Below, piece after piece: positions 1 through 46,601 of a stretch of DNA of 46,601 nt. The notes beneath the pieces are model-generated. The model worked only from the letters and a program-made list of their open reading frames with translations, did no database searches and was not told the DNA's origin. Within the stretch, counting starts at the first letter, position 1, and each line of letters begins with the position of its first letter. This DNA comes from a virus: the IMG/VR virus record IMGVR_UViG_3300017783_004180, positions 1 through 46,601 of that record. One strand, written 5' to 3'. The translations under genes were made by a program, and so were the position numbers.

Positions 1-221
1 TCGTCAGATTTTACTGACCAGTCAATCACATATTCTCTAGACATGCTATTAGAATATGTAATCAAAGGACTAATCTCGTCCACCACTGACGCAATATTAT
101 TAACATCAACATCATTAACAATGAAGTCATGACCACCTTTATATTTCCAGTATCCTTCTTCAGATACCTCGTCAACATCATAGTTCTCCATGTATTGAGT
201 TGTTATTACTAATATTGCCAT
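1..221 (-). CDS. Hypothetical protein, 3' end beyond the window
   Basis: The reading frame starts at an ATG at 221 and runs open to base 1, so 73 residues are visible and the C-terminus is missing. A strong ribosome site (GGAGG) lies 8 bases before the start. The visible part is acidic, begins MAILVITTQY and shows no motif I recognise. It is the last member of a run of very small genes, and its start lies one base after the stop of the preceding 25-residue peptide. Function unknown. Confidence 0.7.
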   Translation of the reverse strand, partial: MAILVITTQYMENYDVDEVSEEGYWKYKGGHDFIVNDVDVNNIASVVDEISPLITYSNSMSREYVIDWSVKSD

Positions 222-222
222 C

Positions 223-300
223 TTATAGACCTCCGATTTTTGACATTAGATATAAAAAGAAACTTAACACGATAACAATAGTGACGATATATTTCATCAT
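223..300 (-). CDS. 25-residue single-span membrane peptide
   Basis: This tiny frame starts at ATG 300, overlapping the stop of the preceding gene in an ATGA junction, and stops one base before the next ATG. It encodes a Lys-Tyr start, about 17 hydrophobic residues (IVTIVIVLSFFLYLM) and a short polar tail. The tight junctions on both sides argue that it is translated. Its size makes homology hard to judge; the role is unknown. Confidence 0.45.
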   Translation of the reverse strand: MMKYIVTIVIVLSFFLYLMSKIGGL

Positions 301-410
301 ATATTATCTCCGAAAGTTTCTTTGGCATGCAGGTATAAAGCCACGCATGCACAGTAGATTGTAAATCCTAGTGTAGGAAATATCAACCAGTATAGAATTG
401 CTTCTAACAT
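297..410 (-). CDS. 37-residue membrane peptide
   Basis: The ATG at 410 shares its A with the TAA of the upstream gene (TAATG), and the stop overlaps the next ATG. The product is mostly one hydrophobic segment (residues 4-27, containing two Cys) followed by a short charged tail. It is a likely single-pass inner-membrane peptide like others in this window. No family recognised. Confidence 0.5.
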   Translation of the reverse strand: MLEAILYWLIFPTLGFTIYCACVALYLHAKETFGDNI

Positions 411-598
411 TATATGATACCTAACTCAGAAGCAACTTCAGCTTCAGTATCAAATACACCAGCAGCATCCTCACCTTTTTCATTTAAGAATGCATCTTTA
501 GCATCTAGTAATGTTAAATATTTTTTATCGGCATAATCAGCGATAAAGTCCTGAGCTCTTTCAGTCAGCTCTAAATATAAATTACCCATTTTACTCAT
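410..598 (-). CDS. Small acidic hypothetical protein (62 aa)
   Basis: A clear ribosome site (AAAGGAG) precedes ATG 598. The protein is acidic and probably helical, with no membrane segment or Cys. It lies downstream of the 620-928 gene and is probably cotranscribed from the promoter at 963-991. That promoter is sigma70-like, so an early role is possible. I do not recognise a family. Confidence 0.6.
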   Translation of the reverse strand: MSKMGNLYLELTERAQDFIADYADKKYLTLLDAKDAFLNEKGEDAAGVFDTEAEVASELGII

Positions 599-619
599 AA
601 TTTTTCTCCTTTATTATTA

Positions 620-928
620 TTAATCGTTAAGACCTTCAATAGATTCGCGAACCATATTATCAACAATACTTTTATACTCAGCATTATCAAATAACATATC
701 ATGAAGTATCATCAATCCAGCATTCATATAAGCACCACCAATTTCAAAATAAGTATTAGTACCATCATTATAGAAAGATATAGATTGACCAAGACCAGCT
801 TTTGGGTCAAAGTCAAATACAGTTTTACCACTCAGTTTATCATAAGCGTCGAATCGATCGCCTTCAGAATTTTCAGCTTCACAAGTATTTTCGATTATAT
901 CACGATATTCAGCATAATTAAAAGTCAT
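620..928 (-). CDS. Hypothetical protein (102 aa), first gene of an early-type operon
   Basis: The frame is open further upstream to 1039, but I place the start at ATG 928. It lies about 28 bases after the predicted transcription start of the promoter at 963-991 and follows a ribosome site (AAGGA). The longer frame would put the promoter inside the coding sequence. The product is acidic and soluble, with many Asp, Asn and Tyr and no recognised domain. Host take-over proteins of T4-like phages are often such small early products, but nothing here shows that role. Confidence 0.6.
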   Translation of the reverse strand: MTFNYAEYRDIIENTCEAENSEGDRFDAYDKLSGKTVFDFDPKAGLGQSISFYNDGTNTYFEIGGAYMNAGLMILHDMLFDNAEYKSIVDNMVRESIEGLND

Positions 929-962
929 ATTTTTTTCCTTTTTTTTATTAATCATTAAGTTG

Positions 963-991
963 ATTGTACTCCATTTACGACCAAAAGTCAA
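963..991 (-). promoter_or_regulatory. Sigma70-like promoter
   Basis: Read on the minus strand: TTGACT (991-986), 17 bases, TACAAT (968-963). The predicted start is near 956, giving a leader of about 28 bases with a ribosome site before ATG 928. It belongs to a set of seven promoters of the same form in this window. Confidence 0.75.
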
Positions 992-1044
992 GAACTTTTT
1001 TACTTTTTTTTGAAGATTTATCATAATGAATACAACCACTTAGA

Positions 1045-1063
1045 GGGTGCTTATGCAGCACCC
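1045..1063 (-). other. Stem-loop at the end of the 1051-1326 gene
   Basis: A perfect 7-bp stem (GGGTGCT / AGCACCC, 5-base loop) overlaps the stop codon of the 91-residue gene. No T-run follows on the minus strand; a T5 run follows on the plus strand. It could be a weak terminator or a 3'-end stabilising hairpin. Confidence 0.45.
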
Positions 1064-1326
1064 TTTTTAAATGCTCTCGCTCTAGACTGCATTTCATCAG
1101 CATCAAAAACAGCGAAATAAGTAGGTCTTTTGACCTCTTTACCATCTTTATCCTCAGACACACGCATTCTCATAAGAGACGCAACCTTAGTCATACCCTT
1201 AAAAGCAGACCCTGGAACACCATAGTGTTTAATACCTTGTTTAAAAGTACAAACTCTTTCAATATCCCCACACGCATCAGCATTTACACCTGAATATTCG
1301 TAGTTATTAGTTATATTAATTGTCAT
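1051..1326 (-). CDS. Hypothetical protein (91 aa), early-type
   Basis: ATG 1326 follows an AGAGG ribosome site and lies about 24 bases downstream of the predicted start of the promoter at 1357-1385. The first 25 residues are polar with two Cys (DACGDIERVC); the remainder is basic and ends in an Ala/Lys tail. The C-terminal codons and stop form one arm of a stem-loop. No family recognised. Its own strong promoter suggests early expression. Confidence 0.6.
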   Translation of the reverse strand: MTINITNNYEYSGVNADACGDIERVCTFKQGIKHYGVPGSAFKGMTKVASLMRMRVSEDKDGKEVKRPTYFAVFDADEMQSRARAFKKGAA

Positions 1327-1356
1327 ATATTTACCTCTTTATTTAATTATACAGCA

Positions 1357-1385
1357 ATTGTATCCTAATTGACTCCAAAAGTCAA
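1357..1385 (-). promoter_or_regulatory. Sigma70-like promoter with conserved upstream box
   Basis: Minus strand TTGACT (1385-1380), 17-base spacer, TACAAT (1362-1357). Directly upstream lies GACGATTTTAC, a sequence shared with the promoters at 11740-11768 and 21523-21551. The leader to ATG 1326 is about 24 bases. Confidence 0.8.
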
Positions 1386-1444
1386 GTAAAATCGTCTCTT
1401 TTTTTAGATTAATTAGTTATATGAAATCAATGACTTATAACAAA

Positions 1445-1472
1445 AAAGGGGAGCCATTGCGGACTCCCCTTT
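1445..1472 (-). terminator. Intrinsic terminator after the 1495-2112 gene
   Basis: An AAAGGGGAG / CTCCCCTTT stem, extended inward by a CC/GG pair, is followed on the minus strand by a T-rich tract (TTTTTTGTT). It sits just past the stop of the 1495-2112 gene and before the next promoter. A nearly identical stem recurs at 21148-21181. Confidence 0.75.
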
Positions 1473-1494
1473 GTAAACTAGGTCTTTTTTTGTG

Positions 1495-2112
1495 TTATTT
1501 AGACTTTTTTGCTGCCTTTTTCTTAGCAGGTTTTGCCTTTAATTCGTTGCCTTGCGCATCGACTTCAACCTCGCCTATTACATTGCCTTCACTATCTTCT
1601 AAGATTTTGAAGTAATGTTTCTTATCCTCTTCATCTTCTGCTTCAAATGCCTTGACGAAATCTTCACTTTCATTCGGCAAAGTAGCGACAACAGTTTCAG
1701 AGTTTCCACCATTCATTACTGGTGCTTTGTAAAATCTGTCTTTTATTTCTTCTAGATCTGTAATCTCAACATCAAAAACTTCCCAGTCTTCACCGACATG
1801 TTTAAAATCTTGTAGCCATAACTCGCATTGCTTTTTAGCAAACTCAAGTGTTGGTGCGATTACATTAAATTCTTGTCCATTTCTAAAGATAAAGTTGTAT
1901 TCCTCTTGGTTCTCATCTGTTTCCCATGATGGTACAGTTTCACCTTTAGCTTCTGCTTCTTGGATTTCCGCAAAGGTCTCAATTATTTTTGCTCGACCTG
2001 CGTCATTATTCAGTTGTCTTTCTAACTCTTTCTGCATTCTTACTTCTGCTGCAGTTTGAGTCTTCAAATTTGCGTTGGGATCTACTCCCATCTTTTCGAC
2101 TTCTATAGCCAT
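1495..2112 (-). CDS. Acidic hypothetical protein with Lys-rich tail (205 aa), late-type
   Basis: ATG 2112 follows an AGGAG ribosome site. The N-terminal 60 residues are helical and rich in Glu and Gln, and the middle is strongly acidic. The last 13 residues are almost only Lys, Ala and Pro, a tail that could bind nucleic acid or be flexible in a particle. No enzyme motif is visible. Two T4-late-like boxes lie upstream (2149-2156 and 2202-2209) and a terminator follows. The gene therefore forms its own late transcription unit, and a virion or assembly role is a reasonable guess. Confidence 0.65.
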   Translation of the reverse strand: MAIEVEKMGVDPNANLKTQTAAEVRMQKELERQLNNDAGRAKIIETFAEIQEAEAKGETVPSWETDENQEEYNFIFRNGQEFNVIAPTLEFAKKQCELWLQDFKHVGEDWEVFDVEITDLEEIKDRFYKAPVMNGGNSETVVATLPNESEDFVKAFEAEDEEDKKHYFKILEDSEGNVIGEVEVDAQGNELKAKPAKKKAAKKSK

Positions 2113-2148
2113 TATGTATCTCCTAGTTTACTTTGTTTATGATACTAT

Positions 2149-2156
2149 TATTTAGT
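2149..2156 (-). promoter_or_regulatory. T4-late-like promoter box
   Basis: Minus strand ACTAAATA in the context AACTAAATAATAGTAT, the same 16 bases found upstream of csgF at 28796-28812. The predicted start is near 2143, leaving a leader of about 30 bases with a ribosome site before ATG 2112. Confidence 0.55.
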
Positions 2157-2201
2157 TAAGTTGAGAAGAGATATATACCCATTTCTCAGTTGCGACACAA
2201 C

Positions 2202-2209
2202 TATTTAGT
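2202..2209 (-). promoter_or_regulatory. Second T4-late-like box and 5' stem-loop
   Basis: Minus strand ACTAAATA just past the end of the glucosaminidase gene. The predicted transcript, from about 2196, would begin within a small hairpin (AGTTG / CAACT, 2188-2202). It is in tandem with the box at 2149-2156. Confidence 0.4.
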
Positions 2210-2213
2210 GTTA

Positions 2214-2768
2214 TTAAGATTTCAGGTCGTTTTTAATAATAGACTCAAGCAACTTACCATATGCTGGGTTAGTTGAGAATGATTCTAGATAGTGTACCAG
2301 TATATGTGCATCCTCACCTCGATCCCTAGCATCCCTCAGCTTTTCATAAAAGTGTAAATCGTTCAGTATCCTTACTAAGTCAAAGGCACTATGACATTTA
2401 GTCTGATATGCTTTGACACCCCAGCCATGCCATTCATTATGATGGGTGACTGGTTTTACATGAGGAGTTTGTTCATTCCATGTACGAATACCAAATAGAT
2501 TGTTTGCTTCATGTGCGAAGCGAGATGTACCATAACCAGATTCTAGTATGGCTTGTGCTATAATTAGTTCTTTTGGGAAATGACGATGATTGGGTTCTTG
2601 CCTGTATATACTGTCAACACACAGAGACATTGAAACTATAAATGCCTTCTTATCTGTATTTACTATTGTGGGGTAAGACCAGCTGGCATATGCTTGAGTT
2701 GCCATTGATACTGCTACTCCCATAAATAACAGAGTTATCATTATAAGGATTTGTTTCGCTACTTTCAT
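2214..2768 (-). CDS. Secreted Bax/FlgJ-like glucosaminidase (GH73 type)
   Basis: The protein has a hydrophobic N-terminal signal segment (residues 5-29, ending near AYAS). A domain like E. coli Bax and FlgJ muramidases follows, with LIIAQAILESGYGTSRFA (catalytic Glu in ILES) and NNLFGIR. The family cleaves the GlcNAc-containing glycan backbone of peptidoglycan. The length of 184 residues is compact for it. The signal peptide means it could reach the wall through the host Sec system without a holin, unlike the T4-type lysozyme at 4774-5220. A GGAGG ribosome site and a late box (2796-2803) precede it, so lysis or late wall modification is likely; a virion-bound role cannot be excluded. Confidence 0.8.
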   Translation of the reverse strand: MKVAKQILIMITLLFMGVAVSMATQAYASWSYPTIVNTDKKAFIVSMSLCVDSIYRQEPNHRHFPKELIIAQAILESGYGTSRFAHEANNLFGIRTWNEQTPHVKPVTHHNEWHGWGVKAYQTKCHSAFDLVRILNDLHFYEKLRDARDRGEDAHILVHYLESFSTNPAYGKLLESIIKNDLKS

Positions 2769-2795
2769 AGTGACCTCCTTTCGTGATGTAAAGAG

Positions 2796-2803
2796 TATTT
2801 ATT
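2796..2803 (-). promoter_or_regulatory. T4-late-like promoter for the glucosaminidase
   Basis: Minus strand AATAAATA, about 28 bases before ATG 2768, with a strong ribosome site (AAAGGAGG) between. It overlaps the 3' end of the upstream gene. Confidence 0.5.
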
Positions 2804-3320
2804 AAATTAAAATATGCACTCTCTTTATCAGTGACACTAATTCTCTAATTCTTACAATATCAGGATGTCTGTCATTTAGGTGTACACCCATAGCTATGGC
2901 GACTGCTTGACGCACATCACCCTCCATAAAGTGCTTGCCTTCATTAACTAAGTTAAGTTCTGGTGCACCATACATGTCACCATCTCCATGCTCTGTGAAG
3001 TCTTTGATAGCTTTATGAACCAGCTTTAGTATATTATCTCGTTCATCGTTCAATCCTAACTTATTAAAGTCCATAATAGATTGAGTGATATCATGTACGA
3101 GGTCACGAGCATTAATAGTTAATGCTGCTGCCAAACAATATACATCCCTTAACGATCTTTCTTCATCCCTGAGTGCGATTAGTTCTTCTCTTACTTCATC
3201 AGCAAAATGTGGACAACCAACCGAATAGTTCATAAACCATTCATCAATCTTATGTTCTGGACTGTTTAATTGGTCAATAATATCGCCCTCTTCTCCGAGT
3301 TTCCAGTTATCTTCTACCAT
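2802..3320 (-). CDS. Hypothetical protein (172 aa)
   Basis: ATG 3320 overlaps the stop region of the upstream 56-residue gene by 7 bases. The protein appears soluble and helical, rich in charged residues, with scattered Cys and His (VGCPHFADE near residue 35, HEHGDG-like stretch near 115). These do not form a motif I recognise. It lies between a peroxiredoxin/membrane-peptide pair and the secreted glucosaminidase. Function unknown. Confidence 0.6.
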   Translation of the reverse strand: MVEDNWKLGEEGDIIDQLNSPEHKIDEWFMNYSVGCPHFADEVREELIALRDEERSLRDVYCLAAALTINARDLVHDITQSIMDFNKLGLNDERDNILKLVHKAIKDFTEHGDGDMYGAPELNLVNEGKHFMEGDVRQAVAIAMGVHLNDRHPDIVRIRELVSLIKRVHILI

Positions 3321-3484
3321 CCCCCATCATCCATTTCTTTGTTCTTCTTTTTGAAAGAGAAGAATTTTTTAAGTCCACCTGATAATCCCCATAGGGTAAA
3401 CCAGCCAGTGTTAATTAAAAAAACAAGGACTAGGAATACCATAGCAAAGTCAACTAGACCTGCTTGTAAATATCCATACTCCAT
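3314..3484 (-). CDS. 56-residue membrane protein
   Basis: The frame starts at ATG 3484, one base after the peroxiredoxin stop, and ends with ATGGTAG overlapping the next start. Residues 10-35 are hydrophobic (DFAMVFLVLVFLINTGWF), followed by a Lys-rich, probably cytoplasmic tail. Coupled junctions on both sides support expression. No family recognised. Confidence 0.6.
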   Translation of the reverse strand: MEYGYLQAGLVDFAMVFLVLVFLINTGWFTLWGLSGGLKKFFSFKKKNKEMDDGGW

Positions 3485-3485
3485 G

Positions 3486-3998
3486 TTAATTTGCCTTTAT
3501 ATGTTTAAGTGCTTCAAGCATTTTTTCAGCACCAGATACTTCAAAAGGATCTTGAATTGGACATGCTTCTGGGTATCCCCACTCGGCATATCGTAATTTA
3601 ATCTCCCCATTCTTAACATACATACTGTATCGCCAAGACCTTTCACCGAATCCTCTATTAGTAAAGTCATTCAGCATACCTGTACTTCTAGCAAAGTCAG
3701 CATTGCCATCAGGCAAAGGTTTTACTTTGGTAATCCCTTGTTGGTCAAACCACGCATTCATTACGAAAGAATCATTTACAGCTGTACAATAAACTTCATC
3801 CATACCCAAGTCCTTGAAGTTATCATATAACTCCTCAAACTTTGGCAACTGAAAAGCTGAACATGTAGGTGTAAATGCTCCAGGCAATCCAAAAACTACC
3901 ACATCCTTGTCATTAAACAAGTCTTGAGTTCTTTTCAAAACCCAATCATTATCTTCACGCATATAGAACACTTGGTCGGTTAAACGAGTTCCTTCCAT
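3486..3998 (-). CDS. Peroxiredoxin, Prx5/AhpC-TSA type
   Basis: The 170-residue protein carries the peroxidatic-cysteine motif PGAFTPTCS (Cys46) typical of Prx5-like peroxiredoxins, which reduce hydrogen peroxide and organic hydroperoxides. The conserved Arg needed for catalysis is probably in SWRYSMYV near residue 120. It would act in the cytoplasm and need a thiol donor; a phage glutaredoxin lies at 34564-34818. The start is one base before the upstream nuclease stop region. A peroxide-removing enzyme fits a phage that carries many oxygen-using iron enzymes. That link is inference; the family call is firm. Confidence 0.85.
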   Translation of the reverse strand: MEGTRLTDQVFYMREDNDWVLKRTQDLFNDKDVVVFGLPGAFTPTCSAFQLPKFEELYDNFKDLGMDEVYCTAVNDSFVMNAWFDQQGITKVKPLPDGNADFARSTGMLNDFTNRGFGERSWRYSMYVKNGEIKLRYAEWGYPEACPIQDPFEVSGAEKMLEALKHIKAN

Positions 3999-3999
3999 T

Positions 4000-4650
4000 T
4001 TAGTTCTCCTTCATTTTTCTATAAGTTTTTCTTAGATCTAAAAAATCCTCAATGTAGTCATCCCTTTTAGCATCTAGTAATTGTATGCCTTGGTCTTCAA
4101 CATTAATGATTAGTAGCATTCTTTCAATAGGAGTGCCAGTCCTTTCTTCATACATGACAGCATAAGCTGAACACTGCATAAAATAATCTTTGACCCATTC
4201 CCTCTTCTTCATTTTAGCAGAGGTCTTGAAGTCAATTACTGTTAGTTTCCCTTCATATTCAGCTATACAATCTACAGTACCTGCAGTTTCAAGATGGTCT
4301 GAATATAATTGAGTTTCTAAACAGTGAATGTTATTAATTTTATCGAGATATGGTATCATCTGACCGAAATCTTGTTTGCTGAAATCGTCAGATAAATCAC
4401 CCTCGTTGAGTAAATACTTCTCAGCTAAGTGATGTATCTTATTACCACGAGCGAGTGCTCGTCTAGATATTTTACTAGCTTCTACTTCACCCACTTTATC
4501 TTTCCATGCTTGGATAGATTCCATGTTTTGTAGTCTAGTAATAGATGTCACTGAAGGATACTTAGCACCAGTGGGAGTTTCATAATATCTCCCACCTTCA
4601 GCATTTACCTGCTTCAGTTTACCCACTTCAATTGGTACATGATTAAACAT
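4000..4650 (-). CDS. PD-(D/E)XK exonuclease, RecB/MGME1-like
   Basis: The core nuclease motif is visible: AGTVDCIA (Asp) followed by VIDFKTS (Asp and Lys) and an aligned Gln/Tyr in QCSAYA, in the order seen in RecB-family nucleases. The first 50 residues, with PSVTSITR and AWKDKVG, match phage members of this group resembling the mitochondrial exonuclease MGME1. It probably degrades single-stranded DNA ends in replication, recombination or host DNA recycling. At 216 residues it is typical for phage versions. The ribosome site is weak (AAGAAG). The neighbours are lysis and membrane genes, so context adds little. Confidence 0.75.
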   Translation of the reverse strand: MFNHVPIEVGKLKQVNAEGGRYYETPTGAKYPSVTSITRLQNMESIQAWKDKVGEVEASKISRRALARGNKIHHLAEKYLLNEGDLSDDFSKQDFGQMIPYLDKINNIHCLETQLYSDHLETAGTVDCIAEYEGKLTVIDFKTSAKMKKREWVKDYFMQCSAYAVMYEERTGTPIERMLLIINVEDQGIQLLDAKRDDYIEDFLDLRKTYRKMKEN

Positions 4651-4655
4651 AATAT

Positions 4656-4769
4656 TTACTTCTTAATATCAATCGGCTTTCCGTTTTTGTCCTTATGAAA
4701 TCTATCATCCCACTTGGACTGGTTTCGTCGATATTTGTATATGATAGTCTTTACTTTCTTAAAAAGCAA
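4656..4769 (-). CDS. Possible small basic protein (37 aa, TTG start)
   Basis: Between the lysozyme stop (4774) and the nuclease start there is an open frame whose upstream part overlaps the lysozyme gene by 110 bases. A TTG at 4769, preceded by AAGAAG and AAGG, would give a 37-residue Lys/Arg-rich peptide without that overlap. The C-terminal half (SKWDDRFHKDKNGKPI) looks like a real coding sequence. Start and reality are both uncertain. Confidence 0.35.
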   Translation of the reverse strand: MLFKKVKTIIYKYRRNQSKWDDRFHKDKNGKPIDIKK

Positions 4770-4773
4770 ATCC

Positions 4774-5220
4774 TTATACTTCTTCAAGTGCAACCATAAG
4801 TCTTTCAGCACGATTTGGTACCTGTTTGTGCCAACGACTATCTCTTCCTTCAATTGCTGCCTGTTTCCAGTCACCTGCTTCAACTGCTTTTTTCATGTTT
4901 TTGAACTTACCAAGTCTTGGTGCTCCCATGTTAAAACACATGTTGATTAGGACTCTCTGTACAGTATCAGGATAGCTTTCGATATCAGGATATACTTTCT
5001 TCACTTCCGTGACGAACTTTTCTACATCAGTATCGAATACTTCCCAGCAACGATCTTCAGATACAGCAGTTCCTACAGCTTTACCATGTTCTTCGTCATC
5101 TTCTGTGACGAGGTGTCCGATACCAAATGTAGGATAACCGAGATGGTCGTTGTATATTTCGAATTTAACTCCTTCATCGCGAATGAGTTCTTCTCTTAGT
5201 TTCTCTCTGTCAAATGACAT
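4774..5220 (-). CDS. T4-type lysozyme (GH24 endolysin)
   Basis: The catalytic triad has exactly the T4 lysozyme spacing: Glu16 (RDEG), Asp25 (YND) and Thr31 (YPTFGIGH), numbered from ATG 5220. The enzyme hydrolyses the MurNAc-GlcNAc bond. The 148-residue form lacks a signal peptide and would need a holin or spanin-type release. ATG 5220 has an AAAGGAG ribosome site at ideal spacing. The same frame is also open upstream to ATG 5334, which has its own GGAG site and would add 38 residues with a short hydrophobic stretch. Either form is possible. A C-terminal NRAERLMVAL matches the family. Confidence 0.88.
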   Translation of the reverse strand: MSFDREKLREELIRDEGVKFEIYNDHLGYPTFGIGHLVTEDDEEHGKAVGTAVSEDRCWEVFDTDVEKFVTEVKKVYPDIESYPDTVQRVLINMCFNMGAPRLGKFKNMKKAVEAGDWKQAAIEGRDSRWHKQVPNRAERLMVALEEV

Positions 5221-5346
5221 TGATTTACTCCTTTGTTGTAAAATCTTTATAAAGGTGCCAGGGATGAAATGGTACAACTTTCGCATTCCTGCGAATAGCA
5301 TTCCTCTTACGAAAACGAAGAGGTTGTTTACCATTTACTGCTCCAC

Positions 5347-5577
5347 TTACACCTTTAATTTCTTTTTTGCTTTTTTAATTGCAGCAATTAACTTTGCTTT
5401 GGTTTGTCTTTTGTCTAGTTCAACACCAATCTTACGACCAAGTGCTTCGAGCTCGTCTTTAGTTTTCTTTTCAAGATACTTAAAGTCTTCTTTATCAAGA
5501 ACACCATCTTTGTTTGTATCAAGAACAGGAAACAATTTTGCTCCTACACATTTCAACCAATCAATAACTTTTTGCAT
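5347..5577 (-). CDS. EF-hand plus LEM/HeH-like domain protein (76 aa)
   Basis: Residues 20-32 form a canonical EF-hand calcium loop (DTNKDGVLDKEDF). Residues 40-70 (DELEALGRKIGVELD, then RQTKAKLIAAI) resemble the small helix-extended-helix or Rho-N-type fold that often binds nucleic acid. The N-terminus has a possible amphipathic helix and one Cys. It sits just upstream of the lysozyme and downstream of a membrane peptide. A calcium-sensing role near lysis is possible but unproven; the EF-hand loop itself is clear. Confidence 0.7.
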   Translation of the reverse strand: MQKVIDWLKCVGAKLFPVLDTNKDGVLDKEDFKYLEKKTKDELEALGRKIGVELDKRQTKAKLIAAIKKAKKKLKV

Positions 5578-5592
5578 AATATCTCCTTTTAG

Positions 5593-5718
5593 TTATTTTG
5601 TATTAATTTTTGAAAGCCAACCTTTTACAGTTGTTTCAATCCAACTCGCCCAAAAGGGTTGTGGAAAATTCCAGCCGATGAAAGCACCAACTGCAATCCA
5701 GAATAGAATATCTAACAT
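5593..5718 (-). CDS. 41-residue membrane peptide
   Basis: ATG 5718 shares its A with the phoH stop (TAATG). The peptide begins with a hydrophobic Trp-rich segment (LDILFWIAVGAFIGWNF) and ends polar. It is cotranscribed with phoH and the EF-hand gene. Short TM peptides at this position can be holin-like or effectors, but nothing specific is visible. Confidence 0.6.
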   Translation of the reverse strand: MLDILFWIAVGAFIGWNFPQPFWASWIETTVKGWLSKINTK

Positions 5719-6473
5719 TATCGTTTACTCCTTGTTTGTTTAGGTTTAGCATCTTCAGATTTAATCTTAGCAATGATATATTCTTTTACTAAGTCACTTC
5801 TGACGATGTCGTTTACTGTAAACTCGACACGAGCATAACTATTCATATGCCTTACTATCTCCATGAAATTAAAAAGACCTTCCCTTTCGGTGCCCTTTCT
5901 TAAATCAGTTTGGCGATAGTCGCCACAAAACACAATACGAGAATGGTCGCCCACCCTTGTAATAATTGTGTCAAGTTCCTCCCAGTTTAGATTTTGACAT
6001 TCGTCCACTATTACTACAGTGTCATCAAATGTTAATCCCCTGACGAAAGATGTTGAAGCAAAATCTAAATTGTGTTGCGTCATCAACCTATCGTATGGGT
6101 CAGGATAAACCAGATTATCTACTTTCTTAGCGAACAATGCCGATGCTATATGTTTATATGGCAGTTGATATTGTTCTAGCTTTTCTTCTAGATCTCCTGG
6201 CAAATGACCAATCTCTCTACTTTGTACAGCAGATCGAATAATCAAAACTTTCTCAAACTCTTTATTCAGTACAGACTCTAATGCTTTATACATCGCAATA
6301 TAAGTTTTACCTGTACCAGCTACACCATGAGCCATAATGATTTGTTTACTTTTATCATTATAGAAGTCAAAAAACTTTTTCTGACTATCGTTGAGAGGAT
6401 CGACTCGTTTGAGATCGGCGATCTTCAACTTTGCTTTAGCAGATGGAGCATCTGCTTTTTTCGCTCTGGGCAT
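5718..6473 (-). CDS. phoH: PhoH-like ATPase
   Basis: A Walker A motif (GVAGTGKT, residues 50-57) and Walker B (VVIVDECQN) define the PhoH P-loop family. The helicase-like sensor FCGDYRQTDL follows. The phage phoH gene is widespread in marine phages and its exact role remains unsettled; phosphate-stress and RNA-related roles have been proposed. The length of 251 residues and the basic C-terminal tail fit phage members. ATG 6473 lies one base after the upstream stop. Confidence 0.92.
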   Translation of the reverse strand: MPRAKKADAPSAKAKLKIADLKRVDPLNDSQKKFFDFYNDKSKQIIMAHGVAGTGKTYIAMYKALESVLNKEFEKVLIIRSAVQSREIGHLPGDLEEKLEQYQLPYKHIASALFAKKVDNLVYPDPYDRLMTQHNLDFASTSFVRGLTFDDTVVIVDECQNLNWEELDTIITRVGDHSRIVFCGDYRQTDLRKGTEREGLFNFMEIVRHMNSYARVEFTVNDIVRSDLVKEYIIAKIKSEDAKPKQTRSKR

Positions 6474-6474
6474 A

Positions 6475-6723
6475 TTAAAATACTTCTGTGTTTATCTTAC
6501 TTCCAGGATTTTTAGTTCTTACTCTTTCAAGTACATCTCTAAATCCTGTTGCTTTTTTTCTAGCATCTGTTCCTGCTAGGATACCTGCTTCTCCGATATT
6601 TGGTGCAGATATCATAGATTCCCAATCTTTATTGGTTTCTAAATACTTTACTTTGTCATCATAACTACAAAATAATTCTTTTACTTCGCCAGTCTTTTTA
6701 TTTTTTACATTATATAAAGGCAT
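6475..6723 (-). CDS. Conserved T4-like small protein (82 aa)
   Basis: The protein starts MPLYNVKNKKTGEVKE and continues with a short acidic segment and SAPNIGEAGI. From memory, this layout recurs in small proteins of marine T4-like phages, where it resembles an FmdB-like zinc ribbon without the Cys pairs. Only one Cys is present here, so no zinc site is expected. It sits one base from both neighbours, between the ferritin-like gene and phoH. Function unknown. Confidence 0.65.
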   Translation of the reverse strand: MPLYNVKNKKTGEVKELFCSYDDKVKYLETNKDWESMISAPNIGEAGILAGTDARKKATGFRDVLERVRTKNPGSKINTEVF

Positions 6724-6724
6724 A

Positions 6725-7804
6725 TTATACTGCTTCCTTTAAAGGTTTACTGAGTTCATCCCAGTCTAATTCATAATCACTATCACTTTCACTGTATTTC
6801 AGCACTCCTAGTTTTTCATATCCAGGAATAACTTCTTCAGGAAGTAATCCAATTTTTTTCAGGTTAGGCATTATTCTACTGAACAATACTTCTTGAAACT
6901 GTGTTTGAAATAAATTTTCTTTTGAATATTCTTCAGTTGCTACTAAATCTAATCCATATTTTTTCCATACTTCAAAAGGTCTTAATCTATTTCTTGATAC
7001 TGTACATGCTTCAAGTGCAAACTTAGCACGATCTAATACTTCTTCTTCTGATAAAGTTTTAACAAACTCATGTAAATAATTAATACCAAAAGTCACATGC
7101 CTAGCTTCATCTCTAATAATTAATCCAATCATCTCTTTATATACTGGGTCACGACTTGATTCTTTTGAAGCATTAAATGCTGCGAGTGCGAGTCCTTCAA
7201 TAATTACTTGCATTCCGATAAACTTTAAATCCCATCTTGGGTCAGTAAGTATCTTATCTAGTAAAGTTTTCAGACCAGTTCCTATTGGCCAACTCGTTTT
7301 AATTCTTGTTTGTAAATATTTGTTAAATGCTTCTACATGTCTTGCTTCGTCAAAGGTTTGACTTGCTGCATACAACTTTGCGTTGAATGTTGGAGCACAG
7401 GATGCTAACTGACTTGCTACAAGTAAAGCACCTTGCTCACCATGTAAAAACTGACTAAGTGCCCATGCGTTTTGGTCATGTAAAAATGCTTTTCGTTTCT
7501 TTGTATCCCAGCCTTTATACATTTCATGTTCAGTCCATTGATTATCTTCAAACTCAAACTCTTCATCAGTGATACCTTCAAACTCTGGCGACCAATCAAC
7601 ATCAACCTCTACATTCCAGTTTAACTCCTTGCCTAATTCATACAACTTACGAATGCGATTATCTTGTACTGTATAATCCCAGTTATATGAGCCAGTCAGT
7701 GGAGTCTGAAATATCTCGACAACATCAGTTGGTTCTAGTTTTTTTGGATATTCACCATCGAAATCACGAACTTCTTTGGGTGTGGTAGTCTTTATAATTT
7801 TCAT
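6725..7804 (-). CDS. Ferritin-like carboxylate-bridged diiron protein
   Basis: Two diiron half-sites are visible in a helical protein of 359 residues. The first is a Glu in HGEQGALL followed about 30 residues later by DEARHVEAF; the second is a Glu in VIIEGLAL followed by RDEARHVTFG. This E...DEARH repeat is the ligand set of the ferritin-like superfamily (R2, AurF-type N-oxygenases, aromatic monooxygenases). It is distinct from the NrdB at 32533-33528, and no Tyr is placed as in R2. An oxygen-activating oxidase or oxygenase is likely; the substrate is unknown. A perfect TATAAATA late box ends 5 bases before the ATG, so the mRNA may be leaderless. The neighbours are phoH and the alternative oxidase. 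Confidence 0.75.
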   Translation of the reverse strand: MKIIKTTTPKEVRDFDGEYPKKLEPTDVVEIFQTPLTGSYNWDYTVQDNRIRKLYELGKELNWNVEVDVDWSPEFEGITDEEFEFEDNQWTEHEMYKGWDTKKRKAFLHDQNAWALSQFLHGEQGALLVASQLASCAPTFNAKLYAASQTFDEARHVEAFNKYLQTRIKTSWPIGTGLKTLLDKILTDPRWDLKFIGMQVIIEGLALAAFNASKESSRDPVYKEMIGLIIRDEARHVTFGINYLHEFVKTLSEEEVLDRAKFALEACTVSRNRLRPFEVWKKYGLDLVATEEYSKENLFQTQFQEVLFSRIMPNLKKIGLLPEEVIPGYEKLGVLKYSESDSDYELDWDELSKPLKEAV

Positions 7805-7809
7805 TACTA

Positions 7810-7817
7810 TATTTATA
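7810..7817 (-). promoter_or_regulatory. Consensus T4 late promoter, leaderless
   Basis: Minus strand TATAAATA, then TAGTA, then ATG 7804. T4-type late transcription starts about six bases after the box, which is the A of the ATG. It overlaps the 3' end of the 45-residue gene. Confidence 0.65.
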
Positions 7818-7950
7818 ACTCTTCTATCGGTGGTAAGTGTTTCTTTTTATTAGGCACAACCTGACTTCTATACTTGGGTGTGCGTAGTTCTTTGGCAACA
7901 GGGTCTCTACTCCGAATATCTTTTATTGACTTGCGAGTGTTTTTCTTCAT
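7813..7950 (-). CDS. Small basic protein (45 aa)
   Basis: ATG 7950 lies inside the last 44 bases of the alternative oxidase gene in another frame. The product is strongly basic (KKNTRKSIKDIRSRDPVAKE) with a PKYR motif. From memory, T4-like marine phages carry a short Lys/Arg-rich protein with the same ...RSRDP...ELR.P.. pattern. Basic character suggests nucleic-acid or ribosome binding, without proof. Confidence 0.6.
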   Translation of the reverse strand: MKKNTRKSIKDIRSRDPVAKELRTPKYRSQVVPNKKKHLPPIEEL

Positions 7951-8482
7951 CTGCCCTTACCTTTTTAATTACATCTGTTAGTTTCGCACTCTTTTTTAAT
8001 TTGTAATAATCTATCGCTATCTGTGGTGCGTCGACATTTTCAGTTTGTCCAGACTCTACCATATGTAAATATTGTGTATAACTTTTTACTGCTTCCTCTT
8101 CAAAATAATGTGTCATACGATGAGCAGTTTTAGGAAAGAAAATATATAGTAGTAAATAAAAAATAATAAAAATAAACTGAGCAAATAAAACTATGTATCG
8201 TTCTAACCATGATGGTTTTGCGATATCAATAAAAATCATTAGATGCATTCTTTCATTCTCAGCTTCATCCATCATCTCGCGAATCTTTGGACCCAAGCCA
8301 CTCTTCATCTTACGAAGAGATTTCATATGTAGCCAAACACCAGCAACCATTCCAGGAACTGCAGCAACAGTTTCTAATACGACTGCACGATGCCCATACC
8401 TTTTAGCAAAAAAAGTATCGGCTATGAAACGAAAGAACATAGTCATGCTCTTCGCAAACTTATCTTTAATTATTTCCCCCAT
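7907..8482 (-). CDS. aox: Alternative oxidase (AOX/PTOX family)
   Basis: All four conserved boxes with the diiron ligands are present: LETVAAVPGMV (Glu37), AENERMHL (Glu and His), FEEEAVKSYT (Glu) and RADEEKH (Glu and His). AOX is a membrane-associated quinol oxidase that passes electrons straight to oxygen and bypasses the proton-pumping bc1 complex and cytochrome oxidase. The 191 residues are the catalytic core without a targeting extension, as in bacterial forms; hydrophobic residues 95-120 fit its membrane hairpin. Cyanophages carry the related plastoquinol oxidase. The neighbours include a membrane peptide, ThyX and, 1.7 kb away, a c-type cytochrome. It may keep NADH oxidation running during infection (inference). 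Confidence 0.93.
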   Translation of the reverse strand: MGEIIKDKFAKSMTMFFRFIADTFFAKRYGHRAVVLETVAAVPGMVAGVWLHMKSLRKMKSGLGPKIREMMDEAENERMHLMIFIDIAKPSWLERYIVLFAQFIFIIFYLLLYIFFPKTAHRMTHYFEEEAVKSYTQYLHMVESGQTENVDAPQIAIDYYKLKKSAKLTDVIKKVRADEEKHSQVNKRYSE

Positions 8483-8486
8483 TCAT

Positions 8487-8630
8487 TTAATGTCCTATAT
8501 GCATCCCTAGTAATACCCCAAATCCAAATATGAGCCAGTCAAACATAAAGTGCATGATAAAACTACCAACAAAAATAGTTTTCCAATGGCATTTACATAT
8601 TTCTATTTGTTCACTAATTTTCTTCATCAT
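8487..8630 (-). CDS. 46-47 residue membrane peptide
   Basis: The start is ATG 8630 or 8627, inside the last codons of thyX; the stop lies 4 bases before the alternative oxidase ATG. The peptide has a polar start with two Cys (ICKCHW) and a hydrophobic His/Met-rich remainder (FVGSFIMHFMFDWLIFGFG). Placement directly before the oxidase suggests a membrane partner, but this is only proximity. Confidence 0.55.
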   Translation of the reverse strand: MMKKISEQIEICKCHWKTIFVGSFIMHFMFDWLIFGFGVLLGMHIGH

Positions 8631-9261
8631 GATTAAAGTCCTGTATCATAGGAAAAACTTCTTCAATAGCATCAGCACATTCACTAGCTATATCCATGTG
8701 TTCTTTTTGAGTACCATTTGCAGTTCTTAGATCTATATAATGCATCCATGAACGCAATGTTCCATTCATATATAGGGTACTTTCAGTCATACCCTCAGGC
8801 AATATGGCTCTAGCTTGTTCTTTGGCTATACCTTTGCCGAGTGCTTCTGTATATAATTCCTTTACTCCTCTAATAAGTTTCATCTGTTGCATATTAAACC
8901 ATTCTACAATCTCACGATCTTCAAACTCTGTAGAGTTCTGTCTGTTCTTTTTATCTTGCTCTCTAGCTTTACGAGTAGTGTAATCATTTGCTTCAGCATA
9001 TCTTTGACTAAATTCCTGGAAAGAAAAACTTCTATGTCTCAATATTTGTCTAGCGATATCTCTTGTAGTTTTAATTTCTAAACATACTGATACCATTTCA
9101 AATGGTGACCAGTGTTTATGCTTCATCAAATATTTGAGTAGCTTTTCAGAAGTTTCTTCATTCGCTTGGTTCGATGGATTAGATACTCTTGCGCAATATG
9201 CAACTTCCTGTAATAAATCTCCATTTTGTCCTTTCGAGTATGATATTAATTTAACTGGCAT
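8614..9261 (-). CDS. thyX: Flavin-dependent thymidylate synthase ThyX
   Basis: The ThyX signature RHRSFSFQEFSQRY is intact. ThyX methylates dUMP to dTMP with methylene-tetrahydrofolate and FAD/NADPH, serving phage DNA synthesis. I start at ATG 9261 (MPVKLISY), which overlaps the upstream stop by 11 bases; the longer open frame to 9366 lies inside the upstream gene. The 215-residue length is typical. SAR11 bacteria and their phages commonly use ThyX. Downstream it overlaps the start of a membrane peptide. Confidence 0.93.
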   Translation of the reverse strand: MPVKLISYSKGQNGDLLQEVAYCARVSNPSNQANEETSEKLLKYLMKHKHWSPFEMVSVCLEIKTTRDIARQILRHRSFSFQEFSQRYAEANDYTTRKAREQDKKNRQNSTEFEDREIVEWFNMQQMKLIRGVKELYTEALGKGIAKEQARAILPEGMTESTLYMNGTLRSWMHYIDLRTANGTQKEHMDIASECADAIEEVFPMIQDFNHDEEN

Positions 9262-9823
9262 AACAAGCATTTGTTCCGTGTACTTCATCGTACCATGTAG
9301 GAACATCCCTCTTAGTCCATTTAGCGAAGTCTGCTTTGTATTTAATATAGTATTGACGATAAGCAACTATGCTATCATTATGTTTCACATCCTCAGGCAT
9401 CGCTTGAGGAAATGGTGTTAGACCCTGTCGTTTAATAGCTATGGGTGTAAACATCAATGCTTCACGCAGTAGTGTATCAGTTTTGTGTACTCTACCATAG
9501 CGATGTGTATATTCATCACAGAGTGCAGTAAATAAATTGTATGCCCACATATAATTAGCATCAGTTTCTCGTACCCATATAGCACAAGGATGGTTCATCA
9601 TGGTAGCACGATAAAGTACATTTTCCATATTACTATTTTCCATGAGCCAATACTTAGTTTCTGTTTTACCTGATACCGATGGTCGTTTAGTTAGTTCGCC
9701 ATCAAGCATACGATGGGCAGTAGAAAGTAGTTGGGCAGTTTCTAGTATCATTTTAACAACATGTTTGTCACAATGTTGTTTCGCAGCAACCACAGGATGC
9801 TGATGTAATGCAAAGATATTCAT
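9251..9823 (-). CDS. Conserved marine-phage protein of unknown function (190 aa)
   Basis: The N-terminus (MNIFALHQHPVVAAKQHCD, then KHVVKMILE) and a following LLSTAHR match a family I recall from T4-like marine phages, always annotated as hypothetical. Conserved His and Cys residues (QHCDKHVVK) and a central NHPCAIWVR could form an active or metal site. It is soluble and helical. It starts in an ATGA overlap with the upstream membrane protein and overlaps thyX downstream, so a link to nucleotide metabolism is possible. Confidence 0.65.
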   Translation of the reverse strand: MNIFALHQHPVVAAKQHCDKHVVKMILETAQLLSTAHRMLDGELTKRPSVSGKTETKYWLMENSNMENVLYRATMMNHPCAIWVRETDANYMWAYNLFTALCDEYTHRYGRVHKTDTLLREALMFTPIAIKRQGLTPFPQAMPEDVKHNDSIVAYRQYYIKYKADFAKWTKRDVPTWYDEVHGTNACYAS

Positions 9824-10032
9824 GTATTATCTCCTTCCGTGTAAGACGCAGTTTTCTGCATATCAAACACACCTTTCTGTTTTTTTGGTGGTGCGTTTTT
9901 ATCTTTTACGATCTCACCAAGTCTATAAGTTTTTATCCTTTTATCTTGTAATGTAAAAATGCTCATAGCAACTATCGCCATAGCCAATGGGGTTAGTATT
10001 ACAAGATATCCTTGTATTTCTTCAATACTCAT
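9820..10032 (-). CDS. 70-residue membrane protein
   Basis: Residues 9-29 are hydrophobic (YLVILTPLAMAIVAMSIF), followed by a polar, basic cytoplasmic-type tail. It lies 8 bases after the preceding 53-residue membrane protein and is coupled to the next gene by ATGA. Likely cotranscribed from the promoter at 10209-10237. No family recognised. Confidence 0.6.
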   Translation of the reverse strand: MSIEEIQGYLVILTPLAMAIVAMSIFTLQDKRIKTYRLGEIVKDKNAPPKKQKGVFDMQKTASYTEGDNT

Positions 10033-10040
10033 AGTTTCAC

Positions 10041-10202
10041 CTATTCATCTGTAGATATATCAATAGATTCTTCAAATTGTTTTCTAGCTTCTTTGCGTTT
10101 CTTTCGTTTATCTAGACGCATTTCAACATCTACCCAAGCGATAGCACCACAAATAGTAATCAATCCGATAACTATTAAACTATCTAATATAGTCATAATC
10201 AT
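10041..10202 (-). CDS. 53-residue membrane protein, predicted leaderless
   Basis: The frame begins ATGATTATG at 10202 and ends at TAG 10043-10041. Residues 3-24 are hydrophobic (MTILDSLIVIGLITICGAIAW) and the remainder is a Lys/Arg-rich then acidic tail. The -10 box TAGAAT of the promoter at 10209-10237 ends 7 bases before the ATG, so transcription is predicted to start on the ATG itself. No ribosome site is seen. Confidence 0.6.
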   Translation of the reverse strand: MIMTILDSLIVIGLITICGAIAWVDVEMRLDKRKKRKEARKQFEESIDISTDE

Positions 10203-10208
10203 GTTATA

Positions 10209-10237
10209 ATTCTAATTAATAAAAACTTAAATGTCAA
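10209..10237 (-). promoter_or_regulatory. Sigma70-like promoter, leaderless
   Basis: Minus strand TTGACA (10237-10232), 17-base spacer, TAGAAT (10214-10209), then TATAAC and ATG 10202. It overlaps the last codons of the cytochrome gene. Confidence 0.7.
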
Positions 10238-10664
10238 ATCCATCAATATATGCCTGTAAGTCTTCCATATCCTGAGTTGACAGGTTTGCTGCCTGTCCCC
10301 ACATTAATGCTGACTGGGCACCTCTAGTTTCCCCAGCTTTATATTGCTCTAGCATCTTAACAATCGATGTAGATCCAGATAATTTTGGACCAATACCACC
10401 CTCGCCATTCATACCATGACACATATTACAATTAACATATTTCTTAGCACCTCTATCAGCTGGTGTTTCTGATTGCATCGCTACTCGCTTTGCTTCAAGT
10501 TGCTCAGTAAATGTACCAAACTTATTATGGTATTCTTCAAGACACTCACCTTGGCATCCATGAACATCAGTATATCCTTTGACATCTGCGTTGGCGTATG
10601 CTAAGTTCAATATCCAAAACAATCCTATACTTCCGACTAGGAAAGCAGTTATTCCTTCTCTCAT
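10227..10664 (-). CDS. c-type cytochrome with signal peptide
   Basis: A signal-like N-terminus (residues 5-25) precedes a mature part with one heme-binding motif CNMCH (Cys79, Cys82, His83) and a likely distal Met (ALMWG, Met121), as in class I cytochrome c. An extra Cys pair (GCQGEC, residues 37-41) lies in an N-terminal extension of about 45 residues and may form a disulfide. The protein would be exported and receive heme from the host maturation system. It could shuttle electrons from bc1 to an oxidase. Together with the alternative oxidase it suggests the phage alters respiratory electron flow (inference). It is 145 residues long. Confidence 0.85.
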   Translation of the reverse strand: MREGITAFLVGSIGLFWILNLAYANADVKGYTDVHGCQGECLEEYHNKFGTFTEQLEAKRVAMQSETPADRGAKKYVNCNMCHGMNGEGGIGPKLSGSTSIVKMLEQYKAGETRGAQSALMWGQAANLSTQDMEDLQAYIDGFDI

Positions 10665-10670
10665 TTTATC

Positions 10671-11219
10671 CTATGGGGTTATACTCTCCCATCCGAGTTG
10701 TTTAATTTCTGGATCTACTTTAGTCATCACATTAAGTAAATCTTGTTTCTCTAACTTGAACACTTTGTAGAATTCAGGATCGTGTTCTTTTATAGACTCA
10801 GTATTATGTATAAGGTCAAAAACTTTTATCGTTTGTACTTCCTTACTACCTTGAGCAAGATGGTCACGATCCATTGCTTTTCTAGTAGCACGATTCCCAT
10901 CTTCTGGCTTTGATACATCAGTCAAACCTCTAACCAGTTCGCTAACTTTGTCGCCAAAGAATCGTGCTATTTCTTCATGTGATGCAGGTGTATCTTCAAC
11001 TACATCATGCAATAATGCTGCCATGTACATATCCTCAGTAGTATCTTTGTAATTAATTCTTAATAATTCAGCAACTGCTGTAGGATGTGTGATGTATGGC
11101 TCGCCAGTGTACTTTCTCTTTTGCCCAATATGAGCATTCTTCGCATAAGTACCAGCGAGATTTATTCTTGGGGAAAATATGCCTTTAAACAAATTTCCGT
11201 CGTGCTTTTTAACTGGCAA
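10671..11219 (-). CDS. SpoT/Mesh1-like HD hydrolase of (p)ppGpp
   Basis: The sequence follows the hydrolase half of RelA/SpoT and small Mesh1 enzymes: AHIGQKRKYTGEPYITHP, the HD box in ALLHDVVEDT, FGDKVSELVRGLTD and VFDLIHNTESI supplying the last metal-binding Asp. These enzymes remove pyrophosphate from ppGpp, and Mesh1 also acts on NADPH. No synthetase domain is present. I choose a TTG start at 11219 (182 aa), with AGAGG six bases upstream and 11 bases of overlap with the nucleotidase; the open frame to 11351 would be buried in that gene. It may damp the host stringent response during infection (inference). Confidence 0.85.
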   Translation of the reverse strand: MPVKKHDGNLFKGIFSPRINLAGTYAKNAHIGQKRKYTGEPYITHPTAVAELLRINYKDTTEDMYMAALLHDVVEDTPASHEEIARFFGDKVSELVRGLTDVSKPEDGNRATRKAMDRDHLAQGSKEVQTIKVFDLIHNTESIKEHDPEFYKVFKLEKQDLLNVMTKVDPEIKQLGWESITP

Positions 11220-11733
11220 CTGCCACCTCTTGTAAATGTCTATCGGCGATAACCTTTTGTAATAAAGTGAGAGTATCAAGTACATTTTTATGACCGATAC
11301 CAACACCACCATTATCGTTAAAGTAATGAACACAAGTAAGTTGGTCATCAATTAAGATGTCACCATCTTTACCGAAAGTTCCTTTTTCAGTTCTACCTTT
11401 CACGAAATTAGTGACCAAGTCACCCAAACCATTTTCTAACAACCATAACCTTTTTTGTTTGCAACTTTCAGCAAACTGGTCATCATATAATGTATGAACA
11501 CTAGATAAAATTTGGATTTCATAACCATGCTTTTCAGCAATCTGTCTAGTAGAATCCATCAATTCATCCATGTTTACCATTCTAGGAAGTTTGGTAAATA
11601 GTTTATTCTGCATAACTTCATCACGGAACTCTTCATATATAAAAGAGTGCCTTCCATTTCTGAAGTAATAGTCGTCAAAGTTGGCTAATACACCATCCAT
11701 ATCGACATATATTATTTTATTATCTTTAATCAT
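11209..11733 (-). CDS. HAD-family 5'(3')-deoxyribonucleotidase-like phosphatase
   Basis: HAD motifs are in order: YVDMDGVLANFD (nucleophile and acid/base Asp), ILSSV (motif II Ser), KGRTEKG (Lys) and ILIDDQ (motif IV acidic pair). The arrangement matches phage and mitochondrial 5'(3')-deoxynucleotidases that dephosphorylate dNMPs. The length of 174 residues fits. It is the first gene after the promoter at 11740-11768, and the predicted transcript begins exactly on its ATG, with no ribosome site. The SpoT-like gene follows with an overlap. Confidence 0.8.
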   Translation of the reverse strand: MIKDNKIIYVDMDGVLANFDDYYFRNGRHSFIYEEFRDEVMQNKLFTKLPRMVNMDELMDSTRQIAEKHGYEIQILSSVHTLYDDQFAESCKQKRLWLLENGLGDLVTNFVKGRTEKGTFGKDGDILIDDQLTCVHYFNDNGGVGIGHKNVLDTLTLLQKVIADRHLQEVAVAS

Positions 11734-11739
11734 ACAGTA

Positions 11740-11768
11740 ATTCTACTCCATTTTTAGACAAATGTCAA
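11740..11768 (-). promoter_or_regulatory. Sigma70-like promoter with upstream box, leaderless
   Basis: Minus strand TTGACA (11768-11763), 17 bases, TAGAAT (11745-11740), then TACTGT and ATG 11733. It carries the upstream sequence GACGATTTTAC, preceded by an A-rich tract, as at 1357-1385. Confidence 0.8.
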
Positions 11769-11809
11769 GTAAAATCGTCTATTTTTTTAGATTAAAAAGT
11801 TATTAAAAA

Positions 11810-12229
11810 TCAATTACTTATAAACTTTTTAAGATTAGGTGGTGAAAAATTCTTACTTTTAGTCACTTTTCCTGTAGATTCATCCTTTGTGAAGGGTGTT
11901 TTTGAGTAGTTGGAACGACCAACTTCTGCGAATGCTTTAGTTAAATCCCACCCTTTCGAGTGAGCATATCCAGCAGCAACCCAGATTAAGTCGCATACAG
12001 CATCAAGCTGTTCGACTTCATCTTTCATTCCATATGCTGCCATGAATTCATTAAATTCTTCATCAATTAGATTAGCATATAGTTCTGCTTGTTGATTAAA
12101 ACCAGTATCGGCAAGTTCTTCAGATGGTGCTTGTTGACCTGCTATTTCCATCCATTCCTTTACCATATCAAATGGTTTTTTACTTTCAAATAATTTACTT
12201 ATTCCAGCCATGTTATCAATCCCAGCCAT
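11810..12229 (-). CDS. MazG/PRA-PH-like nucleotide pyrophosphohydrolase
   Basis: The helical metal-binding pattern of the all-alpha NTP pyrophosphatase superfamily is visible: DEEFNEF (EExxE) followed by EQLDAVCDLIWVA (acidic pair), then AGYAHSKGWD and FAEVGRSNYSK. Such enzymes cut NTPs or dNTPs to NMP; phage MazG has also been tied to (p)ppGpp levels. I start at ATG 12229, which has an ideal AAGGAG site and overlaps the upstream gene by 14 bases; the frame to 12313 has none. The 139-residue single-domain length is typical. With the SpoT-like and HAD enzymes it forms a nucleotide-control group. Confidence 0.82.
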   Translation of the reverse strand: MAGIDNMAGISKLFESKKPFDMVKEWMEIAGQQAPSEELADTGFNQQAELYANLIDEEFNEFMAAYGMKDEVEQLDAVCDLIWVAAGYAHSKGWDLTKAFAEVGRSNYSKTPFTKDESTGKVTKSKNFSPPNLKKFISN

Positions 12230-12506
12230 GTATTTGCTCCTTTGGTACACCAGCTTCTTCCCAGTCTGCCAGTTTTCTAGTGGGGACTCTTCTTCGTTGT
12301 CCAGTTTCAGCATTAACCACTTCGTTTGTGTAAAGTGGTTCAGTTCGTATATCTTTCATTGCAGTTGGTACTTGGTCTGATAGTTTCTCATATTCTTGAG
12401 CCAATACATCGTATGCCTGTCTCAAGTTTTTTACTTCTGCTTCAAGTTCCAATATCCTTTTCTTATCAGTAGGATCGCCAAACATATCCATTTGTTCTTC
12501 AGTCAT
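12216..12506 (-). CDS. Coiled-coil hypothetical protein (96 aa)
   Basis: Residues 15-48 predict a coiled coil (LELEAEVKNLRQAYDVLAQ). The C-terminus contains RRVPTRKLADWEEAG, ending HGWD. It overlaps the ketoacyl synthase stop by 8 bases and the MazG-like start by 14, so translation is probably coupled. No catalytic motif; function unknown. Confidence 0.6.
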   Translation of the reverse strand: MTEEQMDMFGDPTDKKRILELEAEVKNLRQAYDVLAQEYEKLSDQVPTAMKDIRTEPLYTNEVVNAETGQRRRVPTRKLADWEEAGVPKEQIHGWD

Positions 12507-13701
12507 CTAAGTTCACCTCTATTACTTGCGACATACATTTACCACCAAAGCCAAACGAATTATTTAGCATCGTACGAGTACGAAGTTGGTTTGAGTACAT
12601 TTCATTCTCACGAACTAGAGTACCATGTACATCTATACTTGATTGTTCTAAATTTTGAATATGTGGAACCCAGCCTTGTCTCATACTTTCAATAGCATAA
12701 CATCCTTCAAGAATACCAGATGCTGCAAGTGTATGACCGATTTTACTTTTCGGTGCCCACATTTTAGTTCCTGGCATAATTTCAGTGACTGCTTCATATT
12801 CGATTGGGTCACCAGCGATAGTACTTGTACCATGAGTACATACATAATCAACTTTATCTAAACCAGCATGACTTAAAGCATCTTGCATAGAAGTACGAGT
12901 ACCAGTTCCTTCTGGGTTTACCATATCTACTGCGTCACTTGCCATACCTGCTTTGTGTAATTTAGCATATGATTTACTTCCAAACTCTTTCATCTTTTCT
13001 TCTGATTGTAAAATCATACATGCTCCACCATCGCCCATCAAGAAACCTTGTCGTCTATCATCAAAGGGCATTGACCAGTTTGCTAATGCTCCTAAACAAG
13101 CAAAGTATTTAATACCCATAGGGAAGTTAGCACAGTCACCAGCAGTACAGATAACATAGTCATACTCATCTACTAATCTCATAGCATAATCTATATTGAC
13201 CATACCAGTAGCACACGATGCGAATGTAGCAGTTGATAAACCTTTGAAGCCATAGTAAGATGTAATATGCATACATCCCATATCAGGAATCCTATTTACT
13301 GCTCTACGAGCATTACCTCGTTTCATGTACTTAATATATTCAAAGTACACATCGATTCCTTCAGTATCATTTGAAACTGTACTGGCAAGGGTTGCTACTT
13401 TAGGACTGCGTTCTATACCAGCCATCTGCATAGCTGACTCAGTAGTACTACTCATCATCTTTTGAGCATTGGTCATACTTCGCCACATCTTTTTGTCAAA
13501 CCCTTCAGGCATAACTATACGATCTTCATCATGCATAGCACCACGATGAATTACTAAGTGGAAAATTTCTTCTACTTGTTTTGCCATGCCAGGGATTTCA
13601 CGAGAGTAATCATTCTCGTCTAGCATTTTTGTGAAACATTCTTCGGGAGTGATGCCGAGAGCATCGCTCATACCATAACCAACTACATGCACAGGTTTCA
13701 T
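12499..13701 (-). CDS. fabF: Beta-ketoacyl-ACP synthase (KAS I/II, FabF-like)
   Basis: The thiolase-fold Cys-His-His triad of KAS I/II enzymes is intact: Cys163 in TFASCATGM, His290 in CTHGTST and His323 in KSKIGHTLAASG. The glycine-rich NNSFGFGGKC near the C-terminus is also present. These enzymes condense malonyl-ACP with a growing acyl-ACP, the elongation step of fatty-acid synthesis; related domains work in polyketide pathways. The length of 400 residues is near FabF. An insertion-like region (residues 110-140) differs from standard FabF, so chain specificity is open. ATG 13701 follows a GGAG site. FabI, AcpS and a desaturase lie 3-5 kb upstream on the same strand and a MaoC dehydratase lies at 40253. 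Confidence 0.9.
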   Translation of the reverse strand: MKPVHVVGYGMSDALGITPEECFTKMLDENDYSREIPGMAKQVEEIFHLVIHRGAMHDEDRIVMPEGFDKKMWRSMTNAQKMMSSTTESAMQMAGIERSPKVATLASTVSNDTEGIDVYFEYIKYMKRGNARRAVNRIPDMGCMHITSYYGFKGLSTATFASCATGMVNIDYAMRLVDEYDYVICTAGDCANFPMGIKYFACLGALANWSMPFDDRRQGFLMGDGGACMILQSEEKMKEFGSKSYAKLHKAGMASDAVDMVNPEGTGTRTSMQDALSHAGLDKVDYVCTHGTSTIAGDPIEYEAVTEIMPGTKMWAPKSKIGHTLAASGILEGCYAIESMRQGWVPHIQNLEQSSIDVHGTLVRENEMYSNQLRTRTMLNNSFGFGGKCMSQVIEVNLDD

Positions 13702-13702
13702 A

Positions 13703-13984
13703 TTATAACTCCATTAAATATTTAGATTCTTCTTTATCTTCTTCCTCTAGTATATACTTAGTCTCGCAAAATAACTCGAAACTTCTAAGTTCTACCATAC
13801 CGAATACTTTATCATTTTTCATACGATGCTTTTCTAATAATCCATCTATGAGATCTACTTTGTTATTAAACACATATTCTTGACACTCTTCATGACTAGA
13901 AAATGATATAGAGGTAAAGTCAGTTTGTACTGTACCAATGCCTTCATACCATAACAGTGCTGTCAAAATTATAAATGTTTTCAT
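13703..13984 (-). CDS. Small secreted or anchored protein (93 aa)
   Basis: An N-terminal hydrophobic stretch (FIILTALLWYEGIGTV) could be a signal peptide or anchor. The rest has two Cys (EECQEY and LFCETK) in a layout like the protein at 22420-22719 (FENRNECAYF ... SCQEF), so the two may be paralogues forming one disulfide in the periplasm. It lies between the ketoacyl synthase and an oxygenase-like gene. Unknown role. Confidence 0.6.
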   Translation of the reverse strand: MKTFIILTALLWYEGIGTVQTDFTSISFSSHEECQEYVFNNKVDLIDGLLEKHRMKNDKVFGMVELRSFELFCETKYILEEEDKEESKYLMEL

Positions 13985-15009
13985 TTAGGATATTTTTTTC
14001 TGTACTCATCCTCTATGTTTATTAGACTTTGCATTACATTACCGAATACTAATTTAAAAGGAACTCCAGGTTTTTCTAAGAAGTCATCATAACCTAGTCC
14101 TTGTTCCTTCAACATCTTTCCTTGCTCTTGTCCTCTACCAAGTAATCGATTTGATAGATAAACATCTTCTGCTTCATCCCAAGACATACCTTTAGCATTA
14201 GTGCCTAGATGTTTTTCTAATTTATCTTTTAGTTGCTCTCCATCAAATACAGTTTCGGGAACATCTTCATTAGTCTCTTTATTATATAGGCACGAAAATA
14301 AACCATTATGTAATCGTGACCCATATTTTACTGTTCTATTATCAGTTTCCATATCAGCATAACCAAATCGATCTAAAGTTTTAGCTAATTTATCCCATCC
14401 TTCAAACTCACCTTTTCTATTCATAAATTCAATAGATATTGCGATTCTAGTTTTAGGAGAGTTATGCCATACTGAGTGTGGTTGTCCCACATTAATTAAT
14501 CCAGGATATGACATTTGAAAACTTAATTCTTCTTTTAGATTGCCTTGATATCCAGGAAGTATTCTTTCTCTTGGTATAATATAAGTTAAATCTTTTTCAG
14601 GATCGCCTGATACATTACACATATCAGAGTCCCACTGTTCAGCTTCACTTGCATCCCAGTATGTCATGATAGAAGTTTCTTCTTCATCAGGTCGCCATGG
14701 TTCATATATTCCAGGACTTACCTCTTCGAATGCCCAAGTCACTCTTCCCCAGTTCGGTCTTGCTGGAGAATCGCAGTGGGGAGACATACGATAATATGGA
14801 TGAGCACGAAATATACTACAGCCATATGGCATAAGCATCATGTCTCTCCATTGTTTCATCATCTCAATACGAAACCAACTATTCCTTACACATATATTAC
14901 CTCGTGCTGGATTTTCTCTTAGTGGTGCTAATATTTGATGTAGGTCTTCGTTAGTAATAGGTCGTTCAAGTGTATCCTTCAACGACATGTAGTAAGGTTC
15001 GTGTTTCAT
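13981..15009 (-). CDS. 2OG-Fe(II)-like oxygenase (342 aa)
   Basis: The double-stranded beta-helix signature of 2-oxoglutarate/Fe(II) enzymes can be read: HxD in MSPHCDSP (His78, Asp80), then a distal His in GQPHSVWH (His178 or His182) and Arg188 in TRIAISIEF, the usual 2OG-binding position. The first 70 residues and the last 120 residues are extra. The substrate is unknown; hydroxylation of an amino-acid side chain, lipid or nucleobase is possible. It is coupled to a second, related oxygenase (15006-15794) by an ATGA overlap and sits inside the lipid block. The family call rests on spacing and is not certain. Confidence 0.65.
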   Translation of the reverse strand: MKHEPYYMSLKDTLERPITNEDLHQILAPLRENPARGNICVRNSWFRIEMMKQWRDMMLMPYGCSIFRAHPYYRMSPHCDSPARPNWGRVTWAFEEVSPGIYEPWRPDEEETSIMTYWDASEAEQWDSDMCNVSGDPEKDLTYIIPRERILPGYQGNLKEELSFQMSYPGLINVGQPHSVWHNSPKTRIAISIEFMNRKGEFEGWDKLAKTLDRFGYADMETDNRTVKYGSRLHNGLFSCLYNKETNEDVPETVFDGEQLKDKLEKHLGTNAKGMSWDEAEDVYLSNRLLGRGQEQGKMLKEQGLGYDDFLEKPGVPFKLVFGNVMQSLINIEDEYRKKYPK

Positions 15010-15794
15010 GTTATATCTCTACTCCATCCAAACTCACCATCTTCTTTTACCCATGCTGAGATAGGAGATGGTTTGTCATCTTTTACAAATAAATGTCCCA
15101 TTCTTTTTTCTATCGCTTTCCAATCATGTATCCTTGAACCAGTTCGTTTATCTCTAAAGTCAATAGAAATAGTATAGGATTCTTTTTCGCCATCATAAAT
15201 CATACTATGAGCACAGTCAGGTCCACCCACACATATAAGTGAGCACTTACCCATCTGAGTATCAAAGTGTTTCTTTACTTTAGGTCTAGTTTCGTCATCA
15301 AACTCTATTAAATTTATTTCAGTATATGGCATCTTTGGGTGTCTGATTTTATTCCTGCGTTCCATATTACAGTCACGAGGATCCCAGAATGCCATACTTT
15401 TATCTGCGTTTTCATCTAAATTTACAGGGAAGTTTAATCGCCAATAATAATTGATATTATAATCGACATAATCTATGTGTGGTCTGAGTGAATATCCTGG
15501 AGGAGATACAAATATAGTACCCACCAAAGCAGGTGCCATCATATTTCTATCTAACCATTTTAGAAACTCAGGATTGAAGTTAAAATGTTTAATCCATAGA
15601 TTTGCTACGAAACCATATGCTGCGTATGAGTATGAAGATTTATCAGTGTACCATTGGTCAGGTATTAAATCTTCTCTGCGTTTTGCCCAGTCGCCACTTT
15701 CTTTATCATACCTTGCTATCTGTTTAGCAAGTTCTGCTTCAGTCAATGGGAATGGAACATCCTTCAACTCTACATGATATGGTGGTCTAAACAT
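15006..15794 (-). CDS. 2OG-Fe(II)-like oxygenase (262 aa)
   Basis: HxD appears in LRPHIDYVDY (His106, Asp108), followed by WRLNFPVN and a distal His in DCAHSMIYDG (His196) before the strand SYTISIDF. This is the order of the metal site in cupin-fold oxygenases. No clear Arg follows the distal His, so the co-substrate may differ. It resembles the downstream 342-residue protein in this core and the two are translationally coupled, suggesting an old duplication. Substrate unknown. Confidence 0.65.
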   Translation of the reverse strand: MFRPPYHVELKDVPFPLTEAELAKQIARYDKESGDWAKRREDLIPDQWYTDKSSYSYAAYGFVANLWIKHFNFNPEFLKWLDRNMMAPALVGTIFVSPPGYSLRPHIDYVDYNINYYWRLNFPVNLDENADKSMAFWDPRDCNMERRNKIRHPKMPYTEINLIEFDDETRPKVKKHFDTQMGKCSLICVGGPDCAHSMIYDGEKESYTISIDFRDKRTGSRIHDWKAIEKRMGHLFVKDDKPSPISAWVKEDGEFGWSRDIT

Positions 15795-16093
15795 TATTTC
15801 TTTTTCGTAGTTTTAGTTTTTTTCTTTTCGTATCCATATTTTTTACGCACATAGTCCTTAGTATCTTGCCATACATGCTCCAAATAAAATTCTTCATCAG
15901 CGAAGAAATTATGGAACTTAACCATTACTGCTCCTGTCCAATTATAAAACCTTTTGAAGATTTTACCTTGGAGTCTTTTTAAGGCACTACCTCTTGGCAT
16001 TGCCCATCCTAGTATAAAAAATAAAAGTGAAAAAGTAAGAATTATGATATAATTAACCAAGCCACTTTCCATTTCAAAAACCAATTCTTCCAT
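15794..16093 (-). CDS. Membrane protein with basic C-terminus (99 aa)
   Basis: I start at ATG 16093 because AAGGA lies 6 bases upstream; the ATG at 16108 has no ribosome site. Residues 13-33 form one membrane span (YIIILTFSLLFFILGW), followed by an amphipathic region and a Lys/Thr-rich tail. It is the first gene after the structured leader at 16109-16272 and is coupled to the oxygenase downstream (TAATG). No family recognised. Confidence 0.65.
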   Translation of the reverse strand: MEELVFEMESGLVNYIIILTFSLLFFILGWAMPRGSALKRLQGKIFKRFYNWTGAVMVKFHNFFADEEFYLEHVWQDTKDYVRKKYGYEKKKTKTTKKK

Positions 16094-16108
16094 TGTGTAT
16101 CCTTTCAT

Positions 16109-16272
16109 ATTGGAAGTTAGTCAAGTGGTAGTTTTTTGTTAATTCGGAAACTACCAAAACCGAACGCATGACTCTCAGATAGAGGAGTTAAACTTATGAA
16201 ATAAGCAACTCAGTGAAGTGGCTACTTTATTTTCTAATATGTGTAGCTTTCACCATGCGAATCTTAACCTCT
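16109..16272 (-). ncRNA. Structured 5' leader with predicted pseudoknot
   Basis: This gap holds three pairings readable on the minus strand. Hairpin 1 (16253-16213) is GTGAA/TTCAC plus GCTAC/GTAGC around an internal loop. Hairpin 2 (16188-16171) is ACT/AGT plus CTC/GAG with one bulge. The third is an H-type pseudoknot: TTCGG (16164-16160) pairs with CCGAA (16147-16143), and TGGTAGTTT (16156-16148) pairs with AAACTACCA (16134-16126). Loop lengths are 3, 0 and 8 bases, compatible with coaxial stacking. A consensus late box at 16278-16285 would start the transcript near 16272. The pseudoknot ends about 20 bases before the ribosome site of the 15794 gene, so control of translation is plausible. 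I do not recognise a known riboswitch class. Confidence 0.6.
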
Positions 16273-17211
16273 AACTTTATTTATATTCACTGCTCCAATC
16301 TTTTCTAAGAAAAGAATAAAATATTGTGTCGGATCGTTTAATCCTTTACCAAAACTAAAGTCCTTTGGATAAGAATGATGATAATCGTGGGATCCTTCTC
16401 CCCAGTTTATGAAACTTAAATACCATGGGACATTACGAATATGTTGTTTTCCTCGTTTGTCACTATGTTGCCATGCGTTAGTTATACCCATAGACCATTG
16501 ACCGAGACCTGCACCAGCAAATGCTGCCCATGCAAAATTAATACCCCACTCTTGAATGTATAAGTATGGACCATCGTACCAATAAAAATGTGTTAAGTAA
16601 TACCCCAACTCTGGTAGCATAACTGCTAATCCATTTGTATATGTTTCTACAATGATTCCCCATAACAACATTAATAAGTAAGCACCAAATATAGTAATAC
16701 ACATAGATTTAAAACTATTATCGTGATACCATCTAGCAGTTTTATTTCTCAGTAATCCTCTTGTAAATCTTAGTGGTACATTTTCAAAGGGTACATCCCA
16801 CCTATGAGTTAAAGATCTTAAAAAACCAATTTGATGTGGACTGTGCGGATCCCTTTCCTCGTCTAGATATACATGGTGCATCCGATGTATTACTGCCCAA
16901 GCTAGTGGACTTCCGATGTTGCTTACTATACAAAGAGAGCAGAAGAAGTGTTCGAGCCATTTCCATTTTACAGTAATACTATTATGTGATAAACTTCTGT
17001 GCGCATATATTGTGATAGCCATTGCTCCGAAAAACCACCATGCCAAAACATAGGGTATTAGATCCCATCTTCCAAATACAATGATTCCTAGCAGACACAA
17101 CTGGGTGAACCACCAGTATCTGATACGAAAATTAATTTTATATGTGGTTAAGTGTTGCTCTCTAAAATTACTGAGCCAATCACGCAACCTTTGAAATCCG
17201 ATAGTGAACAA
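16264..17211 (-). CDS. Membrane fatty-acid desaturase (acyl-CoA/ACP, delta-9 type)
   Basis: The three His boxes of membrane diiron desaturases are complete: HRSLSH (His71-76), HRMHH (109-113) and HDYHH (275-279), between four hydrophobic segments. This matches bacterial acyl-lipid/acyl-CoA desaturases such as DesC, which insert a cis double bond using O2 and an electron donor. The length of 315 residues is normal. The only start near the expected N-terminus is TTG 17211, overlapping acpS by 64 bases, with AGGGG upstream; a later start would cut the first span. The gene's 3' end contains the TATAAATA box for the next unit. It would alter host membrane fluidity or phage-made acyl chains (inference). 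Confidence 0.9.
   Translation of the reverse strand: MFTIGFQRLRDWLSNFREQHLTTYKINFRIRYWWFTQLCLLGIIVFGRWDLIPYVLAWWFFGAMAITIYAHRSLSHNSITVKWKWLEHFFCSLCIVSNIGSPLAWAVIHRMHHVYLDEERDPHSPHQIGFLRSLTHRWDVPFENVPLRFTRGLLRNKTARWYHDNSFKSMCITIFGAYLLMLLWGIIVETYTNGLAVMLPELGYYLTHFYWYDGPYLYIQEWGINFAWAAFAGAGLGQWSMGITNAWQHSDKRGKQHIRNVPWYLSFINWGEGSHDYHHSYPKDFSFGKGLNDPTQYFILFLEKIGAVNINKVRG
16278..16285 (-). promoter_or_regulatory. Consensus T4 late promoter before the structured leader
   Basis: Minus strand TATAAATA inside the last codons of the desaturase gene. The predicted start near 16272 gives a leader of about 180 bases to ATG 16093, which contains the predicted pseudoknot. Confidence 0.55.
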
Positions 17212-17501
17212 TGTATGTTTACCCCTGTTAATTTTTTCCTCATCTCGTCACTCGGTACTAAGTTCGGTGAGATATAGGAAAACATTTTAGCTTCTTTCAT
17301 ACCAACGATTGGGTGTTGTCTTGCTTTCACAAATGCTTCTTTTAACACCCATACCTTTGCTAGATAATTACATTTCTGCCTATCTAACAGTCCATCATAT
17401 ATTTGTTTTTCAGTCGGCGACAATATAGTTTCCGACCATTTATCCCTGCGTCTATCAAATCTAGACTCAAGAACCATATCAATTCCGTGTCCTAAAATCA
17501 T
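17148..17501 (-). CDS. acpS: Holo-ACP synthase (AcpS)
   Basis: Both magnesium-binding residues of AcpS are visible: Asp8 in GHGIDMV and Glu55 in LAKVWVLKEAFVKA. The C-terminal strand NIHCSLSDFKG...SVILES aligns with the family. AcpS transfers 4'-phosphopantetheine from CoA to a Ser of acyl carrier protein. At 117 residues it matches the bacterial enzyme. No acyl carrier protein is seen in the window, so the target is the host ACP or one encoded elsewhere. The start overlaps the upstream stop (ATGA) and the end overlaps the desaturase. Confidence 0.9.
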   Translation of the reverse strand: MILGHGIDMVLESRFDRRRDKWSETILSPTEKQIYDGLLDRQKCNYLAKVWVLKEAFVKARQHPIVGMKEAKMFSYISPNLVPSDEMRKKLTGVNIHCSLSDFKGCVIGSVILESNT

Positions 17502-17740
17502 GTTTGGTAGTACTCTCTTGAAGTGTACTTCTTCAATGTTTCTAGTTTTTCTTCAGCAGCAGAAATCTTTTCTAGTTGTTTATCTATTTCAACCATGACT
17601 TCTGAATGCTCACCTATACCAACTGAGTTGGATATATAGACTTGCATATTAGCATTTGCTTCAGCAATATCACCTTCATATTTTTTGACTAGAGCATCAA
17701 CTATTAGTTGACTTCGCTCTGTCCTGCTTAATCTCTTCAT
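17498..17740 (-). CDS. Coiled-coil hypothetical protein (80 aa)
   Basis: A GGAGAG site precedes GTG 17743 and ATG 17740; I prefer the ATG. The N-terminus is basic (KRLSRTERSQLI), and residues 45-75 form a coiled coil (EIDKQLEKISAAEEKLETL). It overlaps the upstream gene by 44 bases and couples to acpS. No domain recognised; possibly a small structural or partner protein. Confidence 0.6.
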   Translation of the reverse strand: MKRLSRTERSQLIVDALVKKYEGDIAEANANMQVYISNSVGIGEHSEVMVEIDKQLEKISAAEEKLETLKKYTSREYYQT

Positions 17741-18170
17741 CACTTTTTCTCTCCTCTAATATAGTTAGTTCGCCTTTATCGGGATCTATATAGTATTTAT
17801 GCTCATTAATTTCGTCCATAGTTTTATTGGCTTTTTGATGCCAATCCCAAGCAGTACCTCTTACATTTTTCTGACAGAATTCAGGAAACTCTTCTCCCTC
17901 TAATACTATCTCGCAATATACTTTATGTTCGCCTATGGTTGCTGTATTTGCTTTCGCTACTGGTACTCGTTTATCACCTTCTTCAAAAAATATTTGTCGC
18001 TCATGGTCAAGTTCAAATAATTGATGATTGACTACATAACGAATAATACCTTCATCAAACAACTCATCAATCTTATCAACCGAAGTATTCATTACAAAAC
18101 CATTCAGTTGCATCTTTAGTTTTTCGTCTTTCATGGTTGCCCATTTACGATTAATTACATTATAAGTCAT
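17697..18170 (-). CDS. Hypothetical protein (157 aa)
   Basis: ATG 18170 overlaps the end of fabI; ATG 18134 (MKDEKLKMQ) is an alternative. The protein is acidic and soluble, with two Cys (VYCEIVL and PEFCQKN) and no recognised motif. Position between fabI and acpS suggests cotranscription with the lipid genes, but the content gives no functional hint. Confidence 0.6.
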   Translation of the reverse strand: MTYNVINRKWATMKDEKLKMQLNGFVMNTSVDKIDELFDEGIIRYVVNHQLFELDHERQIFFEEGDKRVPVAKANTATIGEHKVYCEIVLEGEEFPEFCQKNVRGTAWDWHQKANKTMDEINEHKYYIDPDKGELTILEERKSDEEIKQDRAKSTNS

Positions 18171-18921
18171 CTATACTCGGTGCCCCAATAATATTATATC
18201 CGCAATCTACATAATGTGTTTCACCTGTCACACCTGAAGATAAATCAGATAGGAAGTAATATGCACTTCCTGCTAAATCCTGTAGAGTGATATTTCGTTT
18301 CATAGGGTTCACTCCTTCGGCATAAGCCAACATACCCTTACTGCCTTTTACAGCCATAGCAGATGATGTTTTTATTACACCTGCCGATATACAATTTATG
18401 CGTACTCCCTTTTCCGCACAGTCTTTCGCTAAGTATCTAGTTGCTGACTCAAGTGATGCTTTTACTAATCCCATTACATTATAGTTGTCGTAAACTCTAC
18501 GAGCTCCATCATAACTAAGTGTGAGATATGCCCCACCTGTGTTCATAAATTCGATACTGTTTCTTACTATATCTATCAACGAATAACATCCTACGAGTAG
18601 CGACTCACTGAAGTTTTCCTTTGATATATCCATCATCTTACCATCTAACTCACGAAAGTCAGTCATACTCATTGCGTGAACAACATAATCAATCTTAGGA
18701 TAATGGTGTTTGACAGCAAGAAAAGCATTCCTTACATCCATACTATTAGATACATCGCACTTAATAGTATGAGCCATAGGCGATAGTCTAGTAATTCTTT
18801 TCTTTATGGAATCGTTTGGATAAGTGAAGACACAAGTATATCCTTCATCTATTAACTTGTTGGCGATACCCCATGCGATGGAGCGATCGTTCGCCACTCC
18901 CATAACAACAGCTACTTTCAT
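18160..18921 (-). CDS. fabI: Enoyl-ACP reductase FabI
   Basis: The protein is a short-chain dehydrogenase with the FabI-specific features: GVANDRSIAWGIA at the NAD site and a Tyr-x6-Lys catalytic pair (Tyr147, Lys154 in NYNVMGLVKASLE) rather than the FabG Tyr-x3-Lys. It also has Tyr137 in LSYDGARR, then GVRINCISAGVIKT. FabI reduces trans-2-enoyl-ACP with NADH, the last step of each elongation cycle. The length of 253 residues is standard. An ATGA overlap joins it to the upstream gene. With the ketoacyl synthase, AcpS and the MaoC-type dehydratase it covers most of a fatty-acid cycle. Confidence 0.93.
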   Translation of the reverse strand: MKVAVVMGVANDRSIAWGIANKLIDEGYTCVFTYPNDSIKKRITRLSPMAHTIKCDVSNSMDVRNAFLAVKHHYPKIDYVVHAMSMTDFRELDGKMMDISKENFSESLLVGCYSLIDIVRNSIEFMNTGGAYLTLSYDGARRVYDNYNVMGLVKASLESATRYLAKDCAEKGVRINCISAGVIKTSSAMAVKGSKGMLAYAEGVNPMKRNITLQDLAGSAYYFLSDLSSGVTGETHYVDCGYNIIGAPSIDDL

Positions 18922-19184
18922 CTATGATTGCTTACACGAACAGTAATATCAGTTGCGTTTAACTTATCTATGTTAGGATAAGTACACTCCCAATCTTCTC
19001 TTGTCCATTTATCTGTAGCCGAATCATAAACATCAAACTGTACCTCTTTCTTTTCAGCAGTAGTTCCTTCTCTATATGCTACTACTAATCTATCTTCGGT
19101 ACATACACGAACTTCACCAGCATACTCGATACCATTCTCTAAATCTTTCAGAGTTGTGATTCTTTCTTCTAGTGGTTTTACCAT
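18918..19184 (-). CDS. Hypothetical protein (88 aa)
   Basis: The sequence alternates short charged and hydrophobic stretches, suggesting a beta-rich fold (EYAGEVRVCTEDRLVVAYRE). It somewhat resembles the SH3-like small protein at 20593-20916 in having a central strand set and a TDKWTREDW segment. Coupled by ATGA to fabI. Function unknown. Confidence 0.6.
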   Translation of the reverse strand: MVKPLEERITTLKDLENGIEYAGEVRVCTEDRLVVAYREGTTAEKKEVQFDVYDSATDKWTREDWECTYPNIDKLNATDITVRVSNHR

Positions 19185-19703
19185 TTACTTTGCCTTCTTG
19201 ATAAATTTTCCATCAGGTCCTCGTTTTTGTTGGGTACTCTGATGTGGTTTTTTTGCTTTTTCTTCAGCATCTTTTGCTTCCGCAATCATTTTATCAGCTT
19301 CGTTAGTATTAATCTCAGCAATTTTACTTGCTACAGCTGGTGTGATTTTAGGGTATATCTTATCCAACCTTTGGTCTTTAATTGCTAGAAGTATTTTAGC
19401 TTCTGCAGGTGGGACACTTTCAAGCATCTCAATAAATAAACCTTCTCTTTTTACAGGAGAAAGATCTTCTCGTTTAAAGATATAACCTATGCGTCTTGCT
19501 TCAAGATACATATTTGTTGGAGTTGCACCATCTGGCTCGTCAGCTTCTTTAAAAGGTGGGTTGCCTTCTGGTAAAATCCATTTATTCGCAGGATTAAATG
19601 CATTCTCAAAAATAATTCTTACTAATGCGTCATCCTTGTATTTTTCAACTTCTCCAGTGTCATTAATGTCCTGAAGAATCTTTTCTATATATTTCACAGC
19701 CAT
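19185..19703 (-). CDS. Conserved T4-like protein of unknown function (172 aa)
   Basis: The N-terminus (YIEKILQDINDTGEVEKYKD) and a helical middle (ESVPPAEAKILLAIKDQRL) match a family I recall next to rnh in marine T4-like phages, always uncharacterised. The last 40 residues are Lys/Ala-rich and low in complexity, as in proteins that contact DNA. It follows rnh by two bases. I cannot assign an activity. Confidence 0.65.
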   Translation of the reverse strand: MAVKYIEKILQDINDTGEVEKYKDDALVRIIFENAFNPANKWILPEGNPPFKEADEPDGATPTNMYLEARRIGYIFKREDLSPVKREGLFIEMLESVPPAEAKILLAIKDQRLDKIYPKITPAVASKIAEINTNEADKMIAEAKDAEEKAKKPHQSTQQKRGPDGKFIKKAK

Positions 19704-19705
19704 AT

Positions 19706-20596
19706 TTAAAAGTCCTCAATTTCTTCTAATAATAAATTACAGCGATTTTCCATAAGATAATTGTATAGTTTCATCTTATCTCCCTTCGCTTTATTATTTA
19801 GGTACTCGTCCACGATAGCTTTTGAATATTCTTCAGGTATATGGTCAAGCGATATAACCCTTTCATTCCTATCCCACCTTTCCCTTTCTTCGTCAGTTCT
19901 ACAGGCATCTCTACCAAAAGCATAGAACTCCTCTAGGATTTTCTTGGTGACAGGTTTCTGCCTGACACCCTCCTGATGAAAGATATCATCAGGCGAAAAT
20001 ATGTTTGGTACACCATCACCAGTGTCACCTTTTACTATGTGCATAGTAGTAAATTCTTTAATAGTTTCCCCTTTAGCTAGAGTGACAAACTTTTTCTGCA
20101 TAGGGGAAAACTGTTTTACATGTGAATATTTTTGAAGCTGTTTAAAATCTTTATCCGATGATATGATTATTACTGGTTCATTATTACCGAATGTATCGGT
20201 ATGATTTACGAGAGCACCAATAACATCATCAGCTTCACATCTTTCTATACGCATAACTTTGTAAGGAGAGTTTTCATCTATCTCATCCCTTACTTTACTC
20301 ATTATGGTAAATAAAATATCCCATGGCATGTCATCCTGTTCCCTAGATCCTGCTCGTTTAGATTTATAGTAAGGATGATAATCTTTTCTCCAATAATTAA
20401 AGCTGTCGCAACAAACAACTAAATCACCATATTCTTTTCCGTACCTCTTCTTGTACATTTTAAGCGAAGATAAAATACAGTGACGAATAATATTCTCTAC
20501 ACCTTTTTCGTCACCTGAATTATCTGCAGCAATCAGGTCTTGCCTGAAAGACATAATGTTAGATATTGCTACTTGGCTATAATCAATTAATATCAT
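19706..20596 (-). CDS. rnh: T4-like RNase H / 5'-3' exonuclease
   Basis: The protein shows the metal-binding Asp clusters of the FEN/T4 RNase H family: LIDYSQ, CCDSFNYWRKDY, CEADDVIG, SSDKDFKQL and GDTGDGVPN. T4 Rnh removes RNA primers and flaps from lagging-strand fragments. The length of 296 residues matches T4 Rnh (about 305). It is coupled to the upstream SH3-like gene by ATGA. This is one of the firmest T4-lineage markers in the window. Confidence 0.92.
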   Translation of the reverse strand: MILIDYSQVAISNIMSFRQDLIAADNSGDEKGVENIIRHCILSSLKMYKKRYGKEYGDLVVCCDSFNYWRKDYHPYYKSKRAGSREQDDMPWDILFTIMSKVRDEIDENSPYKVMRIERCEADDVIGALVNHTDTFGNNEPVIIISSDKDFKQLQKYSHVKQFSPMQKKFVTLAKGETIKEFTTMHIVKGDTGDGVPNIFSPDDIFHQEGVRQKPVTKKILEEFYAFGRDACRTDEERERWDRNERVISLDHIPEEYSKAIVDEYLNNKAKGDKMKLYNYLMENRCNLLLEEIEDF

Positions 20597-20916
20597 GGAA
20601 AAACTCTTCTCGTTGGTGGGTTGTTAGTAGCAGTATGCCCAGGATAATAAAATGAAATCATCCTATCATATTTAAAGGATCGCCATTCATTTATCTCAGT
20701 GTCAAAAACTACAAATAAATCCATATTATTATTTGCTTTATCGCTTTTAGGCATTTTTTCTTCAGGGATCCATCTACTATTAGTTGTAAACTTTCCTTCC
20801 CTTTCAGTACCATCTTCCTTTTTAAATTTAACAGTACACACAGACTCACCTAGTTGTTGTCGCATTTGAGTTTTCATATTCAAATCAAACTTTCGGTCAT
20901 CATATTCATCAGTCAT
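20593..20916 (-). CDS. Small beta-barrel (SH3-like) conserved phage protein (107 aa)
   Basis: The core CTVKFKKEDGTEREGKFTT followed by VVFDTEINEWRSFKYDRM is the pattern of small SH3-like barrel proteins common in marine T4-like phages, with a final strand like those of WYL or transcription-linked barrels. A GGAG site precedes ATG 20916. Binding of nucleic acid or protein is plausible; no role is established. Confidence 0.65.
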   Translation of the reverse strand: MTDEYDDRKFDLNMKTQMRQQLGESVCTVKFKKEDGTEREGKFTTNSRWIPEEKMPKSDKANNNMDLFVVFDTEINEWRSFKYDRMISFYYPGHTATNNPPTRRVFP

Positions 20917-20929
20917 ACAAACATCTCCA

Positions 20930-21115
20930 TTATAAAGTTAATCGATAAGGCATAACATTATCTACCCATTCTCCGCACACATATAATGTAGGACTCATGT
21001 CCTTAGCAATCTCTTGGGCTTCCTCTAATGTATTAGCTTCTATATCTTCAGAAGCATAAGTCTTACGAGAGCCATCACTTAGTGTTACATCGAACTGGGT
21101 CAAAAATATCGCCAT
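20930..21115 (-). CDS. Small hypothetical protein (61 aa), predicted leaderless
   Basis: ATG 21115 lies exactly at the transcription start predicted from the promoter at 21122-21150, and no ribosome site is seen. The product (MAIFLTQFDVTLSDGSRK...) looks like a small alpha/beta protein: two strands, a helix with TLEEAQEIAKDM, then a strand. No function known. It heads the operon running to rnh and perhaps into the lipid block. Confidence 0.6.
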   Translation of the reverse strand: MAIFLTQFDVTLSDGSRKTYASEDIEANTLEEAQEIAKDMSPTLYVCGEWVDNVMPYRLTL

Positions 21116-21121
21116 AGTTAT

Positions 21122-21150
21122 ATTCTAGTTCTTAAAAACTTAAAAGTAAA
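21122..21150 (-). promoter_or_regulatory. Sigma70-like promoter, leaderless, overlapping a terminator
   Basis: Minus strand TTTACT (21150-21145), 17 bases, TAGAAT (21127-21122), then ATAACT and ATG 21115. Its -35 box lies at the foot of the terminator stem at 21148-21181, so ending one transcript and starting the next share the same bases. Confidence 0.7.
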
Positions 21151-21181
21151 GGGGAGTGATACTGATGACCGACTCCCCTTT
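21148..21181 (-). terminator. Terminator after the HTH gene
   Basis: A perfect 10-bp stem AAAGGGGAGT / ACTCCCCTTT with a 14-base loop is followed on the minus strand by ACTTTT. The stem matches the one at 1445-1472. It separates the HTH gene from the 20930-21115 operon. Confidence 0.65.
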
Positions 21182-21204
21182 ATAATCATATCAGGACGAT
21201 GTGA

Positions 21205-21465
21205 TTACGCACCAATGAGTGCTCTATATCCAGCAGCAACTACTGCCCTTGTAGGTGTACCGATACGATACTTCTTATAGGTCTGACCCATAGAATTAGT
21301 TCTATTGTTCAGATAGATTGCAAAACCTTTCAATTTCAAGTTTTGCACAGTAGCATATGGATTCTTAATCCCAAATCTGCTACTGATTTGATTAGCAGTA
21401 AACTCACTGCCATTTTGTAAAGCACGAAGCAACCTTGCTTCTTGCGTCATTTTAACATTAGCCAT
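21205..21465 (-). CDS. Helix-turn-helix protein (86 aa)
   Basis: Residues 8-50 (EARLLRALQNGSEFTANQI, then SSRFGIKNPYATVQNLKLKG) have the layout of a winged helix-turn-helix: first helix, the turn around FTANQISSRFGI, and a recognition helix. The tail is basic with YKKYRIG. It is monocistronic between its own promoter (21523-21551) and terminator (21148-21181), with a strong AAGGAGG site. A DNA-binding regulator of phage or host genes is likely; similar small HTH proteins occur in T4-like marine phages. Confidence 0.75.
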   Translation of the reverse strand: MANVKMTQEARLLRALQNGSEFTANQISSRFGIKNPYATVQNLKLKGFAIYLNNRTNSMGQTYKKYRIGTPTRAVVAAGYRALIGA

Positions 21466-21522
21466 ATATCCTCCTTAGATAGTTTGGTAATTGTTGTATA
21501 TCTGCTTTTACACAGTATTATC

Positions 21523-21551
21523 ATTCTACTCTAAAAAAACTTAAAAGTAAA
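21523..21551 (-). promoter_or_regulatory. Sigma70-like promoter of the HTH gene
   Basis: Minus strand TTTACT (21551-21546), 17 bases, TAGAAT (21528-21523). The upstream box GACGATTTTACT is shared with 1357-1385 and 11740-11768. The leader to ATG 21465 is about 50 bases. Confidence 0.75.
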
Positions 21552-21604
21552 GTAAAATCGTCCAAAACTATTAAAACCAGTGTTTTCAGCCCCCATTAGA
21601 TAAA

Positions 21605-21723
21605 AACGGACTCTCCATTTCGCTCTGGAGTGGTGAAAGTCGATGAGCATAAGGGTTTATACCAGGAAAAAAGATGTGCTTTCCAGTGAGCTGTGAGAAG
21701 CTCTATATTTGAAATGCCCTTAT
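21605..21723 (-). ncRNA. Candidate structured RNA downstream of the 21720 gene
   Basis: A 7-bp closing stem (ATAAGGG at 21649-21655 with CCCTTAT at 21717-21723) encloses two hairpins: GAGCT/AGCTC (21688-21703) and GGAAA/TTTCC (21665-21684). Together they form a three-way junction that begins at the stop codon of the upstream gene. A further hairpin CTCCA/TGGAG lies at 21613-21630. The remainder up to the HTH promoter holds only a short AAAAC/GTTTT pairing. No T-run follows, so it is not a plain terminator. It may be a 3'-UTR element or a small RNA; transcription is unproven. Confidence 0.4.
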
Positions 21724-22466
21724 TTTACCCTGTTTTTAAGGTTTTTAAGAGCTGTTTCTAGCTTTAAAGGTATATATGGGGCAAATTGGAGGGTTGTGCG
21801 TGGTTTATTACTATGGTTTCTAACACCATGAATAGTAGATAGGTTGATAAGGCAGGTTCCATTATTCTGATGAGTGAATACTCTGGTGCATTCTGCCTGT
21901 TCTTTCTCAGTTAAGATAGCATAGATATCTTCCCTATGCTTAAATTTTTCTTTATCTCTTTGAGCAATAGATTCTTGGAAATTAAAATCCCATGTTGGGT
22001 GAGAGTAGAAGTCTGTATGATGTTCTCCTTCTCCCCAAGTCATGTTTATCGCCCACGAGTCTCCATGCTGGCGAGAATGACAATGTAATGCCATCTTAGA
22101 ATTAGGTGGTGTGGTTAGAACAATACAATACCAACCTCCAGGAATCCAATTAAGATATCTATGTACAACTTCAGGTATTACCTCTGGGCGAAGTTCCCAA
22201 GGAAAAGAGTTTTGTTTCCATTGACCACCATGTTCATGACTATCTGCATATTCACCAACATTAAAATGCATCTCTTGGTCTAATAGATTAATATCTTCAT
22301 GTTGAAGACCAGTAGTTTGTTCCCCATCCTTTGTAAGATTGATAACTGTAATTGTTTTCTTATCAGTTGACCAAAGATTAGGTCTTTCTATTTTAGGGAT
22401 GTTTAATGGGATTAAGTATTTAGATTGAATAAGGGACTTGTTTCCACTTACCACTTTCTTGGTCAT
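21720..22466 (-). CDS. Oxygenase-like cupin-fold protein (248 aa)
   Basis: A His-rich site ALHCHSRQHGD (HxH at 128-130 or HxD at 134-136) is followed about 80 residues later by TIHGVRNHSNKPRTTLQF, with His213 and Arg223 placed as in 2OG/Fe(II) oxygenases. The long NMTWGEGEHH segment between them fits a beta-helix. The exact metal ligands are ambiguous, so this is a weaker call than the other oxygenase-like proteins here. It overlaps the upstream small secreted protein by 47 bases. Substrate unknown. Confidence 0.55.
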   Translation of the reverse strand: MTKKVVSGNKSLIQSKYLIPLNIPKIERPNLWSTDKKTITVINLTKDGEQTTGLQHEDINLLDQEMHFNVGEYADSHEHGGQWKQNSFPWELRPEVIPEVVHRYLNWIPGGWYCIVLTTPPNSKMALHCHSRQHGDSWAINMTWGEGEHHTDFYSHPTWDFNFQESIAQRDKEKFKHREDIYAILTEKEQAECTRVFTHQNNGTCLINLSTIHGVRNHSNKPRTTLQFAPYIPLKLETALKNLKNRVK

Positions 22467-22719
22467 AGTAAAATTCCTGACATGAGTGTGACCAAAATTC
22501 TACATAGTAAGTAGTTTCCCCATGAGATATAGTGTAGTTTCCTGTCTCATCCTTTTGAAATGGTAATGGGTATTCTTTTATATTATTCTTTAAAAAATAA
22601 GCACACTCGTTTCTATTTTCAAATGGTATAGTCCAGTTGGAATGAAGAGTGTCTCCACTGCCTACAAATGCAGTAAGCACTATGTAAAAAATAGTATCTA
22701 TGAAAATATCTGGCATCAT
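22420..22719 (-). CDS. Small secreted or anchored protein (99 aa)
   Basis: The N-terminal hydrophobic stretch (IFIDTIFYIVLTAFVG) is followed by a probable periplasmic domain with two Cys (NECAYF and SCQEF) and many Tyr/Trp. The layout resembles the protein at 13703-13984. It is coupled to the cyclase by an ATGA overlap, so a role at the envelope near the cyclase sensor domain is conceivable. No family recognised. Confidence 0.6.
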   Translation of the reverse strand: MMPDIFIDTIFYIVLTAFVGSGDTLHSNWTIPFENRNECAYFLKNNIKEYPLPFQKDETGNYTISHGETTYYVEFWSHSCQEFYYDQESGKWKQVPYSI

Positions 22720-24557
22720 TTTGGTTCGTATATTGTTATAAGTTCTTCTTTTCCCTTCACCTTGATTTTATCAAGTTCTTTGGATTCAATACTATTTAGG
22801 GCATCTTTGGTGTACTGAGAATATAGAGTATGACAGTTTTTATAGTTTCTAGTTTGAGCTTCTAATCTGGCAGCAAGGTTTACTGCGTCACCGATTACTG
22901 AGTAATCAAATCTCATTTCACTACCCATATTTCCTACAATACATGTACCAGTATTTACACCTGAGCCAATATTAATCTCAGGTAATCCTGCTTCTTTATA
23001 TTCTTTCTTTAATTTTTGTGTTTCTTCAGCACACTCTATAGAAGTTTTGACTGCCAACTCTGCATGATTATCACAATCAAGTGGAGCATTCCAGAATGCC
23101 ATAATACAGTCGCCCATATATTTATCGACACACCCACCATTAGCCAATACAATTTTAGTCATACGATTTAAGTAATCATTGATGAGTTCAACTAATCCTT
23201 CTGGGTCATCTTTATTTTTAAAATACTCAGATATAGGAGTAAAGCCAACTATATCCATAAATAAGAAACTCATCTCTCTTTTCTCACCACCCAGTTTTAA
23301 TTTACTTGGATCTTTTTGTAATATAGCAACTTGTCTTGGATCTAGATATCTTTCAAACTGTTTTCTTATTTGTTGTTTTAAATTAAACTCTAGGATAAAT
23401 CTAGTAAAGGTAGCATGAAAACCTACAAGGAATGTAGCTATTACAAACCAAGATACATCTACTAGCCAACCATAATAAGTAAATGCGAAGTATGCTTTCG
23501 CGATGGCAGCAGATACAACCACACCTAGATAAATTGCCAACCAAGCATAAGGTAAAAACCTACAAGCAAAGATAGTAATAATACACCAAAACATCATTAG
23601 CATTATTTCTGCTAATGGCAACCAATCTACTCTAGTTATTTGTTCGCCTGATAAAACAGTTTGTAATGTAGAAGCAGTTATATAATGTGAATACTGTTCA
23701 CCTCTTGGTGTAGCAATTATATTAGATATACCAGCAGCAGTTGGAGATACGATTATAGTTTTACCAAATAATAATAAATCATTTATCCCATTTTCTACAT
23801 CCATCATTGACATAGTATGATATTCTTTATCGTGCCTTAACCATATTCTAGCATTCGCATCAGTTTCAATAGTAGCGAATCCTGGAACTCTCATAGCTTG
23901 TATGCCACCATCACCTGCTTTTACTTGATAGGATGGGTCGCCCACTGCGACTCTAATAACTTCTATGGCTATACTAGGATATATGTCATTATCTATTTTC
24001 ATAAGTAGAGGAACTCTACGAACAACACCATCTATTTCAGGTGCAGTATTTACAACACCTACACCATTTGCTGCCTGACCAAGTTGTGGTATTGGACCAA
24101 GCATACCACCCCACTCAAATAAGTATGGTAATGGGTCACCTATTTTAGCCACACCTCTAGGCACACCATTCTTATTAATATCATTAGTTCCTAACTGAGC
24201 GATAACAGTTCCTGCTTTTAGTGTAGATTCAAACACCCAGTCGCCATCCTCTCTATCTTTTTCTGAGAATAATATTGGGAATACTATTACACCTGCTCCA
24301 GCTTCTCTTAATTTTTCTATAAGGAAACTGTAGTGTACTCTAGAGAATGGGTATTGACCTTTGACATCTAATGTAGCTTCGTCTATTTCAACTATAACTA
24401 TATCTTCAGAAAAAGTTTTTTCTTCTGATGCTAATAGAAAATCAAAAGATTTTAATTTAATTATTTCTTTGAAGTCAGGATTGTATAATCCGATACCTGC
24501 CAGAATGGCAAGTGTTATGAACGCACTAGTCCAGTGTGTTAGAATCTTTTTTATCAT
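22716..24557 (-). CDS. CHASE2-domain class III nucleotide cyclase
   Basis: The 613-residue protein has an N-terminal membrane segment, a periplasmic CHASE2 sensor (roughly 30-300, with DIVIVEIDEATL and YPFSRVHY), three hydrophobic spans (about 310-385) and a cytoplasmic class III cyclase domain (about 425-600). Catalytic features are intact: FLFMDIVGFT (metal Asp), DKYMGDCIMAFWNAP (second Asp) and DYSVIGDAVNLAARLE (Asn and Arg). Such proteins make cAMP in response to an external or envelope signal. Bacterial CHASE2 cyclases often sit beside FecR-domain genes, as here. It overlaps iscU by 32 bases. cAMP versus cGMP cannot be settled by eye. Confidence 0.92.
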   Translation of the reverse strand: MIKKILTHWTSAFITLAILAGIGLYNPDFKEIIKLKSFDFLLASEEKTFSEDIVIVEIDEATLDVKGQYPFSRVHYSFLIEKLREAGAGVIVFPILFSEKDREDGDWVFESTLKAGTVIAQLGTNDINKNGVPRGVAKIGDPLPYLFEWGGMLGPIPQLGQAANGVGVVNTAPEIDGVVRRVPLLMKIDNDIYPSIAIEVIRVAVGDPSYQVKAGDGGIQAMRVPGFATIETDANARIWLRHDKEYHTMSMMDVENGINDLLLFGKTIIVSPTAAGISNIIATPRGEQYSHYITASTLQTVLSGEQITRVDWLPLAEIMLMMFWCIITIFACRFLPYAWLAIYLGVVVSAAIAKAYFAFTYYGWLVDVSWFVIATFLVGFHATFTRFILEFNLKQQIRKQFERYLDPRQVAILQKDPSKLKLGGEKREMSFLFMDIVGFTPISEYFKNKDDPEGLVELINDYLNRMTKIVLANGGCVDKYMGDCIMAFWNAPLDCDNHAELAVKTSIECAEETQKLKKEYKEAGLPEINIGSGVNTGTCIVGNMGSEMRFDYSVIGDAVNLAARLEAQTRNYKNCHTLYSQYTKDALNSIESKELDKIKVKGKEELITIYEPK

Positions 24558-24954
24558 ACCAATTTGATATCGCTTTCTTTATTCCTTCTTCTGCTAATAC
24601 TGAACAGTGAATTTTAATTGGTGGTAAATCTAATGCTTCAGCTATCTCATCGTTTGTAATCGCCATAGCTTGTTCAATAGTTTTACCTTTTAACATATCT
24701 ACGAACATTGTAGAGGATGCAATAGCAGAACCACACCCATATGTTTTAAACTTGACATCTAATATCTTGGCTTTATCAGGATCGTTAGCTTGGTCAAGTT
24801 TTAGTTGAAGTTTCATGACATCCCCACATGATGGGGCACCAACCATACCAGTGGCTATATCTGAATCCTGCGGATTGAATTTACCAACCGCATGCTTTTC
24901 AGGATTGCGTAGAACACTTTCAAATCTTTCTACGACTTCTTTAGAATAAGCCAC
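24526..24954 (-). CDS. iscU: Fe-S cluster scaffold IscU
   Basis: All three scaffold Cys are present: Cys43 in APSCGD (with Asp45), Cys74 in YGCGSA and Cys117 in IHCSVLAEE. The LPPIK motif that the chaperone HscA recognises is also there. IscU assembles 2Fe-2S clusters before transfer to apoproteins. The length of 142 residues is standard. The start is GTG 24954; a late box ACTAAATA ends 5 bases before it, so the mRNA is predicted to begin at the GTG. The neighbours are a curlin-repeat gene and the cyclase. It could boost cluster supply for iron enzymes in infection (inference). Confidence 0.93.
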   Translation of the reverse strand: MAYSKEVVERFESVLRNPEKHAVGKFNPQDSDIATGMVGAPSCGDVMKLQLKLDQANDPDKAKILDVKFKTYGCGSAIASSTMFVDMLKGKTIEQAMAITNDEIAEALDLPPIKIHCSVLAEEGIKKAISNWYDKKDSNTLD

Positions 24955-24959
24955 AATAT

Positions 24960-24967
24960 TATTTAGT
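24960..24967 (-). promoter_or_regulatory. T4-late-like promoter of iscU, leaderless
   Basis: Minus strand ACTAAATA, then ATATT, then GTG 24954. The predicted start is the G of the GTG codon, the same spacing as at csgF and the ferritin-like gene. Confidence 0.6.
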
Positions 24968-24981
24968 TATTTATTTTTTCT

Positions 24982-25701
24982 TTAATCTGCCACTGTGACA
25001 TTACACCCATTACTAGAATTACAAAACTGATTAAGCGAGTACGAACTGTTGCTATATCCATTATTCTGGTTGAGATCTAAGTTAGTCGGATAGTTGCCAT
25101 CTAGAGTTATGGTAGCAGTATGAGCAGAGTTATAACCCATCTGATAAGCAACTACATTATTATTATCATTATTTATAGTTAGGTTAAATGTTTTTGACCC
25201 ATCGTGACCTTGCATTATTCCAACATTATTACCATCACTGTATATTTTTAAATCTATTGAATGCGCACTATATATTTGACTTGGTGAACCATTTCTTTGA
25301 GCCATATAGACATCGTTATTATCTCCTTGTAGATATAACTTTTGATTGTGATTGCCAGCTTCTTGATTATCTGTTTGTGTAAAGTTTGTAAAGTTTGTAG
25401 TGCCTACACCCATACCCATGAATATATCATTACTATGACCATTAATATCAACATGTGCTGTTGAGAAGGTAGAAGTTGAAACAGTTTGTTTTTGTGTAAT
25501 CTTTAGGGAGTTATTATTACCAACGATACTAGCAGTTTGATTATGATATCCTCTAATTAAATTATTACCAGTACCATCTTGAATTACTTCTAGATTAAAA
25601 TTATTTCCTGATTGGTTTATATAAAGTTCGCTACCGAATGCTTCGGTCGCAAATAAAACAAAAAATATAATACTACTGATTTTGTAAAATATTGATGACA
25701 T
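24982..25701 (-). CDS. Curlin-repeat-like secreted protein (239 aa)
   Basis: ATG 25701 has an AGGAGG site at good spacing (ATG 25707 is too close). A signal peptide (SSIIFFVLFATEAFGS) leads to a mature part rich in Asn, Gln, Gly, Ser and Thr. It contains recurring units of the form hydrophobic-x-Q-x-G-x-x-N-x-hydrophobic (INQSGNNFNLEV, VIQDGTGNNLI, NGHSNDIFMG, LQGDNNDVYMAQ). This is the logic of CsgA/CsgB curlin repeats, though looser and longer than in E. coli. A Cys pair lies near the C-terminus (FCNSSNGCN). With CsgG and CsgF encoded upstream it is a likely export substrate forming an extracellular fibre or a nucleator. Confidence 0.75.
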   Translation of the reverse strand: MSSIFYKISSIIFFVLFATEAFGSELYINQSGNNFNLEVIQDGTGNNLIRGYHNQTASIVGNNNSLKITQKQTVSTSTFSTAHVDINGHSNDIFMGMGVGTTNFTNFTQTDNQEAGNHNQKLYLQGDNNDVYMAQRNGSPSQIYSAHSIDLKIYSDGNNVGIMQGHDGSKTFNLTINNDNNNVVAYQMGYNSAHTATITLDGNYPTNLDLNQNNGYSNSSYSLNQFCNSSNGCNVTVAD

Positions 25702-26794
25702 TGTCATTTCCTCCTAGTTCGTAATCAAATATGGCAAAGTCATTTTGTGTAAATGAAATTACATAACCATATTCTTTATCTAATCTAAGTTCAAAAAAGT
25801 TTCCTGCTCCCTCTCTAGAATAAACCCAATGTGGATCTTCATCTAGAATTATAATGCCAGTTTCAGGATCTTTACCTAATCTTATATCGCCTGTAGATTT
25901 TTGTTTATCAAACTCACTTCGCATAGCTTTAGCAAGTTCTTTATTAATTTGAGCCAAAATATCTACCAAAAAGTTTTGCTCTAAAAAATCTATATCTAAT
26001 CCAGTTGCCCACTGGTCTTCTTCTTCCTCTAAATAATCTACCTCTAAATCGTCAAACTGTAGGAAGTCAATATCTAATGCCGATGCTACTTTATTATATG
26101 CTGCTTCTCTCGCTTCACCTTCTTCTATTTCTTTCGGCTTTGACACGATAAGTAAATTGCCTATCATATCCTCATCTAAATTTAGTAATACTGGTTTCAT
26201 CGGCTGTGATGATACAGTACTAACTACTGTTGCTTGAAATGCTTGGTTAAGTATTACTTGACCTATATCTGATTCTACTGATATCTCACCTACAAAGCAA
26301 GCACCAGTAGAGTCGCAACTTGGTAGTAATATAATTGTAGAACCACCAATCTCATCAACAGTCATGCTAAAGTCAGTTCCCCTTACAGCGATAGTTGCTG
26401 TAGGTGTAGTGATATTAACATCTTGCCTTGAGTTCTTTGCTATCTGACCTGAAGCATATCTGATTGTTCCTAAACTTGCTTTCAATGACAGTTTTCCTGT
26501 CTTAGCTTTAGGATCGTAAACGAATTCATCAATGATTAGTTTAGAATGTTCTGTGACATCTACTCTTGTATCATCTACGAAGTCTATAGAAGTTTTACCA
26601 TCACCAGTCTTTACAGTGTCATAGCTGAAAACATCTAAATCTTCTGTAGTGTTTACTGACTCGCCATCAGCTTTTCTTTCAATAAACCCACTTCCTTGAT
26701 GGATAGTGACTTTACCAATATCGGCTTTAGCTTCTTGTGAGCATAGTAGAAGCATGCCAAATATCGTCATTGGTATAGCGAGTTTCAAACTCAT
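25673..26794 (-). CDS. FecR-domain secreted protein (373 aa)
   Basis: A signal peptide (residues 1-24, ending QEAKA) is followed by a FecR-type domain (about 30-180). Its signs are KTGDGKTSIDFVDDTRVDV, a Leu-rich strand set, GTIRYASG and ITTPTATIAVRGTDFSM, the classic end of this fold. The C-terminal 190 residues are acidic and end with VINILQNQ, similar to the curlin-type repeats nearby. FecR domains occur in envelope proteins that sense or anchor ligands and are often paired with CHASE2 cyclases. It overlaps the next curlin-repeat gene by about 29 bases. It probably sits in the periplasm as an adaptor for the fibre or cyclase system (inference). Confidence 0.8.
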   Translation of the reverse strand: MSLKLAIPMTIFGMLLLCSQEAKADIGKVTIHQGSGFIERKADGESVNTTEDLDVFSYDTVKTGDGKTSIDFVDDTRVDVTEHSKLIIDEFVYDPKAKTGKLSLKASLGTIRYASGQIAKNSRQDVNITTPTATIAVRGTDFSMTVDEIGGSTIILLPSCDSTGACFVGEISVESDIGQVILNQAFQATVVSTVSSQPMKPVLLNLDEDMIGNLLIVSKPKEIEEGEAREAAYNKVASALDIDFLQFDDLEVDYLEEEEDQWATGLDIDFLEQNFLVDILAQINKELAKAMRSEFDKQKSTGDIRLGKDPETGIIILDEDPHWVYSREGAGNFFELRLDKEYGYVISFTQNDFAIFDYELGGNDNVINILQNQ

Positions 26795-26810
26795 AACAAA
26801 CCTTTACGAA

Positions 26811-27506
26811 TTAATCAGTTTGGCTAATATCGATGTCATGATTATCACCACTAGTCGTTAGTGTAATCATTTGGTCATTAATACCACTTTGTACTATATC
26901 CACATCAGCGATTCCGCCAGTATGAGTATGTATCAGAGTATGTCCATTAACATCACCATTGCCATCCATGTCTATCAACCAGTTGTTAGTGTCACCATTC
27001 ACAGTTATTGTCAGGATGGCACTTGTACCATCTACTGTTGCTGCAACGACATTACTGTCGGAACCAGACTGACCAACTATATCTACATCAGCATTACCTG
27101 CTGCTGCAGTTTGACCAATATCTAAATCGATGTCGTTTGAATTACCTGTAAAATTAATTACTGCATTAGCAGTACCACAAGAACTATTGTTTCCTTGGCT
27201 GTCACAGTTTAAATCAACATTGTTTGAATTACCAACTAAATTAATAACACCACTATAAGTAGCACCATTAATCTGGTAAGTAATAACATTCGAGTTTCCT
27301 ATTTGGTCAATGTTTAATGTAGTGGTGGCACCTGTCGAACTGGAAGCAGTCGTAGAATTACCAATAGTGTTATTTTGACCATCTTGAGTAATATCTAAGT
27401 CAAGTGTATCACCACTTTGCGTGACATAGACATCATTCGCCATCAAAAAACTACCAGCAAATAACAAAGGGACAAATAATATAGCTGTTTTAATGTATTC
27501 CCTCAT
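26811..27506 (-). CDS. Curlin-repeat-like secreted protein (231 aa)
   Basis: A signal peptide (FVPLLFAGSFLMA) precedes at least seven tandem units such as ITQDGQNNTIG, IDQIGNSNVITY, LVGNSNNVDL, FTGNSNDIDL and DIVQSGINDQMI. They fit the curlin strand-loop-strand pattern with Asn, Gly and Asp/Gln ladders. The mature protein is acidic and has a Cys pair near residue 105-115. It follows csgG directly with a 17-base overlap. Assembly into an amyloid-like fibre at the cell or virion surface is likely, but amyloid formation cannot be read from sequence alone. Confidence 0.78.
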   Translation of the reverse strand: MREYIKTAILFVPLLFAGSFLMANDVYVTQSGDTLDLDITQDGQNNTIGNSTTASSSTGATTTLNIDQIGNSNVITYQINGATYSGVINLVGNSNNVDLNCDSQGNNSSCGTANAVINFTGNSNDIDLDIGQTAAAGNADVDIVGQSGSDSNVVAATVDGTSAILTITVNGDTNNWLIDMDGNGDVNGHTLIHTHTGGIADVDIVQSGINDQMITLTTSGDNHDIDISQTD

Positions 27507-28323
27507 CTTCTTTTTTCTCCTGTTTAAATTTCCAGAGTGACTTTTGCTCGCCCTGTTTTATTATTTCGATAATACAGTATTCTACTGCAGATCTTATAGC
27601 ATAATTTACAGGTTCGTTTGCACTTACCCCACTCTCAACCTCTATCGCTCTTGTGCCCATATCTATAAATCTAAAGGCATCAACTCCTGTCTTGTGAGAT
27701 GCGATAGTTTTTGTACCATTTACAGCTAGGATTACTTCTCCTGTTTGTACTGCTACAACTCTCATCGAGACAGTCACTTGGTCAACTCGATACTCTTCAT
27801 GAGCACCGATACCAAAATATCTTACACCGAAGCCACCTGTATCAATATTAGTGTCATAGGAAACAACTCCTCCTTCTAATATTAATCCAGCAAATAATAG
27901 TGGCTTTAAACTATTTTTATTTGCTTCGTTTCCTTCATACGATTCTCTAGTGGATCGTATTAATTGTCTTTCTTTTACGAGGTTATCTAAGCCACCTCGT
28001 TCAACAACTTTAAACCATGTACCATTACCAGCTTCTTTTAGTGCTTGTATCACCCAAACTTCTGGACCTTGAGTCACAGCAGTTGATAATTGTGAAAACT
28101 TTTGACTTGGTTTTCGTTGTCCAGTTTTATCACTAAAATTATAAACAGCAATCGTCATAATTTCTTGGTCTAGTTCTGGTAAATCAATCAGTAATTTATT
28201 TGTAGGAGTAGCATGATGGAAAGCACCCATCTCCTTGTAGTCATTTATTTTCTCAGGTGTGGTAGCACAACCTGCTAAAAAGAACAGACCCAACAATACT
28301 ATGCCTTTATATAAATTGTGCAC
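27490..28323 (-). CDS. csgG: Curli secretion channel CsgG
   Basis: I choose GTG 28323, which has a GGGAG site 7 bases upstream. The 277 residues equal E. coli CsgG. A lipobox (LAGC) gives an outer-membrane lipoprotein. Matches to CsgG run through the protein: VYNFSDKTGQ, FSQLSTAVTQG, VVERGGLDNLVKERQLIR, GGFGVRYFGIGA, YRVDQVTVSMRVV and FRFIDMGT. CsgG forms the nonameric pore that exports curlin. It is flanked by CsgF and a curlin-repeat protein in E. coli-like functional order. Curli-related genes have been reported in pelagimyophages, as I recall; their role in infection is not settled. Confidence 0.93.
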   Translation of the reverse strand: MHNLYKGIVLLGLFFLAGCATTPEKINDYKEMGAFHHATPTNKLLIDLPELDQEIMTIAVYNFSDKTGQRKPSQKFSQLSTAVTQGPEVWVIQALKEAGNGTWFKVVERGGLDNLVKERQLIRSTRESYEGNEANKNSLKPLLFAGLILEGGVVSYDTNIDTGGFGVRYFGIGAHEEYRVDQVTVSMRVVAVQTGEVILAVNGTKTIASHKTGVDAFRFIDMGTRAIEVESGVSANEPVNYAIRSAVEYCIIEIIKQGEQKSLWKFKQEKKEDEGIH

Positions 28324-28336
28324 TGAGCAACTCCCT

Positions 28337-28798
28337 TTAAAAAACAAAATCGCCGATAGGTACGCTCATGCTTGTCACAGATCCATTTTCATCTGTGATG
28401 GTAAGAGTTATAATTTCTGTTGTAGTATCCTTTACCCAATAGATAGTAGCACCCTCGACCTCTGAAGTACCACTTGTCGGACAGTTCGTAGTTGTACTGT
28501 CACAACTTGTACCGAACATATTATCCACTAACTGCTTCGACAAGTTAGCATAAATTCTGGATTCAACATTTTTAATAAACTTAGCAACTGTAGTATTCTC
28601 TTGTTCCCTTGTTAATCTAGCAGCATCGCTTTTTGCTGCATCTTTTACATCTTGTCCTCTTGAATATTGCAGTTGCTCAACACTCAATACATGGGAACTG
28701 TATCCTGAACCAGAAAAAGCTGGGTTCCCAAACTCGAAAACCAGAGCATCAGCTAATGCTATGCTCGGTAATAGTAGCAAAAATGCTAGAATCTTCAT
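28337..28798 (-). CDS. csgF: Curli assembly factor CsgF
   Basis: The start is ATG 28798, directly before the signal peptide (KILAFLLLLPSIALA). The mature N-terminus LVFEFGNPAFSGSGY matches the CsgF segment (FQFRNPNFGG in E. coli) that inserts into the CsgG pore. A helical middle (NVESRIYANLSKQLVD) and a C-terminal strand domain (ITDENGSVTSMSVPIGDF) follow as in the family. CsgF caps CsgG outside the cell and couples export to nucleation. The product is 153 residues, slightly longer than E. coli, with an added Cys pair. A late box ends 5 bases before the ATG, so the mRNA is predicted leaderless. Confidence 0.9.
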   Translation of the reverse strand: MKILAFLLLLPSIALADALVFEFGNPAFSGSGYSSHVLSVEQLQYSRGQDVKDAAKSDAARLTREQENTTVAKFIKNVESRIYANLSKQLVDNMFGTSCDSTTTNCPTSGTSEVEGATIYWVKDTTTEIITLTITDENGSVTSMSVPIGDFVF

Positions 28799-28802
28799 AC
28801 TA

Positions 28803-29075
28803 TTATTTAGTTTTTTCATCCTTTTTTTCATCCTGTTTCTTCTGTAATTCTTGTAATTCTATTACTGTATTAATCTTTGACTTCAGTCTTATAATATCAT
28901 TATCTAACATACGAATCCTATCTATCAATGCTATTAAAACTACATTGGCTTGGTCTAGCTTTTCAGCTATTAAGTTGGTAATGTAGTTATATATGAACCA
29001 GATAAACCAGCCCATACCAACCACAGCCACTATCGGGAAGCCATATTCATTTATTATTTCAATCACGCCGAGCAT
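28803..29075 (-). CDS. Small membrane/coiled-coil protein (90 aa)
   Basis: I favour ATG 29075, which lies within the upstream gene's last codons. The frame opens earlier, but only at a TTG and an ATG without ribosome sites. One membrane span (residues 10-32, FPIVAVVGMGWFIWFIYNYI) is followed by a coiled coil (LIDRIRMLDNDIIRLKSKI) and a Lys/Asp/Glu tail. It resembles its upstream neighbour (29059-29340) in layout and in the MLDN..I motif, so the two are tandem paralogues. Function unknown. Confidence 0.6.
   Translation of the reverse strand: MLGVIEIINEYGFPIVAVVGMGWFIWFIYNYITNLIAEKLDQANVVLIALIDRIRMLDNDIIRLKSKINTVIELQELQKKQDEKKDEKTK
28804..28811 (-). promoter_or_regulatory. T4-late-like promoter of the csgF operon, leaderless
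   Basis: Minus strand ACTAAATA, then ATAGT, then ATG 28798. The sequence AACTAAATAATAGTAT is repeated at 2141-2157. It would drive csgF-csgG and the downstream curlin/FecR genes. Confidence 0.6.
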
Positions 29076-29340
29076 CTTCTTTCCCATCGGCACGAGCAAT
29101 TCTTTCCTCGTCAGGTTTTAAATTAAGTGAATGTGAAATAAGTATGTCGAGCTTTATCATATCATTATTCATATTTTTGATACGATTGTCGAGCATGGAT
29201 ATAATCCCATGCATGGTCTTCACTTGGTCAGTGACACCTGATAGGATGTATTTTAGGATAATGTATATGAATGCCCCACCAGCAATACATCCTGCTATGG
29301 GCAGTCCTAGTTCTCCTATTAGTAAAAATATCTCATCCAT
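29059..29340 (-). CDS. Small membrane/coiled-coil protein (93 aa), paralogue
   Basis: A span (residues 5-33, LLIGELGLPIAGCIAGGAF) is followed by a coiled coil with IISMLDNRIKNMNNDMIKL, matching the MLDN pattern of the downstream neighbour. The C-terminus is charged. T4-like phages often carry such small anchored coils near holin or envelope genes. No specific role can be given. Confidence 0.6.
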   Translation of the reverse strand: MDEIFLLIGELGLPIAGCIAGGAFIYIILKYILSGVTDQVKTMHGIISMLDNRIKNMNNDMIKLDILISHSLNLKPDEERIARADGKEDARRD

Positions 29341-29353
29341 AAAACCGAGTCTG

Positions 29354-29647
29354 TTATTTTCTACTCATGTAAGCAGACATACCCATATATGCTCCAACGA
29401 CTCCAGCTTGTGCTATATAAAATAGACCAAGCAGATCTCCGAGTGCTGAGACTCGTTCATTGGACATAAAAGGTAGGAATAAAAATAGAGTAAAGCCAAG
29501 CATGGATATCATAGCGACCCATGCCATAGCTTTCTGCGTGTCAGCTTTTTCTTCTGCTGCTTCTGCTTCTTTGAGTAATTTGGCTGCTTCGATCTCTTCT
29601 TTCGAAGTGATTCCATCGCCATCTAAATCAAAATCTTTTTTTGCCAT
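29354..29647 (-). CDS. EF-hand membrane protein (97 aa)
   Basis: Residues 6-17 form a canonical EF-hand loop (DLDGDGITSKEE). An Ala/Glu-rich helix follows, then two hydrophobic spans (AWVAMISMLGFTLFLFLPF and LLGLFYIAQAGVVGAYMGM). The topology suggests a cytoplasmic or periplasmic calcium-binding head with a two-span anchor. Two-span small proteins can act as holins, but the EF-hand is unusual for that. A late box (29706-29713) lies about 60 bases upstream. Confidence 0.65.
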   Translation of the reverse strand: MAKKDFDLDGDGITSKEEIEAAKLLKEAEAAEEKADTQKAMAWVAMISMLGFTLFLFLPFMSNERVSALGDLLGLFYIAQAGVVGAYMGMSAYMSRK

Positions 29648-29704
29648 CTTTTAGTGCACCTTTAATGATTAAACACATCATTACAAAAAGTTCACTCTAG
29701 ACGA

Positions 29705-30949
29705 CTATTTAGGGTTCTCAGTATCTTTCTTTTTGATAATTTCCTTAATATCAGATCTTAATTCATAACTTTCAGGATTGTATGGTTCATTGTCTGGATC
29801 CACTTCTTTTGGCTTTTCAGCTATACTTGGTCCAGGACGATCTTCCCTTTTCTCTGGTAGATTGTCAACATGTGCCTTTACCTTACGATCTTCTTGTATT
29901 TTTTGCCAGTAATATCTTGCATCATCACTGACATTCATTATACTCTCAGGAATCTCAGGAATTTTTCGTCTTGGTTGGGCAATCATACCATTCCAAGCAA
30001 TAAGTAAAGCCACAGCAAGTGGGTCAAATACAATACATAGAATAATAATTACCCATCTTACAGCATCCTCGAGTACTGATTTATTGGCTTCCCCATATAC
30101 TAACTCAGCAATATATTTGACTGGTCCAACCTCAGCTTCAAGTTTACGAAACTCTTTTTCATAAACCATTTTTTCTTCGATTAGTGCATCAACAATAACT
30201 TGCTCAGTTTCTACATTAGATTCAAGTGTTGCCACCTTACCATCTATATCATCAGTTTTAGATTCGGCAGTAATACGATAAGATTTTATTACTTCTTCTA
30301 GTTCTCCTATCTGTGTATTATATTTTCTGTCGATAGCAGTAAGTTCTTTTTTAAGTTCAGCATTTGCTGCATCTACTTGTTCTCTTTTGGCAGCACCTGA
30401 GCCAAACCCAGTGACAGTTTCATTAATTGTTTTTAGTTTTTGATTATACGCATCGTTTGCTGCTTTCTTTTCTTCAGCAATCCTATCGTATAATGCATCT
30501 AGTCTTTCCTGTTCGTTTCCTATTTGTACATCAACTCGTTCATTATTTGGTTGTAATAGTCTATCGATTTCAGCATCCCACCTGTCGATTTTAACTTGTG
30601 AACGAACAAGTTTATCATCAATACTTTCGGCTAATGCTATCTGCTCATCTGATAGAGCAGTTTGCTCGATATGTGCCTTTGATAAAAAACCAAATATTCC
30701 CATACTGGTAATAAACATTAGGAAAAACACAGCGAACATTAAATATGATTTGAGTAGTATTTTACATTCGTCCCAGTATCTATGTAAATAAACTACTGTG
30801 ACCAGTTTTCCTACTTCCATTGCGGATCCCATTACTATAACTGGTATCACTGCTGCAGCAAAAATAGTTGCTAATCCGATAATCGAGTAATATGCAGCAA
30901 TGGCAGATATAGTTAGGGCAGTCCCCAACATTAATATCTTCATGAACAT
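29705..30949 (-). CDS. Membrane protein with long coiled coil (414 aa)
   Basis: Four hydrophobic segments are visible: two near the N-terminus (6-52), one near 70-88 and one near 300-325 (WVIIILCIVFDPLAVALLI). Between the third and fourth lies a coiled coil of about 200 residues rich in Glu, Lys and Ala. The C-terminal 90 residues are polar with many Pro and Lys. A similar layout is known to me from T4-like marine phages without a function. A GGAGG site precedes ATG 30949, with a perfect hairpin just upstream (30966-30987). It may organise an envelope assembly or an intracellular membrane platform. Confidence 0.7.
   Translation of the reverse strand: MFMKILMLGTALTISAIAAYYSIIGLATIFAAAVIPVIVMGSAMEVGKLVTVVYLHRYWDECKILLKSYLMFAVFFLMFITSMGIFGFLSKAHIEQTALSDEQIALAESIDDKLVRSQVKIDRWDAEIDRLLQPNNERVDVQIGNEQERLDALYDRIAEEKKAANDAYNQKLKTINETVTGFGSGAAKREQVDAANAELKKELTAIDRKYNTQIGELEEVIKSYRITAESKTDDIDGKVATLESNVETEQVIVDALIEEKMVYEKEFRKLEAEVGPVKYIAELVYGEANKSVLEDAVRWVIIILCIVFDPLAVALLIAWNGMIAQPRRKIPEIPESIMNVSDDARYYWQKIQEDRKVKAHVDNLPEKREDRPGPSIAEKPKEVDPDNEPYNPESYELRSDIKEIIKKKDTENPK
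29706..29713 (-). promoter_or_regulatory. T4-late-like promoter
   Basis: Minus strand CCTAAATA overlapping the stop of the 29705-30949 gene. The predicted start near 29700 gives a leader of about 53 bases before ATG 29647. Confidence 0.45.
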
Positions 30950-30965
30950 AATTGCCCTCCTTTAC

Positions 30966-30987
30966 ACTGGGTGCCGAAGCACCCAGT
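30966..30987 (-). other. UUCG-capped hairpin just before a ribosome site
   Basis: On the minus strand ACTGGGTGC, TTCG, GCACCCAGT forms a perfect 9-bp stem with the extra-stable cUUCGg tetraloop. It is followed by GTAAAGGAGG, the ribosome site of the 29705 gene. No T-run follows, so it is probably an mRNA-end stabiliser or processing signal and not a terminator. Confidence 0.6.
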
Positions 30988-30995
30988 ATTATTAG

Positions 30996-31142
30996 TTATA
31001 TTAGTGTACATATAACCCATATTGCTAGAGCCAGTATTCCGACTACAACAATTTTATTTTTTTTGGATAAATCTTGCCACTTCCAAACGATATTGTCCTT
31101 AGTGTCAATTATCCATTCTTTTATATCAGTAAGATTCCACAT
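30996..31142 (-). CDS. 48-residue membrane peptide
   Basis: ATG 31142 follows TAGGAGG. The N-terminal half is polar and Trp-rich; residues 29-47 are one membrane span (IVVVGILALAIWVICTLI) at the C-terminus, a tail-anchor layout. It ends just before the hairpin at 30966-30987. Unknown function. Confidence 0.6.
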   Translation of the reverse strand: MWNLTDIKEWIIDTKDNIVWKWQDLSKKNKIVVVGILALAIWVICTLI

Positions 31143-31145
31143 ATA

Positions 31146-31565
31146 TTATCCTCCTATATTAGATCTTGTAAATTTAATCATAATATTCTCGTTATAATAT
31201 TTGTACTCACCATTAGGAAGTTTTGCGTTTAGCACATCAAATTCAAACATATATTTAACTTCCCAGTAATTAACCTCCCCACGAGTTTTACAAAGACGAA
31301 GTATCTTTCTCTCGAAATTACTTTCGCCTTTTCGTATTATATCTTCTTGTAGGATTGTTGACGATCCCCAATAATTTTGCCAATCACTCTCAACTCTACT
31401 TCGTCTTTTGTTGACTCTGCCTTTCAATGGCTGTAGAGTTTTCGCTTTTGTAAAATATTTGCGACCAATGTAAGATCGACCTGTTTTTTTACAGGTAATC
31501 TCATAGATGAAACCATAATAATCTTCATAATCAGTGAAGACTCTGTCTTCATATAACCAAGTCAT
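31146..31565 (-). CDS. GIY-YIG endonuclease, SegE-like
   Basis: The start has the GIY-YIG core in a modified form: GFIYEITCKKTGRSYIGRKYF (GFIY for the first GIY, YIG intact with Arg and Tyr). A helical SDWQNYWGSS, an LCKTRGEVNYWEVKYMF segment with the conserved Glu, and a KLPNGEYKYYNENI end follow. It matches the T4 SegE-like proteins of marine phages. These cut DNA and can act as free-standing homing endonucleases. At 139 residues it lacks a separate DNA-binding domain. A late-type box lies 7 bases before its ATG. It is placed at the end of the nrd block. Confidence 0.78.
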   Translation of the reverse strand: MTWLYEDRVFTDYEDYYGFIYEITCKKTGRSYIGRKYFTKAKTLQPLKGRVNKRRSRVESDWQNYWGSSTILQEDIIRKGESNFERKILRLCKTRGEVNYWEVKYMFEFDVLNAKLPNGEYKYYNENIMIKFTRSNIGG

Positions 31566-31572
31566 TGCTATA

Positions 31573-31580
31573 TATTTAGG
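31573..31580 (-). promoter_or_regulatory. T4-late-like promoter, near-leaderless
   Basis: Minus strand CCTAAATA, then TATAGCA, then ATG 31565. The predicted start leaves a leader of about two bases. Confidence 0.45.
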
Positions 31581-32363
31581 TTAATTGATAAATTTAATCT
31601 TACGATTTAAGATGTTTTTAGAGAATTTAGGGATAGCGTGTTTCATAGCTTTTCTCCAGTTGTCGTTATAGTTTTCCCATACTCCAGCATTTACTACTTC
31701 GTCCATAGATATAAACTCTTGGACATAAGCATTAGATTTGAGATATTTAACTATAAGATTCTTGCGTGATGCTGTCATAAGTGCGTCATGACAGGTGACA
31801 ATTTCGTTAGGGTTTATGCCTTCATTATATACAAAAGACTCTGCAAACTTTCTGGAGTATCCTAGAATAGCATTATGAGCACCTTGCTCATTAGTATAAG
31901 GTACATATTGTTGTATGAAAGGTGACACTGATAGCATAATATTTTGGATATATTCTACAGGATATTTAAACATAACATTCTTACCTTCATCACAATATCT
32001 TTCTAAGATAGCACGAAGTAATTGTTGTGTTTCTTCATATAAAGTATCATCAACGAATAATTCTCTACGACCAGAATGAAATAATACATCAATATCTTCA
32101 TTGCTTACAGCTTCTATTACTGTTTTAAAGTCTCGGGAAAGTTTTGAAGCACCACGCAGTTTTATATAGAAGTCTTCATTATGATTAGTTAGAAATCTGT
32201 TCCTATCTATATTTTCTTGTATTCCTTGCCATGTTAATGATGGCTCAAATACTTTGATAGTCTCTACGACTTCAACTTCATATTCTTTTAAATCTTCTAA
32301 TAATTCTGCTTTTACTTCTTGGTCAGTAGCATCATGACTAATAACATCAACTAAGATTTTCAT
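31581..32363 (-). CDS. Hypothetical protein (260 aa)
   Basis: No motif is recognised. The start MKILVDVISHDATDQ resembles a small alpha/beta nucleotide fold, and later parts are helical. Two short Cys stretches (RYCDEGKN, VTCHDALM) are far apart. It is coupled by ATGA to the zinc-ribbon protein and lies downstream of nrdB. Possibly a conserved T4-like protein; activity unknown. Confidence 0.6.
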   Translation of the reverse strand: MKILVDVISHDATDQEVKAELLEDLKEYEVEVVETIKVFEPSLTWQGIQENIDRNRFLTNHNEDFYIKLRGASKLSRDFKTVIEAVSNEDIDVLFHSGRRELFVDDTLYEETQQLLRAILERYCDEGKNVMFKYPVEYIQNIMLSVSPFIQQYVPYTNEQGAHNAILGYSRKFAESFVYNEGINPNEIVTCHDALMTASRKNLIVKYLKSNAYVQEFISMDEVVNAGVWENYNDNWRKAMKHAIPKFSKNILNRKIKFIN

Positions 32364-32530
32364 ATCGGATCCTTATCTAAATCCTCCTCTTGCTCAGGTC
32401 TTTCACAATCATCCCCACAGAATGGGCAACAAGTTATATCTTGCCCCATGAAATTATCTTCATCTTCTTCAAACGAGATGGTGTATTCAGCACCACAAGA
32501 TTCACATTCAAATTTAAATTTTTTCTTCAT
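32360..32530 (-). CDS. Small zinc-ribbon protein (56 aa)
   Basis: Two Cys pairs (CESCGAEY and CCPFCGDDC) separated by 20 acidic residues form a zinc ribbon. The start at ATG 32530 lies two bases after the nrdB stop. The frame opens further upstream but only inside nrdB. The C-terminus is acidic. Such ribbons can bind nucleic acid or act as small redox or metal proteins; placed after nrdB it might assist the diiron enzyme (inference). Confidence 0.75.
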   Translation of the reverse strand: MKKKFKFECESCGAEYTISFEEDEDNFMGQDITCCPFCGDDCERPEQEEDLDKDPI

Positions 32531-32532
32531 AA

Positions 32533-33528
32533 TCAGGCAGTAGCACTGACACCCCAAACTTCTTGCCAGTCCCCAGCGAGTGCTCCTTTCGCATAATCAG
32601 TGACTCTATTCTCAAAGAAGTTCCCATGTGTAGGAGCATTTATCATCTCCTCAACCCATGGTAGTGGATTTCTAGTGACTTTCCAGATACCCTTTAATCC
32701 TAGACTAATTAATCTACGATCGCAAATATATCTAATGTATTTTTTTACATCTTCAGCTGTTAAGTCAGGCATATTGCCCATAGCGAAAGACAAGTCAATA
32801 AATTTATCTTCGAGTTCAGTCATTTTTGTAGCGATCTTATAGATATCGCTTTTAGTTTTATCATTCCAGATAGATTTGTTTTCTTCAATATAAGTTCTAA
32901 AAAGTTTAATCATGTTTTCAGCATGTAGAGTTTCATCTACAATAGACCATGTTACGATTTGACCCATACCTTTCATCATGCCATGTCTTGGGAAATTTAG
33001 TAGCATAATGAATGAAGAAAATAATTGCATACCCTCAGTGAAAGCTGAGAATGCAGCAATATTAGTAGCAACCGATCTTTTGTTGCCATTAGATTCTGAT
33101 AGTTTAATAAAGTATTCGTGCTTATCAGACATCTCTTGATATTCAGCAAACTCTTGGTATGTATTTTCAGGCATACCCAAAGTTTCAATCAGATGTGAGT
33201 AAGCAGCAATATGAAGTGCTTCTCTTGCTGCAAACCCACTTAACATCATCCTGATTTCTGGTTGTGGAAAATATGGCAAGTAGTTATTTACATAACCACC
33301 AGCAACATCAATATCTCCCTGAGTAAAGAATCTAAAGATATTAGTTAAAAAGTATTTCTGCTCAGCAGTAATCTTAGTCTTCCAATCTTTAACATCTTCA
33401 ATCATAGGCACTTCAGTATGAAGCCAATGTGATTGCTCATGCTTGAGCCATGCTTCATATGCCCATGGGTAGTTAAAAGGTTTGAAGAATGTTCTTTCGT
33501 CAGTTAGTTTGAGTTGCTTTTTCGCCAT
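32533..33528 (-). CDS. nrdB: Ribonucleotide reductase small subunit NrdB
   Basis: Class I R2 diiron ligands are visible: Glu103 and His106 in AREALHIAAY, Glu165 in FTEGMQLF, and Glu199 and His202 in DETLHAENM. The radical Tyr110 is at the expected +7 position. The first carboxylate ligand is probably Glu39 in HTEVPMIED. With NrdA it reduces NDPs to dNDPs for phage DNA synthesis. The length of 331 residues is slightly shorter than E. coli NrdB. It is separated from nrdA by about 3.5 kb of inserted genes, including glutaredoxin, a lipoprotein and oxygenases. Confidence 0.94.
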   Translation of the reverse strand: MAKKQLKLTDERTFFKPFNYPWAYEAWLKHEQSHWLHTEVPMIEDVKDWKTKITAEQKYFLTNIFRFFTQGDIDVAGGYVNNYLPYFPQPEIRMMLSGFAAREALHIAAYSHLIETLGMPENTYQEFAEYQEMSDKHEYFIKLSESNGNKRSVATNIAAFSAFTEGMQLFSSFIMLLNFPRHGMMKGMGQIVTWSIVDETLHAENMIKLFRTYIEENKSIWNDKTKSDIYKIATKMTELEDKFIDLSFAMGNMPDLTAEDVKKYIRYICDRRLISLGLKGIWKVTRNPLPWVEEMINAPTHGNFFENRVTDYAKGALAGDWQEVWGVSATA

Positions 33529-33537
33529 CGTTATTTC

Positions 33538-33663
33538 CTATCGTGTGTATTTGTTAATTAATCTGATTATTGCGTAAACAGCCAGTCCGAGTCCAATATA
33601 AATTAAACCATCTTCCCAGCTTACATTATTAAGTAGTTCTGCATTTAAAAAACTTAGATCCAT
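33538..33663 (-). CDS. 41-residue membrane peptide
   Basis: ATG 33663 follows a strong TAGGAGG site. The first half is polar and acidic; residues 20-36 are a membrane span (LIYIGLGLAVYAIIRLI) with a basic end. It lies 10 bases before nrdB. Unknown function. Confidence 0.6.
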   Translation of the reverse strand: MDLSFLNAELLNNVSWEDGLIYIGLGLAVYAIIRLINKYTR

Positions 33664-33672
33664 TTTATCCTC

Positions 33673-34347
33673 CTAAAAATATGTTTTAAGTATGCCAGTT
33701 TTATAATCAACATAAACATGACCCTGTAAAGTTATTCTATTTTCAGTAGTTGGTGGTTTGGCACCCAATCGGTGTTTAACCATCCCATGCCATAAAGACA
33801 TTTTTCCTAGTTCATAATTATGAGTAAAGTAGTCGCTAGAATCCCCTAACCAATCTAAACATGCCCCATCTTTTGGCAGTTCAATCGGTATCGCAAAAGA
33901 GTATATTTGTTCTCTATTGAGTTCAGGTTTGTAAAATCTTAGATTATCATCGGTATGATAAGGTCGGCTCTTAGTTAAGCCAATATCATTACCTTTATAG
34001 ATATGAAATCCTGGAAGTGGCAAGTCCTTATAATAAGAAACTTCTTTTACTCCAATCCCAAAAATTTCCTCCAGTGTTTTGAGTACAGGTGTATATATAA
34101 TATCAGAAAACTCAGTATCTAATAGTTCCTGTACCTCCCAGTCTATGTCGTTTTTATCCTGTAATACATATAATCCGTCACCAAACAGATACATATATTC
34201 CATTCCAGGTTGCACAAACAAAGCACTGTTGAAATAGTCAGATAGTGGTTTCCAATATTTCTCGTGGTAGTTTACTTTTTCAAGTATTTTTTGACGAGTT
34301 ATAGGATCGAATACCTCTTCTGAATCTTTAAATAAAAATCTATACAA
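33673..34347 (-). CDS. 2OG-Fe(II)-like oxygenase (224 aa)
   Basis: HxD in RPYHTDDN (His131, Asp133) is followed by FAIPIEL, the distal His in LWHGMVKH (His187 or His192) and Arg204 in ENRITLQGH. This is the full iron and 2OG layout on a beta-helix. The N-terminal half is variable. It lies between a small helical protein and a membrane peptide inside the nrd block. The substrate is unknown; protein or nucleotide hydroxylation are both possible. Confidence 0.7.
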   Translation of the reverse strand: MYRFLFKDSEEVFDPITRQKILEKVNYHEKYWKPLSDYFNSALFVQPGMEYMYLFGDGLYVLQDKNDIDWEVQELLDTEFSDIIYTPVLKTLEEIFGIGVKEVSYYKDLPLPGFHIYKGNDIGLTKSRPYHTDDNLRFYKPELNREQIYSFAIPIELPKDGACLDWLGDSSDYFTHNYELGKMSLWHGMVKHRLGAKPPTTENRITLQGHVYVDYKTGILKTYF

Positions 34348-34564
34348 ACTTTAATGCCAATGAAATAGCTTTCTCTACTGCTGCTTTCATTTTCATTGCG
34401 TTCGCTTTGTCCATTATTTCATCAGTACGAGTAAGATCTTGCATTAAGTCTTTATATTCCCACTCGTTGAGTTCACCAGATTCTAATTGTTTACTAAATT
34501 TATCGGCAAGTTCTACTTTTTTGTTTGCCCATTCTTCATTACGAAGATCTTTAAATGCGTCCAT
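34340..34564 (-). CDS. Small helical protein (74 aa)
   Basis: The protein is almost entirely helical and charged (NEEWANKKVELADKFSKQLE), with no Cys or membrane span. Its start shares bases with the glutaredoxin stop and its end overlaps the oxygenase start. It could be a structural partner. No family recognised. Confidence 0.6.
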   Translation of the reverse strand: MDAFKDLRNEEWANKKVELADKFSKQLESGELNEWEYKDLMQDLTRTDEIMDKANAMKMKAAVEKAISLALKFV

Positions 34565-34818
34565 TATTCTCCTCCGACCATTTGTTGTAAGTGATTGATT
34601 GGTGTTTTCTTTAGTCCTTCCCAGCCACCTTCAATAACAATCTTTCCTTCTTGCATTATTTGTGGGACTGAGCGAACACCGAGCTCTCTAAATTTTTCAT
34701 ATGCTTCCATATCTTCATCAACTTTGATATAGTCATATGGAATATTATGTTCATCTAGATGTCTTTTTGCTAAATCGCAGTAAGGGCAATTATTTTTACC
34801 CATAATTGTTAATCTCAT
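34564..34818 (-). CDS. Glutaredoxin
   Basis: A CPYC active site (Cys11, Cys14), a TVPxI-like cis-Pro motif (VRSVPQI) and a GG near residue 64-65 (EGGWEGL) define a glutaredoxin fold. The 84-residue length is close to NrdH and T4 NrdC types. Its place in the nrd block suggests it reduces the NrdA disulfide each turn; it may also serve the peroxiredoxin. The start is an ATGA overlap with the lipoprotein gene. Confidence 0.88.
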   Translation of the reverse strand: MRLTIMGKNNCPYCDLAKRHLDEHNIPYDYIKVDEDMEAYEKFRELGVRSVPQIMQEGKIVIEGGWEGLKKTPINHLQQMVGGE

Positions 34819-35219
34819 CTTTTTCTCCTTGATGCTAATGCTTCAGCTATCTCATCAACCTGTATAGTCAATATGATAACTTTATTTACGCAGTATGGTT
34901 TCCTTAACTTATCTGCTTTAGCAGATCTATATATTCCTTCCATACTTTCACTAAATGGTCTTATTAACTCAATGACATCTTGATGTCTATTAGCTTGAGC
35001 ATACCACCATAAAATTTCTTTTGTTCGCCAAACCTTTTCTACACTGGCTAGTTTATTATCGCCTTCACATTCAATATTACGAATGTCATACTGCATTTCT
35101 GCGATCCATAGCATTTCATTGCTGTCCCAGCCAGAAGGAATTAATCCTTTTAAACTAGCACAACCTGTTAAAGCAACTAATGCTATTAAAACATATACAG
35201 TATTACGAAGCCAACTCAT
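34815..35219 (-). CDS. Predicted lipoprotein (134 aa)
   Basis: A signal segment ends in a lipobox (LTGCAS, Cys20), so the mature protein is anchored to a membrane. The remainder is helical, Trp-rich and holds two Cys (IECEGD and PYCVNK) that may pair. Lipoproteins in T4-like phages include Rz1-type spanins, but this one is long and lacks a Pro-rich part, so I do not call it a spanin. It could act in superinfection exclusion, a common role of phage lipoproteins (inference). Confidence 0.7.
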   Translation of the reverse strand: MSWLRNTVYVLIALVALTGCASLKGLIPSGWDSNEMLWIAEMQYDIRNIECEGDNKLASVEKVWRTKEILWWYAQANRHQDVIELIRPFSESMEGIYRSAKADKLRKPYCVNKVIILTIQVDEIAEALASRRKR

Positions 35220-35431
35220 GATGCCTTCTTTGCTAGTTTAACACCTCTAGCAAGGTATAGAAAGTTTCTAATTTTACTTTTCAACTTTGGTTTAGTTTTC
35301 TCCTCATTTAAAAGATTAATTAAGAACTCTGTACTTTCATTCTTCATATAATGTCTTTTACGACTTTTAGTTTGAGTTCCATTATTATCTCTTTTGACGA
35401 CTATCTCATCTTTTTTATATTTTACTGGCAT
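35216..35431 (-). CDS. Small basic protein (71 aa)
   Basis: The protein is Lys/Arg-rich along its length (KRDNNGTQTKSRKRHYMK) with a helical C-terminus, suggesting nucleic-acid or membrane-surface binding. It overlaps the FkbM methyltransferase end by 10 bases and is coupled to the lipoprotein by ATGA. Unknown function. Confidence 0.55.
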   Translation of the reverse strand: MPVKYKKDEIVVKRDNNGTQTKSRKRHYMKNESTEFLINLLNEEKTKPKLKSKIRNFLYLARGVKLAKKAS

Positions 35432-36141
35432 CCTACCCCCAACTCTTCTAATTTATCTTTTACTAACCCCAGTCCAGGAGCAGTTCTATGTAGTATTAAT
35501 GTTGTTATGTGCCAACTATATCTAAATTTAGTATGATAATTCCACTCATTAAATAATCTAGTTGCTTGGATACCAAGTTCTTTATAACCTTTTTTACCCA
35601 GATGCAACTCAATAGCAACTTGCTCAACATAGTCAGGCATCTCTTCTTGAAATATAAAGTCATACTCGCCACCCTCTACATCTACCTTTAATACTTCTGG
35701 CTTATGTTCTTTTAATTTAGTCCAAAAGTTTTCTGCGTTTACAGTAAGTTTCTCTCTTCCCTTAACAGGCATATGAGTATGACAAGTTGGATACTTTTTA
35801 GATAAGTAAAAATCTACTGAATCTCTAGAATCTCCTACGAGAGCAGTATTGAATAATGTAGTTTTTTCATTACTTACATTTTTCTCCATAACTTCGAAAC
35901 TCTCAGGTGTTGGCTCATAAGTATATACATGCTTAGCACCATTCTTTAGTGCTAGGTCTGTAAAGCATCCTATATGCCCACCTACATCCATTACAACTTT
36001 ATCATTGAAATCTAATTTAGCATATTGAGTCATCTCTTTAATAACGAACAACTCTCCTAAATCTGGTCTGTAAAATAGTCCAGAAGTTTCATCCTTTACT
36101 ATTTCAGCCACTTGTTCTCTTTCACTTGTAGTACTTATCAT
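35422..36141 (-). CDS. FkbM-family methyltransferase
   Basis: SAM-binding motif I (VVMDVGGHIGCFTDLAL) with the conserved Asp, the acidic loop EPTPESFEV, and the FkbM signature LKVDVEGGEYDFI near residue 160 are all present. FkbM-type enzymes O-methylate sugars, polyketides or other small molecules. The length of 239 residues is standard. It overlaps the oxygenase before it by ATGA. In phages such enzymes may modify surface glycans or nucleotides; the context with several oxygenases suggests a modification pathway (inference). Confidence 0.82.
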   Translation of the reverse strand: MISTTSEREQVAEIVKDETSGLFYRPDLGELFVIKEMTQYAKLDFNDKVVMDVGGHIGCFTDLALKNGAKHVYTYEPTPESFEVMEKNVSNEKTTLFNTALVGDSRDSVDFYLSKKYPTCHTHMPVKGREKLTVNAENFWTKLKEHKPEVLKVDVEGGEYDFIFQEEMPDYVEQVAIELHLGKKGYKELGIQATRLFNEWNYHTKFRYSWHITTLILHRTAPGLGLVKDKLEELGVGCQ

Positions 36142-37052
36142 ATATAATCCTCTTGTTTCCTGAATTTATTAGAAAGAGATGATGAGATTTCAGGTTGCTC
36201 TCGTTTATTATCTCTTGCGTATTTAAAATGGACATCACCGATTTCATCTAAAGTCATATCCTTAAAATGTTTTGCTGGTGGGATACCAACATAAGTTCTT
36301 TTTAAATCAATCAGCATAATCAATCTATGCTCATCAGTATTGTTATGAGCACTATGCATATATTGATTATTAAATCCCCATGGGTGTTGCCAATCAACTT
36401 CCTCGCCCTGTGCTTCTAAAAATAAATCTCCCTCAGGTACTATAAGAGGAATATGTATTCTAATATTTTCCCCTTTCTTATTTTCTATACCTATGTGTCT
36501 TTCAATAATACTTTGAGCAGGTAATATACTGTATTCAAGTATAGGGCATCTTTCTTTATAATGCTCAGCAATTTTTTTCATAGTTGGGAATGCTTCAGGA
36601 TTATATCCGTCTTGCTTTTGTTTGATGTTTAACATTCGCTTTTGAATCTTTTCATCAGCACCAGACCCAACAATATTTGGGTTATGGTATTTCATAACTA
36701 AGACTCGCCAAGCATCGTTATTATATTCACCTGCAGTTGATTGACCCTTTAGCATATTATCATCCATACCCACTTGCATCTTTGCTCTAGCAATCTTATC
36801 GGGACTTCCTTCACGAGATCGTTTCAACTGACTGTATATTGATTCTAATGCAGAAGTCGTACCTCTTTTTAGGCAATCTTCTATATCTTCATATTCTGTT
36901 AAAAAATCCCTTGTTAAATCAGGTACGAAACCCATAAGGAAATCTAACTCGTCATCAAATCTTTTTACATCTCCATAACGAAATATTTTTTGTGTTCTTA
37001 GTTTGGCTATTGCTTCTTTGTCATAACTAAGATGTTCTGGCAAGTTTATCAT
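36138..37052 (-). CDS. Aspartyl/asparaginyl beta-hydroxylase-like protein
   Basis: The C-terminal third has the core of the Asp/Asn hydroxylase family: SIIERHIGIENKK, NIRIHIPLIVPEGDLFLE, WGFNNQYMHSAHNNTDEHR and LIMLIDL. These supply the iron His residues and the Arg for 2-oxoglutarate. The N-terminal 150 residues are an added helical region with no known match. The family hydroxylates Asp or Asn in proteins or free amino acids. ATG 37052 follows AAGGA, six bases from the nrdA stop. Substrate not readable. Confidence 0.75.
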   Translation of the reverse strand: MINLPEHLSYDKEAIAKLRTQKIFRYGDVKRFDDELDFLMGFVPDLTRDFLTEYEDIEDCLKRGTTSALESIYSQLKRSREGSPDKIARAKMQVGMDDNMLKGQSTAGEYNNDAWRVLVMKYHNPNIVGSGADEKIQKRMLNIKQKQDGYNPEAFPTMKKIAEHYKERCPILEYSILPAQSIIERHIGIENKKGENIRIHIPLIVPEGDLFLEAQGEEVDWQHPWGFNNQYMHSAHNNTDEHRLIMLIDLKRTYVGIPPAKHFKDMTLDEIGDVHFKYARDNKREQPEISSSLSNKFRKQEDYI

Positions 37053-37057
37053 GTATT

Positions 37058-38863
37058 TTATCCTTCACAAGCGAGACAGACATCACCATCGGCTATCGCT
37101 GATATGTCTAACTCTTTAATTATCTCCCTTTGTATTCTTCGACTAATTTTATCGGCTTTACCGATCTTTTCACTTCTACAATAATACAGTGTTTTTAGAC
37201 CAGTCTTCCATGCTAAGAAGTGAACAGCATGTAAATACTTAATATCTGCGTCAGGTCTAAAGAATAAATTAACTGACTGTGCTTGGTCAATATATTTTTG
37301 TCTTTCACTGGCATGGTTTATAATCCATTGTTGGTTCATCTCCATAGATGTTTTATATACATCTTTCTCTAAATCTGTTAGGTATTTTAGATGCTGTACT
37401 GAACCATCATTTGCTATAATACTTGACCATTCATCATCTAGATTTAACTTGCTCTCTTTACTTTTTTTCTCCAGTAGTTTCTGAAGGAATTTATTCTTAT
37501 TGGTATGAGATCCAGAAAGTGTATCTTGACGATAAGCATTAGCTCGAAAAGGCTCGATACTAGGAGAAGTATTACCCATGATAATGCTACTACTAGCATT
37601 AGGAGCAATAGCAAGCATATGGCTAAACCTCCGACCAGTACCAGTAGCATCAGGTGCTTCCCCTCGCTCAATACCCATCTCAATGTTTGCTTTATCCAGT
37701 CCAGTTCTAATATGTTTAAAAATCTTTTCATTTCTATTTCCTGCTATGGCACTTTCATAAGGTATTCCATTTTTCTGTAAGTAAGCATGAAAACCCAAAG
37801 CACCTATCCCAATAGATCTTTCTTGCTCAGCTGAATACTTGGCACGAGATAATTCAGGTCTAGCATTATCAATAAAATACTGCAAAACATTATCAAGCAT
37901 TTCAGCTACATCTTTCAGGAATGTTTTATTTTTTGACCACTCATCATAGTGTTCTAAGTTCAAAGATGATAAACAACATACAGCAGTTCTTTCCTCATTA
38001 GTAGGAAGTATAATCTCTGAACATAAATTACTTTGGTGAATTTTCAAACCCTTTTCTTTTAGGAACTCTGGCATCTGTTCGTTGCTAGTGTCAATGAAGT
38101 GTAGATATGGCTCACCAGTCATCATACGAGTTTCTAAAATACTTTGCCATAATTCTCTAGCCGATACATACTCTTTTACTTTTCCATTATGCGGATCCTT
38201 GAGTGCCCATTTATCATCACAGTTTTCATTCTTCATACAGTTTTCGATAATCTGCATAAAGCTGTGTGGGATATTAATACCATGGTGCATATTTAATGCT
38301 CGCATGTTAGGATCGCCAGTCGGCTTTCTCATTTCAATAAATTCTTTAATATCAGGATGGTCAATATTTAAGTACGCAGCATAGCTACCTCTTCTTGTAC
38401 GACCTTGACGATATGCTAATGAAGATGCGTCATACATTTTCATATGTGGCATAACACCAGTAGATTTATCATCGGCACTACGAATACCGAATCCTATGCC
38501 TACACCACCACCTGACATTGACAACCAGTTAGTTTCTGATAAATTTTGTACTAATCCTTCAGAAGAATCTTCAATATAATTTAAGAAACAACTAATAGGC
38601 AATCCTCTTTTACTTCTACCATAAGATAAAATAGGAGTGGCATAACTTAGCCAATGTTGAGATGAATAATCATACAACCTTTGAGCATGTTCAGGATTAG
38701 ATGAAAAAGTTTTTGATACAAAAGCGAATCTTTCTTGCGGAGAAGTTTCATCATCTTTCATATACGATTCTCTTAATCGTATTTTACCAGCATCATCTAG
38801 TAGAGAATCTCTAGTATAGTCTATTGTGATACCATGTATCTCTGAAATTAATTTATCTTCCAT
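37058..38863 (-). CDS. nrdA: Ribonucleotide reductase large subunit NrdA
   Basis: The ten-stranded barrel signatures are present: SCFLNYIED (first redox Cys), SGGGVGIGFG, NLCSEI (radical Cys with Asn and Glu), VCCLSSLNL (partner Cys), LYYCRS (radical-transfer Tyr pair) and a C-terminal CLACEG with the external Cys pair. The 601 residues lack an N-terminal ATP-cone, so overall activity may not be shut off by dATP. I start at ATG 38863, one base after the upstream stop; ATG 38875 is an alternative. The enzyme works with NrdB and probably the phage glutaredoxin. Confidence 0.94.
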   Translation of the reverse strand: MEDKLISEIHGITIDYTRDSLLDDAGKIRLRESYMKDDETSPQERFAFVSKTFSSNPEHAQRLYDYSSQHWLSYATPILSYGRSKRGLPISCFLNYIEDSSEGLVQNLSETNWLSMSGGGVGIGFGIRSADDKSTGVMPHMKMYDASSLAYRQGRTRRGSYAAYLNIDHPDIKEFIEMRKPTGDPNMRALNMHHGINIPHSFMQIIENCMKNENCDDKWALKDPHNGKVKEYVSARELWQSILETRMMTGEPYLHFIDTSNEQMPEFLKEKGLKIHQSNLCSEIILPTNEERTAVCCLSSLNLEHYDEWSKNKTFLKDVAEMLDNVLQYFIDNARPELSRAKYSAEQERSIGIGALGFHAYLQKNGIPYESAIAGNRNEKIFKHIRTGLDKANIEMGIERGEAPDATGTGRRFSHMLAIAPNASSSIIMGNTSPSIEPFRANAYRQDTLSGSHTNKNKFLQKLLEKKSKESKLNLDDEWSSIIANDGSVQHLKYLTDLEKDVYKTSMEMNQQWIINHASERQKYIDQAQSVNLFFRPDADIKYLHAVHFLAWKTGLKTLYYCRSEKIGKADKISRRIQREIIKELDISAIADGDVCLACEG

Positions 38864-38864
38864 T

Positions 38865-39419
38865 TTATTTTCCATACTGAATGACGATTGAAAATCTGTG
38901 CGTTGGGCTGTGGATTGTTGGTGGGTTGATTGTGTGGGGTATTGTGCCATCGAATAAAATTATCCTCCCTGGAATATAGAACGATGCCCAGTCTAGGGTA
39001 TCGTTGGTTGAGTTAGTAAACAGTGTTTGTCCACCCCAAGACTTTTCCCATTCCATGTTGGGATAATATAGCATGGTTAAATTATGCTCAGCACCAGTAT
39101 CGCAATGAAAACGATTTTTATCCTGGATTGTACTAAGGTTAATCCTAGCTTGTGTTATTGTATAGTCATCTAAGTGGTGTTTGATGTGGGAGTAATTGCT
39201 TATATCCTCTATCCCCATATTTTCCACATCAACGAGAGAGAGATTACAATATAAGTTATAGTCGCCTTTAGTCTCCAATCTTTGTACATCAGAGCCACTT
39301 AGCGAATACTTTTTGTTTAAGCAATAACTATATAGTCTTTCTCGTTCTTCGAAAGTAAAGATATTATCAAAATACCACAGAGACTTTCCATCGATCTTTC
39401 TGAGTCGTTCTTCAACCAT
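38865..39419 (-). CDS. 2OG-Fe(II) prolyl-hydroxylase-like protein (184 aa)
   Basis: HxD in RFHCDTGAEH (His105, Asp107), the GGQTLF strand, a distal His in GTIPHTINPP (His162) and Arg175 in THRFSIVIQYG follow the prolyl-4-hydroxylase layout. This is the clearest of the oxygenases in the window. The enzyme would hydroxylate a proline or other side chain using O2 and 2-oxoglutarate. It lies directly before nrdA, with the stop one base before the nrdA ATG. Its N-terminal LWYFDNIFTFEERERLY resembles phage P4H-like proteins. Confidence 0.8.
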   Translation of the reverse strand: MVEERLRKIDGKSLWYFDNIFTFEERERLYSYCLNKKYSLSGSDVQRLETKGDYNLYCNLSLVDVENMGIEDISNYSHIKHHLDDYTITQARINLSTIQDKNRFHCDTGAEHNLTMLYYPNMEWEKSWGGQTLFTNSTNDTLDWASFYIPGRIILFDGTIPHTINPPTIHSPTHRFSIVIQYGK

Positions 39420-39430
39420 ATATACTTACC

Positions 39431-39793
39431 CTATTCATCATCCTCGTTATCGTCTATATCAGCCTGTTTGGGCTCATGGTGGGGTCTCTCACAGGGCATC
39501 CCACTATTATCAAACCACCTGCCATCAGAGGTATGAAAATACTTCTGATAATAAACTCCAGTGGTTTTCATATGGTCAGTACGATATCGTCTAAACTTTT
39601 TTTCTTCTATTTTACCTTTATATTCTTCACCGAACTCACCTTGTAGTAATCTGCGTTGTGCAGCAACATAGCCACCACCATAAATCCTATCAATCCACTC
39701 ACCATTAACAAAATTAGTGACAACCCTTTTGGGTTTGGATTCTTCTATATAATCCTCATCTTCCCACTTTTCTTCAATCAGTGCTTTCTTCAT
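39431..39793 (-). CDS. Hypothetical protein (120 aa)
   Basis: Three ATGs in a row follow GAGGAG; the third (39793) has the best spacing. The protein is charged at both ends, basic and Tyr-rich in the middle, with YGGGYVAAQRRL and a His-rich HTSDGRWFDNSG. The C-terminus is very acidic. No family recognised. It overlaps the upstream gene by 20 bases. Confidence 0.55.
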   Translation of the reverse strand: MKKALIEEKWEDEDYIEESKPKRVVTNFVNGEWIDRIYGGGYVAAQRRLLQGEFGEEYKGKIEEKKFRRYRTDHMKTTGVYYQKYFHTSDGRWFDNSGMPCERPHHEPKQADIDDNEDDE

Positions 39794-40256
39794 CATCATC
39801 TCCTCGTTCAGTTTTAGTAAATTCTAAATTGGTATTCTCATTTATGTCAACGATATTGTCATTAGCTGGCGAATCTGGTATCTGAAGAGGTTCATCATTT
39901 TCACTTCGTATATCATAATTTACTTCCTCATTACTTCCCATTGGTCTTTTCTCAATAGAAACTAAATCGATGGTATCAAAATCTAAGGTTCCAATAATAA
40001 CCTTTGCTTGCTCTTTACCCATCTCGAGCACAAGTATATCTTTCGCAGCAATTAACATACCCATTGATGCACTTATTGCTTGCTTCCCAGTTTTAATACT
40101 TGTTAGTGCTTCCCAAAGTGGTGTAAGAATAAAGTTTTGCTCATACTCATGTTGCTTTCTAACTTCCTCCAACCTATCCGCATCAAATTTTTTCGCAGCA
40201 TATTCGTTGATATCAACTATTTCAGCATCTTGTATATTATCTTTATCGTCTGTCAT
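39774..40256 (-). CDS. Acidic hypothetical protein (160 aa)
   Basis: ATG 40256 overlaps the MaoC stop (ATGA) and has an AAGGAG site. Both ends are strongly acidic; the middle (residues 45-95) is hydrophobic and helical (AISASMGMLIAAKDILVLEM). No motif recognised. The pattern suggests a soluble protein with a compact core and flexible tails. Confidence 0.55.
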   Translation of the reverse strand: MTDDKDNIQDAEIVDINEYAAKKFDADRLEEVRKQHEYEQNFILTPLWEALTSIKTGKQAISASMGMLIAAKDILVLEMGKEQAKVIIGTLDFDTIDLVSIEKRPMGSNEEVNYDIRSENDEPLQIPDSPANDNIVDINENTNLEFTKTERGDDDEESTD

Positions 40257-40753
40257 TTTATCTCCTTCCCTTCGGGATTGACCCAATGTCTTCTTTCAAA
40301 GTTTGGGTCGCTTGATTTAAAAAAGTTTCTATCAACACCTTGTTCAAATGTCTCCATTAATCTTTTGGTTGGTCTAAATACTTGACCACTGCCTTTAGCT
40401 TTTATGATGCCATCGCTCATGTCTTTTATAGCGAATATACCTTCACCAAGTTCACCTGCTTTTCTATCTGTAGCTTTCCATACTTTTCGATAACATTTTA
40501 CTGTTGTAGGAAAGTGTATTGGTGCTAGGAAATTAATTTTAAAATTTCTAATAAAAAATCCAGGAACAGGATTAGAATACAATAAGGATATCATTAATGC
40601 TCCTGGCATAACATTACCCTCTTCATCACCAAAGTGTAAAGGATTATCATCTTGAATAATTTTACAAAAGTTTCTTACCAAGTCTTCAGTAATTTCTACA
40701 TCATGAATATAATCTTTTAATAAGTCTGCTCTATCAAAAGGAACTTCGCTCAT
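40253..40753 (-). CDS. MaoC-like hot-dog (R)-hydratase/dehydratase
   Basis: The MaoC/(R)-enoyl hydratase catalytic motif is clear: QDDNPLHF (Asp35, Asn37, His40). It is followed by GALMISLLY on the hot-dog helix and INFLAPIHFPTTVKC. Such enzymes add water to, or remove it from, (R)-3-hydroxyacyl thioesters, the dehydration step of fatty-acid elongation. The start at ATG 40753 forms TAATG with the primase stop and has GGAG upstream. The 166-residue length suits a single-domain MaoC. It lies 21 kb from fabI but completes the same pathway, replacing FabZ or FabA. Confidence 0.8.
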   Translation of the reverse strand: MSEVPFDRADLLKDYIHDVEITEDLVRNFCKIIQDDNPLHFGDEEGNVMPGALMISLLYSNPVPGFFIRNFKINFLAPIHFPTTVKCYRKVWKATDRKAGELGEGIFAIKDMSDGIIKAKGSGQVFRPTKRLMETFEQGVDRNFFKSSDPNFERRHWVNPEGKEIK

Positions 40754-41766
40754 TAGCATTTTCTCCATAAGTTAAATTTAGCCACAGCATCAACACCCTC
40801 TACACTATTATGTTCTATAAGAGCATGTATTGTTAGAGGTGTTTTACCTGCCATAATCATTTCATTAATATCTTTTTCTTTCACACTATCATTCCATAAA
40901 CAAACACGAAACCCATGATTAATCATTTTCTCAATCTGCTTTACTATGGCAGAGTTTCTTGGTTCATTATCAAATACGATAGTACAGTTATCTTTAAACT
41001 GACTGACTTGTGGTATATTAAAGTCAGCACCAGCTGTAGCAATACAATTATCTAGAAACAAACTATCGATTGGACCTTCGACAACATAAACATGTCTATC
41101 TTTATCTACTCGGTCGAGACCATATACTTTATGATTTTTTTCATTTGTTTTGATTGTATAATACTTAGGTGTTTCATTTCCGAAAGATCTGCCTTGTATC
41201 GCTATTAATTCTTTTTCTTCATTGTAAAATGGTATAACTAATCTTGGCTCATCACTTTCTATCTGATGAAACTTCATGACTATATTATTATTCACCCATT
41301 CTTTAAATCTGGGCACCCAAAAGAAGTGTTGATGAAGATCGTGATTTATGTGTCGTCTTAACAAGAACTTCTTGATTGGGTGCGAGTTATCCAAAGTAGA
41401 TACTAAGTTGGCATGTTTTAGCGAGGTATAAGCCAAGTTCGTATCTGTTTTGAATATTTCTAAATCAGGTTTATCTGTAATATGTTTATTATTAGTACTA
41501 CCAAATTTTTCAAGGGAGTACTCATTATAGATTCTTTGGTCAACCTGCTTGAGCAAGTTGCCTAGACTACTGCCAGCTTGACAGTTATGGCACTTGTAAA
41601 ATAACGAGGACTCTTTTCTATAGATATATCCTCTAGCTTTTGATTGATTTTTTTGTGAGTCTCCACAGAGAGGACAGGAAAAGTTCCATAGATAATCCTT
41701 CTGTTGTTTAAAGTTTCTTACACGAGGTGCAAGCATACTCGCATATTTTGCGTCCACATAAATCAT
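40753..41766 (-). CDS. DNA primase, T4 gp61-like
   Basis: A zinc-ribbon domain (CPLCGDSQ and KCHNCQAG, about residues 31-61) is followed by a TOPRIM-type catalytic domain with VVEGPIDSLFLDN and IVFDNEPRN, as in T4 gp61 and other phage primases. It makes RNA primers for lagging-strand synthesis together with the gp41-type helicase. The length of 337 residues matches gp61 (about 342). The promoter at 41774-41802 places the transcript start within one base of ATG 41766, so translation is probably leaderless. The MaoC gene follows by TAATG. Confidence 0.9.
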   Translation of the reverse strand: MIYVDAKYASMLAPRVRNFKQQKDYLWNFSCPLCGDSQKNQSKARGYIYRKESSLFYKCHNCQAGSSLGNLLKQVDQRIYNEYSLEKFGSTNNKHITDKPDLEIFKTDTNLAYTSLKHANLVSTLDNSHPIKKFLLRRHINHDLHQHFFWVPRFKEWVNNNIVMKFHQIESDEPRLVIPFYNEEKELIAIQGRSFGNETPKYYTIKTNEKNHKVYGLDRVDKDRHVYVVEGPIDSLFLDNCIATAGADFNIPQVSQFKDNCTIVFDNEPRNSAIVKQIEKMINHGFRVCLWNDSVKEKDINEMIMAGKTPLTIHALIEHNSVEGVDAVAKFNLWRKC

Positions 41767-41773
41767 AGATATA

Positions 41774-41802
41774 ATATTAGTTGAAAAAAACTTAAAAGTA
41801 AA
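41774..41802 (-). promoter_or_regulatory. Sigma70-like promoter of primase, near-leaderless
   Basis: Minus strand TTTACT (41802-41797), 17 bases, TAATAT (41779-41774), then TATATCT and ATG 41766. It shares TTTACTTTTAAGTTTTTTT with the promoter at 21523-21551. Confidence 0.65.
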
Positions 41803-41807
41803 GTTTC

Positions 41808-42224
41808 TTACATAAGATAACCAAGTAGTCCCATACCACCTGCAATACTAGCAATTATGCCCATGACATACCACTTATATTGCTCCAGTTTTACAACTTT
41901 GTTATCTAAATTCGTTATTTCTTCAGACATTTTGGCATGCTGTCGACTAGCAGTATCATTAATTGCCTTTTCTGACTGATGGATAGCAGTGACGACTTCT
42001 TTCGCACCTTCGGTAATTCGCTGATGCAGTACCTTAATATCTCTCTTAATTTCTTCATCGGTTTCTTCTCCCGAATCTAATCTACTGTCATGTACAGCTA
42101 GTAGCTTAGATATTTGAGAAGTGGCTTCACCTATCTTCTCAATAGATACATCGATCTTCTGAATATCATTCTTCAGGTTAGATATTTCGACTTGATTCTT
42201 TGCTATTTCGACTTCACTCGCCAT
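41808..42224 (-). CDS. Coiled-coil protein with C-terminal anchor (138 aa)
   Basis: The protein is a long coiled coil (residues 5-110, with ISNLKNDIQKIDVSIEKI) ending in one membrane span (YVMGIIASIAGGMGLLGYL), a tail-anchored layout. It overlaps the 3' end of the Rz-like gene by 11 bases. Similar tail-anchored coils occur beside spanin genes, so a lysis or membrane-fusion role is possible but not shown. Confidence 0.65.
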   Translation of the reverse strand: MASEVEIAKNQVEISNLKNDIQKIDVSIEKIGEATSQISKLLAVHDSRLDSGEETDEEIKRDIKVLHQRITEGAKEVVTAIHQSEKAINDTASRQHAKMSEEITNLDNKVVKLEQYKWYVMGIIASIAGGMGLLGYLM

Positions 42225-42831
42225 AGTTGTGTACCCTTTGCATTTCTCCTACCCATCTTTGTAATTGTTGAAGTTGTCTTCTTACTTCATTACAAGAGGT
42301 GTAGTTATCTACAGTTATCGTTGTTAATTCTGAGAGTCGGAGTTTTTCCTCTCCTCTATCGTCTCCATTTTCTTCCCCTCCTCCATCAGTACTTCTGGTG
42401 GTGTCGGGAACTTCATTTTTAATGGCACTGTCGTGGAGCAACCTAACATCGTCAGGAATACTACACTGAGCATCATCGTTTTCATTAAGTAGTTCATTGA
42501 CCTTCTCACTTATTTTATTTCCATTACTTGTTATTCTATTGCTGTCTGCTTCATATTCTTGAGCTAACTCGTTAGAAACTTTTTTAGCTTCAGCTTCAAT
42601 AAGTTTCATTTCTTCTTTCATGTTATTTAGCTCTTCGATAATCGGACCACTAGTCCAAACAGCACCCAATAGAAACGATCCGACGCCAAATAATAATCCA
42701 AAAACTAATCCCCAACTTTTAGGTATAAGTGGTAAAATAGAAACTATTACAAGTCCTATTAAGCCAACAGCTGTAATACCAAAATAAATTGAAGTGGGTA
42801 TCCACCCAAGTATAGTAATTAATGAAAACAT
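42214..42831 (-). CDS. Rz-like inner-membrane spanin candidate (205 aa)
   Basis: Two N-terminal membrane segments (IYFGITAVGLIGLVIVSIL and WGLVFGLLFGVGSFLLGAV) precede a coiled coil (residues 65-115) and a Cys followed by SIPDDVRLLHDSA, a motif typical of the end of the Rz periplasmic domain. Unlike standard Rz (one span) it has two spans and a further 85-residue polar tail with another Cys. An Rz1-like lipoprotein is encoded inside this gene in another frame, the classic embedded spanin layout. TAATG joins it to the upstream gene. The spanin call rests mainly on that pairing. Confidence 0.65.
   Translation of the reverse strand: MFSLITILGWIPTSIYFGITAVGLIGLVIVSILPLIPKSWGLVFGLLFGVGSFLLGAVWTSGPIIEELNNMKEEMKLIEAEAKKVSNELAQEYEADSNRITSNGNKISEKVNELLNENDDAQCSIPDDVRLLHDSAIKNEVPDTTRSTDGGGEENGDDRGEEKLRLSELTTITVDNYTSCNEVRRQLQQLQRWVGEMQRVHNYGE
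42324..42497 (-). CDS. Rz1-like outer-membrane spanin lipoprotein, embedded frame
   Basis: Within the Rz-like gene, another frame codes a lipoprotein: signal (MLSVVFLTM), lipobox LGCS and a Pro-containing tail (FPTPPEVL), then a charged end, about 57 residues. The start is ATG 42497, preceded by GAAGG, or ATG 42485. Embedding of Rz1 in Rz is known in lambda and many phages. A working pair would fuse the inner and outer membrane at lysis. The lipobox and Pro motif together make chance unlikely. Confidence 0.7.
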   Translation of the reverse strand: MNYLMKTMMLSVVFLTMLGCSTTVPLKMKFPTPPEVLMEEGKKMETIEERKNSDSQN

Positions 42832-43706
42832 TATAATGCTGTAGTTGATACTACGATATCGTTTGGTTGGTTAAGCATAGTGCTTTTACCAACTGACCTT
42901 GCTACAGGTCTTTTGATATGTCTCCAACTTCCTCCACCATTTCTATTAAATCTTATTGCTTTAGTATCACCCTCTTTTGTTTGTAAGACTATGACACCTT
43001 TCGGATTTTTACGAGCATAATTATATATGGCAGATTGTGTATCATCTGACATATTCAGATACTCTTTCCATTTAGAATATTTCTTTTTCCCTGATTTAAA
43101 CTTTTTAAGGACATCGCCTGATACTTGAAATGTAGCAAACTTTCTACCCTTTTTCATTCTAACTGTTGGGGATAAATCTACTCCCCCACCTGACACTGAG
43201 TTTGCAGCAACTTCTTCATCAGTCTGGTCTTTTGGTTTTTTACCAGCTTTTTTCATAGAGATTGCGATTGCTGCTTGTTGTGCAGGCGACTTTGCTTCGA
43301 TATTAAACATATTCCAATATAGATGTTCAATAACTTCTTCGACTAATAATTCTTCTTCTAATAGAGAAATATCTTTTGATATTAAGTCTTCATATTTTTC
43401 ACGCAATATATGTACTGACTCTTGTCCTTCATATGCTTCACGAATTAGATAATATGCTGCAGCAAGTGAGCCCAGTCTGGTTTTACCACCAGGAGCTTTT
43501 TCTACGAACTGCTTTAGTTTGAATATTAATCTATGTAAAAAGGTATATGCGTTCTTTTCCTTAGTAGTAGTCAGCTTGTTAGCTTTCTTAAGGATCTTAC
43601 CTCTCTCGTCAATAATACCTTCTTTAAAAGCATCAGTGTCTTTAAAAGGTTTTACTAACATAGAAATTATTCTATAAGCAATTATATTATCTACTGTTTT
43701 ACTCAT
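42831..43706 (-). CDS. Conserved T4-like marine-phage protein (291 aa)
   Basis: The N-terminal DNIIAYRIISMLVKPF and TDAFKEGIIDERGKILKK, with a following helical region, match a family I recall as conserved in T4-like marine phages, of unknown function and found near structural genes. The C-terminal half is basic with a Gly/Ser-rich linker near 175-185. ATG 43706 overlaps the upstream stop. A morphogenesis role is likely from context only. Confidence 0.7.
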   Translation of the reverse strand: MSKTVDNIIAYRIISMLVKPFKDTDAFKEGIIDERGKILKKANKLTTTKEKNAYTFLHRLIFKLKQFVEKAPGGKTRLGSLAAAYYLIREAYEGQESVHILREKYEDLISKDISLLEEELLVEEVIEHLYWNMFNIEAKSPAQQAAIAISMKKAGKKPKDQTDEEVAANSVSGGGVDLSPTVRMKKGRKFATFQVSGDVLKKFKSGKKKYSKWKEYLNMSDDTQSAIYNYARKNPKGVIVLQTKEGDTKAIRFNRNGGGSWRHIKRPVARSVGKSTMLNQPNDIVVSTTAL

Positions 43707-44080
43707 ATCTCTCTTAGTATATCTACGATGCTTTCATCGTGATTTAAACTTGTGGAACGAGTGGATGTTCCTGGAATATATTCGGGAAGTCTGCCTAGAT
43801 ATGTTAGGAATACAATAAGTGCATTCCAGCTTTCTTCATCCACTTTGAAGAATAGCATATCAGTTGCAGCTTCTCCCCATAAATTATAAATTACGATTAT
43901 ATGATTTAAAATTAATCTTTCTCTTAGATCTTTGTTCTTTTTATATCTTTGAAATAATTTGTTAAGATATAAAAACTTCTTTAAATCATTTTCAAACTCT
44001 TCAAGTGTCGCACAAGAAGGGTTATCGTAATTATTTAGAGCAAACTGAAGAAAGTTATTTTCTGTCAGTTTTTTTATCAT
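43703..44080 (-). CDS. Conserved T4-like protein (125 aa)
   Basis: The layout LTENNFLQFALNNYDNP, LEEFENDLKKFLYLNKL, LRERLILNHIIVIYNLWG, ADMLFFKVDEESW matches a widely conserved T4-like gene of unknown function that I recall beside the preceding family. It is soluble and helical with no catalytic motif. It overlaps its neighbours on both sides by a few bases, fitting a fixed gene block. Confidence 0.72.
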   Translation of the reverse strand: MIKKLTENNFLQFALNNYDNPSCATLEEFENDLKKFLYLNKLFQRYKKNKDLRERLILNHIIVIYNLWGEAATDMLFFKVDEESWNALIVFLTYLGRLPEYIPGTSTRSTSLNHDESIVDILREI

Positions 44081-44267
44081 TGCTCTTCTTTGGTTCTTCA
44101 GTTTGAAATTTTACAATATCTTCTAATGCTTGAATCGCACCAGTCAACATGTTCATCTCAGCTTGAGTATTAACCACACCTTGATTAAGTTGAATAAGGA
44201 TCTCTTCTTTTTTCTTTAGAGAATCTCTGTATCCATCAAGTTTCGCATTAACATCATAATCTGCCAT
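44055..44267 (-). CDS. Small coiled-coil protein (70 aa)
   Basis: The protein is a Glu/Lys-rich helix (residues 5-50, with KKKEEILIQLNQG), ending in a basic tail with KKSNDKKTDRK. A good GGAGATAATT site precedes the ATG. It overlaps the next gene by 26 bases. Small coiled proteins in this place often have scaffold-like roles; not proven. Confidence 0.6.
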   Translation of the reverse strand: MADYDVNAKLDGYRDSLKKKEEILIQLNQGVVNTQAEMNMLTGAIQALEDIVKFQTEEPKKSNDKKTDRK

Positions 44268-44290
44268 AATTATCTCCTAAAAATAATATA

Positions 44291-44887
44291 TTAGTTTACA
44301 ACTACAGAGTTAGAGCCAATAACACTCCACCCTACAGTAGCAACATACAGTAAAGTGACTGCGTCACCAACTGCATTGAATGTTATAGTAGTACCACCAT
44401 TTAATGTTGTAGGTGTAAGGACACAAGATCCTGAACCACCAACTACTACAAAAATTTTAACTTGCCCAACTGTACCATTAGCAAGTGACGCAGCATCTGA
44501 ACCAGATGACAAAGTAAGTTCGGTCACAGCTTTAGTTAAGTCGGCAGTAGATGTTCCTGTTGAAGACTGAGCAGTTTGCGATAGGTATAAACTACCACCA
44601 CTGATTGCTACATCCCCATTTACATCAAGTTTCTGTGTTGGAGTTGCTACTCCTACACCAACTCGGTCAGTTGAAGCATCTACATATAATAGATTGTTGT
44701 CGTTTAATCCTTCGACACGAGTGTCTTGGTCACCACCAGATTCGTTAATAATAACTGGGGTGTCTAAGTTTGCGAATAGATTTGCGACTGTTAGTTTTTT
44801 ATTAGAGCCACCTTGAACGATATTCAAGAGATCGGCACCTGCAGCAGAGGTTGCTGCGACTAGTTCTGAAATTTTTTGGTCTGCCAT
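44291..44887 (-). CDS. Probable virion fibre-like protein (198 aa)
   Basis: The start MADQKISELVAATSAAGADL and the repeat-like VGVGVATPTQKLDVNGDVAISG are typical of phage tail-fibre or neck-appendage proteins, where a short beta-helix precedes a globular tip. The C-terminal half is beta-rich and Gly/Ser/Thr-rich. An AGGAG site and an upstream hairpin separate it from the next gene. A receptor-binding or decoration role is likely (inference). Confidence 0.7.
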   Translation of the reverse strand: MADQKISELVAATSAAGADLLNIVQGGSNKKLTVANLFANLDTPVIINESGGDQDTRVEGLNDNNLLYVDASTDRVGVGVATPTQKLDVNGDVAISGGSLYLSQTAQSSTGTSTADLTKAVTELTLSSGSDAASLANGTVGQVKIFVVVGGSGSCVLTPTTLNGGTTITFNAVGDAVTLLYVATVGWSVIGSNSVVVN

Positions 44888-44918
44888 AATTTTACTCCTA
44901 TTTTATATTTGCAGAATA

Positions 44919-44942
44919 GGGAGGGTTTTTTACAACCCTCCC
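44919..44942 (-). terminator. Stem-loop between structural genes
   Basis: A perfect 9-bp stem GGGAGGGTT / AACCCTCCC with a 6-base loop lies between two structural-type genes. On the minus strand it is followed by TATTCTGC, a weak tail, so it may be a partial terminator that sets gene dosage or a 3'-end protector. Confidence 0.55.
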
Positions 44943-44970
44943 ACAGTTCTAGGTTTATGTTATTCGGTTA

Positions 44971-46086
44971 TTAAGATCCGAAAGTAAGTGTAGCTACACC
45001 ATTAGAGACTTGCTCTGGTGCACCATTAGCACTGTTCACTTTTACTCTGTACTTCTTACCATTGTGAGTAGTATCAGTCACACCAGATACTGCTAATGTA
45101 GCAGTAGCGAAGTCTGCGTAGATTCCACCATCAGTACCAGCAGCGATGTCAACCCAACGAGTTCCAGTAGCTGTTTGTCTTTGCCACTTGTAGTTGAGTG
45201 CACCAATCGTACCTACGACTGATCCAGTAGTTAGAGTAATTGTTGCATTTCCACTTGATGTAGTCATTGCAGCAGGTTGTACTGTTATAGCGAATGAGTT
45301 AGCAGCATCAGATACAGAAGCATCATCAGCAGCATCGTCACCTGCTTGAGCAGCAGTACGAGCCATAGCAACTATACATTCAGCTTGGTATCTTGTATTA
45401 CCATCTGAGTCTTGTTTGCCAGATTTAATTGTCCACCAACCAGCACCAGTAATACCTCTTGCTTTGTTTTGAGCAAGTTGTGCTTCGTCAGTATCAACGA
45501 ACATAATGTCCGCAGCAGCATATTTGTTTCCTGCTTTTACGACACTTGCGACAGCTTGTACACCAGCGAAAGTTTGTGCGTTATTACCTGTACCAGAAAT
45601 TGCGATTGCAGTTCCAGCTTCGGCATTAGTTTTGTTAGTAGCAACTTTAATATTAGTTGCGTCAACTTTAATTACGAAGTAAGTTGTACCACCAGTTAAT
45701 CCAGTGATATCAGTACCACCACCATTAGCATATATAACAGCATCACCTGTATTTAAGTTATGCGTTCCAGTTGTGATTGTATCAGATGCAGTAGTGACAG
45801 CAGAAGTAGCAACAGTATTAGATGTTGGTGCAGCAATTGTCACACCAGCAGCATCACCTGCTACATATCCGTCTCCTGGATCTGTAATTGTAATTGAAGC
45901 AAGAGTAGAACCAGATAATACTCCAGTTCCAGTTGCTTGAGTGCCAGATGCTGGGGCAGCAATTGCGACTGAAGGAGCGGAACCATATCCACTTCCTAAA
46001 GTAGTCACATTTAATTTTTTAATTTGCCCAACTTCTAGCCAGTTTGGTCGATTCACATGCGAATCAGAGTCTCCCCACATTGCCAT
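44971..46086 (-). CDS. Probable virion structural protein with Ig-like domain (371 aa)
   Basis: The protein is Gly/Ala/Thr-rich and beta-rich. Repeated motifs (VTTLGSGYGSAPSVAI and ITITDPGDGYVAGDA) suggest two copies of a small beta domain near the N-terminus. The C-terminal 100 residues (FAITVQPAAMTTSSGNATI then YKWQRQT and YRVKVNSANGAPEQVSN) read as an Ig-like fold common on phage surfaces. No enzyme motif. It may decorate the capsid or tail, aiding surface attachment. Start at ATG 46086 with an AGGAG site. Confidence 0.72.
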   Translation of the reverse strand: MAMWGDSDSHVNRPNWLEVGQIKKLNVTTLGSGYGSAPSVAIAAPASGTQATGTGVLSGSTLASITITDPGDGYVAGDAAGVTIAAPTSNTVATSAVTTASDTITTGTHNLNTGDAVIYANGGGTDITGLTGGTTYFVIKVDATNIKVATNKTNAEAGTAIAISGTGNNAQTFAGVQAVASVVKAGNKYAAADIMFVDTDEAQLAQNKARGITGAGWWTIKSGKQDSDGNTRYQAECIVAMARTAAQAGDDAADDASVSDAANSFAITVQPAAMTTSSGNATITLTTGSVVGTIGALNYKWQRQTATGTRWVDIAAGTDGGIYADFATATLAVSGVTDTTHNGKKYRVKVNSANGAPEQVSNGVATLTFGS

Positions 46087-46087
46087 A

Positions 46088-46601
46088 TTAGTCTCCTATT
46101 TTAGATTGAAATTGTTTATATGATAAGGGCATCCCTTTGACTGGCTCAACTTTTGGCTCGTTGACGGACTCTAAGTCTCCATCTTCCACCAACTTAATGT
46201 AGTCATGGGCAGAGTCGGTAAGATCTGAAACGATCTCTTCAACTTCTGATATAGTTAGACCATTAAAGGTCTCAAAACTTTCTGCTGCTTTTTTCAAAGC
46301 ATACTTAACTTTTCCATTAGATGCTAATCCTTTTTTCATTTTATTAATTGCATTTGTAGCACCAGTGTAGTTATGTCCAGCCATCTTCTTAGCGATGTCG
46401 ACAGCTTTAGCGATTTCTGCATCGGAGAATTCTCCTTCATCAATCATTTCGTCTTTATCTTTTTTCTTTTGTGCGTTTACTGATTTTTTAGATTTCGGTT
46501 TCATATACTTAGAATGGTCTTCTGTAGTATAAATTTTTAAATCCTCAGTTGGTACTTCTTTTTCAACACCATGTTCGAATTCTACATCATACCAAGAAAC
46601 A
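46088..46601 (-). CDS. Conserved structural-type protein, 5' end beyond the window
   Basis: The frame is open from base 46601 to the stop at 46088, with 170 residues visible. An ATG at 46504 exists, but the upstream codons (WYDVEFEHGVEKEVPTEDL) look like coding sequence, so the true start lies outside. A Lys-rich segment (KPKSKKSVNAQKKKDKDE) is followed by a helical domain (IAKAVDIAKKMAG) and a C-terminus LSYKQFQSKIGD. I recall similar proteins in T4-like marine phages near structural genes, function unknown. Confidence 0.65.
   Translation of the reverse strand, partial: VSWYDVEFEHGVEKEVPTEDLKIYTTEDHSKYMKPKSKKSVNAQKKKDKDEMIDEGEFSDAEIAKAVDIAKKMAGHNYTGATNAINKMKKGLASNGKVKYALKKAAESFETFNGLTISEVEEIVSDLTDSAHDYIKLVEDGDLESVNEPKVEPVKGMPLSYKQFQSKIGD

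Follow-up and report, generated by a model that had tools for sequence, protein, structure and literature searches.

Fonsimyophage-type pelagimyophages carry fabF, a stearoyl-CoA desaturase gene and a 2OGFeDO gene (PMC7029224), and roseobacter prophages carry the genes fabG-acpP-fabF (PMC8224337). Acyl carrier proteins (ACPs) are known from the Alteromonas phage R22Y (PMC11705849) and the Erythrobacter phage R6L (PMC5463345). Lipid desaturases are known from cyanophages and pelagiphages (Roitman 2018, cited in PMC8224337; PMC11480375; Mosig EXVC030M). The statement in the earlier note on this DNA that single lipid genes are known in phages thus understates the published work on fonsimyophages and roseobacter prophages.

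The window, i.e. the whole stretch of 46,601 nucleotides that was analysed, comes from a T4-like phage genome, with a major capsid protein 70% identical to that of Melnitz and 67% to that of HTVC008M; SAR11 is a plausible host of this phage lineage. The genes for a β-ketoacyl-ACP synthase (KS), an enoyl-ACP reductase (FabI), a holo-ACP synthase (AcpS) and a desaturase lie on one strand at the places first proposed for them, as a check of the open reading frames confirmed, and their products score above the curated Pfam cut-offs with the catalytic residues present in all four (Table 1). The neighbours of the set are phage genes (primase, NrdA/B and RNase H, with capsid, portal and terminase in relatives), so that it sits, as auxiliary metabolic genes do, in a lytic phage genome with phage genes on both sides. 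An Rfam search of the window gave no match.

Table 1. Features of the acyl-chain gene set in the window
Feature	Position	Strand	Evidence
β-Ketoacyl-ACP synthase (KS), FabF/FabB superfamily, phage-specific clade	12499..13701	-	PF00109/PF02801 above cut-off, alignment, tree
342-aa protein, HxD...HX10R motif, probable 2OG-Fe(II) oxygenase-like	13981..15009	-	motif only
262-aa protein, HxD...H motif, possible 2OG-Fe(II) oxygenase-like	15006..15794	-	motif only
Integral-membrane acyl desaturase, three His boxes, TTG start	16264..17211	-	PF00487, PDB relatives
AcpS-type holo-ACP synthase (4'-phosphopantetheinyl transferase), D8/E55/K59	17148..17501	-	PF01648, PDB relatives
81-aa protein of unknown function, same operon (phrog_1811)	17498..17743	-	PHROG, 82.4 bits
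157-aa protein of unknown function	17697..18170	-	common to sister lineage, 32% identity
FabI-type enoyl-ACP reductase, Y137/Y147/K154	18160..18921	-	PF13561, NCBIfam PRK06505, single phage clade
MaoC-like (hot-dog fold) hydratase/dehydratase, D40-x-N-P-x-H45	40253..40768	-	motif and low-confidence model

With the fonsimyophages, the present lineage has in common the KS (57% identical), the desaturase (38%) and the oxygenase-like genes, which occupy the corresponding region in these related T4-like genomes, whereas FabI, AcpS, the MaoC-like gene and the ACP, all present here, are lacking there. The roseobacter prophages also combine several type II fatty-acid genes, an ACP included, in one (pro)phage, but there the genes keep the order of the host, which is also that of E. 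coli; the set described here is scattered, highly diverged and carried by a T4-like phage, and it has FabI, AcpS and a desaturase but no fabG. The ACPs of R22Y, R6L and the phrog_5934 family resemble ours in being phage-encoded. However, the ACP of R6L is an ORF of 93 aa, and the profile of phrog_5934 spans 93 positions, while here the ACP domain lies within a 321-aa protein and AcpS, KS and FabI are encoded in the same genome. The cyanophage and pelagiphage desaturases are likewise membrane enzymes encoded by auxiliary genes, but that of Mosig EXVC030M is 27% identical to ours, which is linked to an ACP-pathway set. Finally, as in bacterial type II synthases, the KS, enoyl reductase, hydratase-like enzyme, ACP and AcpS are encoded by separate genes; in contrast to these synthases, the phage has no FabG, FabD, FabH or acetyl-CoA carboxylase, and its hydratase is MaoC-like rather than FabZ or FabA. 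Phage fabF with a desaturase, and phage ACPs, are therefore already published; the present lineage combines ACP, AcpS, KS, FabI, a hydratase-like protein and a desaturase.

The KS scores 75.6 and 78.1 bits against the Pfam ketoacyl-synt models (cut-off 20.8). Its C163, H290 and H323, the Cys-His-His set of a condensing KS, are invariant together with K318 in an alignment of 10 phage sequences. The best NCBIfam model is fabF, with 183.5 bits, far under its cut-off of 493.75, and there is a match of 137 bits to a polyketide KS model. In the tree, the phage KS form a clade that belongs neither to FabF nor to FabB; its stem, at about 5 changes per column, is so long that the tree cannot place the clade among the cellular families. 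With this branching, its elongation activity is a predicted one. The phage enzyme also lacks the loop that precedes the PFD motif; this, its position outside FabF/FabB and the low fabF score suggest that its substrate may differ. K71 and R74 are invariant and align with K65 and R68 of FabF, basic residues that dock the ACP.

FabI scores 229.7 bits against the Pfam adh_short_C2/enoyl reductase model PF13561 (cut-off 27), with FabI PRK06505 as its best NCBIfam model (262.9 bits). It is 39% identical to E. coli FabI, and Y147/K154 and Y137, expected of an enoyl-ACP reductase, are present. The phage FabI sequences form a single clade, and the trees rule out a recent capture of either FabI or the KS from SAR11. 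Scanning genome contigs with the phage KS alignment revealed no cellular KS relatives. The KS and FabI matches in phage databases are distant (22-39% identical for most) and for the greater part ordinary bacterial genes, on prophage or contaminant-like records; they were therefore not counted as relatives.

AcpS (PF01648, 40.1 bits against a cut-off of 25) has the traits of the AcpS-type phosphopantetheinyl transferases, i.e. about 120 residues, the Mg-binding Asp and Glu, and a KEAFxKA motif; D8, E55 and K59 are intact, and its PDB relatives are AcpS enzymes. As for a carrier protein, a search of the window itself found no ACP, in agreement with the earlier note. The window is, however, 99.93% identical to a longer contig (G003) that runs past its right end, and 1.5 kb beyond that end a 321-aa protein with an ACP domain is encoded. 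The domain carries the attachment serine in a DSLD motif and matches a solved ACP at E=5e-7. It occurs in the long contigs of the lineage (G001, G002, G003 and G010), and its core is almost unchanged across 6 proteins. Absence of an ACP from the phage is thus ruled out, and more of the set is present than the earlier note could tell. Some 34 kb separate the ACP gene from the KS operon; it stands among head or head-internal-like genes, its neighbours encoding a protein of 371 aa that matches a head-protein PHROG, a DUF6267 protein and a cytidylyltransferase-like protein. The 321-aa protein that embeds the ACP domain has a long acidic coil tail; the predicted structure of the whole is too poor to interpret.

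No FabG turned up in the relatives searched, including one of 131 kb, and the lone SDR in the contigs of the lineage is FabI rather than a ketoacyl-ACP reductase. The earlier note names ketoreduction and the ACP as the only parts missing from the window, but FabD (malonyl loading), FabH (initiation) and acetyl-CoA carboxylase are absent as well. Neither FabD nor FabH appeared in a Pfam survey of G002 outside its window-syntenic part, among the window proteins scanned, or in the relatives searched, the 131-kb one included. Since FabG, FabD and FabH are absent from these relatives, the phage set cannot make fatty acids alone.

A MaoC-type dehydratase had been proposed at 40253-40753. The reading frame is there, slightly longer than stated, but its putative hydratase product scores above the cut-off of no curated family and matches no PDB sequence. 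The D40-x-N-P-x-H45 motif is nevertheless invariant in 5 orthologues, and a low-confidence model has its best Foldseek matches in PhaJ1, HTD2 and MaoC/HadBD, which are R-hydratases or hydroxyacyl dehydratases. The gene is inserted between the primase gene and a conserved gene, a slot that is empty in the sister lineage.

The desaturase (PF00487, FA_desaturase, 34.3 bits against a cut-off of 29.7) has the three boxes of the membrane enzymes, HRSLSH, HRMHH and HDYHH, the last within the GEG-HDYHHS signature of acyl-CoA desaturases, to which its PDB relatives also belong. Its TTG start is conserved in three genomes and its dN/dS is 0.06-0.07. Since this class acts on acyl-CoA or lipid, the desaturase need not belong to the ACP pathway. 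The two oxygenase-like proteins have no Pfam match; their motifs are conserved in G001/G002.

KS, FabI, AcpS and desaturase occur together, in conserved order, in at least 6 independent contigs, and all genes of the set are under purifying selection, with dN/dS values of 0.05-0.18, comparable to those of the core genes NrdA and primase. This recurrence in a constant order, and dN/dS values well under 1, rule out chance or an assembly artefact. The sister lineage, which is fonsimyophage-like, has only the KS, the desaturase and the oxygenase-like genes of the set; Pfam, BLAST and a motif scan found no ACP, AcpS or FabI in it. AcpS is present in G001-G005, G010 and G011 and absent from the sister-lineage records G006-G009. 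FabI, AcpS, the MaoC-like gene and the ACP each occupy a different slot between genes common to both lineages, those of FabI and AcpS being marked by the gene of the 157-aa protein. That four ACP-pathway genes occur together in the lineage, at four sites, suggests, from gene content, that they are functionally linked rather than captured as one cassette.

We therefore favour, at about an even chance, the view that this marine T4-like lineage encodes an ACP-dependent module for acyl-chain elongation, completed with host enzymes, plus a separate membrane desaturase. The activities, the joint action of the parts and the biological purpose are inferred from the sequences, as is the use of this ACP as a substrate by the phage AcpS and KS. 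The phage AcpS would load phosphopantetheine onto the ACP domain of the 321-aa protein, and malonyl units, supplied as malonyl-ACP by host FabD and acetyl-CoA carboxylase, would be condensed by the phage KS. Ketoreduction would fall to host FabG, dehydration to the MaoC-like hydratase and reduction of the enoyl group to phage FabI. The desaturase would act afterwards or independently, giving acyl-CoA or lipid chains a cis double bond. In sum, acyl chains would be made or reshaped in the infected cell. A supply of membrane lipid at a time of failing host synthesis, as the earlier note suggested, would be speculative.

It is possible, though somewhat unlikely, that these are separate auxiliary genes, each tuning host lipid synthesis on the host ACP (the KS for FabF-like elongation, the desaturase for more unsaturation, FabI to relieve a bottleneck), and that the ACP protein of the phage has another role. 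The KS of the sister lineage cannot depend on a phage ACP, since that lineage has no phage ACP, AcpS or FabI, and must use the host's. KS and desaturase would add functions that SAR11 lacks: in 13 SAR11 genomes, picked by a 16S probe pattern, an E. coli FabF query found one elongating KS per genome, of the FabB type (59% identical to E. coli FabB), and no desaturase was found. The cyanophage desaturases, at least as cited in PMC8224337, provide a precedent. However, without a carrier protein of its own the phage would hardly need a dedicated AcpS; ACP, AcpS, FabI and the MaoC-like gene have the same lineage distribution; and SAR11 is a candidate host rather than a proven one.

A bolder form of the module, which we consider unlikely, is a phage-specific acyl assembly line, in which a chain grown on the phage's own ACP domain, in a head-neighbourhood protein served by its own AcpS, by a KS and FabI family that does not stem from the present host, would yield a lipid, or an acyl group bound to protein, of a kind not made by the host. 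Also unlikely is a dedicated acyl product built on, and kept on or transferred from, the 321-aa protein as a putative virion or head component, e.g. acylation for membrane anchoring or maturation. The embedding of the ACP domain in a larger, coil-tailed protein, its head-like gene neighbours, the dedicated AcpS and a KS surface unlike that of FabF would fit. But no acyltransferase was found, and FabI and the hydratase suggest full reduction of the chain, as in ordinary fatty acids. Repurposing outside fatty-acid synthesis, with a polyketide-like or secondary-metabolite KS and oxygenases, is very improbable: the KS is far from FabF and FabB and does score with the polyketide model, and both lineages have oxygenase-like genes between those of the KS and the desaturase, but fabF is the best KS model, FabI is a fatty-acid-specific reductase, and neither an acyltransferase nor a thioesterase nor any other polyketide gene turned up.

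Phages are known for single lipid genes, and a few have pairs or triples. The gene set of this lytic marine lineage, all of it under selection, suggests that the greater part of an acyl-elongation cycle can be run by a virus on a carrier of its own. As the ACP domain is built into a larger protein, it offers a direct handle: its load could be read by mass spectrometry. The finding raises the question why a T4-like phage, whose virion has no membrane, needs acyl chains; if the set is active, the lipid composition of infected ocean bacteria would have to be read differently.

Almost every gene of the window, a 46.6-kb IMG/VR record, is carried on the minus strand, and within the operon most of the reading frames overlap by a few bases. 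The beta-ketoacyl-ACP synthase (KS), the enoyl-ACP reductase FabI, the holo-ACP synthase AcpS and the desaturase all score under the cut-offs of their nearest NCBIfam models and are therefore diverged members of their families. Their catalytic residues are intact, as the earlier note had claimed. C163, H290, H323 and K318 of the KS do not vary across ten phage sequences that are 57-100% identical; FabI has Y147 and K154, and its Y137 corresponds to Y146 of the E. coli enzyme; AcpS has D8, E55 and K59, and the desaturase, whose TTG start codon is kept in three genomes, carries three His boxes within the GEG-HDYHHS signature of acyl-CoA desaturases.

Coordinates, profile matches and insertion slots of the features discussed (window positions unless stated; slots are by gene order relative to G006, a sister-lineage contig)
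Feature	Position	Strand	Profile match	Slot
KS	12499-13701	-	above Pfam cut-off; nearest NCBIfam fabF, below cut-off	
Desaturase	16264-17211	-	above Pfam cut-off; nearest NCBIfam DesA-family desaturase, below cut-off	
AcpS	17148-17501	-	above Pfam cut-off; nearest NCBIfam phosphopantetheine transferase/holo-ACP synthase, below cut-off	ahead of desaturase
FabI	18160-18921	-	above Pfam cut-off; nearest NCBIfam FabI, below cut-off	between 18918-19184 gene and 157-aa gene
MaoC-like	40253-40768	-		between primase and 39774-40286 gene
ACP protein	G003 5401-6366		Pfam PP-binding	between 115-aa gene and head-type 371-aa gene
Diiron protein	6725-7804		AurF, 26.4 bits, slightly under cut-off	
Alternative oxidase (AOX)	7907-8482	-	230.6 bits	
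Cytochrome c; NifU/IscU-like Fe-S scaffold	10227-10664; 24526-24954	-		
CHASE2 cyclase	22716-24557	-		
Curli cluster	24982-28831	-	CsgG, 190 bits; CsgF, 52.6 bits	
KS-like gene	MW202545 4593-5537			

The ACP, which the earlier note had listed as missing, is indeed not in the window, but a Pfam PP-binding search gave one match in each of four long contigs of the same lineage (G001, G002, G003 and G010). G003 contains the whole window at 99.93% identity (window 1-46601 = G003 54465-7859) and places the ACP gene about 1.5 kb beyond the right end, so that the gene was cut off rather than absent. The ACP domain (DLDIDSLDAIELIMDAEDMLG...) hardly changes among six proteins, matches a Thermus ACP at 5e-7 and shares 34% identity with AcpP of E. 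coli. It belongs to a protein of 315-326 aa with an acidic, charged tail. Nearby genes encode a protein that matches a head-protein PHROG, one with DUF6267 and one resembling cytidylyltransferases. The absence of ketoreduction holds: no short-chain dehydrogenase other than FabI came up in the lineage's contigs, hence no FabG. When 67 proteins that G002 encodes beyond the part syntenic with the window (a few large genes excepted) were surveyed with Pfam, no FabD, FabH, FabZ or lipid acyltransferase turned up. Genes for capsid, portal, terminase, sheath, baseplate and polymerase were present, and G002 is therefore probably near complete. The survey also gave matches to an inositol-1-phosphate synthase, to a Tet/JBP oxygenase and to an amino acid:DNA transferase (ADDT), signs of DNA hypermodification and possibly of a lipid chemistry based on inositol.

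KS, FabI, AcpS and desaturase occur together in at least six further contigs (among them 3300020463_000008, 131 kb, G002; 3300025151_000017, 117 kb, G001; 3300017755_003158, 70 kb, G003; 3300020442_002053; 3300020469_002998; 3300046755_000248). The four genes are under purifying selection, with pairwise dN/dS of 0.05-0.18, similar to NrdA and primase. By capsid and primase the virus lies nearest to three cultured phages, OM43 phage Melnitz (capsid 70% identical) and SAR11 phages HTVC008M (67%) and Mosig, in which KS, FabI, AcpS, MaoC and the ACP protein have no match. Sister contigs (G006, G007 and others) have a KS (57%), a desaturase (38%) and oxygenase-like genes; FabI, AcpS, MaoC, ACP and curli genes were not found in them. 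This content agrees with the freshwater fonsimyophages, described as having fabF, stearoyl-CoA desaturase and 2OGFeDO without curli genes (PMC7029224), which suggests a freshwater origin for this group. In G006 the genes flanking all four slots are kept in the same order, without FabI, AcpS, MaoC or the ACP protein. Since four ACP-pathway genes at four sites share one lineage distribution, they may well act together. It is equally possible that the sister lineage lost all four; capture of a single cassette is hard to square with the four sites and one distribution.

Other genes of the window are worth recording. The curli cluster encodes CsgG, CsgF and a protein with a FecR domain. It also encodes two secreted proteins with Asn/Gln-rich repeats, one of which matches the curlin repeat below threshold (E=0.013). 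As the published work on pelagimyophages and on Melnitz reports CsgA/CsgB to be missing, the repeat proteins could be phage curlin-like subunits. The AOX adjoins a ferritin-like diiron protein, present in G001 and not in G002; cytochrome c, the Fe-S scaffold and AOX suggest effects on electron transport. A predicted phage-encoded enzyme of cyclic-nucleotide signalling is the membrane-bound adenylate/guanylate cyclase, which has CHASE2 as its sensor domain and is conserved at 88-89% in G001 and G002.

The evidence best supports an ACP-dependent module for chain elongation, which would draw on host FabG and host malonyl supply, plus a desaturase that would act independently on lipid or acyl-CoA. 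The analysis shows the genes with their motifs, the ACP, the purifying selection and a presence tied to lineage; we infer what the enzymes do, that the ACP is the partner of the KS and of AcpS, and the purpose of the set. The main doubts are the divergence of the KS, which also lacks a loop ahead of the PFD motif, the existence of the sister-lineage KS without any phage ACP, and the weak MaoC assignment. The dehydratase claimed earlier keeps D40 and H45 of a DDNPLH motif, invariant in five orthologues, but reaches no cut-off in any profile library searched; its low-confidence predicted model (pLDDT 52) best matches PhaJ1 R-hydratase, human HTD2, an archaeal MaoC-type protein and HadBD in Foldseek. 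Phage desaturases, phage ACPs (PMC11705849; PMC5463345), fonsimyophage fabF with desaturase (PMC7029224) and a prophage fabG-acpP-fabF (PMC8224337) have been published; the openly accessible literature searched held no report of FabI, AcpS and ACP alongside KS in a lytic phage.

The trees proposed earlier, run for KS and FabI, place the phage sequences outside those of SAR11. In the KS tree, built from 50 sequences, the phages form a clade (100/100) that has a long stem and lies outside both FabF and FabB; SAR11 KS is FabB-type (59% to E. coli FabB). Phage FabI forms a single clade not nested within SAR11 FabI. A KS-like gene whose Cys-His-His set is apparently intact also occurs within the morphogenesis module of a siphovirus that is not related (ctpbd312). 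Searched against 13 SAR11 genomes, the desaturase had no match; of 58 Alphaproteobacteria, 3 gave weak matches. Querying 13 SAR11 genomes (some incomplete) with E. coli FabF returned one KS each, elongating, FabB-type and with fabI adjoining; SAR11 may lack FabF. Should SAR11 be the host, the phage would supply it with a KS of a second type and with a desaturase that depends on oxygen.
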